Positions 1 through 64,000 of a stretch of 64,000 nucleotides of DNA are shown here, piece by piece (positions within the stretch are counted from its first letter, which is position 1; every line of letters starts with the position of its first letter). The position numbers and the translations under genes are program-made. The notes under the pieces were generated by a model. The model ran no database searches. It was not told the origin of the DNA and was given only the letters and a program-made list of their open reading frames with translations. Source of the DNA: Ichthyobacterium seriolicida (GTDB lineage: Bacteria; Bacteroidota; Bacteroidia; Flavobacteriales; Ichthyobacteriaceae); NCBI RefSeq assembly GCF_002369955.1, contig NZ_AP014564.1, positions 1,000,672-1,064,671 of the forward strand, written 5' to 3'.

Positions 1-1
1 A

Positions 2-1861
2 AAGCCAACTATTGAGATAAAGACCAGTTCTAAAGAAAACAGGTTGTGTAAACCTAATCCTTTTATTGAAGATACACCTAGTATTACAATTTCTGCTACC
101 GACTTAACAGAAGCTAAAAATGAATTACAAACAGGGGCAGCATCACAAATTGAAAATGTAAAATGGTTTAAAGATGACACCCAAATTGCTGGCAAAACAG
201 TAGTCCCACTAGAAGTGACTGAACCTGGAAAATATAGGCTAGAATTAGATATAGGGGATCAACATTGTATAGGTCTAAAAAGCCAAGAGATAGAGATATT
301 AGAGCCTTTAGATTTAAAGGTTAGTTCAAAGTTAAAAAACAACTATTTATGCGGAGGAAGTAATGCTCTAAGTGTGAGCTTTGATGGAGAGGCTTTTGCT
401 TCAGCTGAGGAAAGTGCTTTTTCATGGTATAAAATGGATGCGCCTGCTCCTGCCGTTCCTGCCGCTGATCCTGGCGGAGCTCTTGTGCATGCAGGCAAGA
501 CTTTTACACCTACAGAAATAGGCAGATATTACGTTACAACCGAATTGCTAGGCCCTGATGGCTGTGTAACATATAGTGACCCTATAGATATAGTAGAAAT
601 GCCAAATCCTGCTATAGAACCAGCTAATCCTGAGATAATATGTGGCAAGCCTCTTAGATTAGAAGCAAAGGCTACAGTAACAGAAGAAGTAGATTATGTA
701 TGGGAAAAAATAGGTCCTGATAGTTCTTCTAATGCTGTTAATAGAGAAATTTTAAGCTCTACTAGCTCCTTAGTAGTAGGAGGGGATACAGGTTTAGGCT
801 CTGGAACCTATATGGTAAGTATAGTTACTAAAGACGGCTGTAGTAAAGAGGCCGAAGTAAGAGTCACTAGTGGAAGAAGAACATTTCCAGCAATAACATT
901 AACGTCATCAAGAATAGCAACATGTGCAGAGTCAGATATATTGTATTCTAAAATAACTTATGCTACAACTCTGAGGGCTACTGCTGATAGTCATCTTGGA
1001 GGAGGAGAATACAGATGGTATAGAAATAAAGTTGAGATACCTAATGAGAACACAGAAAGACTTGAATTAGAAGAATTCCGCTCTGGAGAATATGAAGTGT
1101 CATATGTAGATGGAACCTGTAGTTCGGATCTGTCTAATCGTGTTGAGGTTAGGCCTAAAAGTTTAGAAGCTCTTATCTCAGCCACCTATTCTGGTTTCTT
1201 GTGTGAGGCGGAAAAACAAGTTACCATAACGGGAAATCCAATGATAGGAGAAGGAGATGGAACATATCAATGGTATAAAGACAATGAGCTTATTCCTGGA
1301 GCGACTAGTAGTACATATAAAACGGGTGAACTCGGAAAATACCATTATGTATTTGATCACAAAACAGCCAAATGTAAGATAAAGAGTAAATATCTAGAAG
1401 TACAAGAATCGGATATGGGAGTATATGATCCAGTGAGATATTTAAAGAGAGGAGAATACACATCTTTTGTGGCTTATGGGGGGAAAGAGCACGTTTGGAA
1501 TACAGGTGCAAGATCATATAGTATCAAAACCGATCCTGTATATGAGGACGGAGAATACATAGTAGATATCACTTCTGAATATGGCTGTAAAAAGAGAGTT
1601 GTGTGTAAGGTAATAGTAGACAACGGATTAACTAATATACTAACCAATCAAGATAGTTGGAGCATTCCTGAGGAATACAGAAAAGATAATATAACTATTT
1701 ACATCTACGATAGGATAGGTCGCTTGATTTACGAAAAAAGGAACTACGACAATAGTTGGTCTTTTGAAGGGAAAAACGGAGGTACCTATTATTACATTCT
1801 TAGAATAACAAAGGATGGCAAGATCACAGATATAAATGGCTATATAACAGTTCTTAGATAA
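2..1861 (+). CDS. T9SS type B sorting-domain protein with Ig-like repeats (5' end missing)
   Basis: The reading frame is open from base 2, so the start lies upstream of the window; the TTG at 44 is internal. The visible 619 codons hold a series of Ig/PKD-like segments, each with a core such as WFKDD, FSWYK, YRWYRN or YQWYKDN and scattered cysteines. The last 80 or so residues match the gliding-motility-associated C-terminal domain (type B sorting signal): IYDRIGRLIYE, then a W-F-G core, GGTYYYIL and a final GYITVLR. In Bacteroidota this domain directs export through the type IX secretion system to the cell surface or medium. The protein is therefore probably a large secreted adhesin-like protein; its ligand cannot be read from sequence. 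A PorW/SprE-like T9SS lipoprotein is encoded at 47669-49924. Confidence 0.8.
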   Translation, partial: KPTIEIKTSSKENRLCKPNPFIEDTPSITISATDLTEAKNELQTGAASQIENVKWFKDDTQIAGKTVVPLEVTEPGKYRLELDIGDQHCIGLKSQEIEILEPLDLKVSSKLKNNYLCGGSNALSVSFDGEAFASAEESAFSWYKMDAPAPAVPAADPGGALVHAGKTFTPTEIGRYYVTTELLGPDGCVTYSDPIDIVEMPNPAIEPANPEIICGKPLRLEAKATVTEEVDYVWEKIGPDSSSNAVNREILSSTSSLVVGGDTGLGSGTYMVSIVTKDGCSKEAEVRVTSGRRTFPAITLTSSRIATCAESDILYSKITYATTLRATADSHLGGGEYRWYRNKVEIPNENTERLELEEFRSGEYEVSYVDGTCSSDLSNRVEVRPKSLEALISATYSGFLCEAEKQVTITGNPMIGEGDGTYQWYKDNELIPGATSSTYKTGELGKYHYVFDHKTAKCKIKSKYLEVQESDMGVYDPVRYLKRGEYTSFVAYGGKEHVWNTGARSYSIKTDPVYEDGEYIVDITSEYGCKKRVVCKVIVDNGLTNILTNQDSWSIPEEYRKDNITIYIYDRIGRLIYEKRNYDNSWSFEGKNGGTYYYILRITKDGKITDINGYITVLR

Positions 1862-1950
1862 ATTGATTTTGACTAAATAAAATCCTAATTCCCAAATCTT
1901 CAAGCTCAATTACAAGTATTTATTTTAAATAAATATCAGCCAAAACAAAT

Positions 1951-2024
1951 ATTACTACTATCTTAGCTAAGACATTTAATTCTTCGTCTTTAGGCAAAGA
2001 ATTGGATTAAAATTTATGGCTAAT
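1951..2024 (+). promoter_or_regulatory. Conserved leader with hairpin upstream of DUF5018 lipoprotein (copy A)
   Basis: About 74 bases before the lipoprotein gene at 2079 resemble 7312-7382, before its paralog. Both start ATTACTACTATCTTAGCT, contain an inverted repeat (AATTCTT at 1978-1984 with AAGAATT at 1997-2003), and end near GGCT-AT. The loops differ but the stem is kept. It may be a 5' leader structure or simply ancestral sequence kept since the gene duplicated. Confidence 0.45.
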
Positions 2025-2078
2025 CCTTTTAATCCTATGGGATTTAGTAGATTATTGTTTTATTAAATTATTAAAATT

Positions 2079-4958
2079 ATGTTTAAAAAAAAATATCTTG
2101 TAAAGAGTATTATTTTCTCTTTTGTATTGTTGTCGGCTATTATTTTCTCCTGTGATAAAAAGAAAATTATACAAGACGATTTAAATATATGTATAGAATC
2201 TTTTTCTCTACTTAATTCTGAAAATACTGATAAAAAATTAGGTTCTGATATAACCTGTGATATAGATATTGACAATCATACTATATCATTGAAAGTTCCT
2301 AATGGAGCTATTTTAGAAGGGCTAAAGTTCAGTATAAAAACTTGTGAAGGGTCTAGCATATCTCCTGCTAGTGGACAAGAAGTTAATTTTGAAGTTGTAG
2401 AAGAATCTGCTACTGATGAGGTTTCTGAGGAATCTGCCAAAAAGCCATCTACTCAACGTTATAAAAAAACATTTATTGTTACAGCTAAAGATGGAAAGAC
2501 TCAAGAATATACTGTATATATAACTAAAGAAGCGGCGCCAAAGTTGACTGAGTTTAAAATATCAGCTGATGCTGCTAAAGGAATAAAAACAGAGATATCT
2601 GCTGTCATAACTGATGACACTGATACTGCAACAGGCAAAATATTATTAAAAATTCCTTACAAAGGAGCTATTACTCTAACAGGATTAACACCTGTTATCA
2701 ATGTTCCTGAAGGTTGTACTATAGATCCAGCTGACGGATCAGAAATATCTGAAGATATTAATGTTAAAGAGTTCACTTTAACAAAAACTGATACGGGTTC
2801 TCAAAGGGTTTACACTGTAGAGGTAGTTAAAGGGCCTTATATTGAGTCATTTAAGTTTGCTGCTACTTCTTCCAGCGGAAGTTCTACTAATGCAGGTATA
2901 AGTACTGAAGTAACAGGGGTAATCGATCACATTGTTGGCACTATATCTGTAATAGTTCCTAATGGTGTCACTTTATCTAGTTTAACTCCTACAATTACAG
3001 TGGGGGAGAACACTAAAGCTGAATATATCCCTTCTGCTCAGACAAATTTTAGTTCTAATGTTGAATATACAGTAACATCTTCTAATCCTTCAGCTGCTGA
3101 TTTTACTAAAGTATATACAGTTTCTGTAACTCAAAACGCTGAACCTGCTATATCTGAGTTTAAGTTTTTGAATAGCAATAATGGTAGTAAAAATCTTGTA
3201 GGTGATATTACAGGTGAGATTAATGGCAGCGATATAATTGTTAAAGTTCCTTATAACGCAGAGTTAAATGGATTAACTCCAACTATTACAGCTTCTTCTG
3301 CTTTGGCTGACACTCAAGTATACAGTGGAGATGCTGGACAAGCCGCTATTGCTGCTACTGACTTTAGTAATTCTCATGCAGCAGCTGTGAAATACAGTGC
3401 AGTGGGTCCTGCTGGAGGAAGAAAGGTATATTCTGTAAAAGTTTATAAAGAGCCAAAAATAAATACGTTTAAGTTTACTAGTAGTGTTAATTCATCAGCT
3501 GGGTTTCCTACTAGTCCAACTGAATATGATGGCTCAATTTCAGGCGACGATATAACTATTTTAGTTGCTAATACAGTTAAGGTAACAAATTTAAAAGCTT
3601 CTATTACTGGGGATAATATTAATACTACTAATCCTATAAATATAACTTTTACCTCTACTAGTGATACTTCTCCTTATTCTGCAACTATTGAAGTTCAGAA
3701 TGAACATTTATCATCTTATACTAAAACATACACTGTAACTCTAACTAAAGAAGCAGCTCCAAAATTGACAGAGTTTAAAATATCAGCTGATACTACTAAG
3801 GGTATTCAAAGTGAAGTAACTGGTGATATAACTGATGATGATTCTAATTCTGCTTCTACTGGAACAATAAAATTGAAGTTTGATCATAAAGTTTCTAATC
3901 GTAATACTGATATTGATTTGACAGGATTAACGTATACTAATGAACCTATTGCAGGATGCACTTTAACTCCTGGTACTCCTTTAGCTAGTAACAGTATTGC
4001 TGGTCAAACATTTATTTTAACTAAAGATGCTACGGGGTCCAAAAGAGTTTATGCTGTAACAGCAGTTAAAGGACCGTTTATTAAGTCTTTTAAATTTGGT
4101 ACTGGCAATACTGGCATAAGTTCTGATATAAGTGCAGCAAGTATTGATCATAATACTGGAGCCATAACTATAACAGTTCCTGCTACGGTTAATAAGGATT
4201 TATCATCTGGTACTGATAATAAGGTAAGTCTAACCCCTACAATTGAGTTGGGAGGAGATACTCCTACTATTGTTTCTCCTAATACTGGAGTTTCTACGGA
4301 GTTTACTAGCGGCACCGCTGTTTCGTATACAGTAACAGGTGCAGATGGAATGACAAAAACTTATCAAGTTACAGTAACTAGAACAAAATCAAATCTAGCG
4401 CAGATTACAAAATTTACAATTGATAGCACGAATGGTGATATTACACACCCTGATACTGGTAATGGTGATAAAGGTAGAATAGTTGTGCCTGTAGCTAACC
4501 CTCCAACAGGAACAAAAACTCCTACTATAGAAAAATCAGATTATGCTACTGTAAGTCCAAGTACAGCTCAAAATTTTACTTATGAAAATCCTGTTACATA
4601 TACTCTAACAGCTGAGGATACTAGTACACAAAAAATATATGAAGTTTATATACATGATTCTACTAAAACTATAGCTAGTAGTGATAGTTTAAAACTTGCA
4701 AATAGCAGTAGTGCCGAGATTACTCCAACTTCTAAGGATATTAATGAAACTACCAGGGTTATAACTATTACTGTGCCTGCTAGCACTACCAATCTTAATA
4801 ATTTAACACTTACTTTGACTGGTGCTTCTTCTGGGCTTAGCATAGAGCCTACTGATCCTCAAGATTTTTCTGGTGAAAAAGAAGTAAAATATATTCTTAA
4901 GGAGAGTAGTGATGTAAAGGGGCATTATTGGGTTAAGGTGGTTAAAGGAACCAATTAG
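2079..4958 (+). CDS. Surface lipoprotein with about nine DUF5018-like repeats
   Basis: A 959-residue protein with a lipoprotein signal peptide (hydrophobic run, then AIIFSC, lipid Cys at 25) followed by a K/D-rich stretch that could serve as surface-export signal. The rest is about nine tandem domains of roughly 90-110 residues. Each begins like SFKF, has an xVPxGAxLxxLTPTI core and ends with YTVTAxDGxxxxYTVxVT. This is the pattern of the Bacteroidota DUF5018 beta-sandwich family. Domain 1 carries an acidic insert near residues 108-125. Domains 2-3 and 6-7 resemble each other closely (EAAPKLTEFKISAD twice), so the array grew by internal duplication. A paralog lies at 7433-10111. Function is unknown; a surface binding or adhesion role is an inference. 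Confidence 0.75.
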   Translation: MFKKKYLVKSIIFSFVLLSAIIFSCDKKKIIQDDLNICIESFSLLNSENTDKKLGSDITCDIDIDNHTISLKVPNGAILEGLKFSIKTCEGSSISPASGQEVNFEVVEESATDEVSEESAKKPSTQRYKKTFIVTAKDGKTQEYTVYITKEAAPKLTEFKISADAAKGIKTEISAVITDDTDTATGKILLKIPYKGAITLTGLTPVINVPEGCTIDPADGSEISEDINVKEFTLTKTDTGSQRVYTVEVVKGPYIESFKFAATSSSGSSTNAGISTEVTGVIDHIVGTISVIVPNGVTLSSLTPTITVGENTKAEYIPSAQTNFSSNVEYTVTSSNPSAADFTKVYTVSVTQNAEPAISEFKFLNSNNGSKNLVGDITGEINGSDIIVKVPYNAELNGLTPTITASSALADTQVYSGDAGQAAIAATDFSNSHAAAVKYSAVGPAGGRKVYSVKVYKEPKINTFKFTSSVNSSAGFPTSPTEYDGSISGDDITILVANTVKVTNLKASITGDNINTTNPINITFTSTSDTSPYSATIEVQNEHLSSYTKTYTVTLTKEAAPKLTEFKISADTTKGIQSEVTGDITDDDSNSASTGTIKLKFDHKVSNRNTDIDLTGLTYTNEPIAGCTLTPGTPLASNSIAGQTFILTKDATGSKRVYAVTAVKGPFIKSFKFGTGNTGISSDISAASIDHNTGAITITVPATVNKDLSSGTDNKVSLTPTIELGGDTPTIVSPNTGVSTEFTSGTAVSYTVTGADGMTKTYQVTVTRTKSNLAQITKFTIDSTNGDITHPDTGNGDKGRIVVPVANPPTGTKTPTIEKSDYATVSPSTAQNFTYENPVTYTLTAEDTSTQKIYEVYIHDSTKTIASSDSLKLANSSSAEITPTSKDINETTRVITITVPASTTNLNNLTLTLTGASSGLSIEPTDPQDFSGEKEVKYILKESSDVKGHYWVKVVKGTN

Positions 4959-4990
4959 ATAAATAATTCCATACTTATTCAACTCTAAAA

Positions 4991-5025
4991 AAACAGGCAG
5001 TCACTTATTATGGCTGTCTGTTTTT
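4991..5025 (+). terminator. Rho-independent terminator after the DUF5018 lipoprotein
   Basis: AAACAGGCAG (4991-5000) pairs with CTGTCTGTTT (5014-5023) with one G-T pair, followed by a T tract. It lies about 30 bases past the stop at 4958. Confidence 0.8.
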
Positions 5026-5102
5026 GTTTGTATAATTTTTCATTTCTAAACTAAGATTTTCTTTAAAAAAGAAAAATTGATCTTAGTCAGGTTTTTATAA
5101 AA

Positions 5103-5135
5103 AGAGCCATTCCCCTAAAATAAAGGAATGGCTCT
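5103..5135 (-). terminator. Terminator of the beta-barrel gene
   Basis: A perfect 11-bp stem (AGAGCCATTCC at 5103-5113 with its complement at 5125-5135). On the minus strand it is followed by a T-rich tract (complement of 5092-5102). It lies about 35 bases beyond the stop of the gene at 5172-5867. Confidence 0.75.
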
Positions 5136-5171
5136 CTTATAACTAGATGTTTTTTTTATTCTCAAATGAGT

Positions 5172-5867
5172 TTAAAAAGAATAACCCAAGGATAATGAAA
5201 CAGATGGTTCAATTTGTTTAGCAGTTTTGGTTGTTTTGGTAACAGTAGCTGTTGTCTCATTGGCTGCTATCGCTGCCGCTAACGCTGCAGGAGGCGTAAG
5301 CTCTGATTCAGTGGTGCTATGTTTATGCATGATTCCAGCTGTGATATCCAAAGAAATGTTACCAGCTATAATAAATTGATAACCTATATTCAAACCAGCA
5401 TCATAAATAGTTGCTTGAGTTTTTGAAGCTGCAATATTTTGAATTTTTGTTTTAAAATCAACGTTGGAAAAATCGAAGAAAGGAGATAAATAAACTCCTG
5501 TAGGAGCATCACCATAAAAATAGTATTTCAAAGCGATGCCTGCTCCAAAAATTAAATTAGCATCGATTTTCGCTTTACTTTTTTCTAACGTTTCATTTTC
5601 CTTCTGAGTTAAAAATTTCATTCCAATATTACCTCCTAGCTCAACAGATAAATTGCCAGTTATAACTCTCTCGAAACTAATAGGCAAAATTCCAGCAGCA
5701 TGCTCGTAATCCATAACAGTCCTAGACATTAACAATGCTGATTTGCCAAAACCTAATTTAATAACATTCTTGGCATCTGTTTTTCTGTCCTCGTCGGTTG
5801 ATTGTGCGTTCACAGATAAGTTAACAACTGTAAAGGCTAACACAAATAATAAAAGTTTTTTTTTCAT
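5172..5867 (-). CDS. Outer-membrane beta-barrel protein
   Basis: A 231-residue protein with a classic Sec signal peptide (MKKKLLLFVLAF, cleavage after NAQ near residue 22). Alternating hydrophobic segments such as SVELGGNIGMKFL and GVYLSPFFDFSNV follow, and the protein ends in LSLGYSF, with the terminal aromatic residue usual for outer-membrane barrels. The size suits an 8-stranded porin-like fold. An Ala/Thr-rich loop (about 190-215) looks surface-exposed. No catalytic motif is seen and the specific role is unknown. The gene is monocistronic, with its own promoter (5897-5926) and terminator (5103-5135), and diverges from rarA. Confidence 0.7.
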   Translation of the reverse strand: MKKKLLLFVLAFTVVNLSVNAQSTDEDRKTDAKNVIKLGFGKSALLMSRTVMDYEHAAGILPISFERVITGNLSVELGGNIGMKFLTQKENETLEKSKAKIDANLIFGAGIALKYYFYGDAPTGVYLSPFFDFSNVDFKTKIQNIAASKTQATIYDAGLNIGYQFIIAGNISLDITAGIMHKHSTTESELTPPAALAAAIAANETTATVTKTTKTAKQIEPSVSLSLGYSF

Positions 5868-5896
5868 AATTTTTTAATTTTAAAATTAATCTCGTG

Positions 5897-5926
5897 CAAA
5901 GATATATATATTTTTAAAACAGCAAA
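5897..5926 (-). promoter_or_regulatory. Bacteroidota-type promoter of the beta-barrel gene
   Basis: Read on the minus strand, TATCTTTG (5904-5897) matches the -7 consensus TAnnTTTG. A TTTG (5926-5923) lies 18 bases upstream as the -33 element. The start codon follows about 30 bases downstream. Confidence 0.6.
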
Positions 5927-6019
5927 ACTAATATCTATTTAAATCGCAAAACAGCGCAAGATCAATGATTCCGCTATATTTCTTAAAAAAATAATTCCTT
6001 ATTTGTAATTTTACCGATT

Positions 6020-7282
6020 ATGAATAGTCCCTTATACGAAAGAGTTCGTCCAAAAAACATAGAAGATTACATAGGTCAACAACACCTAGTTGGAAAAAAA
6101 GGAATGCTGACTTTTAACATAGAAAGAGGTATTATACCTTCGCTAATATTATGGGGGAACTCTGGAACTGGAAAAACTACATTAGCTAAAATAATTGCAA
6201 ACTCATCTGGGAATCCCTTTTATACAATAAGTGCTATCAATTCTGGAGTTAAAGATATTAGAGATATTATTGATAAATCAAAAAAAAGAGATTTCGCATC
6301 CTCAAAGAACAGTATCCTTTTTATAGATGAAATCCACAGATTTAGCAAATCTCAACAAGACTCTCTCTTGAACGCCATAGAAAAAGGATATATAATATTA
6401 ATTGGAGCTACTACAGAGAATCCTAGTTTTGAAGTTATCCCACCTTTACTATCTCGCTGTCATGTATACACCCTTAATCCTCTTGATGACAATGAATTAA
6501 TAGCTGTATTAAATAGGGCTATAGAAAAAGATGCAATAATTTCTAAAAAGAAAATTCACCTAAAAGAGATAAACGCTCTTTTGAGAATATCTGGAGGAGA
6601 TGCCCGAAGGCTTCTAAACACTTTTGAATTAATTGTCGATAACCAAAATGAGATAACCATTACAGATGAATTAGTTTTAAATAAAGTTCAGAGCAATATT
6701 ACTTATGATAAAAATGGCGCAAATCATTACGATATAATTTCAGCATTTATAAAATCTATTCGTGGAGGCGATCCTAATGCTGCTGTATATTGGCTAGCTA
6801 GAATGATCGAAGGAGGAGAAGACGTAAAATTTATAGCTAGAAGGTTGATAATTTTAGCCTCAGAAGATATAGGAAATTCTAATCCTACAGCTCTCATATT
6901 AGCCAATAATACTTTTCAATCTGTGTCTGTTGTTGGCTTGCCAGAATCTAGGATAATATTGAGTCAATGTGTTATTTATTTATCGAATTCTGTAAAGAGT
7001 AATTCATCATATACAGCTATTGAAAAGGCTCAAAGATTAGTCAGGGAAACTGGGAATCTTCCCGTTCCATTACATTTGAGAAATAGTCCCACTGAGATTA
7101 TGAAAAACTTGAAATATGGAAAAGGGTATAAATATTCCCATGACTACGAGAACAATTTTATAAATCAGGAATTTTTTCCAGAAGAAATCTCTAAAACGCA
7201 ATTGTACAACCCTGGCGATAATCAAAGAGAAAACCAAACTAGAGAAGTGTTAAAAAATAGATGGAAAAAATATAAATACTAA
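6020..7282 (+). CDS. rarA: Replication-associated recombination protein A, AAA+ ATPase
   Basis: A 420-residue RarA/MgsA/WRNIP1-family ATPase, close to the usual family length. It acts at stalled replication forks. Visible motifs are the N-terminal PLYERVRPKNIEDYIGQQHL, Walker A GNSGTGKT at 46-53, Walker B ILFIDEIHRF near 99-108, sensor-1 GATTENPSFE at 129-138, and the arginine-finger segment LLSRC near 144-147. The C-terminal half holds the family's tetramerisation region (GGDPNAAVYWLARMIEGGED and the SEDIGNSNP motif). Walker A has N-S where many homologs have P-P, which leaves the GxxGTGKT core intact. The gene sits between two paralogous DUF5018 lipoprotein genes but has no obvious functional link to them. 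Confidence 0.95.
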   Translation: MNSPLYERVRPKNIEDYIGQQHLVGKKGMLTFNIERGIIPSLILWGNSGTGKTTLAKIIANSSGNPFYTISAINSGVKDIRDIIDKSKKRDFASSKNSILFIDEIHRFSKSQQDSLLNAIEKGYIILIGATTENPSFEVIPPLLSRCHVYTLNPLDDNELIAVLNRAIEKDAIISKKKIHLKEINALLRISGGDARRLLNTFELIVDNQNEITITDELVLNKVQSNITYDKNGANHYDIISAFIKSIRGGDPNAAVYWLARMIEGGEDVKFIARRLIILASEDIGNSNPTALILANNTFQSVSVVGLPESRIILSQCVIYLSNSVKSNSSYTAIEKAQRLVRETGNLPVPLHLRNSPTEIMKNLKYGKGYKYSHDYENNFINQEFFPEEISKTQLYNPGDNQRENQTREVLKNRWKKYKY

Positions 7283-7311
7283 TCTGATTTCAAAAGAAGC
7301 ACAACTAAATA

Positions 7312-7382
7312 ATTACTACTATCTTAGCTGATGTTTAATTCTCTCCACTTAGGAGAAGAATTGGAGTGAAATTTTGGCTGAT
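7312..7382 (+). promoter_or_regulatory. Conserved leader with hairpin upstream of DUF5018 lipoprotein (copy B)
   Basis: Counterpart of 1951-2024. It keeps ATTACTACTATCTTAGCT, a hairpin (AATTCTCTCC with GGAGAAGAATT around 7338-7362) and the trailing GGCTGAT. Loop and stem bases differ from copy A while pairing is retained. Confidence 0.45.
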
Positions 7383-7432
7383 ACTTTGATATTAAAAGTG
7401 ATTGGCGGGTTATAATTAATTTTTTAAAAAAT

Positions 7433-10111
7433 ATGAAGACATTTTCTTTTGTAAAGAGTTTTATTTTCTCTTTTGTATTGTTATCGGCAATTATTTTCTC
7501 TTGTGATAAAAAGAACATTATAGAAGATGATTTAAATGTATGTATAGAATCATTTTCCTTATTGCATTCTGAGAATCAGGAAAAAAATTTAGAGTCTGAT
7601 ATAGACTGTCAGATAAATGCTGAGAATTATACTATATCATTAACAGTTCCTCATACAGCTGTTTTAGATGGCTTAAAGTTTAATATAACACTCTGTGAGG
7701 GGACTACCATATCTCCTGCTAGTGGTGAAGAAGTTAATTTTGAAGTTGTAGAAGAATCTATTGAGAAAGAAGCTACTACTGAAGGGATAGCTGAGGAATC
7801 TACTAAAAAGCCTTCTCCTAAACGTTATAAAAAGGTATTTACCTTAACAAAAGGTGGTAAGGCTCAAGAGTACACTGTCTATATAACTAAAGCTTTAGCT
7901 AGTGATTGTTCTATTAGTTCTTTTAAATTAGAGAAGTCTAAAAATGAAAATAAGATTTTTGCAGATAGAGAAGGTAAAATTACTGAAACTGATGGAGCTA
8001 ATACTATAACATTACACGTTTCTGAATCTGCCACTTTAACTGAGCTAAATCCTACAATAGTTCATACAGGAAGTATTAGTCCAGGAGATCCTACTACTAC
8101 TGAAACTGCCGATTCTGCTGGCGCTAATATTACTACAATTACAGTAAATTATACAGTAACTGCCGCAGATGGAAAGACAACAAAGGTTTATGCGGTAAAA
8201 TATATCAAAGACTTATCTTCCGATAATAAAATTTCTGCATTTTCTTTTATAAAAGATGCCAACGGTAATGTTAATACTGGCTTAAAATTAACTAGGTCTT
8301 CTGCTGATATTGCTAGATCTGGTGATGTTGTAATTGATAACACTAATGGAACTATAAAGGTAAAAGCGTCTACTGCAGCAACCATAACAGCTTTAACTCC
8401 TACTATAATCAAGCATGCTAGTGCTACTATAAGTCCAGCTATTGCAGCTCATGATTATAGCACTAACAATAACCAAGTTTATGCTATTACAGCTGAAGAT
8501 GGTCAAACAAGAGAGTATACCGTTTCTGTTGATAAAAGTTTGTCTAATGCAAAAGAAATAACCTCTTTTACATTTAAACATTCTGTAAATTCTGATAAGA
8601 ATTTTAGTAACACGGATTATTCAGCAGCCAGTATACCTGCCGCTACTGGAGATGATGATGTAACTGTGAATATCGCAAAAATCCCAGCTAGTATTGCAGT
8701 AACAGGCCTTAAACCTACTATAGCAGCTAGTCCTAATGCTACAGTAAATCCAGCAGATGGAGAGGCACAGAATTTCACTAGAGGTACAGAGAAAATTTAC
8801 ACTGTGACGGCTCAAGATGGTACTGCTAGAAAATATAAAGTGACTATTCCTGCATTGGATGCAACAGCGCAGATAACTTCTTTTATAATTAAACAGGCAG
8901 ATCATACTTCTATTAGTCCAAGTATTACAGCAGATATGACTATAACTCCTACATCCAGTGCAGGCGCTCATACAATAGATATAATATTAGATGGAGATGA
9001 TCAGACTACTGTAAATCTTAGTCCTGAAATAGTATTTACTGGTTCTAAAGTAGAGCCAGCATCTAAAGCGCTTACTACATTTACATATGGCACAGCTCAA
9101 ACTTATACTGTAACCGCTGAAAATGGTAATACCAAACAATATAGTGTAACTGTAAAGTCTTCGAATTCTAAGATGAAATCTTTTAAGTTTAAATCTAGTG
9201 ATGGAACTAATCAGAGTACTGGGAAAATTGTTAAAGAAGTAGAGGGTGCTATAAATAGTAATACTGTAACTGTTAAGGTTCCAAATAATGCGGTTCTTAC
9301 TAATTTAACTCCTGAAGTATTAGGAAACAATGGCTCTACAGTTACACTTAAAACAGGAGGAGAACTTGCTAATACAGCGCAAGATTTTAGTAGTGATAAA
9401 ACTTACACTGTTACTGCTCAAGATGGAACTACAAGCGATTACACTGTAACTGTAACTAAAGAAGATGCGCCACAGTTGACAAGCTTTAAAATAGGGGCTA
9501 AGGCTGATAATGGTATTGCAGCTGAGGTAAGTGGTGAAATAACTCAGCCTAGCGGCAGTAGTAATGGCACAATAAAGTTGAGCTTACCTAAGAATAATGA
9601 ACATGAAATTACTTTAACAGGATTAACACCTACTATCGAGCCTAATGCTGATGGATATACTGTAAGTCCAACTAGTGGGACAGCAGTATCTGAAAGTATT
9701 GAAGGTAAAAAAATTACTCTAACAACTACTCTAGGTTCTACCTCAGAATATACTGTAACAGTAGTTAAAGGTCCGTTTATTAAGTCGTTTAAGTTTGTAA
9801 AAGATACTAGTGGTAATAGTGATAAAAATCTAGGTTCTACTGATGTTGATGGGGCAATTGATCATGCTGCTGGTACTATAAAATTAGAAGTACCTAAGGA
9901 TGTGACTATGGATTCGAGTGGTAGTGCTAATACAGTAACCCTAACTCCTACAATTGAGGTTGGAGGAGATACTGCTGCTGTTGATCCTGCTAGCTTAACT
10001 GCTCAGGCTTTTACTCCTAACGGGAGTACTGCTGTTACTTATACAGTAAAAAATTCTACTGATACAACTTTTACTAAAACATATACTGTAACTGTAACTA
10101 AAGCTAGTTAG
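7433..10111 (+). CDS. Surface lipoprotein with about eight DUF5018-like repeats
   Basis: An 892-residue paralog of the protein at 2079-4958. The signal peptide and first domain are nearly the same (FSFVLLSAIIFSC, lipid Cys at 25, then DKKNIIEDD). About eight tandem beta-sandwich domains follow, each ending in a YTVTAxDG...YTVTV pattern. The last two domains (from QLTSFKIGAK and PFIKSFKFVK) match domains 6-7 of the paralog, while the middle domains differ, so the two proteins share ends but differ inside. The first domain has an acidic, Glu-rich insert around residues 105-128. Export to the outer membrane surface is likely from the lipobox and acidic N-terminus; the ligand is unknown. Confidence 0.75.
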   Translation: MKTFSFVKSFIFSFVLLSAIIFSCDKKNIIEDDLNVCIESFSLLHSENQEKNLESDIDCQINAENYTISLTVPHTAVLDGLKFNITLCEGTTISPASGEEVNFEVVEESIEKEATTEGIAEESTKKPSPKRYKKVFTLTKGGKAQEYTVYITKALASDCSISSFKLEKSKNENKIFADREGKITETDGANTITLHVSESATLTELNPTIVHTGSISPGDPTTTETADSAGANITTITVNYTVTAADGKTTKVYAVKYIKDLSSDNKISAFSFIKDANGNVNTGLKLTRSSADIARSGDVVIDNTNGTIKVKASTAATITALTPTIIKHASATISPAIAAHDYSTNNNQVYAITAEDGQTREYTVSVDKSLSNAKEITSFTFKHSVNSDKNFSNTDYSAASIPAATGDDDVTVNIAKIPASIAVTGLKPTIAASPNATVNPADGEAQNFTRGTEKIYTVTAQDGTARKYKVTIPALDATAQITSFIIKQADHTSISPSITADMTITPTSSAGAHTIDIILDGDDQTTVNLSPEIVFTGSKVEPASKALTTFTYGTAQTYTVTAENGNTKQYSVTVKSSNSKMKSFKFKSSDGTNQSTGKIVKEVEGAINSNTVTVKVPNNAVLTNLTPEVLGNNGSTVTLKTGGELANTAQDFSSDKTYTVTAQDGTTSDYTVTVTKEDAPQLTSFKIGAKADNGIAAEVSGEITQPSGSSNGTIKLSLPKNNEHEITLTGLTPTIEPNADGYTVSPTSGTAVSESIEGKKITLTTTLGSTSEYTVTVVKGPFIKSFKFVKDTSGNSDKNLGSTDVDGAIDHAAGTIKLEVPKDVTMDSSGSANTVTLTPTIEVGGDTAAVDPASLTAQAFTPNGSTAVTYTVKNSTDTTFTKTYTVTVTKAS

Positions 10112-10180
10112 ATAATTATTTCAGTTTAATCTAAGAACAGATATCATATCTATCAATTTTCCTAAGTATTATCTACAATG

Positions 10181-10218
10181 AAGCTGTCTCAAAACCGAGG
10201 CAGCTTTTTTCTTTTTTT
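10181..10218 (+). terminator. Rho-independent terminator
   Basis: AAGCTGTCT (10181-10189) pairs with AGGCAGCTT (10198-10206) around a CAAAACCG loop, followed by TTTTCTTTTTTT. The end of the T tract supplies the TTAA into which the adjacent MITE inserted. Confidence 0.8.
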
Positions 10219-10220
10219 AA

Positions 10221-10428
10221 CCCAGATTATTCATAGTCATATGAATTGTTCAGTTAAAAATATTGTTTTACTCAGTATTTCGGAGTAATTATCAATCTAA
10301 TTCAGATTATAAATAATGTACTTTAATTTCCCACTTTTGGGCTTTATGTAAAATGGTTATTTTTGGTTAAAGCCCTTTAAAATTAACACTTACACCCAAC
10401 ATTGAAATATAACCGTGAATAATCCAGA
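10221..10428 (+). mobile_element. MITE, subfamily a (208 bp), TTAA-flanked
   Basis: Terminal inverted repeats CCCAGATTATTCATAG (left) and GTGAATAATCCAGA (right), flanked by TTAA at 10217-10220 and 10429-10432. Its termini match the IS1380-type elements at 55099 and 60021. The right 100 or so bases, read in reverse, resemble the left end of that IS. A near copy is at 45593-45801. It has no coding capacity and is presumably moved in trans by the IS transposase. Confidence 0.8.
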
Positions 10429-10599
10429 TTAAATCGATATAATGTCTCTTAAATTTGAAAATACTATATTACTTTTGAGAGCTATAAAAGTAATAGGAGC
10501 TGGTTATGAAATACTATATTTGATTTTTATTTACTGACAAACGCTTGTACTATTAATTGGAAAATACATTACCTTAATATATAATAAAATAACTTGAAA

Positions 10600-11652
10600 A
10601 TGGACGATATCACTATAAAGCCCAATTTAAAAGAAAGATGGGAGACATTTAGAAATCTTAATCCAAATAAGAGAATTAAAGATGCTGCCCAAGAGCTAGG
10701 AGTTAGCGAATTAGAACTATTAGTTACTGAGTGTGGAAACTCTGTAATTAGATTACAGCCTAAATTCAAGGAAATATTAATGGAAATTAAATCCTTAGGA
10801 AAGGTAATGGCATTAACTCGTAATGAGTATTGTGTACATGAGGTAAAAGGGGAATACAAAAATCCTATATTCAAAGATGATAACTTGGGTTTATTTTTAG
10901 GTGAAATAGATCTTAGATTTTTTTTGAATCATTGGCATAGTGTTTTTTCTGTGCATGATAATATGAAAGGGAAGGATTTATATAGTTTTCAATTTTTTTC
11001 TAGTACTGGCAAAGCCCTCCACAAAATATACTTGATGCCAGAGAGTAATATTGATAACTATCACAATTTGGTGAATAAATTTAAAGATGAAAATCAAGAG
11101 GATTATGAAATAGTCACTAAGGTCGAGAAAAATCCTAAAAATGATTTAGATGATCCTAAAATAGACCTAGAACAATTCCATAGAGAATGGAAAGAGATGC
11201 AAGACACACATGAATTCATGTCTATTTGTAGAAAGCATAAATTAAATAAAATACAAGCTTTCAATTTGGCGCCGAGTGAACATTATGCCAAAAAAATTCC
11301 TAATTCTGCAGTTGTTGAAGTAATACAAGAAGTCGCTTCTAAAAGTATACCTGTTATGATTTTTGTAACCAACCCAGGGAATATACAAATCTATACTGGA
11401 GAAATAGAAAAGACTTCTTTTCATAATGAGTGGTTTAATGTACTTGATTCTGATTTCAATTTACATCTAAATGCAGATAAAATATCTCAAGCTTGGGTAG
11501 TTAGGAGGCCATCTGGAAAAGATGGAGAAGTATCAGCTTTAGAAGTTTTTGATGAAGACGAAAATCTAATAGTTCAATTATTTGGTAAGCGAAAAGAAGG
11601 AAGTCCAGAATTACAATCTTGGAAAGAACTATTAATGAAATATACTAAATAG
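10600..11652 (+). CDS. hmuS: Hemin-degrading / hemin transport factor HmuS family
   Basis: A 350-residue cytoplasmic protein of the HmuS/HemS/ChuS family, which binds heme after import and in some members degrades it. It shows the two-fold repeat of the family: LGKVMALTRNEYCVHE, then GEIDLRFFLNHW and HKIYL in the first half; IFVTNPGNIQIYTG, WVVRRPSGKDG and LFGKRKEGSPE in the second. His204 in the DTHEF motif is the likely axial heme ligand and Arg106 in IDLR the likely heme-propionate contact, by analogy with HemS. The ATG at 10600 is preferred over a TTG two codons earlier. A TonB receptor follows after a terminator. A duplicate of the last 72 codons lies at 23205-23423. Confidence 0.88.
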   Translation: MDDITIKPNLKERWETFRNLNPNKRIKDAAQELGVSELELLVTECGNSVIRLQPKFKEILMEIKSLGKVMALTRNEYCVHEVKGEYKNPIFKDDNLGLFLGEIDLRFFLNHWHSVFSVHDNMKGKDLYSFQFFSSTGKALHKIYLMPESNIDNYHNLVNKFKDENQEDYEIVTKVEKNPKNDLDDPKIDLEQFHREWKEMQDTHEFMSICRKHKLNKIQAFNLAPSEHYAKKIPNSAVVEVIQEVASKSIPVMIFVTNPGNIQIYTGEIEKTSFHNEWFNVLDSDFNLHLNADKISQAWVVRRPSGKDGEVSALEVFDEDENLIVQLFGKRKEGSPELQSWKELLMKYTK

Positions 11653-11694
11653 GTATATTCTTTTGAACCAAAAACTAATAACTAAAATCTTAAA

Positions 11695-11726
11695 AGTCGG
11701 AGAATACTTTACTCCGACTGATTTTT
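11695..11726 (+). terminator. Terminator after hmuS
   Basis: AGTCGGAG (11695-11702) pairs with CTCCGACT (11712-11719), followed by GATTTTTCTGTT. The same structure is kept in the duplicated copy at 23466-23497. Confidence 0.75.
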
Positions 11727-11810
11727 CTGTTGGCTAAACTAAGCGAACATTTACCATAAGCAAATTCCCCTCAATCTTAAAATAAAAATAACAAGTAGTT
11801 AACCGCAAAA

Positions 11811-13951
11811 ATGAAAAAATTTAAACTGATATTACTCTTACTTATAAGTTTTAAAACCTTTGCTCAAAACGACAATACTGACGGGGATTCCTCCCAAGGC
11901 GTTGTAAATTTGGAAAGTGTAATTATTTCTGCAAATAAAAAAGATGAACAATTAAGTAATGTTACTGTGCCTGTTACATTGATAACTAGTGATGAAATAG
12001 AGAGGTCAGGAGAGGTGCAACTCATAAATGTATTAAGAGCTACCACAGGGATAAATATTTCATCTGGTCACGTAGAAGGCAATGGAGTTCAATTACAAGG
12101 GCTATCTCCTAAGTATACGTTAATACTAGTAGATGGAGCGCCTATTTTAGGTAATAGTATTTCTTTCAGTCCAGATCTATCTAGCCTTATAGGTACAGAC
12201 AACATAAAACAAATAGAAATAATAAAAGGTCCTACATCTAGCATATACGGATCAGAAGCTATGGCTGGGGTGATAAATATAATCACAAAATCTATATCAA
12301 AAAATAAACTATCTGCATCTTTGAGATATGGTAGATTCAACACAATCAATGTAAATGTACAAGGTCACTACCACAGCGATAATAAATGGGGAATATTCAC
12401 AGATATTAATTTTTTCAAAACAGCTAATTATGTAGCGAACCCTGAAATGAATGGAAAAGAATCTCCATTTGATAATTATGGACTTTTGAATAAGTTTTCA
12501 TACGAGATTACACCAAAATTAAAGGCTAATATAAATTCTAGATTAAATATTAAACATCAAGATTATATATTAAACATCAAGATTATATATCAAGATATAA
12601 AAGGCATATCCAGCCTATATACTACAACCTATTAGATTGGAGCATAACTCCTACAATAACCTATGATATTACAGAAGGATTATCTGCCAAATTAAATATA
12701 AATTCAAATATTTATGGTTATAACGACAAGCAAGGTCCATCGGTTAAATCACCTAAAGGACATGCAGAAAAATTTATGCACGGATCTTTTGAAGGAGAGC
12801 TTTCATTCAGTTATGAACTAAATAATACTGATCATATTATTTCTGGAATAGGATATAACAATCAAAAAATTATAGAATCAGATGAAGAATTGAAAGATAT
12901 CCCTGATTTTAGCAATGGTTTTGTATACGGACAATACAGCACAAATCTATTTGAAAGATTAAATCTGGTATTAGGCGCTAGACTGAATAATCATAAAAGT
13001 TATGGTATGCAGTTTAATCCAAAAGCTTCGTTTAAATTGGACATCACAGATCAGATTAGTGTAAAAGCCTCCATAGGTAGGGGCTTTAGAAGCCCAAACA
13101 TAAAACAATTATACGAAAATTCAATGGCTCCTTGGCATGCATTCATAGGAGTTGCAAAATTAGAAAGAGTGATAGAAGGGTTTATTTCCCAAGGTAGAAT
13201 ATACAGATCTGCTCTTGACAAAGAATATGGTGAGATAATAAAGTACAAAGGGAAATTAAAACCGGAACATTCAATAGGAATAAACGCTGAATTGAGTTAT
13301 AGACCTACAAATTCAATATCTCTACAATTAGAAGTATTTAGAACAGATCTATCTAATATGATAGATGCTACTAGAATTGGTTCTTTAAACCCAAGTCCGA
13401 ATATAATAAGCTATACAAATACAGGTGAAATATTTACTGAGGGAGTTATATTTAACTCAAATTATAATTTAAACGATAATATAACAATATCGGGTGGTTA
13501 TCAATACTTGACAGCCAAGAGTAAGAAAGATTTGGAAAGGTTAAGAAAAAAAGAAATCTTGTCGAAAAAAACACCTTCTGAAGAAGGAACCGTAGTAAAA
13601 GAAGAAAAATACGGAGGATTAAAAGGAAGAGCTAAACACAGTGGAAATGCTAAGATTTTTATAAGAGACATCATGTATGGAATATCTGCTAATATAGTAA
13701 TGCTATATACTGGAAAAATGGGAATGACTCCACGTACTAATTTCAATAATATAATAGATGATGAAAAAGAGTATTCAAAACCGTTTACTTTGGTAAACGC
13801 AGGAATTTCTAAAACATTTCTAGAAGGTAAATTAAAACTTCTGTTAGATGTAGATAATGTATTCGATTACACGCAATATACAGATAGTTATACTATGACT
13901 TATATTCCTGGAATAATTTACAATGTAACGTTGAAATACGAATTACTTTAA
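11811..13951 (+). pseudogene. TonB-dependent hemin-type receptor, frameshifted copy A
   Basis: A copy of the intact 707-residue receptor at 23582-25705. The first frame runs 11811-12635 (signal peptide, plug domain, start of barrel). The remainder continues in another frame to 13951, ending in the same barrel C-terminus (YNVTLKYELL). The cause is visible: a 20-bp unit (ATTAAACATCAAGATTATAT) is present twice in tandem at 12549-12588 and once in the intact copy, shifting the frame. Everything else aligns well, so the inactivation is recent, or the gene could be switchable if the repeat is lost. It sits downstream of hmuS and upstream of a YceI-like lipoprotein gene. Confidence 0.88.
12549..12588 (+). 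repeat. 20-bp tandem duplication that breaks the receptor gene
   Basis: Two exact copies of ATTAAACATCAAGATTATAT at 12549-12568 and 12569-12588. The intact paralog has one. The extra 20 bases (not a multiple of three) cause the frameshift. Confidence 0.9.
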
Positions 13952-14013
13952 ATTAAAATTTAGTCTAGTTTAACAAATAGCATTTCACTTTGAAAACAGT
14001 TTATAAAAAATCT

Positions 14014-14631
14014 ATGAAAAAAATGTCTTCAAAAGCTATACAAATAGCTATTATGAGTCTTTTTGTATCGTGTTTTTCGGATGGTAGTTATGATTCTTTA
14101 AAAGAGCAATACCTTTTGACTTCTGAAAATGTAAAGTTGAAGTGGGCAGCATATAAGACAACTGATAAAATTCCATTATATGGTTCATTTAAAGAGATAT
14201 ATATCTCAGAAAGTAAAAAATCTGATGTCTTGGAGGAGAGCATTAGAAATATGAAATTTAAAATACCTATAAAGTCTTTAAATAGTGGTTATGAAGTTAG
14301 AGATTTACGAATAGTTAGATTTTTCTTTAATTCTATGGCTAATACATCGAATATAGAGGGGCGTGTAAAAGAAGTAACAGAAAATAATATATTATTTCTT
14401 GTAACTCTCAACGATATAGAAAGGGACATTTCTGCTACCTATACCATGACAGAAGATAGTGTATTAGTTATCTCAGCCGAGGTAGATCTTTTAAGATGGA
14501 ATTTATCGTCTTCTATAGAATCTTTAAATACAGAATGTTTGGATTTACATAAAGGTACAGATGGTATAAGTAAATTATGGGATAAGGTAGATATCATAAT
14601 AGAAGTTGATTTGAAAAAGAATCTAGATTAG
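14014..14631 (+). CDS. YceI-like family lipoprotein (copy A)
   Basis: A 205-residue lipoprotein: signal peptide, then SLFVSC (lipid Cys near 19). The body follows the flavobacterial YceI-like pattern: LKWAAYKTTDKIPLYGSFKEI near the N-terminus, then RFFFNSMANTSNIEGRV, VISAEVDLLRWNLSSSIESLN and LHKGTDGISKLWDKVDIIIEV at the end. YceI proteins form a lipocalin-like barrel that binds isoprenoid-type ligands; whether this one binds a lipid or tetrapyrrole is unknown. The ATG at 14014 is chosen because the second copy begins there; the frame extends to a TTG at 13990. It lies 62 bases after the receptor gene, whereas in copy B the two genes overlap. Confidence 0.75.
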   Translation: MKKMSSKAIQIAIMSLFVSCFSDGSYDSLKEQYLLTSENVKLKWAAYKTTDKIPLYGSFKEIYISESKKSDVLEESIRNMKFKIPIKSLNSGYEVRDLRIVRFFFNSMANTSNIEGRVKEVTENNILFLVTLNDIERDISATYTMTEDSVLVISAEVDLLRWNLSSSIESLNTECLDLHKGTDGISKLWDKVDIIIEVDLKKNLD

Positions 14632-14724
14632 AGTAAAAATAAATTTCTTGAAAATTTGACGTATTGATTACTTACAGATCCCATCAACTAGACAAAATAT
14701 TTCAGTGACCATAGAGCTCAGTAA

Positions 14725-14757
14725 GTTTATTTAGAATTAATAAAAATTGTAAATTTG
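14725..14757 (+). promoter_or_regulatory. Putative promoter of the DUF285 lipoprotein gene at 14810
   Basis: GTTTATTTAG at 14725 followed by a -7-like TAAATTTG (14750-14757). The same arrangement precedes the lipoprotein genes at 17518, 26501, 30125 and 41300. Confidence 0.5.
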
Positions 14758-14809
14758 CATTTCAATAGTAATGACTGTCATCAATAGTAATAATTTAAAT
14801 TAAAGTTTT

Positions 14810-16513
14810 ATGAAATTCAAAAGGTTATCATTGTTTTTACTATGTGCAGTTTTATCTTTTAATTCTTGCATTAAAGAGGAGATCGTTGGTGTGAAGAATG
14901 AGGAAGAGGGAAAAAGTGGAAATAAAATATTGTCATTCGAATTAAGAAATATTCCTAGTAGTGTAGATGTATCTACAGATATTAATCACGAGGATTCTTC
15001 TATTTCAATATCTATGAATGGTTTAATGTCCTACTATGATTTAAAGGGCATATCACCTTCTATAAGTGTTTCTAAAGGGGCTGAGATACGTTCTGACGAA
15101 TTGAAAGATTTTATAAATATCGAAAATAACCCTATAACGTATACTGTAATATCTGAGAGTGGTAAGTCGAGGGAGTATAAAGTAAAAATCACTTATGAAT
15201 TAAAGAAATTTATATCAAAATGGGAAGGTAGCAATATGATAAAATTGCCTATATACAAGGGGGGTGATTATGATTTCGTCGTAGATTGGGGAGATGGTTC
15301 AGAAAAAGAAAGAGTTACTTTTTTCGATGATTTAGCTTCTTTACATGAATATGAAACAGATGGCAATTACACTATAACCATCACTGGGAAAATCGAAGGG
15401 TTCAACTTCGGTAAAGTCCAAACTAGTAGCGAAAATATAATAAGCATAGAAGATTGGGGTGATTTAAAGCTCCTAAATAGTGTATATCTACTCAGGCCTG
15501 GTTTTTATACTGGGAGTAATGTTGGGGTTTTTGAAGACTGCACCAAATTAGTAAGTCTGCCATTAGATTCTCCTAATTTAGAGGGAGTTACTGATGTGAC
15601 TAATATGTTTGAGGGCACTACATCTTTTAATGGGGATATTAGTAAATGGGATGTATCAAAAGTTACTAATATGGCTGGTATGTTTAAGAATGCTAAATCA
15701 TTTAATGGAGATATTAGTAAATGGGACGTTAGTAATGTTACTAATATGAGTGGTATGTTTGAAGGGGCTCTATCCTTCAATCAAAATATTGGCCAGTGGA
15801 AAGTAGGTAATGTCACTAATATGTACAATATGTTTTATGCTGGTTATAGAGAAACCTTGATCTTTAATCAAGATATTAGTGGTTGGGATGTAAGTAATGT
15901 TACTAATATGAGTAGTATGTTTGAAGGAGCTTCACATTTTAATCAGAATCTTAATAAGTGGAATGTAAGTAATGTTACCAATATGAGTAGTATGTTTAAA
16001 GAAGCTACGAGTTTCAGTGGAGATATTAGCAATTGGAAAGTAGGTAATGTTACTAATATGTCTAAGATGTTTTCTGGCGGAAGTTTTGGTACTATACCTT
16101 TTAATGGAGATATTACAGAGTGGGACGTTTCAAACGTTACTAATATGATAAGTATGTTTGAGGGAGCCGAAAATTTTAATCAAAATATTGGTAAGTGGAA
16201 TGTAAGCAGTGTTACTAATATGTATGGGATGTTTTTGGGAGCTATAACTTTTAATCAAGATATTAGTGGCTGGAATGTATCAAGAGTTACTAATATGAGA
16301 AATATGTTTTCTGCTTGTTGGCCTAAGGTTTGTGATAAAACAAGCTCTTTTGAACAAGATTTAAGTGGTTGGGATGTTTCAAACGTTACTGAGTGTTCTA
16401 GTTTTTCTAGGAAAGCGCGACAATTCACCAAGAAACCTAATTTTGTCAGTGACTGCAATACTAACTCATCATTTCCTTGGATGGTAAACGAAAATTATAA
16501 TTACGATGATTAA
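14810..16513 (+). CDS. DUF285/BspA-like repeat lipoprotein, class I (567 aa, copy A)
   Basis: Signal peptide with lipobox SFNSC (lipid Cys20), followed by IKEE, which resembles the K-(D/E)2 surface-export signal described for Bacteroidota lipoproteins. Residues about 39-127 form one DUF5018-like domain (YTVISESGKSREYKV). Residues about 134-200 form a PKD-like domain (GGDYDFVVDWGDGSE). From about 238 there are ten copies of a 25-residue DUF285 repeat of the form FNxDIsxWdVSxVTNMsxMF. Such repeats form a leucine-rich-like surface solenoid, known from BspA-type proteins. It is the last gene of the hemin cassette and has a near-identical partner at 26501-28204, from which it differs in patches within the repeats. 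Confidence 0.85.
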   Translation: MKFKRLSLFLLCAVLSFNSCIKEEIVGVKNEEEGKSGNKILSFELRNIPSSVDVSTDINHEDSSISISMNGLMSYYDLKGISPSISVSKGAEIRSDELKDFINIENNPITYTVISESGKSREYKVKITYELKKFISKWEGSNMIKLPIYKGGDYDFVVDWGDGSEKERVTFFDDLASLHEYETDGNYTITITGKIEGFNFGKVQTSSENIISIEDWGDLKLLNSVYLLRPGFYTGSNVGVFEDCTKLVSLPLDSPNLEGVTDVTNMFEGTTSFNGDISKWDVSKVTNMAGMFKNAKSFNGDISKWDVSNVTNMSGMFEGALSFNQNIGQWKVGNVTNMYNMFYAGYRETLIFNQDISGWDVSNVTNMSSMFEGASHFNQNLNKWNVSNVTNMSSMFKEATSFSGDISNWKVGNVTNMSKMFSGGSFGTIPFNGDITEWDVSNVTNMISMFEGAENFNQNIGKWNVSSVTNMYGMFLGAITFNQDISGWNVSRVTNMRNMFSACWPKVCDKTSSFEQDLSGWDVSNVTECSSFSRKARQFTKKPNFVSDCNTNSSFPWMVNENYNYDD

Positions 16514-16526
16514 ACCTCCATTCACA

Positions 16527-16860
16527 CTCTTTTAGGTGATAAAAAAACTTGTGTTTATATCGCTCTATACCTAGAAAATCTGACCTTATAGCCATAGTTT
16601 ACCAAACCGTTATAAGATTTAAATTCATCGGTATAAATTGTACATTCTCTACTTGCTATACTCTCTACAATAGGTATTATTACTGATGATGAGCAGTTTT
16701 TACAAATTGTGTAAAAACTCTTTCCTCTTCTTCAACATACCAAATACAGGAATTTTCCTCCTGATCTTCGTCCTCTTTTTTCTCCAAAATAACTCTCATC
16801 TAATTTATTTCCCTTTGATTAAAGGGACTTTCTTCTTCGCATTTTTGAGCAATTAACAAG
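16527..16860 (-). pseudogene. IS1595-type (ISXO2-like) transposase remnant, C-terminal part
   Basis: Translating the minus strand in shifting frames gives LDESYFGEKRGRRSGGK, then NCSSSVIIPIVESIASRE and TIYTDEFKSYNGLVNYGYKV, which is the ISXO2-like DDE domain of IS1595-family transposases. Several frameshifts and stops make it non-functional. The matching N-terminal part is at 17169-17262, separated by MITE insertions. Confidence 0.7.
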
Positions 16861-16869
16861 TATTTTTAC

Positions 16870-16896
16870 CAAACAAATTATTAATCGAACTTAGGG
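16870..16896. repeat. End fragment of the 100-bp MITE family d
   Basis: CAAACAAATTATTAATCGAAC followed by TTAGG matches the terminal repeat of the complete 100-bp element at 45346-45445. Only one end is present, abutting a fragment of a MITE-c. Confidence 0.55.
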
Positions 16897-16950
16897 TTTA
16901 AAATTAACACCCCATATCAAATATTGAAGTATATCTATGAATAATCTGGG
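16894..16950 (+). mobile_element. Right-end fragment of MITE subfamily c
   Basis: About 57 bases (GGTTTAAAATTAACACC to AATAATCTGGG) match the right end of the complete element at 43068-43279. It ends exactly at the TTAA (16951-16954) that also forms the left flank of the next MITE. Confidence 0.65.
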
Positions 16951-16954
16951 TTAA

Positions 16955-17164
16955 CCCAGATTATTCATAGTCGTATGAATTTTTCGAATAGAATTTATCG
17001 CTTTATCCAGTATTTATAAGTAGTCATTGATGAACTCAGAGTTATAAATGGTATATTTTTATTCCTCATTTTTGGGCTATATCTAAAGTGGTTATTTTTG
17101 GTTGAAACCCTTTAAAAATAACACTTTATATTCAAATTGAAATACAAACCATGAATAATACGGG
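16955..17164 (+). mobile_element. MITE, subfamily b (210 bp), TTAA-flanked
   Basis: Begins CCCAGATTATTCATAG and ends CATGAATAATACGGG, with TTAA at 16951-16954 and 17165-17168. A same-length inverted copy is at 29462-29671. The segment TTTTTATTCCTCATTTTTGG inside it is the reverse complement of the first codons of the IS1380-type transposase. It inserted into the TTAA target duplication of an older MITE-c. Confidence 0.8.
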
Positions 17165-17168
17165 TTAA

Positions 17169-17262
17169 ATATGTCTAGTTACTAGCTTTTTAGCTTCAAT
17201 ATCTAGGCAAAATAATCGTAAAATACACCTGAATTCTGCCTCAGAAATTCTCAAACGAATTA
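17169..17262 (-). pseudogene. IS1595-type transposase remnant, N-terminal part
   Basis: The minus strand reads YIIRLRISEAEFRCILRLFC followed by a diverged continuation, the helix-turn-helix start typical of ISXO2-like transposases. The reading frame stops at the MITE junction (17165-17168). The same fragment recurs at 40943-41045 in front of another lipoprotein gene, so it marks a duplicated upstream block (17169-17517 and 40943-41299). Confidence 0.6.
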
Positions 17263-17424
17263 TATACTTGTTTTTTTATAGATAACATAAGGGTTTATAA
17301 CAATATAAATTTACCTTAATCTGTCTTGAACCAAAATAAATTATTCAATGATATTTATTAATCTAACACAGAATAACATAGAAATTTTAATGGACTTATA
17401 TGACATAAGGTGTTTTTACTGATT

Positions 17425-17458
17425 GTTTATTTAGAATAAATAAATATACATATATTTG
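17425..17458 (+). promoter_or_regulatory. Putative promoter of the DUF285 lipoprotein gene at 17518
   Basis: GTTTATTTAG then a -7-like TATATTTG at 17451-17458, about 60 bases before the start. Nearly identical copies lie at 30032-30065 and 41208-41241. Confidence 0.55.
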
Positions 17459-17517
17459 TTTCCGAATAGCATGTGCTATCAGAAATAGTTTTTTTAAAAA
17501 AGTTTATAATAGAAATT

Positions 17518-19095
17518 ATGAAATTCAAAAGAATATCGTTGTTTTTACTATGTGCAGTTTTGTCGTTTAATTCTTGCATTAAAGAGGAGATCGTTGGTGT
17601 GAAGAATGAGGAAGAGGGGAAAAGTGGAAATAAAATATTGTCATTCGAATTAAGAAATGTTCCTAGTAATGTAGATGTATCTACAGACATTAATCACGCG
17701 GATCCTTCTATTTCAATATCTATGAATGGTTTAATATCCTACTATGATTTAAAAAGCATATCACCTTCTATAAGTGTTTCTAAAGGGGCTAAGATAAGTT
17801 ATGATAAATTGAAGGATTTTACAGATACTGATAACCCCATAACATACACTGTGATATCTGAGAGTGGCGAATCGAGGAATTATAAAGTAAAATTCACTTA
17901 TGAGTTAAAGAAATTTATTTCAAAATGGGAAGGTAGTAATACTATAAAATTACCTATATACAAGGGGGGTGATTATGATTTCGTCGTAGATTGGGGAGAT
18001 GGTTCAAAAAAACAAAAAGTTACTTCTTATAAAGAGTTGAAGCACAGATATAAGGATTCTAAAGAAAAGACTATTACTATCACAGGAAAAATAGAAGGGT
18101 TCAATTTTGGTAAAGTTAAAATCAGCCAATATATCGAAACTAGTGAAAATCACATAATAAGTATAGATGATTGGGGAGATTTGAAACTATTAAATAGTAT
18201 AGAGCGTGAAAACCCAGGAAATAATCCTTTCCTTGGAGGAAAGGGTGGAGTTTTCCAAGGATGTGGAAAATTAATAAGTCTACCTTCAACCCCTCCTGAT
18301 TTGGAAAAAGTTACTGATATGACCAATATGTTTAAAGATACATATTCTTTTAATCAGGATCTTAATAACTGGGATGTATCAAAAGTCACTAATATGACGT
18401 CTGTATTTATGTCAGCTGTATCTTTTAATGGGAATATCAGTAAGTGGGATGTAAAAAATGTTACTAATATGTCAAAGATGTTTAGCAACGCTCGTGCTTT
18501 TAATCAAAATATAGGGGATTGGGATGTAAGTAGTGTCACTAATATGGAGAGTGTGTTTGAAGAGACTAAGGTTTTTAATCAGAGTTTAAATAAATGGAAA
18601 GTAGATAACGTCACTAATATGAAATCTATGTTTAGTAGCGCTATAGCTTTTAATCAGGATTTAAATGGTTGGAACGTAGGGAATGTCACTAATATGTCGA
18701 GTATGTTTTCTGGTAATTATGGTATCACTGTCGCTTTTAATAGGGATATTAGTGGCTGGGATGTGTCAAAAGTTACTGATATGTCTAATATGTTTAGTAG
18801 GGCTTCAAGTTTTAATCAGGATCTTAAAAAATGGGATGTTTCTAGTGTAACTGATATGCATAGAATGTTTTTTTCTAGCTGGAGTGAAGGTTCTATTCCT
18901 TTTAATCAAGATATTAGTGGCTGGGATGTGTCAAAAGTTGCTGATTGTATTGGTTTTTCTAAAAATACATCAAATTTTGAAGATAAAAATAAACCTTCTT
19001 TCTCTAGTTGTAACACCGAATTAGATTACAGTTGGATAAAAAACAGTGACTTTTACTGGAAAAATAAAAGGTCAAATATTAGAGGGAGTGACTGA
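17518..19095 (+). CDS. DUF285/BspA-like repeat lipoprotein, class I variant (525 aa)
   Basis: The start at 17518 (MKFKRISLF) is chosen over an in-frame ATG at 17473 because it gives the standard lipoprotein signal (SFNSC, Cys20) shared by the family. It has one DUF5018-like domain (about 38-128), a PKD-like domain with GGDYDFVVDWGDGSK, then about eight 25-residue DUF285 repeats. The paralog at 30125-31648 is almost the same until the end. Here the C-terminus after SSCNTELDYSWIKN continues into foreign residues (SDFYWKNKRSNIRGSD), because the gene has been fused to the remains of another family member (19050-19417). The original stop was therefore probably lost. Confidence 0.8.
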   Translation: MKFKRISLFLLCAVLSFNSCIKEEIVGVKNEEEGKSGNKILSFELRNVPSNVDVSTDINHADPSISISMNGLISYYDLKSISPSISVSKGAKISYDKLKDFTDTDNPITYTVISESGESRNYKVKFTYELKKFISKWEGSNTIKLPIYKGGDYDFVVDWGDGSKKQKVTSYKELKHRYKDSKEKTITITGKIEGFNFGKVKISQYIETSENHIISIDDWGDLKLLNSIERENPGNNPFLGGKGGVFQGCGKLISLPSTPPDLEKVTDMTNMFKDTYSFNQDLNNWDVSKVTNMTSVFMSAVSFNGNISKWDVKNVTNMSKMFSNARAFNQNIGDWDVSSVTNMESVFEETKVFNQSLNKWKVDNVTNMKSMFSSAIAFNQDLNGWNVGNVTNMSSMFSGNYGITVAFNRDISGWDVSKVTDMSNMFSRASSFNQDLKKWDVSSVTDMHRMFFSSWSEGSIPFNQDISGWDVSKVADCIGFSKNTSNFEDKNKPSFSSCNTELDYSWIKNSDFYWKNKRSNIRGSD

Positions 19096-19417
19096 TCTAT
19101 CTGAGATGTTTTATAAGGCTAGAGACTTCAATGGTGATATAAGTAATTGGAACGTCGTTTCTAAGGTAGAAAATATGTCTGGTATGTTTTGTAACGCTGA
19201 AGCTTTTAATAAAAAATTAAATACTTGGGATGTTTCTAGTGTTACTAATATGTATAGAATGTTTTCTCCTGGCTGGACTGGAGCTTCTATTCCTTTTAAT
19301 CAAGACATTAGTGGCTGGGATGTGAGAAAAGTTACTAATTGCAATGGTCTTTCTACAAACGCATCAAATTTTGAAGATAAAAAAAACCTTCTTTCTCTAG
19401 TTGTAACCCTAAATTAA
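19050..19417 (+). pseudogene. Truncated class II DUF285 lipoprotein remnant
   Basis: Sequence corresponding to the TITGKIEG segment of a class II gene is joined directly to LEGVTDLSEMFY, skipping about 60 residues. The frame from 19046 then reads three to four DUF285 repeats to 19417. The tail VTNMYRMFS-GWTGASIPF matches the C-terminus of the protein at 31709-33487. There is an extra codon in NWNVVSKVENM, and a frameshift in an A-run changes the last residues. It has no start or signal peptide and overlaps the previous gene in another frame. It is the scar of a deletion that removed most of one array member. Confidence 0.75.
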
Positions 19418-19429
19418 AATATTAGAAAA

Positions 19430-19475
19430 ATTTTAATGATGACTTTTAACTTATTTATTTTTTAATTTTCATATC
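19430..19475 (+). repeat. Conserved spacer before class II lipoprotein genes (first of five)
   Basis: About 46 bases (TTTTAATGATGACTTTTAAC, then TTATTTATTTTTTAATTTTC, ATATC) immediately precede the ATG. Near-identical copies lie at 31664-31708, 33501-33545, 35346-35390 and 37191-37235. They give perfect flanking homology for exchange of whole genes, and may hold translation signals. Confidence 0.7.
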
Positions 19476-21239
19476 ATGAAAAAAAAGATTTTATTATTCT
19501 GTTTATTTTCTTTTCAAGCAGCTTTATTTACTCGTTGTGTAAAAAATGAAAAAGCAGAAGAGGTATTGTCAAATATTATATTTATTTCTTCTTTAAAATT
19601 TGACTCTGCCGAGAATGAAGGCTTAACAGAAGAAGATGTAAGTATTAATTTTGGTCCTAATGACTCTACTAAAATATCTGTCATTTTATCCTATAAGAAG
19701 AGAGAATTAATAACAAAATTAGTTCCTAAAATAGAATTTTCAGGAAAGACGATAGATCCAGACCCTAGCACGATTAATGATTTTTCGTCCCCTGTATCTT
19801 TTAAAATAACTTCTGAAAAGGGAGACTCTAAAACCTATACAGTAACGGTCTCTACATTAGAAGCGAGTTCTGAAAATAAGATATTGTCTTTTAGTCTTGA
19901 CATACTTGCCAGTTTAGGCTTATCAACTAGTATTAACCATGATAATTCACAAATAGTTATATCGTCTTCAACAGAAAAGGTATTTTCTTACTATGAATTA
20001 GAAAAAATAAAAAACATAGTACCGCAAATAGGAATTTCAAAATTTGCTTCTATATCCGAAAATCCTGAAAGGATAGATCTTTTGAGTATTTCTGCAGAAC
20101 CTACAGAGTATGTAGTGACATCTGAAAGTGGAGAATCTAGAACATATACATTAATAGGTGATTATAAGTTAAAAGAGTTTGTATCGAAATGGAATCCAAT
20201 AATCACATATATAGGTGGAAGAAGTGAAAATAAAGATGTAAAATTACCTATATACGAGGGGGGTGATTATGATTTTACGGTAGATTGGGGAGATGGCACA
20301 GAAAAAGAAAGAGTTACTTCTCATGATAGTGCTGGTGCTACACATAAATATTCAACAGAAGGAGAAAAAACAGTAACTATTACTGGAAAAGTAGAGGGCT
20401 TTAACTTCAGTAAGGTTACTGATAGCAAAGAACAAATAATAGAAATTTCATCTTGGGGAGATTTGAGATTTGGTAATGCGGGAGGTTATTTTAAAGATTG
20501 TGAAAAGTTAAGTTCATTACCTTCGGAAGGTCCAGATTTAGAGGGAGTGACTGATCTATCTGAGACGTTTTATGGAGCTAGAGTCTTCAATAGTGATATA
20601 AGTAATTGGAACGTTTCTAAGGTAGAAAATATGTCAAAGATGTTTTATTATGCTGATGTTTTCAATCAAGAATTAAATAACTGGGATGTTTCTAGTGTTA
20701 CCAATATGTCAAAGATGTTTTGTTATGCTAAGGTTTTCAATCAAGAATTAAATAATTGGGATGTTTCTAAGGTTACTAATATGTCAGGTATGTTTAAAGA
20801 TACTGAAGCTTTCGATAAAAATATAAATGTATGGAATGTATCTAGTGTTACCGATATGTCAAGTATGTTTGAAACAGCTAAATCTTTTAATCAGGATCTC
20901 AATAAATGGAATGTAGGGAATGTCACTAATATGTCCAGTATGTTTTCTGGTGGTTACAATATCACTGTCGCTTTTAATGGGGATATTGGTGAATGGAATG
21001 TATCAAAAGTTACTGATATGTCTAATATGTTTGAAAGGGCTTCAAGTTTTAATCGTAATATTAGTAACTGGAATGTTTCTAGTGTTACTACTATGTATAG
21101 AATGTTTTATGCTGGTTATAGTGGCTCTATTTCTTTTAATCAAGACATTAGTGGCTGGGATGTGAGAAAAGTTACTAATTGCCGTGACTTTATTAGCTCA
21201 ACAGGATTTAAAAAGCCTTCTTTTAGTAGAGGGTGCTGA
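19476..21239 (+). CDS. DUF285/BspA-like repeat lipoprotein, class II (587 aa)
   Basis: The signal peptide is followed by LFTRC, Cys at 21, with an unusual Arg at position -1 of the lipobox. Two DUF5018-like domains (about 36-127 and 135-232), a PKD-like domain (GGDYDFTVDWGDGTE, about 236-320) and eight DUF285 repeats (about 340-575) follow. The closest relative is the gene at 37236-38999, also 587 residues. The segment around 20160-20470 is identical by eye to 36075-36385 in the broken gene at 35391, suggesting gene conversion. Surface exposure is likely; the ligand is unknown. Confidence 0.82.
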   Translation: MKKKILLFCLFSFQAALFTRCVKNEKAEEVLSNIIFISSLKFDSAENEGLTEEDVSINFGPNDSTKISVILSYKKRELITKLVPKIEFSGKTIDPDPSTINDFSSPVSFKITSEKGDSKTYTVTVSTLEASSENKILSFSLDILASLGLSTSINHDNSQIVISSSTEKVFSYYELEKIKNIVPQIGISKFASISENPERIDLLSISAEPTEYVVTSESGESRTYTLIGDYKLKEFVSKWNPIITYIGGRSENKDVKLPIYEGGDYDFTVDWGDGTEKERVTSHDSAGATHKYSTEGEKTVTITGKVEGFNFSKVTDSKEQIIEISSWGDLRFGNAGGYFKDCEKLSSLPSEGPDLEGVTDLSETFYGARVFNSDISNWNVSKVENMSKMFYYADVFNQELNNWDVSSVTNMSKMFCYAKVFNQELNNWDVSKVTNMSGMFKDTEAFDKNINVWNVSSVTDMSSMFETAKSFNQDLNKWNVGNVTNMSSMFSGGYNITVAFNGDIGEWNVSKVTDMSNMFERASSFNRNISNWNVSSVTTMYRMFYAGYSGSISFNQDISGWDVRKVTNCRDFISSTGFKKPSFSRGC

Positions 21240-21272
21240 TCTCTGTAATTTTACTAACTCAACTTTAAAAAA

Positions 21273-22124
21273 ATGAAATATAATAAAACGTTGTCATTTG
21301 CTTTTTTGTGCCTGGTTATATTGTTTAATTCTTGCATTAAGCATAATAAGAGTAGTACAGATACTAGTAGTGTAGATAATGATGTGAAAAAGACCAAGCC
21401 AATTAATTTTATATCAAAATGGAAAATAGGCGAAGAAATAGATGAAAACAAAACAATTGTATTGCCTATATACAATGGCGGTGATTACGATTTTCATGTA
21501 GACTGGGGAGATGGAACAGAAAAACAACACATTAATTCAGATAATCTGAATAGTAAATCACACGTATATAAAGTTCCTGGGGAATACTATATAACCATTA
21601 CAGGAAAAATTAAAGGATTTAACTTCGGATTGGTTGATGAAAGTAGATATAAAATAATTGAAATTTTAGATTGGGGAAATTTAAACTTTGGGTATAATAA
21701 AAATGGAGCATATTTTAAATATTGTATGAATCTGACAACTATACCGTCCCTTCCCCCTGATTTGGAAGGTATCACCAATATGAAAGAAATGTTTAGTTTA
21801 TGTTCTAAATTTAATGGAGATGTGAGTAACTGGGACGTGTCTAAAGTTACAGATATGTCCTATATGTTTTCAGGGTGCCGTAGCTTTACTGGTAAAGGAC
21901 TAAAAACTTGGGATGTGTCTAATGTTACTAGTATGCGATCTATGTTCAGTTTATTAGTACGTGTAACTGAAGATCTGAGCGGCTGGAATGTAAATAAGGT
22001 TAGTGCTTGTGCTGATTTCGTTACAGCAAAAACTAAAATACCCCAAATATTTCCTAGGTGTAGAGAGTTACCGTATTTAGACCCTTTAATACTGCTACCA
22101 AAACAGTCGAAAAATGGAGAATAG
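21273..22124 (+). CDS. Short DUF285 lipoprotein, class III (283 aa)
   Basis: Signal peptide ending LFNSC (Cys21) with a Ser/Asp-rich linker, no DUF5018-like domain, a PKD-like domain (GGDYDFHVDWGDGTE) and about three DUF285 repeats (NMKEMF, DMSYMF, SMRSMF). It ends in a Pro/Leu-rich tail with cysteine. Its last 11 bases overlap the start of the next gene (22114), which suggests translational coupling. Related copies are at 39033 and 41300. It lies 33 bases after the class II gene. Confidence 0.8.
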   Translation: MKYNKTLSFAFLCLVILFNSCIKHNKSSTDTSSVDNDVKKTKPINFISKWKIGEEIDENKTIVLPIYNGGDYDFHVDWGDGTEKQHINSDNLNSKSHVYKVPGEYYITITGKIKGFNFGLVDESRYKIIEILDWGNLNFGYNKNGAYFKYCMNLTTIPSLPPDLEGITNMKEMFSLCSKFNGDVSNWDVSKVTDMSYMFSGCRSFTGKGLKTWDVSNVTSMRSMFSLLVRVTEDLSGWNVNKVSACADFVTAKTKIPQIFPRCRELPYLDPLILLPKQSKNGE

Positions 22125-22965
22125 GTATTTGGTATTAATATTTCTAATTACAGAAATATTCTGTTCTTGCTCTAGAGATACTAGTAATATTAAGCCTAAT
22201 AGTTTCATATCAAAATGGAAAATAAGTGAAGGGAAAAATGAAAGTAATACTGTTATACTGCCCTTATATGCTGGCGGTGATTACGATTTTCATGTAGACT
22301 GGGGAGATGGAACAGAAAAGCAACGTATTACTTCAGATAATCTTAAACACAGGTCCCACGAATACAAAGTTGTTGGAGAATACTGTATAACCATTACAGG
22401 CAAAATTATCGGTTTTAATTTTACTTTAGCCGAAAGTTTGGATGAAGGGACTAGTACATCCAAAATAATAGAAATTTTAGATTGGGGCGATTTGGAGTTA
22501 GGTTATGGCAATAATTTAGGATCTCATTTTAAGTATTGTTCAAATTTAACAACTCTTCCATCTTCTGCTCCTAATTTGATTGAGCTTACCAATATGAAGG
22601 AGATGTTTTTTTTATGTACTAAACTTGATGCTGATCTAGGTAATTGGGACGTATCTAAGGTCACTAACATGGAGAGTATGTTTGAAGGTTGCGAAAGTTT
22701 TGTAGGCAGAGGTTTAAAAAATTGGGATGTATCTAATGTAAATAATATGACAACAATGTTCAGCATGGTTTGGGCAATGGGTGAAGATTTAAGCCGATGG
22801 AATGTGAGTAATGTAGCAAATCATCGTGGGTTTTATTTAAAGCATTCTCCTAACGGAGTTTTTTCTTCTTCTACAGAAGCAAATAAATCAATGGGTAATT
22901 TTAAAGCTCCTGACTTCAGTAAGTCTAAAGTTCCTACTACTGGGGCAACTAGAACTAAGAACTAG
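22114..22965 (+). CDS. Short DUF285 lipoprotein, class IV (283 aa)
   Basis: Signal peptide ending IFCSC (Cys19), then the PKD-like domain (GGDYDFHVDWGDGTE) and three DUF285 repeats. The tail is Lys/Ser/Thr-rich. The start ATG overlaps the stop of the class III gene (ATGGAGAATAG). A near-identical copy is at 42138-42989, and a copy lacking the lipobox region is at 39862-40708. Classes III and IV always occur together, which suggests that the two proteins work as a pair. Confidence 0.8.
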   Translation: MENRYLVLIFLITEIFCSCSRDTSNIKPNSFISKWKISEGKNESNTVILPLYAGGDYDFHVDWGDGTEKQRITSDNLKHRSHEYKVVGEYCITITGKIIGFNFTLAESLDEGTSTSKIIEILDWGDLELGYGNNLGSHFKYCSNLTTLPSSAPNLIELTNMKEMFFLCTKLDADLGNWDVSKVTNMESMFEGCESFVGRGLKNWDVSNVNNMTTMFSMVWAMGEDLSRWNVSNVANHRGFYLKHSPNGVFSSSTEANKSMGNFKAPDFSKSKVPTTGATRTKN

Positions 22966-23025
22966 GATGAATTAAGAGTTTATGTTTTAATTTTTAAGAT
23001 ATATTCTAATGAAAGCAAAAGTTTT

Positions 23026-23204
23026 AGGTTAAAAGTATTGTTTTATTGATTATTTCTAAGGAAATATGTATCTAGCTCAGTTTATAAACAATTTATTTTT
23101 ATTCTTCATTTTTAGGGAATATCTAAAGTGATCTAGATTTGGTTACCCCCCTTTAAAATTAACACCTCATATCAAATATTGAAATATAACCATGAATAAT
23201 CTGG
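23026..23204 (+). mobile_element. MITE subfamily c, left end deleted
   Basis: Matches 43068-43279 from about its 50th base to the right end (AATAATCTGG). The left end is missing: AGGTTAAAAGTATTG replaces the longer AGGTT...AGGTTAAAA arrangement seen at 43050-43111, as expected from deletion between two AGGTT copies. Its right end is fused directly to duplicated hmuS sequence. Confidence 0.7.
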
Positions 23205-23423
23205 TTTAATGTACTTGATTCTGATTTTAATTTACATCTAAATGCAGATAAAATATCTCAAGCCTGGGTAGTTAGGAGGCCATCTGGAAAAGATGGAGAA
23301 GTATCAGCTTTAGAAGTTTTTGATGAAGATGAAAATCTAATAGTTCAATTATTTGGTAAGCAAAAAGAAGGAAGTCCAGAATTACAATCTTGGAAAGAAC
23401 TATTAATAAAATATACTAAATAG
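23205..23423 (+). pseudogene. hmuS 3'-end fragment
   Basis: The last 72 codons of hmuS (FNVLDSDFNLHLNADK to the stop) are repeated here with few changes, without the rest of the gene. Homology with 11434-11652 starts at the TTTAATG that abuts the MITE end. The fragment marks the left breakpoint of the 5-kb duplication that carries the receptor, YceI and DUF285 genes. Confidence 0.9.
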
Positions 23424-23465
23424 GTATATTCTTTTGAACAAAAAACTAATAACTAAAATCTTAAA

Positions 23466-23497
23466 AGTCGGAGAATACTTTACTCCGATTGATTTTT
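23466..23497 (+). terminator. Duplicated hmuS terminator
   Basis: AGTCGGAG pairs with CTCCGATT (one G-T), followed by GATTTTTTTG. It is a copy of 11695-11726. Confidence 0.7.
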
Positions 23498-23581
23498 TTG
23501 TTGGCTAAACTAAGCGAACATTTACCATAAGCAAATTTCCCTCAATCTTAAAATAAAAATAACAAGTAATTAACCACAAAA

Positions 23582-25705
23582 ATGAAAAAATTTAAACTGA
23601 TATTACTCTTACTTATAAGTTTTAAAACCTTTGCTCAAAACGACAATACTGACGAAGATTCCTCCCGAGGCGTTGTAAATTTGGAAAGTGTAATTATTTC
23701 TGCAAATAAAAAAGATGAACAATTAAGTAATGTTACTGTGCCTGTTACATTGATAACTAGTGATCAAATAGAGAGGTCAGGAGAGGTGCAACTCATAAAT
23801 GTATTAAGAGCTACCACAGGGATAAATATTTCATCTGGTCACGTAGAAGGCAATGGAATTCAATTGCAAGGGCTATCTCCCAAGTATACATTAATACTAG
23901 TAGATGGAGCCCCTATTTTAGGTAGTAGTATTGCTTACAGTCCAGATCTATCTAGCCTTATAGGTACAGATAACATAAAACAAATAGAAATAATAAAAGG
24001 TCCTACATCTAGCATATACGGATCAGAAGCTATGGCGGGGGTGATAAATATAATCACAAAATCTATATCAAAAAATAAGCAGCTATCTACATCTTTGAGA
24101 TATGGTAGATTTAACACAATCAATGTAAATGTACAAGGTCACTATTACAGGGAGAATAAATACGGAATATACACAGATATTAATTTTTTCAAAACAGCTA
24201 ATTATGTAGCGAACCCTGAAATGAACGGAAAAGAATCTCCATTTGATAATTATGGACTTCTGAATAAGCTTTCATACGAGGTTATACCAAAATTAAAGGC
24301 TAATATAAATTCTAGATTAAATATTAAACATCAAGATTATATATCAAGATATAAAAGGCATATCCAGCCTATATACTACAACCTATTAGATTGGAGCATA
24401 ACGCCTACAATAACTTATGATATTACTGAAGAATTATCTGTTAAATTAAGTATAAATTCAAATATTTATAGCTATAACGACAAGCAAGGTCCATCAGTTA
24501 AATCTCCTAAAGGGCATACAGAAAAATTTACGCACGGATCTTTTGAACGAGAGATTTCATTCAGTTATAAACTAAATAATACTGATCATATTATTTATGG
24601 AATAGGATCCAACAATCAAAGAATCATAGAATCAGATGAAGAATTGAAAGATATCCCTGATTTTAGCAATAGTTTCGTATATGGACAATACAGCACAAAT
24701 CTATTTGAAAGATTAAATCTGGTATTAGGCGCTAGATTTAATAATCATAAAAGTTATGGTATGCAGTTTAATCCAAAAGCTTCTTTTAAATTGGACATCA
24801 CAGAACAGATTAGTTTAAAAGCCTCCATAGGTAGGGGCTTTAGAAGTCCAAGCATAAAACAATTATACGAAAATTCAATGGCTCCTTGGCATGCATTCGT
24901 AGGAGTTGCAAAATTAGAAAGAGTGATAGAAGGGTTTATTTCCCAAGGTAGAATAAACAGATCTGCTCTTGACAAAGAATATGATGAGATAATAAAGTAT
25001 AAAGGGAAATTAAAACCGGAACATTCAATAGGAATAAACGCTGAATTGAGCTATAGACCTACAAATTCAATATCTCTACAATTAGAATTGTTTAGAACAG
25101 ATCTATCTAATATGATAGATGCTACTAGAATTGGTTCTTTAAACCCAAGTCCGAATATAATAAGCTATACAAATACAGGTGAAATATTTACTGAGGGGAT
25201 TATATTTAACTCAAATTATGATTTAAACGATAATATAACAATATCGGGAGGTTATCAATACTTGACCGCCAAGAGTAAGAAAGATTTGGAAAGGTTAAGA
25301 AAAAAAGAAATTTTGTCGAAAAAAACACCTTCTGAAGAAGGAACCGTAGTAAAAGAAGAAAAATACGGAGGATTAAAAGGAAGAGCTAAACACAGTGGAA
25401 ATGCTAAGATTTTTATAAGAGACATCATGTATGGGGTATCTGCTAATATAGTAGCGCAATATACTGGAAAAATAGGAATGACCCCACGTACTAATTTCAA
25501 TAATATAATAGATGATGAAAAAGAGTATTCAAAACCGTTTACTTTAGTAAACGCAGGTATTTCTAAAACATTTCTAGAAGGTAAATTAAAACTTCTGTTA
25601 GATATAGATAATGTATTCGATTACACTCAATATACAGATAGTTATACCATGACTTATATTCCTGGAATAATTTACAATATAACGTTGAAATACAAATTAC
25701 TTTAA
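23582..25705 (+). CDS. TonB-dependent outer-membrane receptor, hemin-type (intact copy B)
   Basis: A 707-residue receptor: signal peptide to about residue 19 (SFKTFAQ), a TonB-box-like LESVIISA at 34-41, a plug domain to about 160 (LILVDGAP, IEIIKGPTSSIYGSEAMAGVINIIT), then a beta-barrel. The FRSPSIKQLY segment resembles the FRAP region of heme receptors. The C-terminus TLKYKLL is barrel-like. Its neighbourhood (hmuS sequence upstream) supports heme or hemoprotein uptake; the substrate is inferred. The stop overlaps the next start (TAATG), so the receptor and YceI lipoprotein are probably translated together. The duplicate at 11811-13951 is frameshifted, so this is probably the only working copy here. 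Confidence 0.88.
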   Translation: MKKFKLILLLLISFKTFAQNDNTDEDSSRGVVNLESVIISANKKDEQLSNVTVPVTLITSDQIERSGEVQLINVLRATTGINISSGHVEGNGIQLQGLSPKYTLILVDGAPILGSSIAYSPDLSSLIGTDNIKQIEIIKGPTSSIYGSEAMAGVINIITKSISKNKQLSTSLRYGRFNTINVNVQGHYYRENKYGIYTDINFFKTANYVANPEMNGKESPFDNYGLLNKLSYEVIPKLKANINSRLNIKHQDYISRYKRHIQPIYYNLLDWSITPTITYDITEELSVKLSINSNIYSYNDKQGPSVKSPKGHTEKFTHGSFEREISFSYKLNNTDHIIYGIGSNNQRIIESDEELKDIPDFSNSFVYGQYSTNLFERLNLVLGARFNNHKSYGMQFNPKASFKLDITEQISLKASIGRGFRSPSIKQLYENSMAPWHAFVGVAKLERVIEGFISQGRINRSALDKEYDEIIKYKGKLKPEHSIGINAELSYRPTNSISLQLELFRTDLSNMIDATRIGSLNPSPNIISYTNTGEIFTEGIIFNSNYDLNDNITISGGYQYLTAKSKKDLERLRKKEILSKKTPSEEGTVVKEEKYGGLKGRAKHSGNAKIFIRDIMYGVSANIVAQYTGKIGMTPRTNFNNIIDDEKEYSKPFTLVNAGISKTFLEGKLKLLLDIDNVFDYTQYTDSYTMTYIPGIIYNITLKYKLL

Positions 25706-26322
25706 TGAAAAAAATGTCTTCAAAAGCTATACAAGTGGCTATTATAAGTCTTTTTGTATCGTGTTTTTCGGATGGTAGTTATGATTCTTTAAAAGAGCAA
25801 TACCTTTTGACTTCTGAAAATGTAAAGTTGAAGTGGGCAGCATATAAGACAACTGATAAAATTCCATTATATGGTTCATTTAAAGAGATATATATCTCAG
25901 AAAGTAAAAAATCTGATGTCTTGGAGGAGAGCATTAGAAATATGAAATTTAAAATACCTATAAAGTCTTTAAATAGTGGTTATGAAGTTAGAGATTTACG
26001 AATAGTTAGATTTTTCTTTAATTCTATGGCTAATACATCGAATATAGAGGGGCGTGTAAAAGAAGTAACAGAAAATAATATATTATTTCTTGTAACTCTC
26101 AACGATATAGAAGGGGACATTTCTGCTACCTATACCATGACAGAAGATAGTGTATTAGTTATCTCAGCTGAGGTAGATCTTTTAAGATGGAATTTATCGT
26201 CTTCTATAGAGTCTTTAAATACAGAATGTTTGGATTTACATAAAGGTACAGATGGTATAAGTAAATTATGGGATAAGGTAGATATCATAATAGAAGTTGA
26301 TTTGAAAAAGAATCTAGATTAG
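25705..26322 (+). CDS. YceI-like family lipoprotein (copy B)
   Basis: 205 residues, nearly identical to the protein at 14014-14631; the differences noticed are I/V and M/I in the signal region and R/G in NDIEGDIS. Lipobox LFVSC, then the YceI-like fold motifs (KTTDKIPLYGSFKEI, LHKGTDGISKLWDKV). The ATG shares its A with the stop codon of the receptor gene, because the 62-base spacer present in copy A is missing. This places the lipoprotein under tight translational coupling to the receptor. Confidence 0.78.
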   Translation: MKKMSSKAIQVAIISLFVSCFSDGSYDSLKEQYLLTSENVKLKWAAYKTTDKIPLYGSFKEIYISESKKSDVLEESIRNMKFKIPIKSLNSGYEVRDLRIVRFFFNSMANTSNIEGRVKEVTENNILFLVTLNDIEGDISATYTMTEDSVLVISAEVDLLRWNLSSSIESLNTECLDLHKGTDGISKLWDKVDIIIEVDLKKNLD

Positions 26323-26415
26323 AGTAAAAATAAATTTCTTGAAAATTTGACGTATTGATTACTTACAGATCCCATCAACTAGATAAAATATTTCAGTGAC
26401 CATAGAACTCAGTAA

Positions 26416-26448
26416 GTTTATTTAGAATTAATAAAAATTGTAAATTTG
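26416..26448 (+). promoter_or_regulatory. Putative promoter of the DUF285 lipoprotein gene at 26501
   Basis: GTTTATTTAG then TAAATTTG at 26441-26448. It is a duplicate of 14725-14757. Confidence 0.5.
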
Positions 26449-26500
26449 CATTTCAATAGTAATGACTGTCATCAATAGTAATAATTTAAATTAAAGTTTT

Positions 26501-28204
26501 ATGAAATTCAAAAGGTTATCATTGTTTTTACTATGTGCAGTTTTATCTTTTAATTCTTGCATTAAAGAGGAGATCGTTGGTGTGAAGAATGAGGAAGAGG
26601 GAAAAAGTGGAAATAAAATATTGTCATTCGAATTAAGAAATATTCCTAGTAGTGTAGATGTATCTACAGATATTAATCACGAGGATTCTTCTATTTCAAT
26701 ATCTATGAATGGTTTAATATCCTACTATGATTTAAAGGGCATATCACCTTCTATAAGTGTTTCTAAAGGGGCTGAGATACGTTCTGACGAATTGAAAGAT
26801 TTTATAAATATCGAAAATAACCCTATAACGTATACTGTAATATCTGAGAGTGGTAAGTCGAGGGAGTATAAAGTAAAAATCACTTATGAATTAAAGAAAT
26901 TTATATCAAAATGGGAAGGTAGCAATATGATAAAATTACCTATATACAAGGGGGGTGATTATGATTTCGTCGTAGATTGGGGAGATGGTTCAGAAAAAGA
27001 AAGAGTTACTTCTTTCGATGATTTAGCTTCTTTACATGAATATGAAACAGATGGCAGTTACACTATAACCATCACTGGGAAAATCGAAGGTTTCAGCTTC
27101 GGTAAAGTTGAAACTAGTAGCGAAAATATAATAAACATAGAAGATTGGGGTGATTTAAAGCTCCTAAATAGTGCATATCTACGCAGGAGCGAATTTTATG
27201 CTGGGTATGTTGGGGTTTTTGAAGACTGCACCAAATTAGTAAGTCTGCCATTAGATTCTCCTAATTTAGAAGGAGTTACTGATGTGACTAATATGTTTGA
27301 GGGCACTACATCTTTTAATGGGGATATTAGTAAATGGGATGTATCAAAAGTTACTAATATGATTGGTATGTTTAAGAATGCTAAATCATTTAATGGAGAT
27401 ATTAGTAAATGGGACGTTAGTAATGTTACTAATATGAGTGGTATGTTTGAAGATGCTGTATCCTTCAATCAAAATATTGGCGGATGGAACGTAGGGAATG
27501 TCACTGATATGTCGAGTATGTTTTATGGTGGTTATAAAGCTAAAATAGCCATGATCTTTAATCAAGATATTAGTGGTTGGGATGTAAGTAATGTTACTAA
27601 TATGAGTAGTATGTTTGAAAGGGCTTCGCATTTTAATCAGAATCTTAATAAGTGGAATGTAGGTAATGTTACTAGTATGGGTAGTATGTTTAAAGAAGCT
27701 ACGAGTTTTAGTGGAGATATTAGCAATTGGAAAGTGGGCAATGTTACTAATATGTCTAAGATGTTTTCTGGCGGAAGTTTTGGTACTATACCTTTTAATG
27801 GAGATATTACAGAGTGGGATGTTTCAAACGTTACTGATATGTCAAATATGTTTGAGGGAGCCGAAAATTTTAATCAAAATATTGGTGGGTGGAATGTAGG
27901 TAGTGTTACTAATATGTTTGCTATGTTTTGTGGAGCTATAACTTTTAATCAAGATATTAGTGGCTGGGATGTATCAAGAGTTACTAATATGAGAATTATG
28001 TTTTCTGGTTGTTGGCCTAGGGTTTGTGATAAAACAAGCTCTTTTGAACAAGATTTAAGTGGTTGGGATGTTTCAAATGTTACTGAGTGTTCTAGTTTTT
28101 CTAGGAAAGCGCCAAAAATCACCGAGGATAAGAAACCTAATTTTGTCAGTAACTGCAATACTAACTCATTGTATTATTGGATGAAAGGCTATGACGACGA
28201 TTAG
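26501..28204 (+). CDS. DUF285/BspA-like repeat lipoprotein, class I (567 aa, copy B)
   Basis: Same layout as the protein at 14810: lipobox SFNSC, IKEE, one DUF5018-like domain, PKD-like domain, ten DUF285 repeats. The first 200 residues are almost identical between copies. Differences cluster inside the solenoid, for example GWNVGNVTDMSSMFYGGYKAKIAM here versus QWKVGNVTNMYNMFYAGYRET in copy A, and in the C-terminal tail. That pattern suggests exchange of repeat segments with other array members rather than uniform drift. It is the last gene of the duplicated hemin cassette. Confidence 0.85.
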   Translation: MKFKRLSLFLLCAVLSFNSCIKEEIVGVKNEEEGKSGNKILSFELRNIPSSVDVSTDINHEDSSISISMNGLISYYDLKGISPSISVSKGAEIRSDELKDFINIENNPITYTVISESGKSREYKVKITYELKKFISKWEGSNMIKLPIYKGGDYDFVVDWGDGSEKERVTSFDDLASLHEYETDGSYTITITGKIEGFSFGKVETSSENIINIEDWGDLKLLNSAYLRRSEFYAGYVGVFEDCTKLVSLPLDSPNLEGVTDVTNMFEGTTSFNGDISKWDVSKVTNMIGMFKNAKSFNGDISKWDVSNVTNMSGMFEDAVSFNQNIGGWNVGNVTDMSSMFYGGYKAKIAMIFNQDISGWDVSNVTNMSSMFERASHFNQNLNKWNVGNVTSMGSMFKEATSFSGDISNWKVGNVTNMSKMFSGGSFGTIPFNGDITEWDVSNVTDMSNMFEGAENFNQNIGGWNVGSVTNMFAMFCGAITFNQDISGWDVSRVTNMRIMFSGCWPRVCDKTSSFEQDLSGWDVSNVTECSSFSRKAPKITEDKKPNFVSNCNTNSLYYWMKGYDDD

Positions 28205-28266
28205 TCTTAATATTAAGATTCCGTCTTCCGTCTAGGCTTTTGTTTAACAACACTATACCTTAAAAC

Positions 28267-28290
28267 CTGAGTTCGATTAATATTTTAGTT
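28267..28290. repeat. Possible end fragment of MITE family d
   Basis: CTGAGTTCGATTAATATTTT matches most of the terminal repeat of the 100-bp element at 45346-45445. The other end is not visible nearby. Confidence 0.4.
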
Positions 28291-28447
28291 AAAGAAATAT
28301 CGTTTGAATACTTCAATTTACAGGTATAGCTCTATTTAGCTTTGGTTTAACCCAGATTATTCATAGATATATTGTTAATATTAGGCATAAAGTGTTAATT
28401 TTAAAAGGTTTTAATCAAAAATTCACCACTTTAGATATAGCTCAAAA

Positions 28448-29757
28448 ATGAGGAATAAAAACACATTATTTTATAGAGGGAAAACTTTTGTTGAGTTAAC
28501 TTTTTTCATCATCAGAAATTAGCTCTGATGGATCTTTAATCATGCTTGAAAAATTAGAACGAGATCATAAATTGATTCATTATTACAGTAAGTTTTTGCC
28601 TGATACTCGAGACACTAGATTTATTACTTATAGCAGAAAGTAACAGTTAAAGCAAAGGGTTTATATGATCATGTTAGGCTATGAAGACGCCAATGATGTT
28701 AGTCATTTACGGCATGAGCCTTTATTAAAAGATGTTCTTCAAGGTGATTTGGCCTCTCAACCCACTATATCAAGATTTGAGAATAGCTTGGATAAACAGG
28801 CTGTTTTTAAGTTTTGTAATGCATGGTTATACAAATATGTTTCAAATTTATCTGGTCGCAAGAGAATAGTTATTGATGTAGATTCAACCGATGATCCAAC
28901 TCATGGCAGTCAACAATTGTCAATGTTTAACGGTTATTATGATAAATTCATGTACAATGAACTATTTTTTCATGATGGAGACACCAAAACAGATTATTCT
29001 TCCCGTACTCCGTCGAGGAAACAGTCATTCTAATAAATGGTATGTTAGTATTTTAAAGCGAATAATTATCAAAATACGTGAGAGTTGCCTAGAGATGGAA
29101 ATAATTATTAGAAGTGATAGCAGCTTTAGTTGCGTTGCTTTTTACCAATTAGTAGATGATTTTGATTTACTATATGTGACAGGCATAGCGAGCAATGAAG
29201 TTTTAAAAAGAAAGGTATCCCGTTCAAAAAATGCTGTAAAAAAATGTATTTAGATCATGGAGAGAAGCACCAACATTTTATGAGCTTCACTTACAAAGCC
29301 AAGAGTTGGCACAAGCCTCAACAGTGCTATTCTAAAGTTGAGAGTACAGGATTAGGGATGAACATAAGGCATTTTTCTAGTAACCTTCCCCAAAAGGACG
29401 CTAGAGAAATTTACTTTAACTTTTATGTTAAAAGAGGTGATTCAAGTGAAAATAGAATTAACCCGTATTATTCATGGTTTGTATTTCAATTTGAATATAA
29501 AGTGTTATTTTTAAAGGGTTTCAACCAAAAATAACCACTTTAGATATAGCCCAAAAATTAGGAATAAAAATATACCATTTATAACTCTGAGTTCATCAAT
29601 GACTACTTATAAATACTGGATAAAGCGATAAATTCTATTCGAAAAATTCATACGACTATGAATAATCTGGGTTAAAATTACCAAAAGGCGAATCTATTAC
29701 CAGCTATCTAAATCTTTTGTTTACAAGGGTTTATTTCGGGAAATTATTACCCAGTAA
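28448..29757 (+). pseudogene. IS1380-family transposase, degenerate
   Basis: Begins MRNKNTLFYRGK like the intact 432-residue transposase. An extra T in the T-run near 28501-28506 shifts the frame, CAA has become TAA near 28641, further indels occur near 28980 and 29243, and the region of the catalytic glutamate has been deleted and replaced by a MITE. The C-terminal codons (KRRIYYQLSKSFVYKGLF) are still readable to 29757. It cannot make an active enzyme. Confidence 0.85.
29462..29671 (-). mobile_element. MITE, subfamily b, nested in the decayed IS
   Basis: Reverse complement of the 210-bp element at 16955-17164, with TTAA at 29458-29461 and 29672-29675. On its right, the IS sequence resumes at TTAAAATTACC, which matches 61329 onward in the intact IS. 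On its left the IS breaks off at a point matching about 61127, so about 200 bp are missing next to the MITE. Confidence 0.8.
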
Positions 29758-30031
29758 CGGTTGTTTATTTGTGAAATGAACAAGCTTGGGATAGTTACGC
29801 CTTGTCGTTAAAAAACCATGTAAAAACACTAAAAAAGAGCATTGTCATCCTAAAAAAAGGTGCAAAAAAAACGACAAAGAAGATGAGTTCTCTTCGATTA
29901 GTAAAAAAGTTAAGGAAAAAATATCACGTCTAATCTATTTTAATATGACTATGAATAATGCGGGTTAACCTAATACAGAATAACATAGAAATTTTAATGG
30001 ACTTATATGACATAAGGTGTTTTTACTGATT

Positions 30032-30065
30032 GTTTATTTAGAATAAATAAATATACATATATTTG
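30032..30065 (+). promoter_or_regulatory. Putative promoter of the DUF285 lipoprotein gene at 30125
   Basis: Copy of 17425-17458: GTTTATTTAG and TATATTTG (30058-30065). Confidence 0.55.
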
Positions 30066-30124
30066 TTTTCGAATAGCATGTGCTATCAGAAATAGTTTTT
30101 TTAAAAAAGTTTATAATAGAAATT

Positions 30125-31648
30125 ATGAAATTCAAAAGAATATCGTTGTTTTTACTATGTGCAGTTTTGTCGTTTAATTCTTGCATTAAAGAGGAGGTCG
30201 TTGGTGTGAAGAATGAGGAAGAGGGGAAAAGTGGAAATAAAATATTGTCATTCGAATTAAGAAATGTTCCTAGTAATGTAGATGTATCTACAGACATTAA
30301 TCACGCGGATCCTTCTATTTCAATATCTATGAATGGTTTAATATCCTACTATGATTTAAAAAGCATATCACCTTCTATAAGTGTTTCTAAAGGGGCTAAG
30401 ATAAGTTATGATAAATTGAAGGATTTTACAGATACTGATAACCCCATAACATACACTGTGATATCTGAGAGTGGCGAATCGAGGAATTATAAAGTAAAAT
30501 TCACTTATGAGTTAAAGAAATTTATTTCAAGATGGGAAGGTAGTAATACTATAAAATTGCCTATATACAAGGGGGGTGATTATGATTTCGTCGTAGATTG
30601 GGGAGATGGTTCAAAAAAACAAAAAATCACTTCTTATAAAGAGGTGAAGCACAGATATAAGGATTCTAAAGAAAAGACTATTACTATCACAGGAAAAATA
30701 GAAGGGTTCAATTTTGGTAAAGTTAAAATCAGCCAACATATCGAAACTAGTGAAAATCACATAATAAGTATAGATGATTGGGGAGATTTGAAATTATTAA
30801 ATAGTATAGAGCGTGAAAACCCAGGAAATAATCCTTTTCTTGGAGGAAAGGGTGGAGTTTTCCAAGGATGTGGAAAATTAATAAGTCTACCTTCAACCCC
30901 TCCTGATTTGGAAAAAGTTACTGATATGACCAATATGTTTAAAGATACATATTCTTTTAATCAGGATCTTAATAACTGGGATGTATCAAAAGTCACTAAT
31001 ATGACGTCTGTATTCACGTCAGCTGTATCTTTTAATGGGAATATCAGTAAGTGGAATGTAAAAAATGTTACTAATATGTCAAAGATGTTTAGCAACGCTC
31101 GTGCTTTTAATCAAAATATAGGGGATTGGGATGTAAGTAGTGTCACTAATATGGAGGGTATGTTTGGGTATACTAAAGTTTTTAATCAGAGTTTAAATAA
31201 ATGGAAAGTAGATAACGTCACTAATATGAAATCTATGTTTAGTAGCGCTATAGCTTTTAATCAGGATTTAAATGGTTGGAACGTAGGGAATGTCACTAAT
31301 ATGTCGAGTATGTTTTCTGGTGGTTACGGTATGACTGTTGCTTTTAATGGGGATATTAGTGGCTGGGATGTGTTAAAAGTTACTGATATGTCTTATATGT
31401 TTGAAAGGGCTTCAAGTTTTAATCGTGATATTAGTAACTGGGATGTAAGGAGTGTAACTAATATGAGTAGAATGTTTTTTTCTAGTTGGACTGAAGATCC
31501 TATTCCTTTTAATAGAGATATTAGTGGCTGGGATGTGTCAAAAGTTACTGATTGTATTGGTTTTTCTACAAACACATCAAATTTTGAAAATAATAATAAA
31601 CCTTCCTTCTCTAATTGTAACTCTGAATTAGTATATAAAAGAATATAA
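30125..31648 (+). CDS. DUF285/BspA-like repeat lipoprotein, class I variant (507 aa)
   Basis: Start at MKFKRISLF (30125), preferred over an in-frame ATG at 30080. Lipobox SFNSC, then IKEE, one DUF5018-like domain, a PKD-like domain and eight DUF285 repeats. It is nearly identical to 17518-19095 over the first two thirds. Later repeats differ (for example MEGMFGYTKVF and MSYMFERASSFNRDISNWDV), matching class II genes instead. Here the gene ends naturally at NCNSELVYKRI. It opens the second lipoprotein run and shares the upstream 150 bp with 17365-17517. Confidence 0.82.
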   Translation: MKFKRISLFLLCAVLSFNSCIKEEVVGVKNEEEGKSGNKILSFELRNVPSNVDVSTDINHADPSISISMNGLISYYDLKSISPSISVSKGAKISYDKLKDFTDTDNPITYTVISESGESRNYKVKFTYELKKFISRWEGSNTIKLPIYKGGDYDFVVDWGDGSKKQKITSYKEVKHRYKDSKEKTITITGKIEGFNFGKVKISQHIETSENHIISIDDWGDLKLLNSIERENPGNNPFLGGKGGVFQGCGKLISLPSTPPDLEKVTDMTNMFKDTYSFNQDLNNWDVSKVTNMTSVFTSAVSFNGNISKWNVKNVTNMSKMFSNARAFNQNIGDWDVSSVTNMEGMFGYTKVFNQSLNKWKVDNVTNMKSMFSSAIAFNQDLNGWNVGNVTNMSSMFSGGYGMTVAFNGDISGWDVLKVTDMSYMFERASSFNRDISNWDVRSVTNMSRMFFSSWTEDPIPFNRDISGWDVSKVTDCIGFSTNTSNFENNNKPSFSNCNSELVYKRI

Positions 31649-31708
31649 ATCTTCCTAGAAAGATTTTAATGATGACTTTCAACTTATGTATTTTTTAATT
31701 TTCATATC

Positions 31709-33487
31709 ATGAAAAAAAAGATTTTATTATTCTGTTTATTTTCTTTTCAAGCAGCTTTATTTACTCGTTGTGTAAAAAATGAAAAAGTAGAAGACGTATT
31801 GTCAAATATTATATCTATTTCTTCTTTAAAATTTGACTCTGCCGAGAATGAAGGCTTGGTAGAAGAAGATGTAAGTGTTAATTTTGATCCCAACGACTCT
31901 ACTAAAATATCTGTCATTTTACCCTATAAAAAAAGAGAATTAATAACAAAGTTAGTTCCTAAAATAGAATTTTCAGGGAAGAGGATAGATCCAGACCCTA
32001 GCACGATTAATGATTTTTCGTCCCCTGTATCTTTTAAAATCACTTCTGAAAAGGGAGACTCTAAAACCTATACAGTAACGGTCTCTACATTAGAAGCTAG
32101 TTCTGAAAATAAAATATTGTCTTTTAGTCTTGATATACTTGCCAGTTTAGGTTTATCAACTAGTATTGACCATGATAATTCACAAATAGTTATATCATCT
32201 TCAACAGAAAAGGTATTTTCTTACTATGAATTAGAAAAAATAAAAAACATAGTACCGTCAATAGAAATTTCAGAATTGGCTTCTATATCCGATAATTCTA
32301 AAGTTATAGACCTTTTGAGTATTTCTGCAGAACCTACAGAGTATGTGGTGACGTCTGAAAGTAGAGAACTTAGAACATATAGATTAATAGGTGATTATAA
32401 GTTAAAAGAGTTTGTGTCGAAATGGAATCCAATAACCACATATATAAGTTATAGCGAAAATAAAGATGTAAAGTTACCTATATACGAAGGGGGTGATTAT
32501 GATTTTACGGTAGATTGGGGAGATGGCACAGAAAAACAAATAGTTACTTCTCATGATAGTCCTGGTGCTACACATAGATATGCAACAGGAGGAGAAAAAA
32601 CAGTAACCATTACTGGAAAAATAGAGGGCTTTAACTTCAAAAAGGTTACTGATAGTAAAGAACAAATAATAGAAATTTCATCTTGGGGAGATTTGAAATT
32701 TGGTAATGCGGGAGGTTATTTAAAAGATTGTGAAAAATTGAGTTCATTACCTTCGGAATGTCCAGATTTAGAGGGAGTGACTGATCTATCTGAGACGTTT
32801 TATGGAGCTAGAGTCTTCAATGATGATATAAGTAATTGGAACGTTTCTAAGGTAGAAAATATGTCTGGTATGTTTCGTAACGCTTTAGCTTTTGATAAAG
32901 AATTAAATGCTTGGGATGTTTCTAGTGTTACTAATATGTCAGAGATGTTTAAAGGTGCTGATGCTTTTAATCAAAATATAGGGGATTGGGATGTAAGTAG
33001 TGTCACTAATATGGAGAGTATGTTTGGAGGTACTAAAGTTTTTAATCAGGGTTTAAATAAATGGAAAGTAGATAATGTCACTAATATGGAATCTATGTTT
33101 AGTAGCGCTAAATCTTTCAATCAGGATTTAAATGATTGGAAGGTAGAGAATGTCACTAATATGTCGAGTATGTTTTCTGGTGGTTACAATATCACTGTCG
33201 CTTTTAATGGTGATATAAGTAATTGGAACGTTTCTAAGGTAGAAAATATGTCTAATATGTTTGAAAGGGCTTCAAGTTTTAATCGTGATATTAGTAACTG
33301 GGATGTAAGTAGTGTAACTAATATGTATAGAATGTTTTCTTCTGGCTGGACTGGAGCTTCTATTCCTTTTAATCAAGACATTAGTGGCTGGGATGTGAGA
33401 AAAGTTACTAATTGCAATGGTTTTTCTAAAAACACATCAAATTTTACAAATAATAAACCTTCTTTCTCTAATTGTAACTCTAATTAA
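31709..33487 (+). CDS. DUF285/BspA-like repeat lipoprotein, class II (592 aa)
   Basis: Signal peptide with LFTRC at the lipobox (Arg at -1), two DUF5018-like domains, a PKD-like domain (GGDYDFTVDWGDGTE) and about nine DUF285 repeats. The repeats include blocks shared with the class I variant (NQSLNKWKVDNVTN-like segments) and blocks shared with other class II genes (KGADAFNQNIGDWDV). The gene follows the previous one after 60 bases and is preceded by the conserved 46-base spacer. The C-terminus (PFNQDISGWDVRKVTNCNGF) is the same as in the remnant at 19050-19417. Confidence 0.82.
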   Translation: MKKKILLFCLFSFQAALFTRCVKNEKVEDVLSNIISISSLKFDSAENEGLVEEDVSVNFDPNDSTKISVILPYKKRELITKLVPKIEFSGKRIDPDPSTINDFSSPVSFKITSEKGDSKTYTVTVSTLEASSENKILSFSLDILASLGLSTSIDHDNSQIVISSSTEKVFSYYELEKIKNIVPSIEISELASISDNSKVIDLLSISAEPTEYVVTSESRELRTYRLIGDYKLKEFVSKWNPITTYISYSENKDVKLPIYEGGDYDFTVDWGDGTEKQIVTSHDSPGATHRYATGGEKTVTITGKIEGFNFKKVTDSKEQIIEISSWGDLKFGNAGGYLKDCEKLSSLPSECPDLEGVTDLSETFYGARVFNDDISNWNVSKVENMSGMFRNALAFDKELNAWDVSSVTNMSEMFKGADAFNQNIGDWDVSSVTNMESMFGGTKVFNQGLNKWKVDNVTNMESMFSSAKSFNQDLNDWKVENVTNMSSMFSGGYNITVAFNGDISNWNVSKVENMSNMFERASSFNRDISNWDVSSVTNMYRMFSSGWTGASIPFNQDISGWDVRKVTNCNGFSKNTSNFTNNKPSFSNCNSN

Positions 33488-33545
33488 AATATTAGAAAGA
33501 TTTTAATGATGACTTTCAACTTATGTATTTTTTAATTTTCATATC

Positions 33546-35351
33546 ATGAAAAAAAAGATTTTATTGTTCTGTTTATTTTCCTTTCAAGCTGCTTTATTTA
33601 CTGGTTGTATAAAAAATGAAAAAGTAGAAGACGTATTGTCAAATATTATATCTATTTCTTCTTTAAAATTTGACTCTGCCGAGAATGAAGGCTCGGTAGA
33701 AGAAGATGTAAGTGTTAATTTTGATCCCAACGACTCTACTAAAATATCTGTCATTTTACCCTATAAGAAGAGAGAATTAATAACAAAATTAGTTCCTAAA
33801 ATAGAATTTTCAGGAAAGGCAATAGATCCAGACCCTAGCACGATTAATGATTTTTCGTCCCCTGTATCTTTTAAAATCACTTCTGAAAAGGGAGACTCTA
33901 AAACCTATACAGTAACGGTCTCTACATTAGAAGCGAGTTCTGAAAATAAAATATTGTCTTTTAGTCTTGACATACTTGCCAGTTTAGGTTTATCAACTAG
34001 TATTAACCATGATAATTCACAAATAGTTATATCGTCTTCAACAGAAAAGGTATTTTCTTACTATGAATTAGAAAAAATAGAAAACATAGTACCGTCAATA
34101 GAAATTTCAGAATTGGCTTCTATATCTGATGATTCTGAAGTTATAGACCTTTTGAGTATTTCTGCAGAACCTACAGAGTATGTAGTGACATCTGAAAGTG
34201 GAGAACTTAGAACATATACATTAATACGTGATTATAAGTTAAAAGAGTTTGTATCAAAATGGAATCCAATAATCACACCTATATATGGAAATGGCCAAAA
34301 TAAAGATGTAAAGTTACCTATATACGAAGGGGGTGATTATGATTTCGTCGTAGATTGGGGAGATGGCACAGAAAAACAAATAGTTACTTCTCATGATAGT
34401 CCTAGTGCTACACATAGATATTCAACAGGAGGAGAAAAAACAGTAATTATTACTGGAAAAGTAGAGGGCTTTAACTTCAGTAAGGTTACTGATAGCAAAG
34501 AACAAATAATAGAAATTTCATCTTGGGGAGATTTGAGATTTGGTAATGAGGGGGGCTATTTTAAAGATTGTGAAAAATTGAGTTCATTACCTTCGGAAGC
34601 TCCATATTTAGAGGGAGTGACTGATCTATCTGAGATGTTTTATGGAGCTATAGTCTTCAATGGTGATATAAGTAATTGGAACGTTTCTAAGGTAGAAAAT
34701 ATGTCTGGTATGTTTCGTAACGCTTTAGCTTTTGATAAAGAATTAAATGCTTGGGATGTTTCTAGTGTTACTAATATGTCAGAGATGTTTAAAGGTGCTG
34801 ATGCTTTTAATCAAAATATAGGGGATTGGGATGTAAGTAGTGTCACTAATATGGAGAGTATGTTTGGAGGCACTAAAGTTTTTAATCAGGATTTAAATGA
34901 TTGGAATGTATCTAGTGTTACCAATATGTCAAGTATGTTTGAAACAGCTGAATCTTTTAATAAGGATCTCAATAAATGGAACGTAGGGAATGTCACTAAT
35001 ATGTCGAGTATGTTTTCTGGTGGTTACAATATCACTGTCGCTTTTAACGGTAATATTGGTGAATGGAATGTGTCAAAAGTTACTGATATGTCTAATATGT
35101 TTGAAAGGGCTTCAAGTTTTAATCGTAATATTAGTAACTGGAATGTTTCTAATGTTGAAGACATGTCAAAGATGTTTTCTTCTGGCTGGACTGGAAATCC
35201 TATTCCTTTTAATCAAAACGTTAGTGGCTGGAATGTGTCAAAAGTTACTGATTGTACTGATTTTTCTAAAAGAACATCAAATTTTGAAGATACAAATAAA
35301 CCTTCTTTTAGTTGTACAATTGGACGATCTTATTCTTATCGAAGATCTTAA
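33546..35351 (+). CDS. DUF285/BspA-like repeat lipoprotein, class II (601 aa)
   Basis: The only class II member with a canonical lipobox, LFTGC (Cys21), where its siblings have LFTRC. Two DUF5018-like domains, PKD-like domain (GGDYDFVVDWGDGTE) and about nine DUF285 repeats. The tail ends TIGRSYSYRRS, shared in altered form with the broken neighbour at 35391. The final codons contain a short hairpin (GATCTT...AAGATC) just before the stop. It is separated from both neighbours by the conserved spacer. Confidence 0.82.
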   Translation: MKKKILLFCLFSFQAALFTGCIKNEKVEDVLSNIISISSLKFDSAENEGSVEEDVSVNFDPNDSTKISVILPYKKRELITKLVPKIEFSGKAIDPDPSTINDFSSPVSFKITSEKGDSKTYTVTVSTLEASSENKILSFSLDILASLGLSTSINHDNSQIVISSSTEKVFSYYELEKIENIVPSIEISELASISDDSEVIDLLSISAEPTEYVVTSESGELRTYTLIRDYKLKEFVSKWNPIITPIYGNGQNKDVKLPIYEGGDYDFVVDWGDGTEKQIVTSHDSPSATHRYSTGGEKTVIITGKVEGFNFSKVTDSKEQIIEISSWGDLRFGNEGGYFKDCEKLSSLPSEAPYLEGVTDLSEMFYGAIVFNGDISNWNVSKVENMSGMFRNALAFDKELNAWDVSSVTNMSEMFKGADAFNQNIGDWDVSSVTNMESMFGGTKVFNQDLNDWNVSSVTNMSSMFETAESFNKDLNKWNVGNVTNMSSMFSGGYNITVAFNGNIGEWNVSKVTDMSNMFERASSFNRNISNWNVSNVEDMSKMFSSGWTGNPIPFNQNVSGWNVSKVTDCTDFSKRTSNFEDTNKPSFSCTIGRSYSYRRS

Positions 35352-35390
35352 TGATGACTTTTAACTTATGTATTTTTTAATTTTCATATC

Positions 35391-37196
35391 ATGAAAACAA
35401 AGATTTTATTGTTCTGTTTATTTTCTTTTCAAGCAGCTTTATTTACTCGTTGTGTAAAAAATGAAAAAGTAGAAGAGGTATTGTCAAATATTATATCTAT
35501 TTCTTCTTTAAAATTTGACTCTGCCGAGAATGAAGGCTTGACAGAAGAAGATGTAAGTATTAGTTTTGATCCTAACGACTCTACTAAAATATCTGTTATT
35601 TTACCCTATAAGAAGAGAGAATTAATAACAAAATTAGTTCCTAAAATAGAATTTTCAGGAAAGACGATAGATCCAGACCCTAGCACGATTAATGATTTTT
35701 CGTCCCCTGTATCTTTTAAAATCACTTCTGAAAAGGGAGACTCTAAAACCTATACAGTAACGGTCTCTACATTAGAAGCGAGTTCTGAAAATAAAATATT
35801 GTCTTTTAGTCTTGACATACTTGCCAGTTTAGGTTTATCAACTAGTATTAACCATGATAATTCACAAATAGTTATATCGTCTTCAACAGAAAAGGTATTT
35901 TCTTACTATGAATTAGAAAAAATAGAAAACATAGTACCGTCAATAGAAATTTCAGAATTGGCTTCTATATCCGAAAATCCTGAAAGGATAGACCTTTTGA
36001 GTATTTCTGCAGAACCTACAGAGTATGTAGTGACATCTGAAAGTGGATAATCTAGAACATATACATTAATAGGTGATTATAAGTTAAAAGAGTTTGTATC
36101 GAAATGGAATCCAATAATCACATATATAGGTGGAAGAAGTGAAAATAAAGATGTAAAATTACCTATATACGAGGGGGGTGATTATGATTTTACGGTAGAT
36201 TGGGGAGATGGCACAGAAAAAGAAAGAGTTACTTCTCATGATAGTGCTGGTGCTACACATAAATATTCAACAGAAGGAGAAAAAACAGTAACTATTACTG
36301 GAAAAGTAGAGGGCTTTAACTTCAGTAAGGTTACTGATAGCAAAGAACAAATAATAGAAATTTCATCTTGGGGAGATTTGAGATTTGGTAATGAGGGGGG
36401 CTATTTTAAAGATTGTCAAAAATTGAGTTTATTACCTTCGGAAGGTCCAGATTTAGAGGGAGTGACTAATCTATCTGAGATGTTTAATGGCGCTACAGTT
36501 TTCAACGGTGATATAAGTAATTGGAATGTTTCTAGTGTTACTAATATGTCACAGATGTTTTATGGAGCTAGAGTCTTTGATTGTGTTATAAGTAGTTGGA
36601 ACGTTTCTAGTGTTACTAATATGTCAGAGATGTTTAGGTATGCTAAGGTTTTCAATCAAGAATTAAATAACTGGGATGTTTCTAATGTTATTAATATGTC
36701 AGGTATGTTTAAAGATGCTGACGCTTTCAATAAAAACATAAATGGATGGAACGTATCTAGTGTTACCGATATGTCAAGTATGTTTGATAGAGCTAAATCT
36801 TTTAATCAGGATTTAAATGGTTGGAAGGTAGGGAATGTCACTAATATGTCGAGTATGTTTTCTGGTGGTTACGGTATCACTGTCGCTTTTAATGGTGATA
36901 TTAGCAATTGGGATGTCTCTAAGGTTACTGATATGTCTAATATGTTTGAATGGGCTTCAAGTTTTAATCGTGATATTAGTAGCTGGAATGTTTCTAGTGT
37001 TACTAGTATGTCAAAGATGTTTTCTTCTGGCTCGACTGGAAATTCTATTCCTTTTAATCAAAACATTAGTGGCTGGAATGTGTCAAAAGTTACTAATTGT
37101 ACTGATTTTTCTAAAAGAACATCAAATTTTAAGAGTACAAATAAACCTCCTTTTAGTTGTACAATTGAACGATCTTATTCTTATCGAAGATCTTAA
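35391..37196 (+). pseudogene. Class II DUF285 lipoprotein with a nonsense codon
   Basis: One continuous 602-codon frame broken by a single TAA at 36048-36050, where the sister genes read GAA (ESGESR or ESGELR). The upstream part (219 residues) keeps the signal peptide and both DUF5018-like domains; the downstream part keeps the PKD-like domain and all DUF285 repeats. No other damage is seen, so the change is recent. It could be reverted, or repaired by conversion from neighbours. Bases 36075-36385 are identical by eye to 20160-20470 in another member. Confidence 0.88.
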
Positions 37197-37235
37197 TGAT
37201 GACTTTTAACTTATGTATTTTTTAATTTTCATATC

Positions 37236-38999
37236 ATGAAAACAAAGATTTTATTGTTCTGTTTATTTTCTTTTCAAGCAGCGTTATTTACTCGTTGTGT
37301 AAAAAATGAAAAAGTAGAAGACGTATTGTCAAATATTATATCTATTTCTTCTTTAAAATTTGACTCTGCCGAGAATGAAGGCTTGACAGAAGAAGATGTA
37401 AGTATTAGTTTTGATCCTAATGACTCTACTAAAATATCTGTCATTTTACCCTATAAGAAGAGAGAATTAATAACAAAATTAGTTCCTAAAATAGAATTTT
37501 CAGGAAAGACGATAGATCCAGACCCTAGCACGATTAATGATTTTTCGTCCCCTGTATCTTTTAAAATCACTTCTGAAAAGGGAGACTCTAAAACCTATAC
37601 AGTAAGGGTCTCTACATTAGAAGCGAGTTCTGAAAATAAAATATTGTCTTTTAGTCTTGACATACTTGCCAGTTTAGGTTTATCAACTAGTATTAACCAT
37701 GATAATTCACAAATAGTTATATCGTCTTCAACAGAAAAGGTATTTTCTTACTATGAATTAGAAAAAATAAAAAACATAGTGCCGCAAATAGGAATTTCAA
37801 AATTTGCTTCTATATCCGAAAATCCTGAAAGGATAGATCTTTTGAGTATTTCTGCAGAACCTACAGAGTATGTAGTGACATCTGAAAGTGGAGAACCTAG
37901 AACATATACATTAATAGGTGATTATAAGTTAAAAGAGTTTGTATCGAAATGGAATCCAATAATCACATACATAGGTGGGAATAGCGAAAATAAAGATGTA
38001 AAGTTACCTATATACGAAGGGGGTGATTATGATTTCGTCGTAGATTGGGGAGATGGCACAGAAAAACAAATAGTTACTTCTCATGATAGTCCTGGTGCTG
38101 CACATAAATATGTAACAGAAGGAGAAAAAACAGTAACTATTACTGGAAAAATAGAGGGATTTAACTTCGGAAAGGTTACTGATAGTAAAGAACAAATAAT
38201 AGAAATTTCATCTTGGGGAGATTTAAGATTTGGTAATGCGGGAGGTTATTTAAAAGATTGTGAAAAATTAAGTTCATTACCTTTGGAAGGTCCAGATTTA
38301 GAGGGAGTAACTGATCTATCTGAGATGTTTTATGGAGCTAGAGTCTTCAATGGTGATATAAGTAATTGGAACGTTTCTAAGGTAGAAAATATGTCTGGTA
38401 TGTTTCGTAACGCTTTAGCTTTTGATAAAGAATTAAATGCTTGGGATGTTTCTAGTGTTACTAATATGTCAGAGATGTTTAAAGGTGCTGATGCTTTTAA
38501 TCAAAATATAGGGGATTGGGATGTAAGTAGTGTCACTAATATGGAGAGTATGTTTGGAGGTACTAAAGTTTTTAATCAGGATTTAAATGATTGGAATGTA
38601 TCTAGTGTTACCAATATGTCAAGTATGTTTGAAACAGCTGAATCTTTTAATAAGGATCTCAATAAATGGAACGTAGGGAATGTCACTAATATGTCGAGTA
38701 TGTTTTCTGGTGGTTACGGTATCACTGTCGCTTTTAATGGGGATATTGGTGAATGGAATGTGTCAAAAGTTACTGATATGTCTTATATGTTTAGTAGGGC
38801 TTCAAGTTTTAATCGTAATATTAGTAACTGGGACGTATCTAAAGTTACTGATATGTCAAGGATGTTTGACGCTGGTTATTCTGGCTCTATTCCTTTTAAT
38901 CAAGACATTAGTGGCTGGAGTGTAGAAAAAGTTACCAATTGCTATAATTTTACTAGATCAACAGGGTTTAAAAAGCCTTCTTTTAGTAAAGGGTGCTGA
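37236..38999 (+). CDS. DUF285/BspA-like repeat lipoprotein, class II (587 aa)
   Basis: Same length and same C-terminal end as 19476-21239 (GFKKPSFS-GC), and it is likewise followed by a class III/IV pair. Lipobox LFTRC, two DUF5018-like domains, PKD-like domain and about eight or nine DUF285 repeats. Its middle repeats (KGADAFNQNIGDWDV, FGGTKVFNQDLNDWNV) match 33546 rather than 19476, so it is mosaic: ends from one sister, middle from another. Confidence 0.82.
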   Translation: MKTKILLFCLFSFQAALFTRCVKNEKVEDVLSNIISISSLKFDSAENEGLTEEDVSISFDPNDSTKISVILPYKKRELITKLVPKIEFSGKTIDPDPSTINDFSSPVSFKITSEKGDSKTYTVRVSTLEASSENKILSFSLDILASLGLSTSINHDNSQIVISSSTEKVFSYYELEKIKNIVPQIGISKFASISENPERIDLLSISAEPTEYVVTSESGEPRTYTLIGDYKLKEFVSKWNPIITYIGGNSENKDVKLPIYEGGDYDFVVDWGDGTEKQIVTSHDSPGAAHKYVTEGEKTVTITGKIEGFNFGKVTDSKEQIIEISSWGDLRFGNAGGYLKDCEKLSSLPLEGPDLEGVTDLSEMFYGARVFNGDISNWNVSKVENMSGMFRNALAFDKELNAWDVSSVTNMSEMFKGADAFNQNIGDWDVSSVTNMESMFGGTKVFNQDLNDWNVSSVTNMSSMFETAESFNKDLNKWNVGNVTNMSSMFSGGYGITVAFNGDIGEWNVSKVTDMSYMFSRASSFNRNISNWDVSKVTDMSRMFDAGYSGSIPFNQDISGWSVEKVTNCYNFTRSTGFKKPSFSKGC

Positions 39000-39032
39000 T
39001 CTCTGTAATTTTACTAACTCAACTTTAAAAAA

Positions 39033-39872
39033 ATGAAATATAATGAAACGTTGTCATTTGCTTTTTTGTGCTCGGTTGTATTGTTTAATTCTTGCATTAA
39101 AAATACTAGTAGTGTAGATAATGATGTGAAAAAGACCAAGCCAATTAATTTTATATCAAAATGGAAAATAGGCGAAGAAATAGATGAAAAGAAAACAATA
39201 GTATTGCCTATATACAATGGCGGTGATTACGATTTTTATGTAGACTGGGGAGATGGAACAGAAAAACAACACATCAATTCAGATAATCTAAATAGTAAAT
39301 CACACGCATATAAAGCTCCTGGTGAATACTATATAACCATTACAGGAAAAATTAAAGGGTTTAATTTCGGATTGGTTGACGAAAGTAAATCTAAAGTAAT
39401 TGAAATTTTAGATTGGGGAAATTTAAACTTTGGGCGTAATGAAAATGGAGCATATTTTAAATATTGTATGAATCTGACAACTATACCGTCCTTTCCCCCT
39501 GATTTGGAAGGAATCACCAATATGAAAGAAATGTTTAAGTTATGTTCTAAATTTAATGGAGATGTGAGTAACTGGGATGTGTCTAAAGTTACTGATATGT
39601 CCTATATGTTTTCAGGGTGCCGTAGCTTTACTGGTAAAGGACTAAAAACTTGGGACGTGTCTAATGTTACTAATATGCAATTTATGTTCAGTTTAGCAAC
39701 GAATTTAACTGAAGATCTGAGCGGATGGAATGTAAATAAAGTTAATACTTGTGGTAATTTCATTGATACAGCAAAAACTAGAATTCCCAAAATATTTCCT
39801 AGGTGTACAGAGGTGCCATATTTAGATTTTTCATCCCTGTCACCAAAAACAGTAGAGCACAGTGAAAAATAG
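39033..39872 (+). CDS. Short DUF285 lipoprotein, class III (279 aa)
   Basis: Counterpart of 21273-22124 with a shortened linker after the lipobox (FNSCIKNTSSVDNDVKK, lacking the HNKSSTD segment). PKD-like domain GGDYDFYVDWGDGTE and three DUF285 repeats. The C-terminal tail differs from its relatives (FSSLSPKTVEHSEK). Its end overlaps the start of the degraded class IV gene. Confidence 0.8.
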   Translation: MKYNETLSFAFLCSVVLFNSCIKNTSSVDNDVKKTKPINFISKWKIGEEIDEKKTIVLPIYNGGDYDFYVDWGDGTEKQHINSDNLNSKSHAYKAPGEYYITITGKIKGFNFGLVDESKSKVIEILDWGNLNFGRNENGAYFKYCMNLTTIPSFPPDLEGITNMKEMFKLCSKFNGDVSNWDVSKVTDMSYMFSGCRSFTGKGLKTWDVSNVTNMQFMFSLATNLTEDLSGWNVNKVNTCGNFIDTAKTRIPKIFPRCTEVPYLDFSSLSPKTVEHSEK

Positions 39873-40708
39873 GTATTTGATATTAATATTTCTAATTACA
39901 GAAATATTAGGATACTAGTAGTATTAAGCATAATAATTTCATATCAAAATGGAAAATAAGTGAGGGAAAAAATGAAAATAATACTGTTATATTGCCCTTA
40001 TATCCTGGCAGTGATTACGATTTTTATGTAGATTGGGGAGATGGAACAGAAAAGCAATGTATTACATCAGATAATCTTAAACACAGATCTCACGAATACA
40101 AAGTTATTGGAGAATACTGTATAATCATTACAGGTAAAATTATCGGTTTTAATTTTACTTTAGCCGAAAGTTTGGATGAAGGGACTAGTACATCCAAAAT
40201 AATAGAAATTTTAGATTGGGGCGATTTGGAGTTAGGTTATGGCAATAATTTAGGATCTCATTTTAAGTATTGTTCAAATTTAACAACTCTTCCATCTTCT
40301 GCTCCTAATTTGATTGAGCTTACCAATATGAAGGAGATGTTTTTTTTATGTACTAAACTTGATGCTGATCTAGGTAACTGGGACGTATCTAAGGTCACTA
40401 ACATGGAGAGTATGTTTGAAGGTTGCGAAAGTTTTGTAGGCAGAGGTTTAAAAAATTGGGATGTATCTAATGTAAATAATATGACAACAATGTTCAGCAT
40501 GGTTTGGGCAATGGGTGAAGATTTAAGCCGATGGAATGTGAGTAATGTAGCAAATCATCGTGGGTTTTATTTAAAGCATTCTCCTAACGGAGTTTTTTCT
40601 TCTTCTACAGAAGCAAATAAATCAATGGGTAATTTTAAGGCTCCTGACTTCAGCAAGTCTAAAGTTCCTACTGCTGGGGCAACTAGAACTAGAACTAGGA
40701 TGAATTAA
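39862..40708 (+). pseudogene. Class IV DUF285 lipoprotein lacking its lipobox
   Basis: Homologous to 22114-22965 and 42138-42989, but the ATG has become GTG and a net 14-base deletion near 39908 removes the codons for the lipobox cysteine (FCSCSR), shifting the frame and creating a TAG. The rest of the frame is open (for example from 39992) and well conserved through the PKD-like domain and repeats to 40708. Without signal or lipid anchor it would not be exported. A few extra Arg-Thr codons occur at the end. Confidence 0.82.
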
Positions 40709-40758
40709 GAATTTATGTTTTAATTTTTAAGATATATTCTAATGAAAGCAAAAGTTTT

Positions 40759-40938
40759 AGGTTAAAAGTATTGTTTTATTGATTATTTCTAAGGAATTAT
40801 ACATCTAACTCAGTTTATAAACAATTTATTTTTATTCCTCATTTTTGAGGAATATCTAAAATGATCTAGATTTGGTTAACCCCCTTTAAAATTAACACCT
40901 AATATCAAATATTGAAATATAACCATGAATAATCTGGG
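40759..40938 (+). mobile_element. MITE subfamily c, left end deleted
   Basis: Same left-deleted form as 23026-23204 (AGGTTAAAAGTATTG start), ending AATAATCTGGG with TTAA at 40939-40942. The shared deletion shows the block was duplicated after the deletion. It abuts the IS1595 remnant. Confidence 0.7.
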
Positions 40939-40942
40939 TTAA

Positions 40943-41045
40943 ATACGTCAATTTACTAGTTTTTTAGCTTCAATACGTAGGCAAAATAATCGTAAAATAC
41001 ACCTGAATTCTGCCTCAGAAATTCTCAAGCGAATTATATACTCAT
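40943..41045 (-). pseudogene. IS1595-type transposase N-terminal remnant (second copy)
   Basis: The minus strand reads YIIRLRISEAEFRCILRLFC then LRIEAKKLVN and a stop at the MITE junction. It is the copy of 17169-17262. Confidence 0.6.
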
Positions 41046-41207
41046 TTTTCATAGATAACATAAGGTTTTACACGCATGTAAATTTACCCTAAGTTGTTTT
41101 GAACCTTTTTTTTAAAAAATAAATTATTCAATGATATCTATTAACCTAGCACAGAATAACATAGAAATTTTAATGGACTTATATGACATAAGGTGTTTTT
41201 ATTGATT

Positions 41208-41241
41208 ATTTATTTAGAATAAATAAATATATATATATTTG
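41208..41241 (+). promoter_or_regulatory. Putative promoter of the chimeric lipoprotein gene at 41300
   Basis: TTTATTTAG then TATATTTG at 41234-41241. It is the third copy of the 17425-17458 module. Confidence 0.55.
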
Positions 41242-41299
41242 TTTCCGAATAGCATGTGTCGTCAGAAGTAGTTTTAAAAAAAAGTTTATGATAGAAATT

Positions 41300-42148
41300 A
41301 TGAAACTCAAAAGATTATCATTGTTTTTACTATGTGCAGTTTTGTCGTTTAATTCTTGCATTAAACATAATAAGAGTAGTACAGATACTAGTAGTGTAGA
41401 TAATGATGTGAAAAAGACCAAGCCAATTAATTTTATATCAAAATGGAAAATAGGCGAAGAAATAGATGAAGACAAAACAATTGTATTGCCTATATACAAT
41501 GGCGGTGATTATGATTTTCATGTAGACTGGGGAGATGGAACAGAAAAACAACACATTAATTCAGATAATCTGAATAGTAAATCACACACATATAAAGCTC
41601 CTGGGGAATACTCTATAACCATTACAGGAAAAATTAAAGGGTTTAATTTCGGATTGGTTGATAAAAGTAGATCTAAAATAATTGAAATTTTAGATTGGGG
41701 AAATTTAAACTTTGGGCATAATGAAAATGGAGCATATTTTAAAAATTGTAGGAATCTGACAACTATACCGTCCCTTCCCCCTGATTTGGAAGGTATCACC
41801 AATATGAAAGACATGTTTAATTTATGTTTTAAACTTAATGGAGATGTGAGTAACTGGGACGTGTCTAAGGTTACTGATATGTCCAGTATGTTTTTCGGGT
41901 GCAATAGTTTTACTGGAAAAGGACTAAAAACTTGGGACGTATCTAATGTTACTAACGTACGATCTATGTTCAGTTTAGCAATAAGTGTAACTGAAGATCT
42001 GAGCGGATGGAATGTAAATAAAGTTAACGCTTGCGGTGATTTCGTTACAACAAAAATTAAAATTCCCCAAAGATTTCCTAGGTGTACAGAGTTACCATAT
42101 TTAGATCCTTCGTTACTGCTACCAAAACAGTTGAAAAATGGAGAATAG
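41300..42148 (+). CDS. Short DUF285 lipoprotein, class III, with class I signal peptide (282 aa)
   Basis: The first 22 residues (MKLKRLSLF...FNSCIK) and the upstream promoter are those of class I genes, whereas everything after is class III (HNKSSTDTSSVDNDVKK, PKD-like domain, three DUF285 repeats). The start at 41300 is preferred over an in-frame ATG at 41288 to match class I starts. The junction lies at the lipobox, where the two classes share FNSCIK, so recombination there swapped promoter and signal peptide. The last 11 bases overlap the class IV gene, as at 22114. Confidence 0.82.
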   Translation: MKLKRLSLFLLCAVLSFNSCIKHNKSSTDTSSVDNDVKKTKPINFISKWKIGEEIDEDKTIVLPIYNGGDYDFHVDWGDGTEKQHINSDNLNSKSHTYKAPGEYSITITGKIKGFNFGLVDKSRSKIIEILDWGNLNFGHNENGAYFKNCRNLTTIPSLPPDLEGITNMKDMFNLCFKLNGDVSNWDVSKVTDMSSMFFGCNSFTGKGLKTWDVSNVTNVRSMFSLAISVTEDLSGWNVNKVNACGDFVTTKIKIPQRFPRCTELPYLDPSLLLPKQLKNGE

Positions 42149-42989
42149 GTATTTGGTATTAATATTTCTAATTACAGAAATATTCTGTTCTTGCTCTAGA
42201 GATACTAGTAATATTAAGCCTAATAGTTTCATATCAAAATGGAAAATAAGTGAAGGGAAAAATGAAAGTAATACTGTTATACTGCCCTTATATCCTGGCG
42301 GTGATTACGATTTTCATGTAGACTGGGGAGATGGAACAGAAAAGCAACGTATTACTTCAGATAATCTTAAATACAGGTCCCACGAATACAAAGTTGTTGG
42401 GGAATACTGTATAACCATTACAGGTAAAATTATCGGTTTTAATTTTACTTTAGCCGAAAGTTTGGATGAAGGGACTAGTACATCCAAAATAATAGAAATT
42501 TTAGATTGGGGCGATTTGGAGTTAGGTTATGGCAATAATTTAGGATCTCATTTTAAGTATTGTTCAAATTTAACAACTCTTCCATCTTCTGCTCCTAATT
42601 TGATTGAGCTTACCAATATGAAGGAGATGTTTTTTTTGTGTACTAAACTTGATGCTGATCTAGGTAATTGGGACGTATCTAAGGTCACTAACATGGAGAG
42701 TATGTTTGAAGGTTGCGAAAGTTTTGTAGGCAGAGGTTTAAAAAATTGGGATGTATCTAATGTAAATAATATGACAACAATGTTCAGCATGGTTTGGGCA
42801 ATGGGTGAAGATTTAAGCCGATGGAATGTGAGTAATGTAGCAAATCATCGTGGGTTTTATTTAAAGCATTCTCCTAACGGAGTTTTTTCTTCTTCTACAG
42901 AAGCAAATAAATCAATGGGTAATTTTAAAGCTCCTGACTTCAGTAAGTCTAAAGTTCCTACTACTGGGGCAACTAGAACTAAGAACTAG
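42138..42989 (+). CDS. Short DUF285 lipoprotein, class IV (283 aa)
   Basis: Almost identical to 22114-22965 (noted changes: PGGDYDF for AGGDYDF, KYRSH for KHRSH). Lipobox IFCSC, PKD-like domain, three DUF285 repeats, basic Ser/Thr tail. It is translated from an ATG inside the end of the preceding gene. It closes the lipoprotein array. Confidence 0.8.
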   Translation: MENRYLVLIFLITEIFCSCSRDTSNIKPNSFISKWKISEGKNESNTVILPLYPGGDYDFHVDWGDGTEKQRITSDNLKYRSHEYKVVGEYCITITGKIIGFNFTLAESLDEGTSTSKIIEILDWGDLELGYGNNLGSHFKYCSNLTTLPSSAPNLIELTNMKEMFFLCTKLDADLGNWDVSKVTNMESMFEGCESFVGRGLKNWDVSNVNNMTTMFSMVWAMGEDLSRWNVSNVANHRGFYLKHSPNGVFSSSTEANKSMGNFKAPDFSKSKVPTTGATRTKN

Positions 42990-43067
42990 GATGAATTAAG
43001 AATTTATGTTTTAATTTCTAAGATATGTTTTAATGAAAGCAAAAGTTTTAGGTTCAAGACAACTTAA

Positions 43068-43279
43068 CCTGGATTATTCATAGTCATATGAATTTTTCAG
43101 GTTAAAAATATTGTTTTATTGATTATTTCTAAGGAATTATGCATCTAACTCAGTTTATAAACAATTTATTTTTATTCCTCATTTTTGGGGAATATCTAAA
43201 GTGATCTAGATTTGCTTAACCCCCCTTTAAAATTAACATCTCATATCAAATATTGAAATATAACCATGAATAATCGGGG
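43068..43279 (+). mobile_element. MITE, subfamily c, complete (212 bp)
   Basis: Begins CCTGGATTATTCATAG and ends CATGAATAATCGGGG, flanked by TTAA at 43064-43067 and 43280-43283. It is the only full-length c copy; truncated ones are at 16894, 23026 and 40759. The rest of 42990-43500 shows no gene. Confidence 0.8.
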
Positions 43280-43506
43280 TTAATTCCCTCTACTTTTCAA
43301 TAGAGAAATAAATCATTAGCTAAAATGAGAGTAGCATTATTTTAAATTGGGAGAGATTTTTATAAATCTCACTGAGTAAATTGAAATATTCTAGCAATAT
43401 TATCTATCAAAACACTTTAAAGCCTAGTCTAAAAGATTGATTCTTTTTTAGCAGTTTATATTACTTGCAGACCATTTATATTTAATCAAATATTAATCAA
43501 ACTCAG

Positions 43507-43538
43507 GTTCGTAATAATTAAAATACTCCATACATTTG
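43507..43538 (+). promoter_or_regulatory. Promoter of pckA
   Basis: TACATTTG at 43531-43538 is a perfect TAnnTTTG -7 element, about 30 bases before the start codon. A GTTCG at 43507-43511 lies about 20 bases upstream, a weak -33 match. Confidence 0.6.
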
Positions 43539-43567
43539 CAGGACGTCAATTTCTAAAATGGTATAAA

Positions 43568-45190
43568 ATGACTGCAAATAATTTAGAAGATCAAAATAGA
43601 GAACTAGAAAAATATGGAATAAAAAACTCCATTCCTCTTTGGAATTTAGAACCTATGGAGTTACAAAAAATCACAATAGAAAAAGGTCTTGGAAAGATTT
43701 CAAGCACAGGAGCCTTATCTATAAATACAGGAAAATTTACTGGTCGTTCGCCTAAAGATAGATTTATAGTAGAAGATGATATAACTAAAGACACCATATG
43801 GTGGGGATCTACAAATATTCCTTTTAGCTCTAAAAATTTCGACATATTATACCAAGATTTAGTCGATTACTTATCTAATAGAGAGATTTACATAAGGGAC
43901 GCCCAAGTGTGCTCCGATCCATTGTATAAGACTGATATTAGGATAATTACAGAGCTTCCATGGTCTAATATTTTTGCTTATAACATGTTTATAAGACCAA
44001 CTGAGGAATATCTAAAAAGTAATTTTGATCCAGAATGGATTGTTTTGAACGCTCCAGGATTTTCAGCAAAAAAAGAAATTCACCAAACTAGACAGGAAAA
44101 TTTTTCTATTCTGAATTTCAGCAAAAAGATAGCTATAATAGGGGGAAGCGCGTATACTGGAGAAATCAAAAAAGGAATCTTTTCAACTATGAACTTTGTG
44201 CTGCCTACAGAAAAAAATGTCTTGCCTATGCACTGTTCGGCCAATGTGGGCAATAGCGGAGATACTGCTATATTTTTTGGGTTATCTGGAACTGGAAAAA
44301 CTACATTATCTGCAGATCCAAATAGAAAACTAATAGGAGATGACGAACACGGATGGTCTAGTGAAAATAAAATATTCAATTTTGAAGGAGGATGCTATGC
44401 AAAAGCCATAGGTCTGTGTGAAGAAAACGAACCTGATATATTCAGAGCTGTAAAACAAGGAGCTATTTTAGAAAATATAATATTCAAAGAAGGAACTAAC
44501 GAAGTTGATTATTACGACAGCAGCATAACTGAAAATACTAGAGTCAGTTATCCTATAGAACATATAGAAAATATAAAAGTCCCTTCCATAGGAGAAAATC
44601 TTAAAAATATATTTTTCCTCACCTGTGACGCTTTTGGAGTTCTGCCTCCCTTATCTAAATTGACACCTAATCAAGCTGCTTTTTATTTTATATCTGGATA
44701 CACTGCTAAGGTGGCTGGTACAGAAGATGGAGTTGTAGAGCCTATTCCTTCATTCTCGGCTTGTTTTGGAGAACCATTTATGCCTTTGCATCCGACTAAA
44801 TACGCTGAGATGTTAAGCGATAAAATACAGAGCTCAAAAGCTAAGGTATGGCTGATAAATACAGGTTGGTCGGGAGGCCCTTATGGAGTAGGAGAGAGAA
44901 TTAGTATAAAGTATACTAGATCTATGATTACTGCTGCATTAGAAGATAAATTAGATAGTGTTCCATATAATACTATGCCAATATTTGGATTATCCATACC
45001 GACTGAATGTCCTAATATCCCTTCAGATTTATTAGATCCTAGGAATACTTGGAAAGACAAAAGTGAGTATGATAAAAAATTATATGAATTAGCCGTTTCT
45101 TTTAATAAAAACTTTGAGAAGTTTGCTAATTGTGCAAATAAAGAAATTTTATCTAGCGCTCCCTCTATAAAAAAAGATACTGTCTCATAA
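43568..45190 (+). CDS. pckA: Phosphoenolpyruvate carboxykinase (ATP)
   Basis: A 540-residue ATP-dependent PEPCK, normal family length. It converts oxaloacetate and ATP to phosphoenolpyruvate, ADP and CO2, the first committed step of gluconeogenesis, in the cytoplasm. Visible are TGKFTGRSPKDRF (substrate-binding Arg), the kinase P-loop GLSGTGKTTLSADP near 238-251, the metal-binding GDDEHGW motif just after, and FEGGCYAKAI. The C-terminal part has the family segment GYTAKVAGTE and NTGWSGGPYGVG. It stands alone with its own promoter and marks the end of the variable lipoprotein region. Confidence 0.97.
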   Translation: MTANNLEDQNRELEKYGIKNSIPLWNLEPMELQKITIEKGLGKISSTGALSINTGKFTGRSPKDRFIVEDDITKDTIWWGSTNIPFSSKNFDILYQDLVDYLSNREIYIRDAQVCSDPLYKTDIRIITELPWSNIFAYNMFIRPTEEYLKSNFDPEWIVLNAPGFSAKKEIHQTRQENFSILNFSKKIAIIGGSAYTGEIKKGIFSTMNFVLPTEKNVLPMHCSANVGNSGDTAIFFGLSGTGKTTLSADPNRKLIGDDEHGWSSENKIFNFEGGCYAKAIGLCEENEPDIFRAVKQGAILENIIFKEGTNEVDYYDSSITENTRVSYPIEHIENIKVPSIGENLKNIFFLTCDAFGVLPPLSKLTPNQAAFYFISGYTAKVAGTEDGVVEPIPSFSACFGEPFMPLHPTKYAEMLSDKIQSSKAKVWLINTGWSGGPYGVGERISIKYTRSMITAALEDKLDSVPYNTMPIFGLSIPTECPNIPSDLLDPRNTWKDKSEYDKKLYELAVSFNKNFEKFANCANKEILSSAPSIKKDTVS

Positions 45191-45303
45191 AGTATGTAAA
45201 TAAGGATTCTGGTTGTTATTTTTCTACCGAAAAATCCATCACCTAAGTATTTTCTTTTTTTATTAAAAGTTTTTTTTAGGAAAATGTGAATTTATAGGTA
45301 TTA

Positions 45304-45331
45304 AAATAGGAGTGTAAAATCACCCCTATTT
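45304..45331 (+). terminator. Possible terminator hairpin after pckA
   Basis: AAATAGGAGTG (45304-45314) pairs with CACCCCTATTT (45321-45331) with one mismatch. The T tract is weak. Confidence 0.35.
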
Positions 45332-45345
45332 GCAATAATTTCAAC

Positions 45346-45445
45346 CTGAGTTCGATTAATAATTTGTTTGACAAAAACGCTTTAATCCTAGTTAATTCAA
45401 GGCTTTTGAATGTTTTAACCTAAGCAAATTATTAATCGAACTCAG
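45346..45445. mobile_element. MITE family d (100 bp) with 24-bp terminal repeats
   Basis: CTGAGTTCGATTAATAATTT at the left is matched by the complementary AAATTATTAATCGAACTCAG at the right (23 of 24 outer positions agree). No coding capacity. Ends of the same family occur at 16870 and 28267. Its termini are unlike the TTAA MITEs; an origin from an IS1595-type element is possible but not shown. Confidence 0.6.
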
Positions 45446-45473
45446 ATATATAAGAAATTGTTTTGGCTAGACG

Positions 45474-45588
45474 TTCGCCAGTGTTTTTCCAAATTAAGTT
45501 CTTCCATTGCCGCGTAGTGAGTTCTGTCATGAAATATTTTCTTCACATCCATCAAATATTTTTTCCCTTCAAAGAAAGCTTTAAAAAA
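45474..45588 (-). pseudogene. Possible IS256-type transposase fragment
   Basis: The minus strand reads AFFEGKKYLMDVKKIFHDRT and then HYAAMEELNLEKHWRTS. The spacing D-V-K-x-I-F with a following A...EEL.LE..W resembles the C-terminal part of IS256/mutator transposases. It is short and without start or stop, so this is a tentative call. Confidence 0.3.
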
Positions 45589-45592
45589 TTAA

Positions 45593-45801
45593 CCCAGATT
45601 ATTCATAGTCATATGAATTTTTCAAGTTAAAAATATTGTTTTACTCAGTATTTCTGAGTAATTATCAATCTAATTCAGATTATAAATAATGTACGTTAAT
45701 TCCTCACTTTTGGGCTTTATGTAAAATGGTTGTTTTTGGTTAAAGCCCTTTAAAATTAACACTTATACCCAATATTGAAATATAACCGTGAATAATCCGA
45801 G
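45593..45801 (+). mobile_element. MITE, subfamily a (209 bp), TTAA-flanked
   Basis: Near-identical to 10221-10428; TTAA at 45589-45592 and 45802-45805. It lies beside the possible IS256 fragment. Confidence 0.8.
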
Positions 45802-45890
45802 TTAAGAAATCTCAGGAAGCTTTTAATGGTATTAGAACTGCCTTTGATGCTGTTGAATCTGCTAAGAAGAAAATAGCTGTGTCTAGTTAA
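45801..45890 (+). pseudogene. C-terminal fragment of an unidentified protein
   Basis: An open stretch of about 29 codons (KKSQEAFNGIRTAFDAVESA then KKKIAVSS) begins at the MITE edge and ends at a stop at 45888-45890. It is Lys/Ala-rich and helical in appearance, without a start codon of its own. If the MITE is removed, a stop lies just upstream, so the rest of the gene is not adjacent. Family not recognised. Confidence 0.3.
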
Positions 45891-46052
45891 ATATTCTCTA
45901 AAGAGATCATAAATCCTATTCTAATAGATCAAAAATAAAACTACTAAAACGAGATATTTTAATCACTTAGTTGGTATGCTTACCAGAATGCTTTCTTTTA
46001 AATGAAAATCTGTTTTTTTTCAACGCTTCTCCTAAGAGGAAAAGTAATAGAG

Positions 46053-46331
46053 TTATTTTAATAGCTGAGAAAATAGAACCACAAGGGCTATAAGCATTGT
46101 AGAGATCAAAATGCCTCTCAAATAGTAATCTTTTTGCATCTTGCTAAGGATGATGAATATAATTAGATTCGGTAATGTTAAAAGAGATATTAACTTATAG
46201 TAAATGTTAGTTTTTACTATAGTGTCTATAAATATATCAAAATCTTTACCTGTAGATATGAAGTACATATAGAAAAATAAGGCTGGGAAAATAAATCCTA
46301 ATAAGGATCCTATGAATATCTGTTTTTTCAT
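46053..46331 (-). CDS. Small integral membrane protein
   Basis: 92 residues with about three membrane spans: FIGSLLGFIFPALFFYMYFI (about 5-25), LISLLTLPNLIIFIIL (about 47-62) and GILISTMLIALVVLFSQLL (about 73-91), joined by short polar loops with Lys/Asp. No recognised family motif. It begins 3 bases after the thiolase stop on the same strand, so the two genes are almost certainly co-transcribed. A functional link to acyl-CoA metabolism is not evident. Confidence 0.6.
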   Translation of the reverse strand: MKKQIFIGSLLGFIFPALFFYMYFISTGKDFDIFIDTIVKTNIYYKLISLLTLPNLIIFIILSKMQKDYYLRGILISTMLIALVVLFSQLLK

Positions 46332-46334
46332 AGA

Positions 46335-47513
46335 TTATACGTTTTTTATAACCATAGCAGAGGCTCCACCTCCTCCGTTACAGACTCCTGCAACACCTAA
46401 AGTGGCTTTTTTTTGTTTTAAAATATTTATAAGAGAAACTACTATTCTGGCTCCTGAACAGCCCAAAGGGTGACCAAGAGATACAGCCCCTCCATTTACA
46501 TTTAACTTTTGAGGCGATATTTTTAACAGTTCAGCATTAACTATTCCCACTACAGAAAAAGCTTCATTTAATTCGAAATAATCTATTTCTGATACAGAGA
46601 TATTCCCTTTATTCAAAGCATTTTCAATAGCTTTAGTAGGAGTTATTGTAAACCATTCTGGTTCATTAGCAGCATCGGCATAAGTAATTATTTCTGCTAT
46701 AGGCTTTATGTTTAAAGTCGCAGCTTTTTCTTCACTCATCAAAATTAAGACGCAAGCTCCATCGCTGATAGTAGACGAATTAGCCGCAGTTACGGTTCCC
46801 TCTTTCTTAAAGACAGGTTTTAAGAGAGGTATTTTGTCTAAAATCACATTTTTATACTCTTGATCTTCATCAATAATAATAGTATTGCCCTTTTTGTCAC
46901 TTATCTTAACGGGTACTATCTCTTGTTTGAATCTCCCTGCCTTCCAAGCCTCGGCCGAACGATTATAAGAACTAATAGCAAACGAATCTTGTTTTTCTCT
47001 ACTTACAGAGTATCTCTCTGCACACTGTTCCGCACAATATCCCATATGCACATGGTTATATACATCTGTGAGACCATCTTTGATCAATCCATCTTCCAAA
47101 GGCATATTGCCTAATTTTGATTTCATATTGGATCTAGATAGATAGTACGGAACATTAGACATGCTTTCCATCCCGCCAGCTACTACTACATGGGCATCAC
47201 CAGATTTTATAGCTTGAGCAGCTATAATAATAGACTTCATGCCCGATGAACAAACTCTATTAATCGTAGTACAAGGAACTGTATAATCTATTCCAGCTAA
47301 AATAGAAGCTTGCCTAGCAGGAGCTTGACCTAATCCAGCCTGATAGACATTGCCCATATAGACTTCATCTATGAGTGAAGGATTTAGATCGATCTTTTCT
47401 AAGGCCCCCGATATTGCTATAGAACCTAATTTTGGCGCAGATAGTCCAGATAAAGAGCCCATAAAACTGCCTATAGGTGTCCTAACGGCCGAAGCTATAA
47501 CTACTTTTTTCAT
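46335..47513 (-). CDS. Acetyl-CoA C-acetyltransferase (thiolase)
   Basis: A 392-residue thiolase II, normal length. It joins two acetyl-CoA to acetoacetyl-CoA or runs the reverse cleavage. All catalytic residues are present: nucleophile Cys88 in NRVCSSGMK, His348 in GGAVSLGHPLGCSGAR and Cys378 in GVCNGGGGASA. The N-terminus VVIASAVRTPIGSF and the segment AGGMESMSNVPY are also typical. It is the first gene of a two-gene operon with the small membrane protein. Distinguishing biosynthetic from degradative use is not possible from sequence; no other beta-oxidation gene is nearby. Confidence 0.95.
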   Translation of the reverse strand: MKKVVIASAVRTPIGSFMGSLSGLSAPKLGSIAISGALEKIDLNPSLIDEVYMGNVYQAGLGQAPARQASILAGIDYTVPCTTINRVCSSGMKSIIIAAQAIKSGDAHVVVAGGMESMSNVPYYLSRSNMKSKLGNMPLEDGLIKDGLTDVYNHVHMGYCAEQCAERYSVSREKQDSFAISSYNRSAEAWKAGRFKQEIVPVKISDKKGNTIIIDEDQEYKNVILDKIPLLKPVFKKEGTVTAANSSTISDGACVLILMSEEKAATLNIKPIAEIITYADAANEPEWFTITPTKAIENALNKGNISVSEIDYFELNEAFSVVGIVNAELLKISPQKLNVNGGAVSLGHPLGCSGARIVVSLINILKQKKATLGVAGVCNGGGGASAMVIKNV

Positions 47514-47668
47514 ATTATTTTTAATAAGGCTGTTGAAAACTATTAATAAAATTTCATGAAAAATATTTCAAAGTCTAAATAACTCATTGATATTTTGCCC
47601 TCACCCAATAAAGGATAAACAGCGCAATTTATAATATAATTAGGGTTTAGGATTGAAATTAATTCATT

Positions 47669-49924
47669 TTATTTTTTCAAATCTCCAAGGTTTAAAGAAT
47701 CTTTTTTATCCTCCTTGTCTTTTAGATATTTAGATAAATTATCTAATAATTCTTTAGCTTTTTTAGCCTCTTCCGATTTAGAATGATGAAATAATATGAA
47801 TTCTAAATTATCTTTATAACTAGAGATTTCACTCACTTTAGCAAATGCGTATGATTTTAACAATTCAAATTTTGGACTTATGTCACTAAAAGGATAGTCT
47901 TTAACAGCGTTTTTGCAAATTGCTATTGTTGAAGTGTAGTCTTTTGAAGTGTATTTTTTGTAGGCGTCTCTATAAATAGAATAAATCTCCATCTTGGTGT
48001 CTTTCCCCTCATATTTTTCAAGAGGATTGGATATTAAATGAGCATATCTAGAATTAGGACCTAATTTTAAAACTTTATCCCTGTAAAAAGAAACTGAATC
48101 GGAGACTCCTAAATCCTTATAAATCTTATATAGATTGTAATTAATAGGTATTTCGAAATTTTTTGCAGGCTTGTAATTCATCAATTTTATAAAGGTGTTT
48201 TTTGCTAAAACATCTCTTTTAAAGACCTCTTTGTAGACAACCCCTAATTTGTAAAGCGATGTATTTCTAGATTGTTCTATCCTTTCTATATCTTCTCTTG
48301 CCTTTGGATAATCATTTAATAAACTGTCTATAGTCTTAGAATCTTCTATATCTGAAATTCTTTTTTTTTCTTCCTCTGTCTTTTTTTCTATACTCTCTAA
48401 ATCATTTTTTACTTTATTTTTTCTGTCATTAATAGTTCTCCAGTTATCTTGTAGTCGTCTATTATCCCATACTTCGACAAAATACTCTTTGCCTTCATCT
48501 ATTTGTATACTGTTGTAAAAATAAAAATCACCTGTTTTAGTTTCTTTCTCAACTTTTTCTTTTTGGAGGATTAGCTTATTTTTACTAATCCTATTATCTT
48601 CTACTTGCTTTTTTATTACAGATTTTAACTTATCTATTGGCATAGAGGATAAAAGCAATATGCTATCACTGCGTTTTATCTCTAACATATAGGAAACTAT
48701 ATTTTTTAGATTACTCTTTTTTCTAGAAATATTTGCTGTTTCAATCCAATCTTTCTCTGCTTGATCTAGGCATTCTCGGTATCTCTGTTTTGCCAAAATA
48801 TATTCGGCATTATCGAAATATATATCTCCTAGTTTAGCATTAGATAACACCTTAGTGTTTTTATCAGCAGTATCGGAATTGACAGTTTTTTCAAAAAACT
48901 TTATAGCAGATATGGTATCTCTAATTTTAAGATAAGCATAGCCTATATTGTAATATATCAACCCTTCATAAATGCTGCTCTCATCGTTTTCCATTATTTT
49001 TCGCATTTCGTATATGATGGATTTGATATTATCTCTATGTTCATGATCGAGCCCGTTTAATTTGCTAATAAGAGCTAGAATATTCATTTTTGGAGATATA
49101 TCAGCTTTTATAACCTGATCTGCATAATGCGAGATTTTTTTTCCCTCATCTAATTTTGCATACAACTGAGACAATATCAAAATACATTTAATCTTATAGT
49201 TTTGATCACTTATGAGATTTATAGCCTTTTCTAATACACTTATGGCTTGTCTATACTTAGAAATTTTTATCAGAGTTTGAGCATAAGTTATATACAGATC
49301 TAACTTGATATCTACATTATTAATTTTATTACTGTTGAGATACATATGTTTAAGATCTTCCTCTATTATAGATTCATTTCCTAAATGATTTTGACATTTA
49401 AAGGTCCATATCTTGGTCTCTGTATAAGTGTTGCTATCTCGGATATTGTGTATTATGTAGTTAAAGGCTTCCAAGGCAGATAGATACTCAGATTTAAGAT
49501 AGTTTACTTTTGCAAGGAGTAAATAAGAACTAGGTATTTGAGTATTTAATTCTGCTCCATTTACCATTACAGAGTATTCCTGTATGGCTTTTGTGGTTTT
49601 ATTAATAACAGAATCTAATTCTATTTTGATATCTGTATTTTTAGAAAAGAATACAGAGTCGTACTGGCCGACTTCTTCTAGAGGAAAGATGCCATAGATG
49701 TTTTCTTTGCTTTTTTCTTCTTTTTCTTTCAAAAGATTTATAGCTTTATTATATCTCTTTTCAGCGTTGAATAATATATTGAAATACGTGACCATCTCTT
49801 TGTATTTAACATTGAGAAAATTATCTGAAGAACAAGAGATAAAAAGTGAAAAATACAGGCAAAACAAAATATTCTTCCCTATATTGATCTTATCATAAAA
49901 CATTAAATATGGATTCAATTTCAC
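47669..49924 (-). CDS. PorW/SprE-like TPR lipoprotein (type IX secretion)
   Basis: A 751-residue lipoprotein: signal peptide, lipobox LFISC (Cys31). The segment EMVTYFNILFNAEKRYNKAI near the N-terminus, followed by IFPLEEVGQYDS, is the opening pattern of PorW/SprE proteins, and TPR-like helices follow (SALEAFNYII, YAYLKIRDTISAIKFFEKTV, YFDNAEYILAKQRYRECL). A Lys/Glu-rich coiled-coil region lies around 440-520. PorW/SprE links outer-membrane components of the type IX secretion system in gliding Bacteroidota. This fits the type-B sorting-domain protein at the window start. A shorter start at Met8 is possible. Gene-level identity is probable, not certain. Confidence 0.7.
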   Translation of the reverse strand: MKLNPYLMFYDKINIGKNILFCLYFSLFISCSSDNFLNVKYKEMVTYFNILFNAEKRYNKAINLLKEKEEKSKENIYGIFPLEEVGQYDSVFFSKNTDIKIELDSVINKTTKAIQEYSVMVNGAELNTQIPSSYLLLAKVNYLKSEYLSALEAFNYIIHNIRDSNTYTETKIWTFKCQNHLGNESIIEEDLKHMYLNSNKINNVDIKLDLYITYAQTLIKISKYRQAISVLEKAINLISDQNYKIKCILILSQLYAKLDEGKKISHYADQVIKADISPKMNILALISKLNGLDHEHRDNIKSIIYEMRKIMENDESSIYEGLIYYNIGYAYLKIRDTISAIKFFEKTVNSDTADKNTKVLSNAKLGDIYFDNAEYILAKQRYRECLDQAEKDWIETANISRKKSNLKNIVSYMLEIKRSDSILLLSSMPIDKLKSVIKKQVEDNRISKNKLILQKEKVEKETKTGDFYFYNSIQIDEGKEYFVEVWDNRRLQDNWRTINDRKNKVKNDLESIEKKTEEEKKRISDIEDSKTIDSLLNDYPKAREDIERIEQSRNTSLYKLGVVYKEVFKRDVLAKNTFIKLMNYKPAKNFEIPINYNLYKIYKDLGVSDSVSFYRDKVLKLGPNSRYAHLISNPLEKYEGKDTKMEIYSIYRDAYKKYTSKDYTSTIAICKNAVKDYPFSDISPKFELLKSYAFAKVSEISSYKDNLEFILFHHSKSEEAKKAKELLDNLSKYLKDKEDKKDSLNLGDLKK

Positions 49925-50132
49925 TATGAGTGGTAGTAAGTAATTTCATTAATCCTAAATATTCAAGATATCAAGTGCATTTTTTTAAAGCCTTCCCTTA
50001 ATATGTAGGAACAAAATAAGACATGGTTACAGTATGGCTGTTTACTATTGATCAAACGTACAAAAAAATATATTTTGTGTGATTAATAAAAATATTTTCA
50101 ATCAAGAGCTTCCTAAAAAGAAAAAAAAGTTG

Positions 50133-50140
50133 TTACTTTG
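50133..50140 (+). promoter_or_regulatory. Putative -7 element of the rpmB operon
   Basis: TTACTTTG, one base from the TAnnTTTG consensus, about 80 bases before rpmB. The rest of 49925-50221 shows no gene. Confidence 0.4.
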
Positions 50141-50221
50141 TCGGCTCTCTCTGATATAAGCCATAAATTTGGTGTGTTAAAGAGTGGTTTTTTTAATAAA
50201 AAATTAAATTCGATTAATTTC

Positions 50222-50458
50222 ATGTCGAGAATTTGTGAGATTACGGGCAAGAAGGCTATGGTGGGAAACAATGTTTCTCATGCTAATAACAGAACAAAGA
50301 GAAGATTTGATATAAACCTTCATAAAAAGAGATTCTATATCCTAGAAGAAGATAGGTGGATAACTCTGAAAGTTTCTGCTTACGGTATAAAGGTTATAAA
50401 TAAGAAAGGTATTTCTTTGGCTCTTAAGGAGGCTAAGGAGAATGGTTTTCTAAAGTGA
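50222..50458 (+). CDS. rpmB: 50S ribosomal protein L28
   Basis: 78 residues beginning [20 protein letters not shown], the standard L28 start, with [18 protein letters not shown] and a basic C-terminus. The frame stays open upstream to 50138, but the family start is the ATG at 50222. It is the first gene of the set rpmB-rpmG-DUF4295-ftsY, an order kept across Bacteroidota. Confidence 0.95.
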
Positions 50459-50486
50459 TCGTCTGAGTGAATATATATTTATACTA

Positions 50487-50672
50487 ATGGCTAAGAAAAA
50501 AATAAATAATGTTCAAGTAGTACTAGAGTGTACAGAACATAGAAATAGCGGGATGCCTGGAGCTTCTAGGTATATTACCACTAAGAATAAGAAAAACAAT
50601 CCCGACAGGATGGAACGTAGAAAATACAATCCTGTTTTGAAGAAAGTCACTATACACAAAGAAATAAAATAG
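50487..50672 (+). CDS. rpmG: 50S ribosomal protein L33
   Basis: 61 residues: [18 protein letters not shown], then [21 protein letters not shown] and [11 protein letters not shown], all characteristic of L33. Only one cysteine is present, so it is the zinc-free type. It starts 28 bases after rpmB. Confidence 0.95.
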
Positions 50673-50682
50673 TCTAAATAAA

Positions 50683-50847
50683 ATGGCAAAAAAAGCTGTA
50701 GCAAGTCTACAAACAGGGGCGAAAAAGATGGTGAAAGCCATAAAAATGTTGAAGTCTGAGAAAACTGGTTCTTATACCTTTAAGCACAAGATTCTAAATG
50801 TGGAAGAAGTTAAAGATTTCTTCGATAATACTAGCTCTTCTAAGTAA
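50683..50847 (+). CDS. DUF4295 small basic protein
   Basis: 54 residues: MAKKAVASLQTGAKKMVKAI, then MLKSEKTGSYTFKHKILN and an acidic-to-Ser tail. DUF4295 proteins follow rpmG in Bacteroidota and are thought to be ribosome-associated. It starts 10 bases after rpmG and is strongly basic in its first half. Confidence 0.88.
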   Translation: MAKKAVASLQTGAKKMVKAIKMLKSEKTGSYTFKHKILNVEEVKDFFDNTSSSK

Positions 50848-50944
50848 AATACTTTATTGATTTAATAATTAAATCTTTCCCCTTTTCAAAAATGCCTTAA
50901 GCTATCTGCTATGGTATTTTTTTTATGAGAAATACCTCAAAAAA

Positions 50945-51874
50945 ATGAGTTTTTTAAAAAATGTCTTTACAAAGGATAAGAAACAAACCTTAGACAAAGG
51001 CTTACAGAAATCTAAGACTCATATACTAAAACAGCTAGCCAGGGCTGTTTTGGGTAAAAGCACGATAGACTCCGATGTTTTAGACAACCTAGAAGAGGCC
51101 CTTATATCTTCAGATGTGGGAGTGGAGACCACTCTAAAAATAATAGATAATATAGAGAAAAGGGTGTCTGTAGATAAGTACTCAGGCACAGATGAGCTGA
51201 ATGCTATCTTGAAAGATGAGATAGGTAAATTCTTAGTAGAAGATTCCTTAAGTGAAAATATAGAATCTCCGCATGTGATTATGGTAGTCGGTGTTAATGG
51301 AGTAGGGAAGACCACCACCATAGGTAAGATTGCTCACAAATTTAAAAAGAATGATAAAAGAGTAATCTTAGGAGCTGTAGATACTTTCAGGGCTGCTGCC
51401 ATAGAGCAGCTTACTATATGGAGTGAAAGGACTGGCAGCGATATTGTAAAACAAAAAATGGGTTCGGATCCTGCTGCTGTGGCTTATGATACTTTGCAAT
51501 CTGTTGTTTCTAAAAAGGCCGATGTAGTTATTATTGATACTGCTGGTAGACTTCACAATAAAGTTAATTTGATGAATGAACTCGCTAAGATAAAAAGCGT
51601 AATAAAAAAAGTCATTCCCAATGCTCCTCATGAAATATTGTTAGTTTTAGATGGTTCTACAGGCCAAAATGCAGTGGAACAAGCCAGAGAATTTACCAAA
51701 GTCATAGATATAAACTCTATCGCTATAACAAAGTTAGATGGCACGGTCAAAGGCGGAGTTTTAATAGGAATATCTGATGAATTCAAAATACCTATAAAAT
51801 ACATAGGTGTGGGTGAAGGGATTGAAGATTTGCAATTATTCGATAAAAAAGAATTTATAGATTCTCTTCTTTAA
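50945..51874 (+). CDS. ftsY: Signal recognition particle receptor FtsY
   Basis: 309 residues: a short basic N-terminus without the long acidic A domain, an N domain (about 15-100) and a GTPase NG domain. GTPase motifs are GVNGVGKTTT (116-125), DTFRAAAIEQL from 146, DTAGR (198-202) and TKLDGTVKGG. It docks the SRP-ribosome complex at the inner membrane for co-translational insertion. It lies downstream of DUF4295, in the usual Bacteroidota order. Confidence 0.97.
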   Translation: MSFLKNVFTKDKKQTLDKGLQKSKTHILKQLARAVLGKSTIDSDVLDNLEEALISSDVGVETTLKIIDNIEKRVSVDKYSGTDELNAILKDEIGKFLVEDSLSENIESPHVIMVVGVNGVGKTTTIGKIAHKFKKNDKRVILGAVDTFRAAAIEQLTIWSERTGSDIVKQKMGSDPAAVAYDTLQSVVSKKADVVIIDTAGRLHNKVNLMNELAKIKSVIKKVIPNAPHEILLVLDGSTGQNAVEQAREFTKVIDINSIAITKLDGTVKGGVLIGISDEFKIPIKYIGVGEGIEDLQLFDKKEFIDSLL

Positions 51875-51981
51875 AATGTCTATTCTCAGACTTGTTATAA
51901 ATCATTAGATCTTATATCAATTCTTAATTGATCTCTATAACAATTTTATCTCTGTGATAAAAGGTATTTTTCAACTCTACT

Positions 51982-52779
51982 ATGAAGTATATTAAAGCGA
52001 AAAAATACTTAGGGCAACATTTTTTAAAAGACGATACTATCGCTGAAAAAATAGTAAACTCTATGTCTTTCTGCAATTACAAAAAAGTTATAGAGGTAGG
52101 AGCAGGCATGGGTGTTATGACAAAATATCTCTTGCAAAGAGATGTGAATCTATACGTTATTGAATTAGATGTAGAGTCGGTTGAATATTTAACAGAAAAA
52201 TATGAATCTTTAGTTGCTAATATTTTTAATGAAGACTTTCTAAAGTTCAATCTAAACGATATTTCCAAAGGAGAAGATTTTGGTCTAATCGGTAATTATC
52301 CATACAATATATCCTCGCAAATACTATTTAAATTATTAGAGTATAAGTCTCAAATCCCAGAGATGTGTGGAATGTTTCAAAAAGAAGTCGCAGATAGAGT
52401 TGTGTCAAAACACGGGAACAAAACCTATGGCATATTGTCTGTTCTGATACAGGCTTTTTATCATGTAGAGTATTTATTTACTGTGGAGCCCGATTCCTTT
52501 TATCCTATTCCAAAGGTTAGGTCAGCGGTGATTAGATTAAAAAGAAAAGAGAATAATAAAATAAACTGCAATGAAAAACTATTGTTCAAAGTAGTTAAAA
52601 TGAGTTTTAATCACAGAAGAAAAAAACTCAAGAACAATTTAAAACCACTATTCCTATCTGATGCCTTACAAACTTGCATTTTTGCAGACAAGAGATGTGA
52701 ACAACTCTCTGTAGAGGATTTTATAACATTGACAAAAATAGTGGAAGAGGACAATCCAACTATCTTAGATTCTAATTAA
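51982..52779 (+). CDS. rsmA: 16S rRNA dimethyladenosine transferase
   Basis: 265 residues of the KsgA/RsmA family, which dimethylates two adjacent adenines near the 3' end of 16S rRNA during small-subunit assembly. Motifs are AKKYLGQHFLKD near the start, SAM-binding EVGAGMGVMTKYL (38-50), YVIELD (motif II), and NYPYNISSQI at 105-114, where N-x-P-Y is the target-base motif. The C-terminal domain has FYPIPKVRSAVIRL and FNHRRKKLKNNL. It converges with the glycosyltransferase gene, with stops 5 bases apart. Confidence 0.95.
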   Translation: MKYIKAKKYLGQHFLKDDTIAEKIVNSMSFCNYKKVIEVGAGMGVMTKYLLQRDVNLYVIELDVESVEYLTEKYESLVANIFNEDFLKFNLNDISKGEDFGLIGNYPYNISSQILFKLLEYKSQIPEMCGMFQKEVADRVVSKHGNKTYGILSVLIQAFYHVEYLFTVEPDSFYPIPKVRSAVIRLKRKENNKINCNEKLLFKVVKMSFNHRRKKLKNNLKPLFLSDALQTCIFADKRCEQLSVEDFITLTKIVEEDNPTILDSN

Positions 52780-52784
52780 TACTT

Positions 52785-53564
52785 TCAATATTCTCCTCTA
52801 TCCCTAAAAAAGAAAAACTTGATTTTTTGAACTAGTTTAGATAAAGGCTTTAAAAACAGTAATAGGGGGTTTCCCCATAGATTATTATCCCGCCACGCTT
52901 TATAAGACTCTATAGTACTTGTAAATTTATTTTTTATGTTTTTACCACTTTCTCCTCCTATTCTCATATATGTCAATACTTTAGGCAGATGATACGAAGT
53001 GGCTCTGTGTTTTACAAAAAACCTTACCATGAGGTCGTAGTCGGCAGCTATTCGGTATTTAGTGTTGAATTTTCCATATGTGGAGTACATATACTTTTTA
53101 ACAAAAAAAGCTGGATGAGCTGGACATCTCCAGCCCATTCTAAATAATCTTTCATTATAAGGTTTAGATCTCCATAACCTAACGGCTTTGTTAGTATTGT
53201 GCCTTTTCACACAGAGTAGATCGCCGTATACTATATCTACTTTTTGAATGTGAAACTCATTTACTACGTTAGAAATTACATGCTTTGAGCTGAGCATATC
53301 ATCACTATTTAAAATACCTATAATATCTCCAGTACAAAGATCTATTCCCTTATTCATAGCGTGATATATACCATCATCGGATTCACTTACAACTTTAGAT
53401 ATCACAGACCTATATTTATTTATTATATCCATAGTTCCGTCTGTGCTATTTCCATCTATTATTATGTATTCTATATCCTTATAGTCTTGGCTTAAGACCG
53501 AAGATATTGTATCCTCTATGGTATTTGATCTATTTTTTACTACTGTTATTATCGATACTTTCAT
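52785..53564 (-). CDS. Glycosyltransferase family 2 protein
   Basis: 259 residues from MKVSIITVVKNR, the usual GT2 start; the frame extends nine residues further (to 53591). The GT-A fold is clear: IIIDGNSTDGTMDIIN for nucleotide binding, DDGIYHAMNKGI, then GDIIGILNSDDML with the metal-binding acidic cluster, and AADYDLMVRFF later. This type of enzyme (WcaA-like) adds a sugar during capsule, O-antigen or glycan building. No membrane segment. It stands alone, so its pathway is unknown. Confidence 0.9.
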   Translation of the reverse strand: MKVSIITVVKNRSNTIEDTISSVLSQDYKDIEYIIIDGNSTDGTMDIINKYRSVISKVVSESDDGIYHAMNKGIDLCTGDIIGILNSDDMLSSKHVISNVVNEFHIQKVDIVYGDLLCVKRHNTNKAVRLWRSKPYNERLFRMGWRCPAHPAFFVKKYMYSTYGKFNTKYRIAADYDLMVRFFVKHRATSYHLPKVLTYMRIGGESGKNIKNKFTSTIESYKAWRDNNLWGNPLLLFLKPLSKLVQKIKFFFFRDRGEY

Positions 53565-53871
53565 TATGGGTGGCGGGGCACTTGTTTTCATTTGTAATGA
53601 ACTAAATCCTAAATAAGTGGAATAATCGTTATTTAAATCTGATAAATTATGAATATTATATCATATATATACACTTCAATACCAATAATCCAGTGCAAAA
53701 GTAGCACTTAAATAAATTGGTTTATTTGTTTTTAAATAAATGGATTTTTTATCTCAGCATTTATTCACATTAATGTTATTAAAATCTAAAAAAATGCAAT
53801 GCTCTAGTGGTTTCTATAGTTTACTGCATCTACTAAAAATTTATCCAAAAATTAAATAAAGAATCTTTTTT

Positions 53872-53977
53872 TAATAAAATTCAGGATAATGAAAAGGTTA
53901 TATGTTTAAACTAAGCTTTGTAAGCTATTTTGTTTACTTTTATGTGCGCAGATAAATAATTTTTCTATTCCTAAAAC
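53872..53977 (+). repeat. Duplicated upstream region of the fibre genes (copy 1)
   Basis: About 105 bases (TTCAGGATAATGAAAAGGTT to TAAATAATTTTTCTAT and the start) are nearly the same at 58334-58444 before the second gene. The rest of 53592-53871 is AT-rich without a recognisable gene. Confidence 0.7.
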
Positions 53978-55098
53978 ATGATTATTATGAAGAATATTAC
54001 TTTTTTCTTATCCATAATTGCCAGTATTTCCCTATTCTCTCAAACTTTCCCTGATAAATTAAGCTATCAAACTTTGATAATAGATGATAAAGAAAATATA
54101 TTGTCTGATACTTCGGTTACTATACAAATATCCCTGATTACTAGAGATGCTTTAGGTGATATGAGGGCAGTATATAACGAAATCCATAGAGTTAAAACTA
54201 ACAGCGTAGGGGTTGCCTCTTTGATGATAGGCAATGGGATTAAGCCTACCTCTTTTAGGGATGTTAGTTTAATAGATTTAAATTGGGATATTCCTCACAA
54301 GATTGAAGTAAGGGTAGATTTAGATAATGATGGAGAATACGATATACACAAGGAGAGTAAATTGCTTAGTGTTCCGTATGCTATACGTTCGTATAGTACT
54401 AGTGAAATTGATGTTGTAGATAATTTAAGTTCTCATAATAGTGAAGTTCCTCTATCAGCTAACCAGGGCAGAGTATTAAATGAAGGATTGGGAAGAAAGA
54501 TAGATAAGAGTAAGATAATAGATAATTTAAATAGCACTGATGCTACAGAGGTCTTATCGGCAGCACAAGGCAAAGCTCTTAAGGCAGAAATAAACAATTT
54601 AGGTTCCAGTTTAAGGGTGGATGTGTTAGATGAATTAACCTCTACTGATGCGAGTAAAGCCTTATCAGCGAATCAGGGCAGAATATTGTTAGGAATGATA
54701 CAAACTAAGATAGATAAGAGTAAGATAATAGATAATTTAAATAGCACTGATGCTACAGAGGTATTATCAGCAGCACAGGGCAAAGCTCTTAAGACAGAAA
54801 TAGGTACAAAATTAAATATATCTGATATAGTAAATAATTTAACCACTAATGATGCCACTAAGGCATTATCAGCAGCACAAGGAAAAGTTCTTAAGGCAGA
54901 AATAGGCACTAAATTAGATATATCCGATATAGTAAATAATTTAACCACTAATGATGCCGCTAAGGCCTTATCAGCTAAACAGGGCAGAATATTGTTAGGA
55001 ATGATACAAACTAAGATAGATAAGAGTAAGATAATAAATAATTTAAATAGCACTAATGTTACAGAGGTATTATCGGCAGCACAAGGCAAAGTTCTTAA

Positions 55099-56699
55099 CC
55101 CGCATTATTCATAGTCATACTAAAATAGATTAGACGTGATATTTTTTCCTTAACTTTTTTACTAATCGAAGAGAACTCATCTTCTTTGTCGTTTTTTTGC
55201 ACCTTTTTTTAGGATGACAATGCTCTTTTTTAGTGTTTTTACATGGTTTTTTAACGACAAGGCGTAACTATCCCAAGGTTGTTCATTTCACAAATAAACA
55301 ACCGTTACTGGGTAATAATTTCCCGAAATAAACCCTTGTAAACAAAAGATTTAGATAGCTGATAATAGATTCGCCTTTTGGTAATTTTAATCGTTGCTCC
55401 TACCTTGAGAAGATAGGTTCTAATCGAACTGATTAACCATTTTTTTGCTACTTCAAATCTTGTTTTCTTTATCTTCTGTTTCAGTAATAAAAACATTTCA
55501 TAGGCAAGACTACTCATCATAAGTCGAAAAAAATTAGCAAGAAAACTATGATTTGACAAACGATCAGAAAAACACATATTTTTAACTTCTTTTATTCTAT
55601 TTTCACTTGAATCACCTCTTTTCACATAAAAGTCAAAGTAAATTTCTCTAGCATCCTTTTGGGGAAGATTACTAGAAAAATGCCTTATGTTCATCCCTAA
55701 TCCTGTACTCTCAACTTTAGAATAGCACTGTTGAGGCTTGTGCCAACTCTTGGCTTTGTACGTAAAACTCATAAAATGTTGGTGCTTCTCTCCCTGATCT
55801 AAATACATTTTTTTTACAGCATTTTTTGACCAAGATACCTTTCTTTTTAAAACTTCATTGCTCGCTATGCCTGTCACATATAGTAAATCAAAATCATCTA
55901 CTAATTGGTAAAAAGGAGCGCAACTAAAGCCGCTATCACTTCTAATAATTATTTCCATCTCTGGGTGACTCTCACGTATTTTGATAATTATTCGCTTTAA
56001 AATACTCACATACCATTTATTAGAATGACTATTTCCTGGGCGGAGTACAGGAAGGATAATCTGTCCTGTTTTTCCATCATGAAAAAATAGTTCATTGTAC
56101 ATGAATTGACTATAATAACCGTTAAACATTGACAATTGTTGACTGCCATGAGTTGGATCATCAGTTGAATCTACGTCAATAACTATTCTCTTACGATCAG
56201 ATAAACTTGAAACATATTTGTATAACCACGCATCACAAAACTTAAAAACAGCTTGTTTGTCAAAGCTATTCTCAAATCTTGATATAGTAGGTTGAGAAGC
56301 CAAATCACCTTGAAGAACATCTTTGAATAAAGGATCGTTATGTAAATGATTAACATCATTGGCGTCTTCATAGCCTAACATGATCATATAAACCCTTTGT
56401 TTTAACTGTTGCTTTCTGGTATAAGTAATAAATCTAGAGTCTCGAGTATCAGGCAAAAGTTTACTGTAATAATGAATCAATCTATGATCTCTTTCTAGTT
56501 TTTCAAGCATGATTAAAGATCCATCAGAGCTAATTTCTGATGATGAAAAAGTTAACTCAACAGAAGTTTTCCCTCTATAAAATAATGTGTTTTTATTCCT
56601 CATTTTTGGGCTATATTAAAGTATGTTTCTTTGGACTTTAATGCCTTAAAATTAACACTTTATGCGCAATATTTAAAGGGTAACTATGAATAATCTGGG
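55099..56699 (-). mobile_element. IS1380-type insertion sequence, intact (1601 bp)
   Basis: Ends CCCGCATTATTCATAG and CTATGAATAATCTGGG, flanked by the target duplication TTAA at 55095-55098 and 56700-56703. Same length as, and nearly identical to, the element at 60021-61621, in the opposite orientation. It interrupts the fibre gene at a CTTAAG site. Confidence 0.92.
55305..56603 (-). CDS. IS1380-family transposase
   Basis: 432 residues, identical to the product at 60117-61415. The DDE core is visible: IDVDSTDDPTHG (Asp about 143 or 145), IIRSDSGFSC (Asp223) and ENRIKEVKN (Glu339), with the family's FNGYY and PGNSHSNKW segments. The basic C-terminus is typical. It catalyses transposition of its own element and probably the TTAA MITEs in this window. 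No programmed frameshift is needed. Confidence 0.92.
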   Translation of the reverse strand: MRNKNTLFYRGKTSVELTFSSSEISSDGSLIMLEKLERDHRLIHYYSKLLPDTRDSRFITYTRKQQLKQRVYMIMLGYEDANDVNHLHNDPLFKDVLQGDLASQPTISRFENSFDKQAVFKFCDAWLYKYVSSLSDRKRIVIDVDSTDDPTHGSQQLSMFNGYYSQFMYNELFFHDGKTGQIILPVLRPGNSHSNKWYVSILKRIIIKIRESHPEMEIIIRSDSGFSCAPFYQLVDDFDLLYVTGIASNEVLKRKVSWSKNAVKKMYLDQGEKHQHFMSFTYKAKSWHKPQQCYSKVESTGLGMNIRHFSSNLPQKDAREIYFDFYVKRGDSSENRIKEVKNMCFSDRLSNHSFLANFFRLMMSSLAYEMFLLLKQKIKKTRFEVAKKWLISSIRTYLLKVGATIKITKRRIYYQLSKSFVYKGLFREIITQ

Positions 56700-57964
56700 T
56701 TAAGGCAGAAATAGGAACTAAATTAAATATATCTGATATAGTAGATGATTTAGTTACTGATATTCCTACAAAGGCCTTATCAGCTAACCAGGGGAAGGTA
56801 TTAGACGAAAAGATAAATAATGAGAGGGTTCTTGTAAAAGACAAAAGAGGCAATATTAGAACTGACCCCTCTGTTAGAGACTCTAGTGCAAGTGGAAGTG
56901 GACCAGGCGATAATGTTTTTATAGGTTTTGAATCTGGTAAAAGTACAACAACTGGTATATTGAATTTAGCCATTGGTATTTCAAGCTTAAGACAGAACGT
57001 CCTTGGCAGTTCGAATATTGCTATTGGCTCAAATGCTCTTTCAAAGAAAGTATCAGGTAATTTTAATATAGCTATAGGAGTGAAAGCTGGTAGACAAGTT
57101 GCTAGCGGATCAAATCTCTCGCTGTCACGTGGATCTATTTTCATAGGACATGGCACTAGATCGAAAGTGAATGACAGCAGAAATGAGATAGTTATAGGTA
57201 ATGATGCTAAAGGAAAAGGGGATAATACTGTAACTATTGGTAATTCTAAGGTTATTGAAACTCACTTAAAAGGAAAAGTTTATGCAAATACTACACTAAT
57301 CTCTTCTGATAAACGTCTCAAGAGCATAATAGGCATTTCAGATAAAGAATCAGACCTTAAAAAACTTTTAGATATAGAAATCACGGATTACAGTATGAGA
57401 GATACTAATAAATTGGGTAATCAGCATTTTAAAAAGGTAATAGCTCAGCAGATAGAAGGTATAGTTCCAAATATTGTAGGAAAGAATAGTGGTGTGATAC
57501 CTAGCGTCTACGAATCAACCGAATCAATAGAGACTACAAACAATACTACATCAATTACTACAAAAAAAGCACATGGTTTTTCTAGGGGAGACATGGTAAG
57601 ATTAATTTTGGATGATGACCGAGAGAGTTTCGTTAAAGTAAAAGAGATAAAAAGTGCTAATGCTTTTGTTGTAGATTTAGGAGATGAGGTATCTCCAAAT
57701 AAAGTATTTGTATATGGTAAGGAGGTAGACGATTTGCGATCAGTAGATTACGATGGCCTTACCACTTTGAATATCTCAGCTACTCAAGCTATTTACGATC
57801 ACATGCTAGAACTAGAAAAAGAGAATTATATTCTTAAGGAAAAGCTTTCTGGTGCTGAGGAAAAGCTTTCTGGTACTGAAAAGAAATTAAATACTTTAAT
57901 CAAAGTATTAAGTAAATCAAATGTCCTTGATAAGAAAGATATCAAAGTTTTGATAAAAGAATAG

Positions 57965-58202
57965 ATAGTGTCAAGAATAGGTGTTATCCATGTAGGCATA
58001 TACCATCACTTTGAGTATCATCTTATGGTGGTAGCTTGGCTTCCCTTCTTTTTTACTGTATTGAAGAAATCAACAAATTGAGGTTTAGTTGTTCAATCAC
58101 GCCATTGATAACTCGTACAGGATGATCTGCAGGAATCAATTCTTCGATATTAGGTGGAAAAAGCCAACTTTGTCATTGGTTGTAGTCCCTGAAATTTGTA
58201 TT
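57965..58202 (-). pseudogene. IS1182-type transposase remnant (N-terminal)
   Basis: The minus strand begins MNTNFRDYNQ and then LFPPNIEELIPADHPVRVIN, GVIEQLNLNL, and in another frame SYHHKMILKVMVYAYMDNTY, the opening of IS1182-family transposases. It has several stops and frameshifts and no C-terminal part. Confidence 0.75.
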
Positions 58203-58222
58203 CATACTATTTGATTATCAAT

Positions 58223-58278
58223 CAGTTAGTGAGATAAACTAACAGGTAAACAGTTAGCAAGATAAACTAACAGGTAAA
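58223..58278 (+). repeat. 28-bp direct repeat, two copies
   Basis: CAGTTAGTGAGATAAACTAA plus CAGGTAAA (58223-58250) is repeated with two changes at 58251-58278, just beyond the IS1182 remnant start. It is possibly part of that element's end. The rest of 58279-58444 is the duplicated fibre-gene upstream region (from 58334). Confidence 0.7.
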
Positions 58279-58333
58279 AGGCTACACTTTTAAACAAAAA
58301 AAATCTACCTCGGTTTTGGGATAGCTCCCTTCT

Positions 58334-58444
58334 TTTAATAAGATTCAGGATAATAAAAAGGTTATATGTTAATTAAACTAGACTTTGTAGGCTATTTTAT
58401 TTACTTTTATGTGCACAGATAAATAATTTTTCTATTTATATAAT
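58334..58444 (+). repeat. Duplicated upstream region of the fibre genes (copy 2)
   Basis: Matches 53872-53977 and leads into the second fibre gene with the same ATG-ATC-ATT-ATG start arrangement. Confidence 0.7.
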
Positions 58445-59091
58445 ATGATCATTATGAAGAATATTACTTTTTTCTTATCTATAATTGCCAGTATTTCCCT
58501 ATTCTCTCAAACTTTCCCTGATAAATTAAGCTATCAAACTTTGATAACAGATGATGAAGAAAATATATTGGCTAATACTTCGGTTACTATACAAATATCG
58601 CTAGTTATTAGAGATGCTTTAGGTGATATGAGGGCAGTGTATAACGAAACCCATAGAGTTAAAACTAATAATATAGGAGTTACCTCTTTGATGATAGGCA
58701 ATGGGATTAAGCCTCCTTCTTTTAGGGATGTTAGTTTAATAGATTTAAATTGGGATATTCCTCACAAGATTGAAGTAAGGGTAGATTTAGATAATGATGG
58801 AGAATACGATATATACAAAGAGAGTAAGTTGCTTAGTGTTCCGTATGCTATACGTTCGTATAGTACTAGTGAAATTGATGTTGTAGATAATCTAAGTTCT
58901 CATAATAGTGAAGTTCCTCTATCAGCTAACCAGGGCAGAATACTATCTGAAAGGCTACAAACTAAGATCCATAAGAATAAGATAGTAGATAATTTAAATA
59001 GCAATGATGCTACAAAGGTGTTATCGGCAGCACAAGGCAAAGCACTTAAGGATGAAATAGACCATTTACATTTAAGTTCTGGTTCCAGTTT

Positions 59092-60016
59092 AGGGGTGGA
59101 TGTTTTAGATGAATTAACGTCTACTGATGCGAGTAAAGCCTTATCAGCGAATCAGGGTAGAATATTAAATGAAGGATTGGGAAGAAAGATTAATGAGAGT
59201 AAAATAATAGATAATTTAAATAGCACTGATGCTACAGAGGTATTATCAGCAGCACAAGGCAAAGCTCTTAAGGATCAAATAGACAAAAAGTTAGATTCCA
59301 GTTTAAGGGTGGATGTGTTAGATGAATTAACGTCTACTGATGCGAGTAAAGCCTTATCAGCGAATCAGGGCAGAATATTAAATGAAGGATTGGGAAGAAA
59401 GATAGATGCGAGTAAAATAATAGATAATTTAAATAGCACTAATGCTACAGCGGTCTTATCAGCAGCACAAGGCAAAGTTCTTAAGGATCAAATAGACAAT
59501 AAGTTAGATTCCAGTTTAAGGGTGGATGTTTTAGATGAATTAACGTCTACTGATGCGAGTAAAGCCTTATCAGCGAATCAAGGTAGAATATTAAATGAAG
59601 GATTGGGAAGAAAGATTGATGCGAGTAAAATAATAGATAATTTAAATAGCACTAATGCTACAGCGGTATTATCAGCAGCACAAGGCAAAGTTCTTAAGGA
59701 TCAAATAGACAATAAGTTAGATTCCAGTTTAAGGGTGGATGTATTAGATGAATTAACGTCTACTGATGCGAGTAAAGCCTTATCAGCGAATCAGGGTAGA
59801 ATATTAAATGAAGGATTGGGAAGAAAGATTGATGCGAGTAAAATAATAGATAATTTAAATAGCACTAATGCTACAGCGGTCTTATCAGCAGCACAAGGCA
59901 AAGTCCTTAAGGATCAAATAGACAATAAGTTAGATTCCAGTTTAAGGGTGGATGTGTTAGATGAATTAACGTCTACTGATGCGAGTAAAGCCTTATCAGC
60001 GAATCAGGGCAGAATA
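59092..60016 (+). repeat. 213-bp tandem repeat array (part before the IS)
   Basis: The GTTTAAGGGTGGATG phase recurs at 59301, 59514, 59727 and 59940, exactly 213 bases apart (71 codons). Units are nearly identical. Each contains two TTAA sites, in CTTAAGG and ATTAAAT contexts. Confidence 0.88.
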
Positions 60017-60020
60017 TTAA

Positions 60021-61621
60021 CCCAGATTATTCATAGTTACCCTTTAAATATTGCGCATAAAGTGTTAATTTTAAGGCATTAAAGTCCAAAGAAACATACT
60101 TTAATATAGCCCAAAAATGAGGAATAAAAACACATTATTTTATAGAGGGAAAACTTCTGTTGAGTTAACTTTTTCATCATCAGAAATTAGCTCTGATGGA
60201 TCTTTAATCATGCTTGAAAAACTAGAAAGAGATCATAGATTGATTCATTATTACAGTAAACTTTTGCCTGATACTCGAGACTCTAGATTTATTACTTATA
60301 CCAGAAAGCAACAGTTAAAACAAAGGGTTTATATGATCATGTTAGGCTATGAAGACGCCAATGATGTTAATCATTTACATAACGATCCTTTATTCAAAGA
60401 TGTTCTTCAAGGTGATTTGGCTTCTCAACCTACTATATCAAGATTTGAGAATAGCTTTGACAAACAAGCTGTTTTTAAGTTTTGTGATGCGTGGTTATAC
60501 AAATATGTTTCAAGTTTATCTGATCGTAAGAGAATAGTTATTGACGTAGATTCAACTGATGATCCAACTCATGGCAGTCAACAATTGTCAATGTTTAACG
60601 GTTATTATAGTCAATTCATGTACAATGAACTATTTTTTCATGATGGAAAAACAGGACAGATTATCCTTCCTGTACTCCGCCCAGGAAATAGTCATTCTAA
60701 TAAATGGTATGTGAGTATTTTAAAGCGAATAATTATCAAAATACGTGAGAGTCACCCAGAGATGGAAATAATTATTAGAAGTGATAGCGGCTTTAGTTGC
60801 GCTCCTTTTTACCAATTAGTAGATGATTTTGATTTACTATATGTGACAGGCATAGCGAGCAATGAAGTTTTAAAAAGAAAGGTATCTTGGTCAAAAAATG
60901 CTGTAAAAAAAATGTATTTAGATCAGGGAGAGAAGCACCAACATTTTATGAGTTTTACGTACAAAGCCAAGAGTTGGCACAAGCCTCAACAGTGCTATTC
61001 TAAAGTTGAGAGTACAGGATTAGGGATGAACATAAGGCATTTTTCTAGTAATCTTCCCCAAAAGGATGCTAGAGAAATTTACTTTGACTTTTATGTGAAA
61101 AGAGGTGATTCAAGTGAAAATAGAATAAAAGAAGTTAAAAATATGTGTTTTTCTGATCGTTTGTCAAATCATAGTTTTCTTGCTAATTTTTTTCGACTTA
61201 TGATGAGTAGTCTTGCCTATGAAATGTTTTTATTACTGAAACAGAAGATAAAGAAAACAAGATTTGAAGTAGCAAAAAAATGGTTAATCAGTTCGATTAG
61301 AACCTATCTTCTCAAGGTAGGAGCAACGATTAAAATTACCAAAAGGCGAATCTATTATCAGCTATCTAAATCTTTTGTTTACAAGGGTTTATTTCGGGAA
61401 ATTATTACCCAGTAACGGTTGTTTATTTGTGAAATGAACAACCTTGGGATAGTTACGCCTTGTCGTTAAAAAACCATGTAAAAACACTAAAAAAGAGCAT
61501 TGTCATCCTAAAAAAAGGTGCAAAAAAACGACAAAGAAGATGAGTTCTCTTCGATTAGTAAAAAAGTTAAGGAAAAAATATCACGTCTAATCTATTTTAG
61601 TATGACTATGAATAATGCGGG
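60021..61621 (+). mobile_element. IS1380-type insertion sequence, intact (1601 bp)
   Basis: Ends CCCAGATTATTCATAG and ATGAATAATGCGGG; target duplication TTAA at 60017-60020 and 61622-61625. It lies within a repeat unit of the second fibre gene (AATATTAAATGAAGG restored when removed). Inverted relative to 55099-56699; the two enclose 3.3 kb. Confidence 0.92.
60117..61415 (+). CDS. IS1380-family transposase
   Basis: 432 residues, identical to the product of 55305-56603, with the same DDE residues. Start ATG at 60117, about 97 bases from the left end. The first codons (ATGAGGAATAAAAAC) are also found, in altered form, inside every TTAA MITE here. Downstream, 61416-61621 holds a GGTTGTT...AACAACC hairpin and a TTGTCGTT/AACGACAA inverted repeat, which may end transcription. 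Confidence 0.92.
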   Translation: MRNKNTLFYRGKTSVELTFSSSEISSDGSLIMLEKLERDHRLIHYYSKLLPDTRDSRFITYTRKQQLKQRVYMIMLGYEDANDVNHLHNDPLFKDVLQGDLASQPTISRFENSFDKQAVFKFCDAWLYKYVSSLSDRKRIVIDVDSTDDPTHGSQQLSMFNGYYSQFMYNELFFHDGKTGQIILPVLRPGNSHSNKWYVSILKRIIIKIRESHPEMEIIIRSDSGFSCAPFYQLVDDFDLLYVTGIASNEVLKRKVSWSKNAVKKMYLDQGEKHQHFMSFTYKAKSWHKPQQCYSKVESTGLGMNIRHFSSNLPQKDAREIYFDFYVKRGDSSENRIKEVKNMCFSDRLSNHSFLANFFRLMMSSLAYEMFLLLKQKIKKTRFEVAKKWLISSIRTYLLKVGATIKITKRRIYYQLSKSFVYKGLFREIITQ

Positions 61622-61625
61622 TTAA

Positions 61626-63300
61626 ATGAAGGATTGGGAAGAAAGATTGATGTGAGTAAAATAATAGATAATTTAAATAGCACTGATGCTACAGAGGTAT
61701 TATCAGCAGCACAAGGAAAAATTCTTAAGGATCAAATAGACAATAAGTTAGATTCCAGTTTAAGGGTGGATGTGTTAGATGTGTTGACATCTACTGATGC
61801 GAGTAAAGCCTTATCAGCGAATCAGGGTAGAATATTAAATGAAGGATTGGGAAGAAAGATTGATGTGAGTAAAATAATAGATAATTTAAATAGCACTGAT
61901 GCTACAGAGGTATTGTCAGCGGCACAAGGCAAAGTTCTTAAGGTAGAAATAGATACTAAATTAAATACATCTGATATAGTAGATGATTTAGTTACTGATA
62001 TTCCTACTAAGGCTTTATCAGCAGCACAAGGAAAGGCTCTTAAGGATCAAATAGACAATAAGTTAGATTCCACGTTTAAGGGTGGATGTGTTAGATGTGT
62101 TGACATCTACTGATGCGAGTAAAGCCTTGTCAGCGAATCAGGGTAGAATATTAAATGAAGGATTGGGAAGAAAGATTGATTCGAGTAAAATAATAGATAA
62201 TTTAAATAGCACTAATGCTACAGAGGTATTATCAGCGGCACAAGGCAAAGTTCTTAAGGATCAAATAGACAATAAGTTAGATTCCAGTTTAAGGGTGGAT
62301 GTGTTAGATGTGTTGACATCTACTGATGCGAGTAAAGCCTTATCAGCGAATCAGGGTAGAATATTAAATGAAGGATTGGGAAGAAAGATTGATACGAGTA
62401 AAATAATAGATAATTTAAATAGCACTGATGCTACAGAGGTATTATCAGCAGCACAAGGGAAAATTCTTAAGGATCAAATAGACAATAAGTTAGATTCCAG
62501 TTTAAGGGTGGATGTGTTAGATGTGTTGACATCTACTGATGCGAGTAAAGCCTTATCAGCGAATCAGGGTAGAATATTAAATGAAGGATTGGGAAGAAAG
62601 ATTGATACGAGTAAAATAATAGATAATTTAAATAGCACTGATGCTACAGAAGTATTATCAGCAGCACAAGGAAAAATTCTTAAGGATCAAATAGACAATA
62701 AGTTAGATTCCAGTTTAAGGGTGGATGTGTTAGATGTGTTGACATCTACTGATGCGAGTAAAGCCTTATCAGCGAATCAGGGTAGAATATTAAATGAAGG
62801 ATTGGGAAGAAAGATTGATGTGAGTAAAATAATAAATAATTTAAATAGCACTGATGCTACAGAGGTATTATCAGCAGCACAAGGCAAAGCCCTTAAGGAT
62901 CAAATAGACAATTTAGGTTCTGGTTCCAGGGTGGATGTGTTAGATGAATTAACATCTACTGATGCGAGTAAAGCCTTATCAGCGAATCAGGGTAGAATAT
63001 TAAATGAAGGATTGGGAAGAAAGATAGATGCGAGTAAAATAATAGATAATTTAAATAGCACTGATGCTACAGAAGTATTATCAGCAGCACAAGGAAAAAT
63101 TCTTAAGGATCAAATAGACAATAAGTTAGATTCCAGTTTAAGGGTGGATGTGTTAGATGTGTTGACATCTACTGATGCGAGTAAAGCCTTATCAGCGAAT
63201 CAGGGTAGAATATTAAATGAAGGATTGGGAAGAAAGATTGATTCGAGTAAAATAATAGATAATTTAAATAGCACTAATGCTACAGAGGTATTGTCAGCGG
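61626..63300 (+). repeat. 213-bp tandem repeat array (part after the IS)
   Basis: Continuation of the array, with units starting near 61756, 62075, 62286, 62499, 62713, 62925 and 63130. One unit carries the C insertion at 62073. One carries a variant linker (DTKLNTSDIVDDLVTD) that is also seen in the first fibre gene. Confidence 0.85.
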
Positions 63301-64000
63301 CTCAGGGGAGGGCATTAAACGAAAAGATAAATGAAAACAAGACTCTTATAAAAAAGGGGACTAATAATCTGATAACTAAATGGTCAGGAAATGGCAGTAA
63401 TGGAACTAGTGCAGGCACTGGTAAAGAAAATATTTTTTTAGGTATAAGGTCTGCTAATGCCATAACCACTGGTTATCAGAATACGGCTTTTGGCTTTGAA
63501 AGTTTGAAAGAGAATACTACAGGTTATAGGAATACTTCTATTGGCACATATTCTCTCGCTTATAACACTACAGGTACTAGGAATACTTCTATTGGATACG
63601 CTTCTTTATATCGATCAGCATCTGGAATAAAAAATGTAGGAATGGGCTCACATGCTTTACTTAAGATGACTACAGGGGATAATAACACAGCTATAGGGAC
63701 AAATGCTTTATATGGTGTAACTACAGGGAGTAAAAATACAGCTATAGGATGTGACGCTGGTTATTATATTGCTAACGGATCAACACGTCTCACTGAATCA
63801 GATAATTCTATTTTTATAGGAGATAATGTTAAAGCGCTAGCAAATAACAGCGAAAATGAGATAGTTATAGGTAATGAGGCTACAGGAAAAGGAAATAATA
63901 CGGTAGTCATAGGTAAGGAAGGTAGTATTACATCTACTCATTTAGGAGGTTTATTGCACAGTGGAGGTTTTAACAAAAGAAGTAAAATGATAGGGGTTAC

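Follow-up and report, generated by a model that had tools for sequence, protein, structure and literature searches.

A flavobacterial hemS-hmuR-type locus of Ichthyobacterium seriolicida with a YceI-fold lipoprotein gene in the HmuY position

Genes at the locus and their tandem duplication

The window analyzed here is a 64,000-nucleotide stretch of the I. seriolicida genome, in which a HemS/ChuX-type gene, a TonB receptor sequence, a YceI-like lipoprotein gene and a DUF285/PARCEL lipoprotein gene follow one another on the + strand. Open reading frames and Pfam searches bore out the four genes and the order given in the initial annotation, with some corrections. The first gene (10603–11652, +) is intact, and Pfam HemS (214 bits, 5e-64) and ChuX_HutX (181 bits, 1.5e-53) each matched two stretches of it, which places its product among the cytosolic heme-handling proteins of the HemS/ChuS type. 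It had been labeled hmuS, a Yersinia-type name. The gene is of the HemS/ChuX type and not the CobN-like HmuS of Bacteroidetes described in PMC12583661. Compared with a broken paralogue elsewhere in the genome, which contains stops, hemS gave a Ka/Ks of 0.086, indicative of strong constraint. The gap between hemS and the receptor holds a hairpin followed by a T-rich run (11695–11719, +; -12.6 kcal/mol, z -2.65) that resembles a terminator or attenuator and is missing from the consensus-scan list.

The receptor sequence next to hemS (copy A, 11811–13951, +) is out of frame: a short in-gene tandem duplication splits it into open pieces at 11811–12635 (plug) and 12776–13951 (barrel). The TonB receptor annotated in this interval is present as sequence, but the intact copy of 707 AA (copy B) lies at 23582–25705 (+). 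Copies A and B of the YceI-fold lipoprotein gene (14014–14631 and 25705–26322, both +) are 98.5% identical. The receptor-YceI junction consists of a 62-base gap in copy A, whereas in copy B the receptor stop and the YceI start share 1 base; the junction is therefore labile, which counts against our preferred explanation.

By blastn, 11431–13958 corresponds to 23202–25711 with 95% identity. The duplication represents a single tandem event with the left breakpoint at about 11431, inside hemS, and its right part spans the whole DUF285 array. Unit B starts with a 3′ remnant of hemS (23202–23423, +), identified by blastn and its HemS match, to which the end of an interspersed intergenic repeat (23019–23201, no strand assigned) is fused. 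This repeat and its relative at 10217–10448 match the same stretch of L133, and about 8–10 bases at the junction are common to the repeat end and hemS. The receptor, YceI and DUF285 genes were indeed duplicated together, as had been proposed, yet this description is incomplete, as the unit begins inside hemS and takes in the downstream DUF285 genes. Since the left end lies within hemS and the whole DUF285 array was carried along, the duplication singles out no functional trio, and we rejected it as evidence for one; DUF285 was co-duplicated incidentally, in a single tandem event that broke inside hemS. The region is full of repeats and transposase pieces, and given this, the adjacency of receptor and YceI could be accidental.

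An HmuR-type receptor followed by a YceI-fold lipoprotein

Receptor homologues were collected at E<=1e-60 from 296 Flavobacteriales genomes, and all 32 places outside I. seriolicida were mapped. A HmuY gene was found one or two genes downstream of the receptor at 31 of them; at the last one (L234) the contig ends first. Eleven of the 12 HmuY neighbors scanned with Pfam scored above the cut-off, the other one reaching 26.4 vs. 27. A reciprocal search with one of these receptors (L136) returned copy B first, at 273 bits, and the next distinct gene at 84, so that copy B is homologous and a reciprocal best match to the HmuY-paired receptors, that is, of the HmuR type. The sole histidine conserved in at least 10 of 12 aligned HmuY-paired receptors (in fact in 12/12) is retained in copy B as H604. 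In three genomes of another family (loci L124, L125 and L126) hemS lies directly 5′ of the receptor, and where the preceding genes were Pfam-checked (L125), PBP-FecCD-ATPase genes come before hemS. Judged from orthology and synteny, the heme role ascribed to hemS and the receptor is supported, and the receptor is the I. seriolicida counterpart of the HmuY-paired receptors and a probable heme importer. Of the cassette, the hemS-receptor pair recurs in these three relatives; at the loci sampled elsewhere, YceI was not found next to the receptor, nor was DUF285 beyond two weak labels.

No HmuY gene lies beside the I. seriolicida receptor, where YceI takes the position, so that the receptor resembles those of HmuRY pairs without belonging to such a pair. 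HmuY was not detected in the genome at E<=1, and a profile of 12 HmuY proteins gave no match among the open reading frames of the window at E<=10. The 205-AA YceI-fold lipoprotein fills the HmuY slot behind the receptor on the same strand. Single sequences fall under the Pfam cut-off for YceI (20.3 and 17.3 vs. 23.7 bits), which is their sole Pfam match; the lipoprotein did not match the HmuY profile. At the same time, of 58 relatives in the alignment 49 have a YceI match at E<=0.001, and the lipoprotein profile retrieves solved YceI chains at E 6e-8. The predicted structure (pLDDT 84) resembles 3hpe and 3q34 with a Z of 16.2. Profile and predicted barrel fold together confirm the YceI-like identity. 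HmuY structures are absent among the VIA-align matches listed for the model, which does not speak against a likeness to them.

A Ka/Ks of about 0.3 between YceI and a third copy in the same genome counts in favor of our preferred explanation. Of 56 comparisons, 55 placed this other YceI lipoprotein nearer to the ordinary family, and the receptor-linked copies therefore look specialized. C175 and H179 are conserved family-wide and are not special to I. seriolicida, which counts against a heme-partner reading. Y63 and M80 are common to all three YceI copies of the genome and rare in relatives; we rejected them as lineage-specific ligands, as nothing links either residue to the pocket.

We also looked at YceI neighborhoods elsewhere. 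Among 38 sampled loci, with the YceI gene recognized in 37, no receptor was found within two genes of YceI (0/37), the nearest case being a weak receptor match four genes 5′ at one locus (L045). In a set of 80 loci sampled from 419 relatives (YceI recognized in 79; 65 with 2.5 kb or more of DNA on each side), there were no receptor, hemS, HmuY or DUF285 matches around YceI. Instead, YceI relatives adjoin FtsH-LUD-CdsA-Psd-ACBP genes at 33/79 loci and other genes at further loci. Elsewhere, YceI relatives stand apart from heme genes and often near phospholipid genes, and a conserved YceI-receptor linkage was rejected on both locus sets. For Ichthyobacteriaceae the sample consisted of one genome, which also weighs against our preferred explanation. 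Titles and abstract openings of the literature on YceI with heme, hemin or TonB receptors named no heme role for YceI, and literature searches on Ichthyobacterium with TonB and with hemin listed no study of this locus (PMC9804302). According to PMC5429918, a YceI-like gene of Riemerella is up 1.16 log2 under iron limitation.

The DUF285 array

The DUF285/PARCEL gene (14810–16513, +; Pfam DUF285, 2e-101) encodes a repeat surface lipoprotein with DUF285 and TIGR02167 repeats and is the first of a separate array; its copy B, assigned by Pfam, is located at 26501–28204 (+). The solenoid fold initially ascribed to it is plausible, given its model and the regular repeat of about 25 residues. That part matched no solved structure. 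In a fold search with the model, the one hit at E<=0.001 was to a short segment of a Bacteroides protein, and no solenoid was hit. Upstream of the gene, a palindromic element, TTTATTTAGAATTAATAAA, lies with a TAAATTTG box (14726–14757, +), which we take to be promoter-like from a promoter consensus. The upstream element occurs five times in the genome, always before DUF285 genes, and was not found before hemS, the receptor or YceI. We saw no common element 5′ of hemS, the receptor and DUF285, and sites in the promoter consensus scan were no more numerous than in shuffles.

DUF285 genes form 15 clusters genome-wide. In the other genomes sampled, neither the receptor homologues nor the YceI relatives had DUF285 as a neighbor, save for two weak labels. 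One, by HmuY at L127, was rejected, since it arises from a shared N-terminal domain and not from DUF285 repeats; the other (L244) is a similar weak label near a receptor. With its own promoter-like element, its 15 clusters and no firm place beside receptors elsewhere, DUF285 is not supported as a pathway part. The gene probably heads a separately promoted array of surface proteins, and we judged the gene, its copy B and the upstream element to lie outside the heme locus.

A model of heme uptake, its alternatives and known systems

Our preferred reading, with a probability of roughly 0.45, is a reduced and rewired flavobacterial hemS-hmuR uptake locus with the YceI lipoprotein in the place of HmuY and a putative role in heme binding. 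Here heme would be imported through the outer membrane by the intact receptor, copy B. The YceI lipoprotein, presumably co-transcribed with the receptor and anchored in the outer membrane, would take heme into its barrel pocket, or escort heme with a lipid, and pass it to the receptor, doing the job of HmuY through an unrelated fold. HemS would receive the heme in the cytosol; no HmuU-type or FecCD-type heme permease was found in the genome. The DUF285 lipoprotein would be a separately expressed surface-repeat protein and no component. The earlier idea of YceI as a partner of the receptor thus gains unexpected support because YceI occupies the HmuY position, a hand-over of heme by it being hypothetical. 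That YceI has replaced HmuY as a dedicated hemophore or heme-lipid chaperone, in a non-homologous swap that would be the first YceI heme role in the literature searched, we consider rather doubtful.

It is quite possible that an ordinary lipid-binding YceI lipoprotein came to lie behind the receptor by rearrangement and has no heme role, the receptor working alone, as some heme receptors do. The company that YceI relatives keep elsewhere fits this, as do the transposase pieces and interspersed repeats around the locus, the other YceI lipoprotein of the genome (L075), which adjoins a transposase-like fragment, and the intact YceI of copy A despite its broken receptor. Chance placement sits less well with the exact HmuY position on the same strand, with a 1-base overlap in copy B, with the failure to detect HmuY in the genome and with the specialized look of the receptor-linked copies.

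We regard it as unlikely that heme uptake is being lost, with receptor copy A, the hemS paralogue and hmuTUV gone or broken and the rest residual. The frameshift, the stops and the missing FecCD permease are consistent with decay, and ferrochelatase and ALAD are present, making uptake dispensable for heme itself; these same synthesis markers leave heme auxotrophy unsupported. Yet one hemS is intact and strongly constrained, receptor copy B is intact and the YceI copies are nearly identical. The initial proposal, in which DUF285 captures a heme carrier, YceI passes heme on and the receptor imports it, appears very unlikely. It can draw on adjacency in both copies, and two of three old paralogue loci have DUF285 close by, 429 bases from the broken hemS and 1.9 kb from YceI (chance of about 0.012, computed post hoc), but the number of DUF285 clusters, the DUF285-only upstream element, the two weak labels elsewhere and a 178-base gap after YceI argue against it.

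If YceI is the partner of the receptor, a lipid-pocket family with few known roles gains one in the piracy of nutrients, and HmuR-type receptors are not tied to a single fold in their partners but also take unrelated ones. If it is not, the case still serves as a correction, in that a co-duplication was read as a sign of shared function, and it sets the DUF285 array apart from the heme locus.

In the hemS/hmuRSTUV systems of Yersinia and other Proteobacteria a HemS-type heme protein is encoded beside a TonB receptor. The same adjacency is seen in I. seriolicida, which differs in that no HmuU-type permease was detected and a YceI-fold lipoprotein is added. HfpR-HfpY of Flavobacterium psychrophilum, likewise a flavobacterial fish pathogen, pairs a TonB receptor with a co-transcribed partner encoded 3′ of it; this partner is of the HmuY family with heme binding shown (PMC9331221), whereas in I. 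seriolicida the position holds a YceI-fold lipoprotein. Bacteroides hmuYRSTUV shares the logic of receptor and lipoprotein hemophore, but its HmuS is a CobN-like de-chelatase (PMC12583661), while the I. seriolicida gene is of the HemS/ChuX type and our searches found neither HmuY nor a HmuU-type permease. The DUF285 and TIGR02167 repeats and the expanded lipoprotein family resemble the PARCEL/DUF285 surface repeat proteins (PMC2996958), and their tie to heme in I. seriolicida is one of adjacency. The solved members of the YceI/polyisoprenoid-binding family (3hpe, 3q34, 1wub, 1y0g) share the fold predicted for the lipoprotein (Z of about 16), and what sets the I. seriolicida form apart from them is that it is a lipoprotein encoded directly 3′ of a TonB receptor.

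The receptor and the protein in the HmuY position

The initial annotation placed an hmuS gene, a TonB receptor, a YceI lipoprotein and a DUF285 lipoprotein at 10600-16513 and proposed that they form one heme-uptake cassette. Receptor sequence does lie there (copy A), but its frame is broken into plug (11811-12635) and barrel (12776-13951) pieces because of a short tandem duplication inside the gene; the intact receptor (copy B) is encoded at 23582-25705. In a search of 296 Flavobacteriales genomes, copy B matched 32 places in 31 genomes besides I. seriolicida at E<=1e-60. In 31 of the 32 mapped places a gene for HmuY, the hemophore usually encoded behind an HmuR-type heme receptor, is first or second downstream of the receptor, and at the remaining one (L234) the contig ends. 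Of 12 HmuY proteins scanned with Pfam, 11 exceeded the cut-off and that of L127 scored 26.4 vs. 27; a profile made from these 12 called HmuY in 19 of 20 further receptor loci (E 4e-47 to 2e-84). In many loci (several of L226-L243, and L140) an extra gene for about 160-250 aa stands between receptor and HmuY; in L140 its product is 185 aa long and contains an internal repeat.

A reverse search with the HmuY-paired receptor of L136 returned copy B as the best match (273 bits), followed by the split copy A and a lone paralogue at 1,238,331 (84 bits). The 12 aligned HmuY-paired receptors share a single column of invariant His, where copy B also has His but the lone paralogue has Tyr; of their 67 invariant columns, copy B retains 48 and the paralogue 42. 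The paralogue is an intact 770-aa protein, 44% identical to copy B, encoded on the - strand at L133:8329-10641 (1238329-1240641 of the genome by position), and L133 contains no HmuY or YceI match. By NCBIfam scores copy B falls in no curated class and a sequence search for solved relatives gave a mixed set, so that its substrate is assigned from the HmuY pairing and from hemS.

The gene called hmuS is present at 10603-11652, yet it is not to be equated with Bacteroidetes HmuS, described in PMC12583661 as a CobN-like de-chelatase; it gives HemS and ChuX_HutX matches in Pfam instead. HemS was found in 43 of the 296 genomes, I. seriolicida counted in. The receptor is immediately preceded by hemS in L124, L125 and L126, and in L125 genes for a binding protein, a FecCD permease and an ABC ATPase lie upstream of hemS. 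A broken hemS paralogue (84% DNA identity) at L134:8535-9579, about 1894535-1895578 of the genome, adjoins a DUF285 gene.

Behind the receptor lie the YceI lipoprotein genes, at 14014-14631 (copy A) and 25705-26322 (copy B), whose products are 98.5% identical. The YceI start lies 1 base inside the receptor stop in copy B, and in copy A the two genes are 62 bases apart; HmuY starts 1 to 59 bases past its receptor in the 11 loci measured. The I. seriolicida genome gave no HmuY (PF14064) match at E<=1, a search that an HmuY too divergent for the model could escape. Singly, the two YceI sequences of the window score below the Pfam cut-off (20.3 and 17.3 vs. 23.7). Pfam YceI is matched by 49 of their 58 relatives, the profile matches solved YceI chains (E 6e-8), and the predicted model (pLDDT 84.1, pTM 0.77) fits 3hpe and 3q34 with Z 16.2 over 151-153 residues (rmsd 2.6-2.9); judged by these relatives, profile matches and model fit, the receptor-linked lipoprotein is of the YceI family. 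A third YceI lipoprotein of the genome, at 1,168,288, is 65% identical (Ka/Ks about 0.3). In 55 of 56 comparisons it stands nearer to the relatives than copy B does, in keeping with the idea that it is the copies behind the receptor that have specialised.

Duplication and the DUF285 array

I. seriolicida JBKA-6T is the pathogen behind hemolytic jaundice of yellowtail (PMC5331501), and the window takes up 1,000,672-1,064,671 of the 1,921,407-base single-contig genome. Self-comparison of the window paired 11431-13958 with 23202-25711 (95%) and 14014-16469 with 25705-28169 (96%); later DUF285 genes are also paired, with further blocks up to 43054. The left break lies inside hemS, a remnant of which precedes copy B and was also found by the HemS search. 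At the junction the end of an interspersed repeat meets hemS, the two sharing 8-10 bases, and the repeat has a relative upstream of hemS. Receptor, YceI and DUF285 genes were indeed all copied, as initially annotated, but the unit begins inside hemS and continues through later DUF285 genes. As one tandem event explains the co-copying, we rejected it as a sign of joint function.

One diverged paralogue each of hemS (Ks 0.9), receptor (Ks 0.99) and YceI (Ks 0.7) is scattered elsewhere, at about 1.89, 1.24 and 1.17 Mb. These may stem from an earlier copying of the cassette, but Ks is high and the loci are unlinked. DUF285 genes are found no more than 2 kb from two of these three loci (chance about 0.012, calculated post hoc), an observation that fits either an old association or shared recombination hot spots.

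The genome has 78 DUF285 matches, 77 of them in 15 clusters, one weak row under the family cut-off being excluded. The copy A gene (14810-16513) shows DUF285 repeats by Pfam and TIGR02167 (PARCEL) repeats by NCBIfam, and the copy B gene (26501-28204) DUF285 repeats by Pfam. The window contains five copies of the element TTTATTTAGAATNAATAAA vs. a shuffle mean of 0.14; these copies are duplication-related and hence not independent. The rest of the genome contains none, even when one mismatch is allowed. Each of the five precedes a DUF285 gene by 79 to about 92 bases, and in the three upstream sequences inspected, those before 14810, 26501 and 41288, a TAnnTTTG box follows. A DUF285 gene of the second duplicated unit (35391-37196) is split into two open pieces. 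Large lipoproteins at 2079-4958 (959 aa) and 7433-10111 (892 aa), with no NCBIfam family above its cut-off, seem to be made up of units like the N-terminal domain of the DUF285 proteins, repeated in tandem. A 432-aa transposase-like gene is present in opposite orientation at 55305-56603 and 60117-61415, amid repeat-rich secreted-protein genes, with a degraded relative at 28665-29253 within the second unit.

YceI relatives in other genomes

YceI relatives are present in 43 of the 296 order-level genomes, I. seriolicida included; its family label has no second genome among those listed. Of 38 loci from other genomes, 37 had a recognisable YceI gene, and in no case was a receptor within two genes of it. 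A named-genome scan gave 419 relatives, and the 80 loci kept contain no receptor, hemS, HmuY or DUF285 match up to 6 kb on each side (less at contig ends). Of the proposed cassette, the hemS-receptor pair recurs in L124-L126; among the loci compared, the YceI-receptor link was observed in I. seriolicida only.

In L037 and named loci of Flavobacteriaceae, YceI lipoprotein genes end a recurring FtsH-LUD-CdsA-Psd-ACBP group, its Pfam names taken from L037. FtsH-LUD-CdsA occurs at 33 of 79 named loci, with Psd in 31 and ACBP in 30, the latter directly upstream of YceI in 28. These neighbours point to lipid metabolism as the ordinary setting, hinting at a lipid role for this YceI branch.

Proposed pathway and comparison with known systems

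The locus combines hemS, a receptor orthologous to the HmuY-paired ones and a YceI-fold protein occupying the HmuY position. A hairpin with a T-rich run separates hemS and receptor in both copies and, together with TTTATTTAGAATNAATAAA before the DUF285 genes, suggests three likely transcription units: hemS, receptor-YceI and the DUF285 arrays. The receptor would take heme as its substrate with YceI as its partner, and HemS would be the cytosolic heme acceptor. In the genome the FecCD permease gave only weak matches, all in one ABC operon that looks Mn/Zn-type by sequence. Since heme synthesis markers are present, the locus would supply iron and not answer heme auxotrophy.

Among characterised systems HfpR-HfpY of Flavobacterium psychrophilum comes nearest; PMC9331221 describes HfpY as HmuY-related, co-transcribed with HfpR and heme-binding. 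The logic may be the same; the partner fold is unrelated, being YceI in I. seriolicida. As HmuY was not found, the locus lies outside HmuRY by membership, yet it can work like an HmuRY pair.
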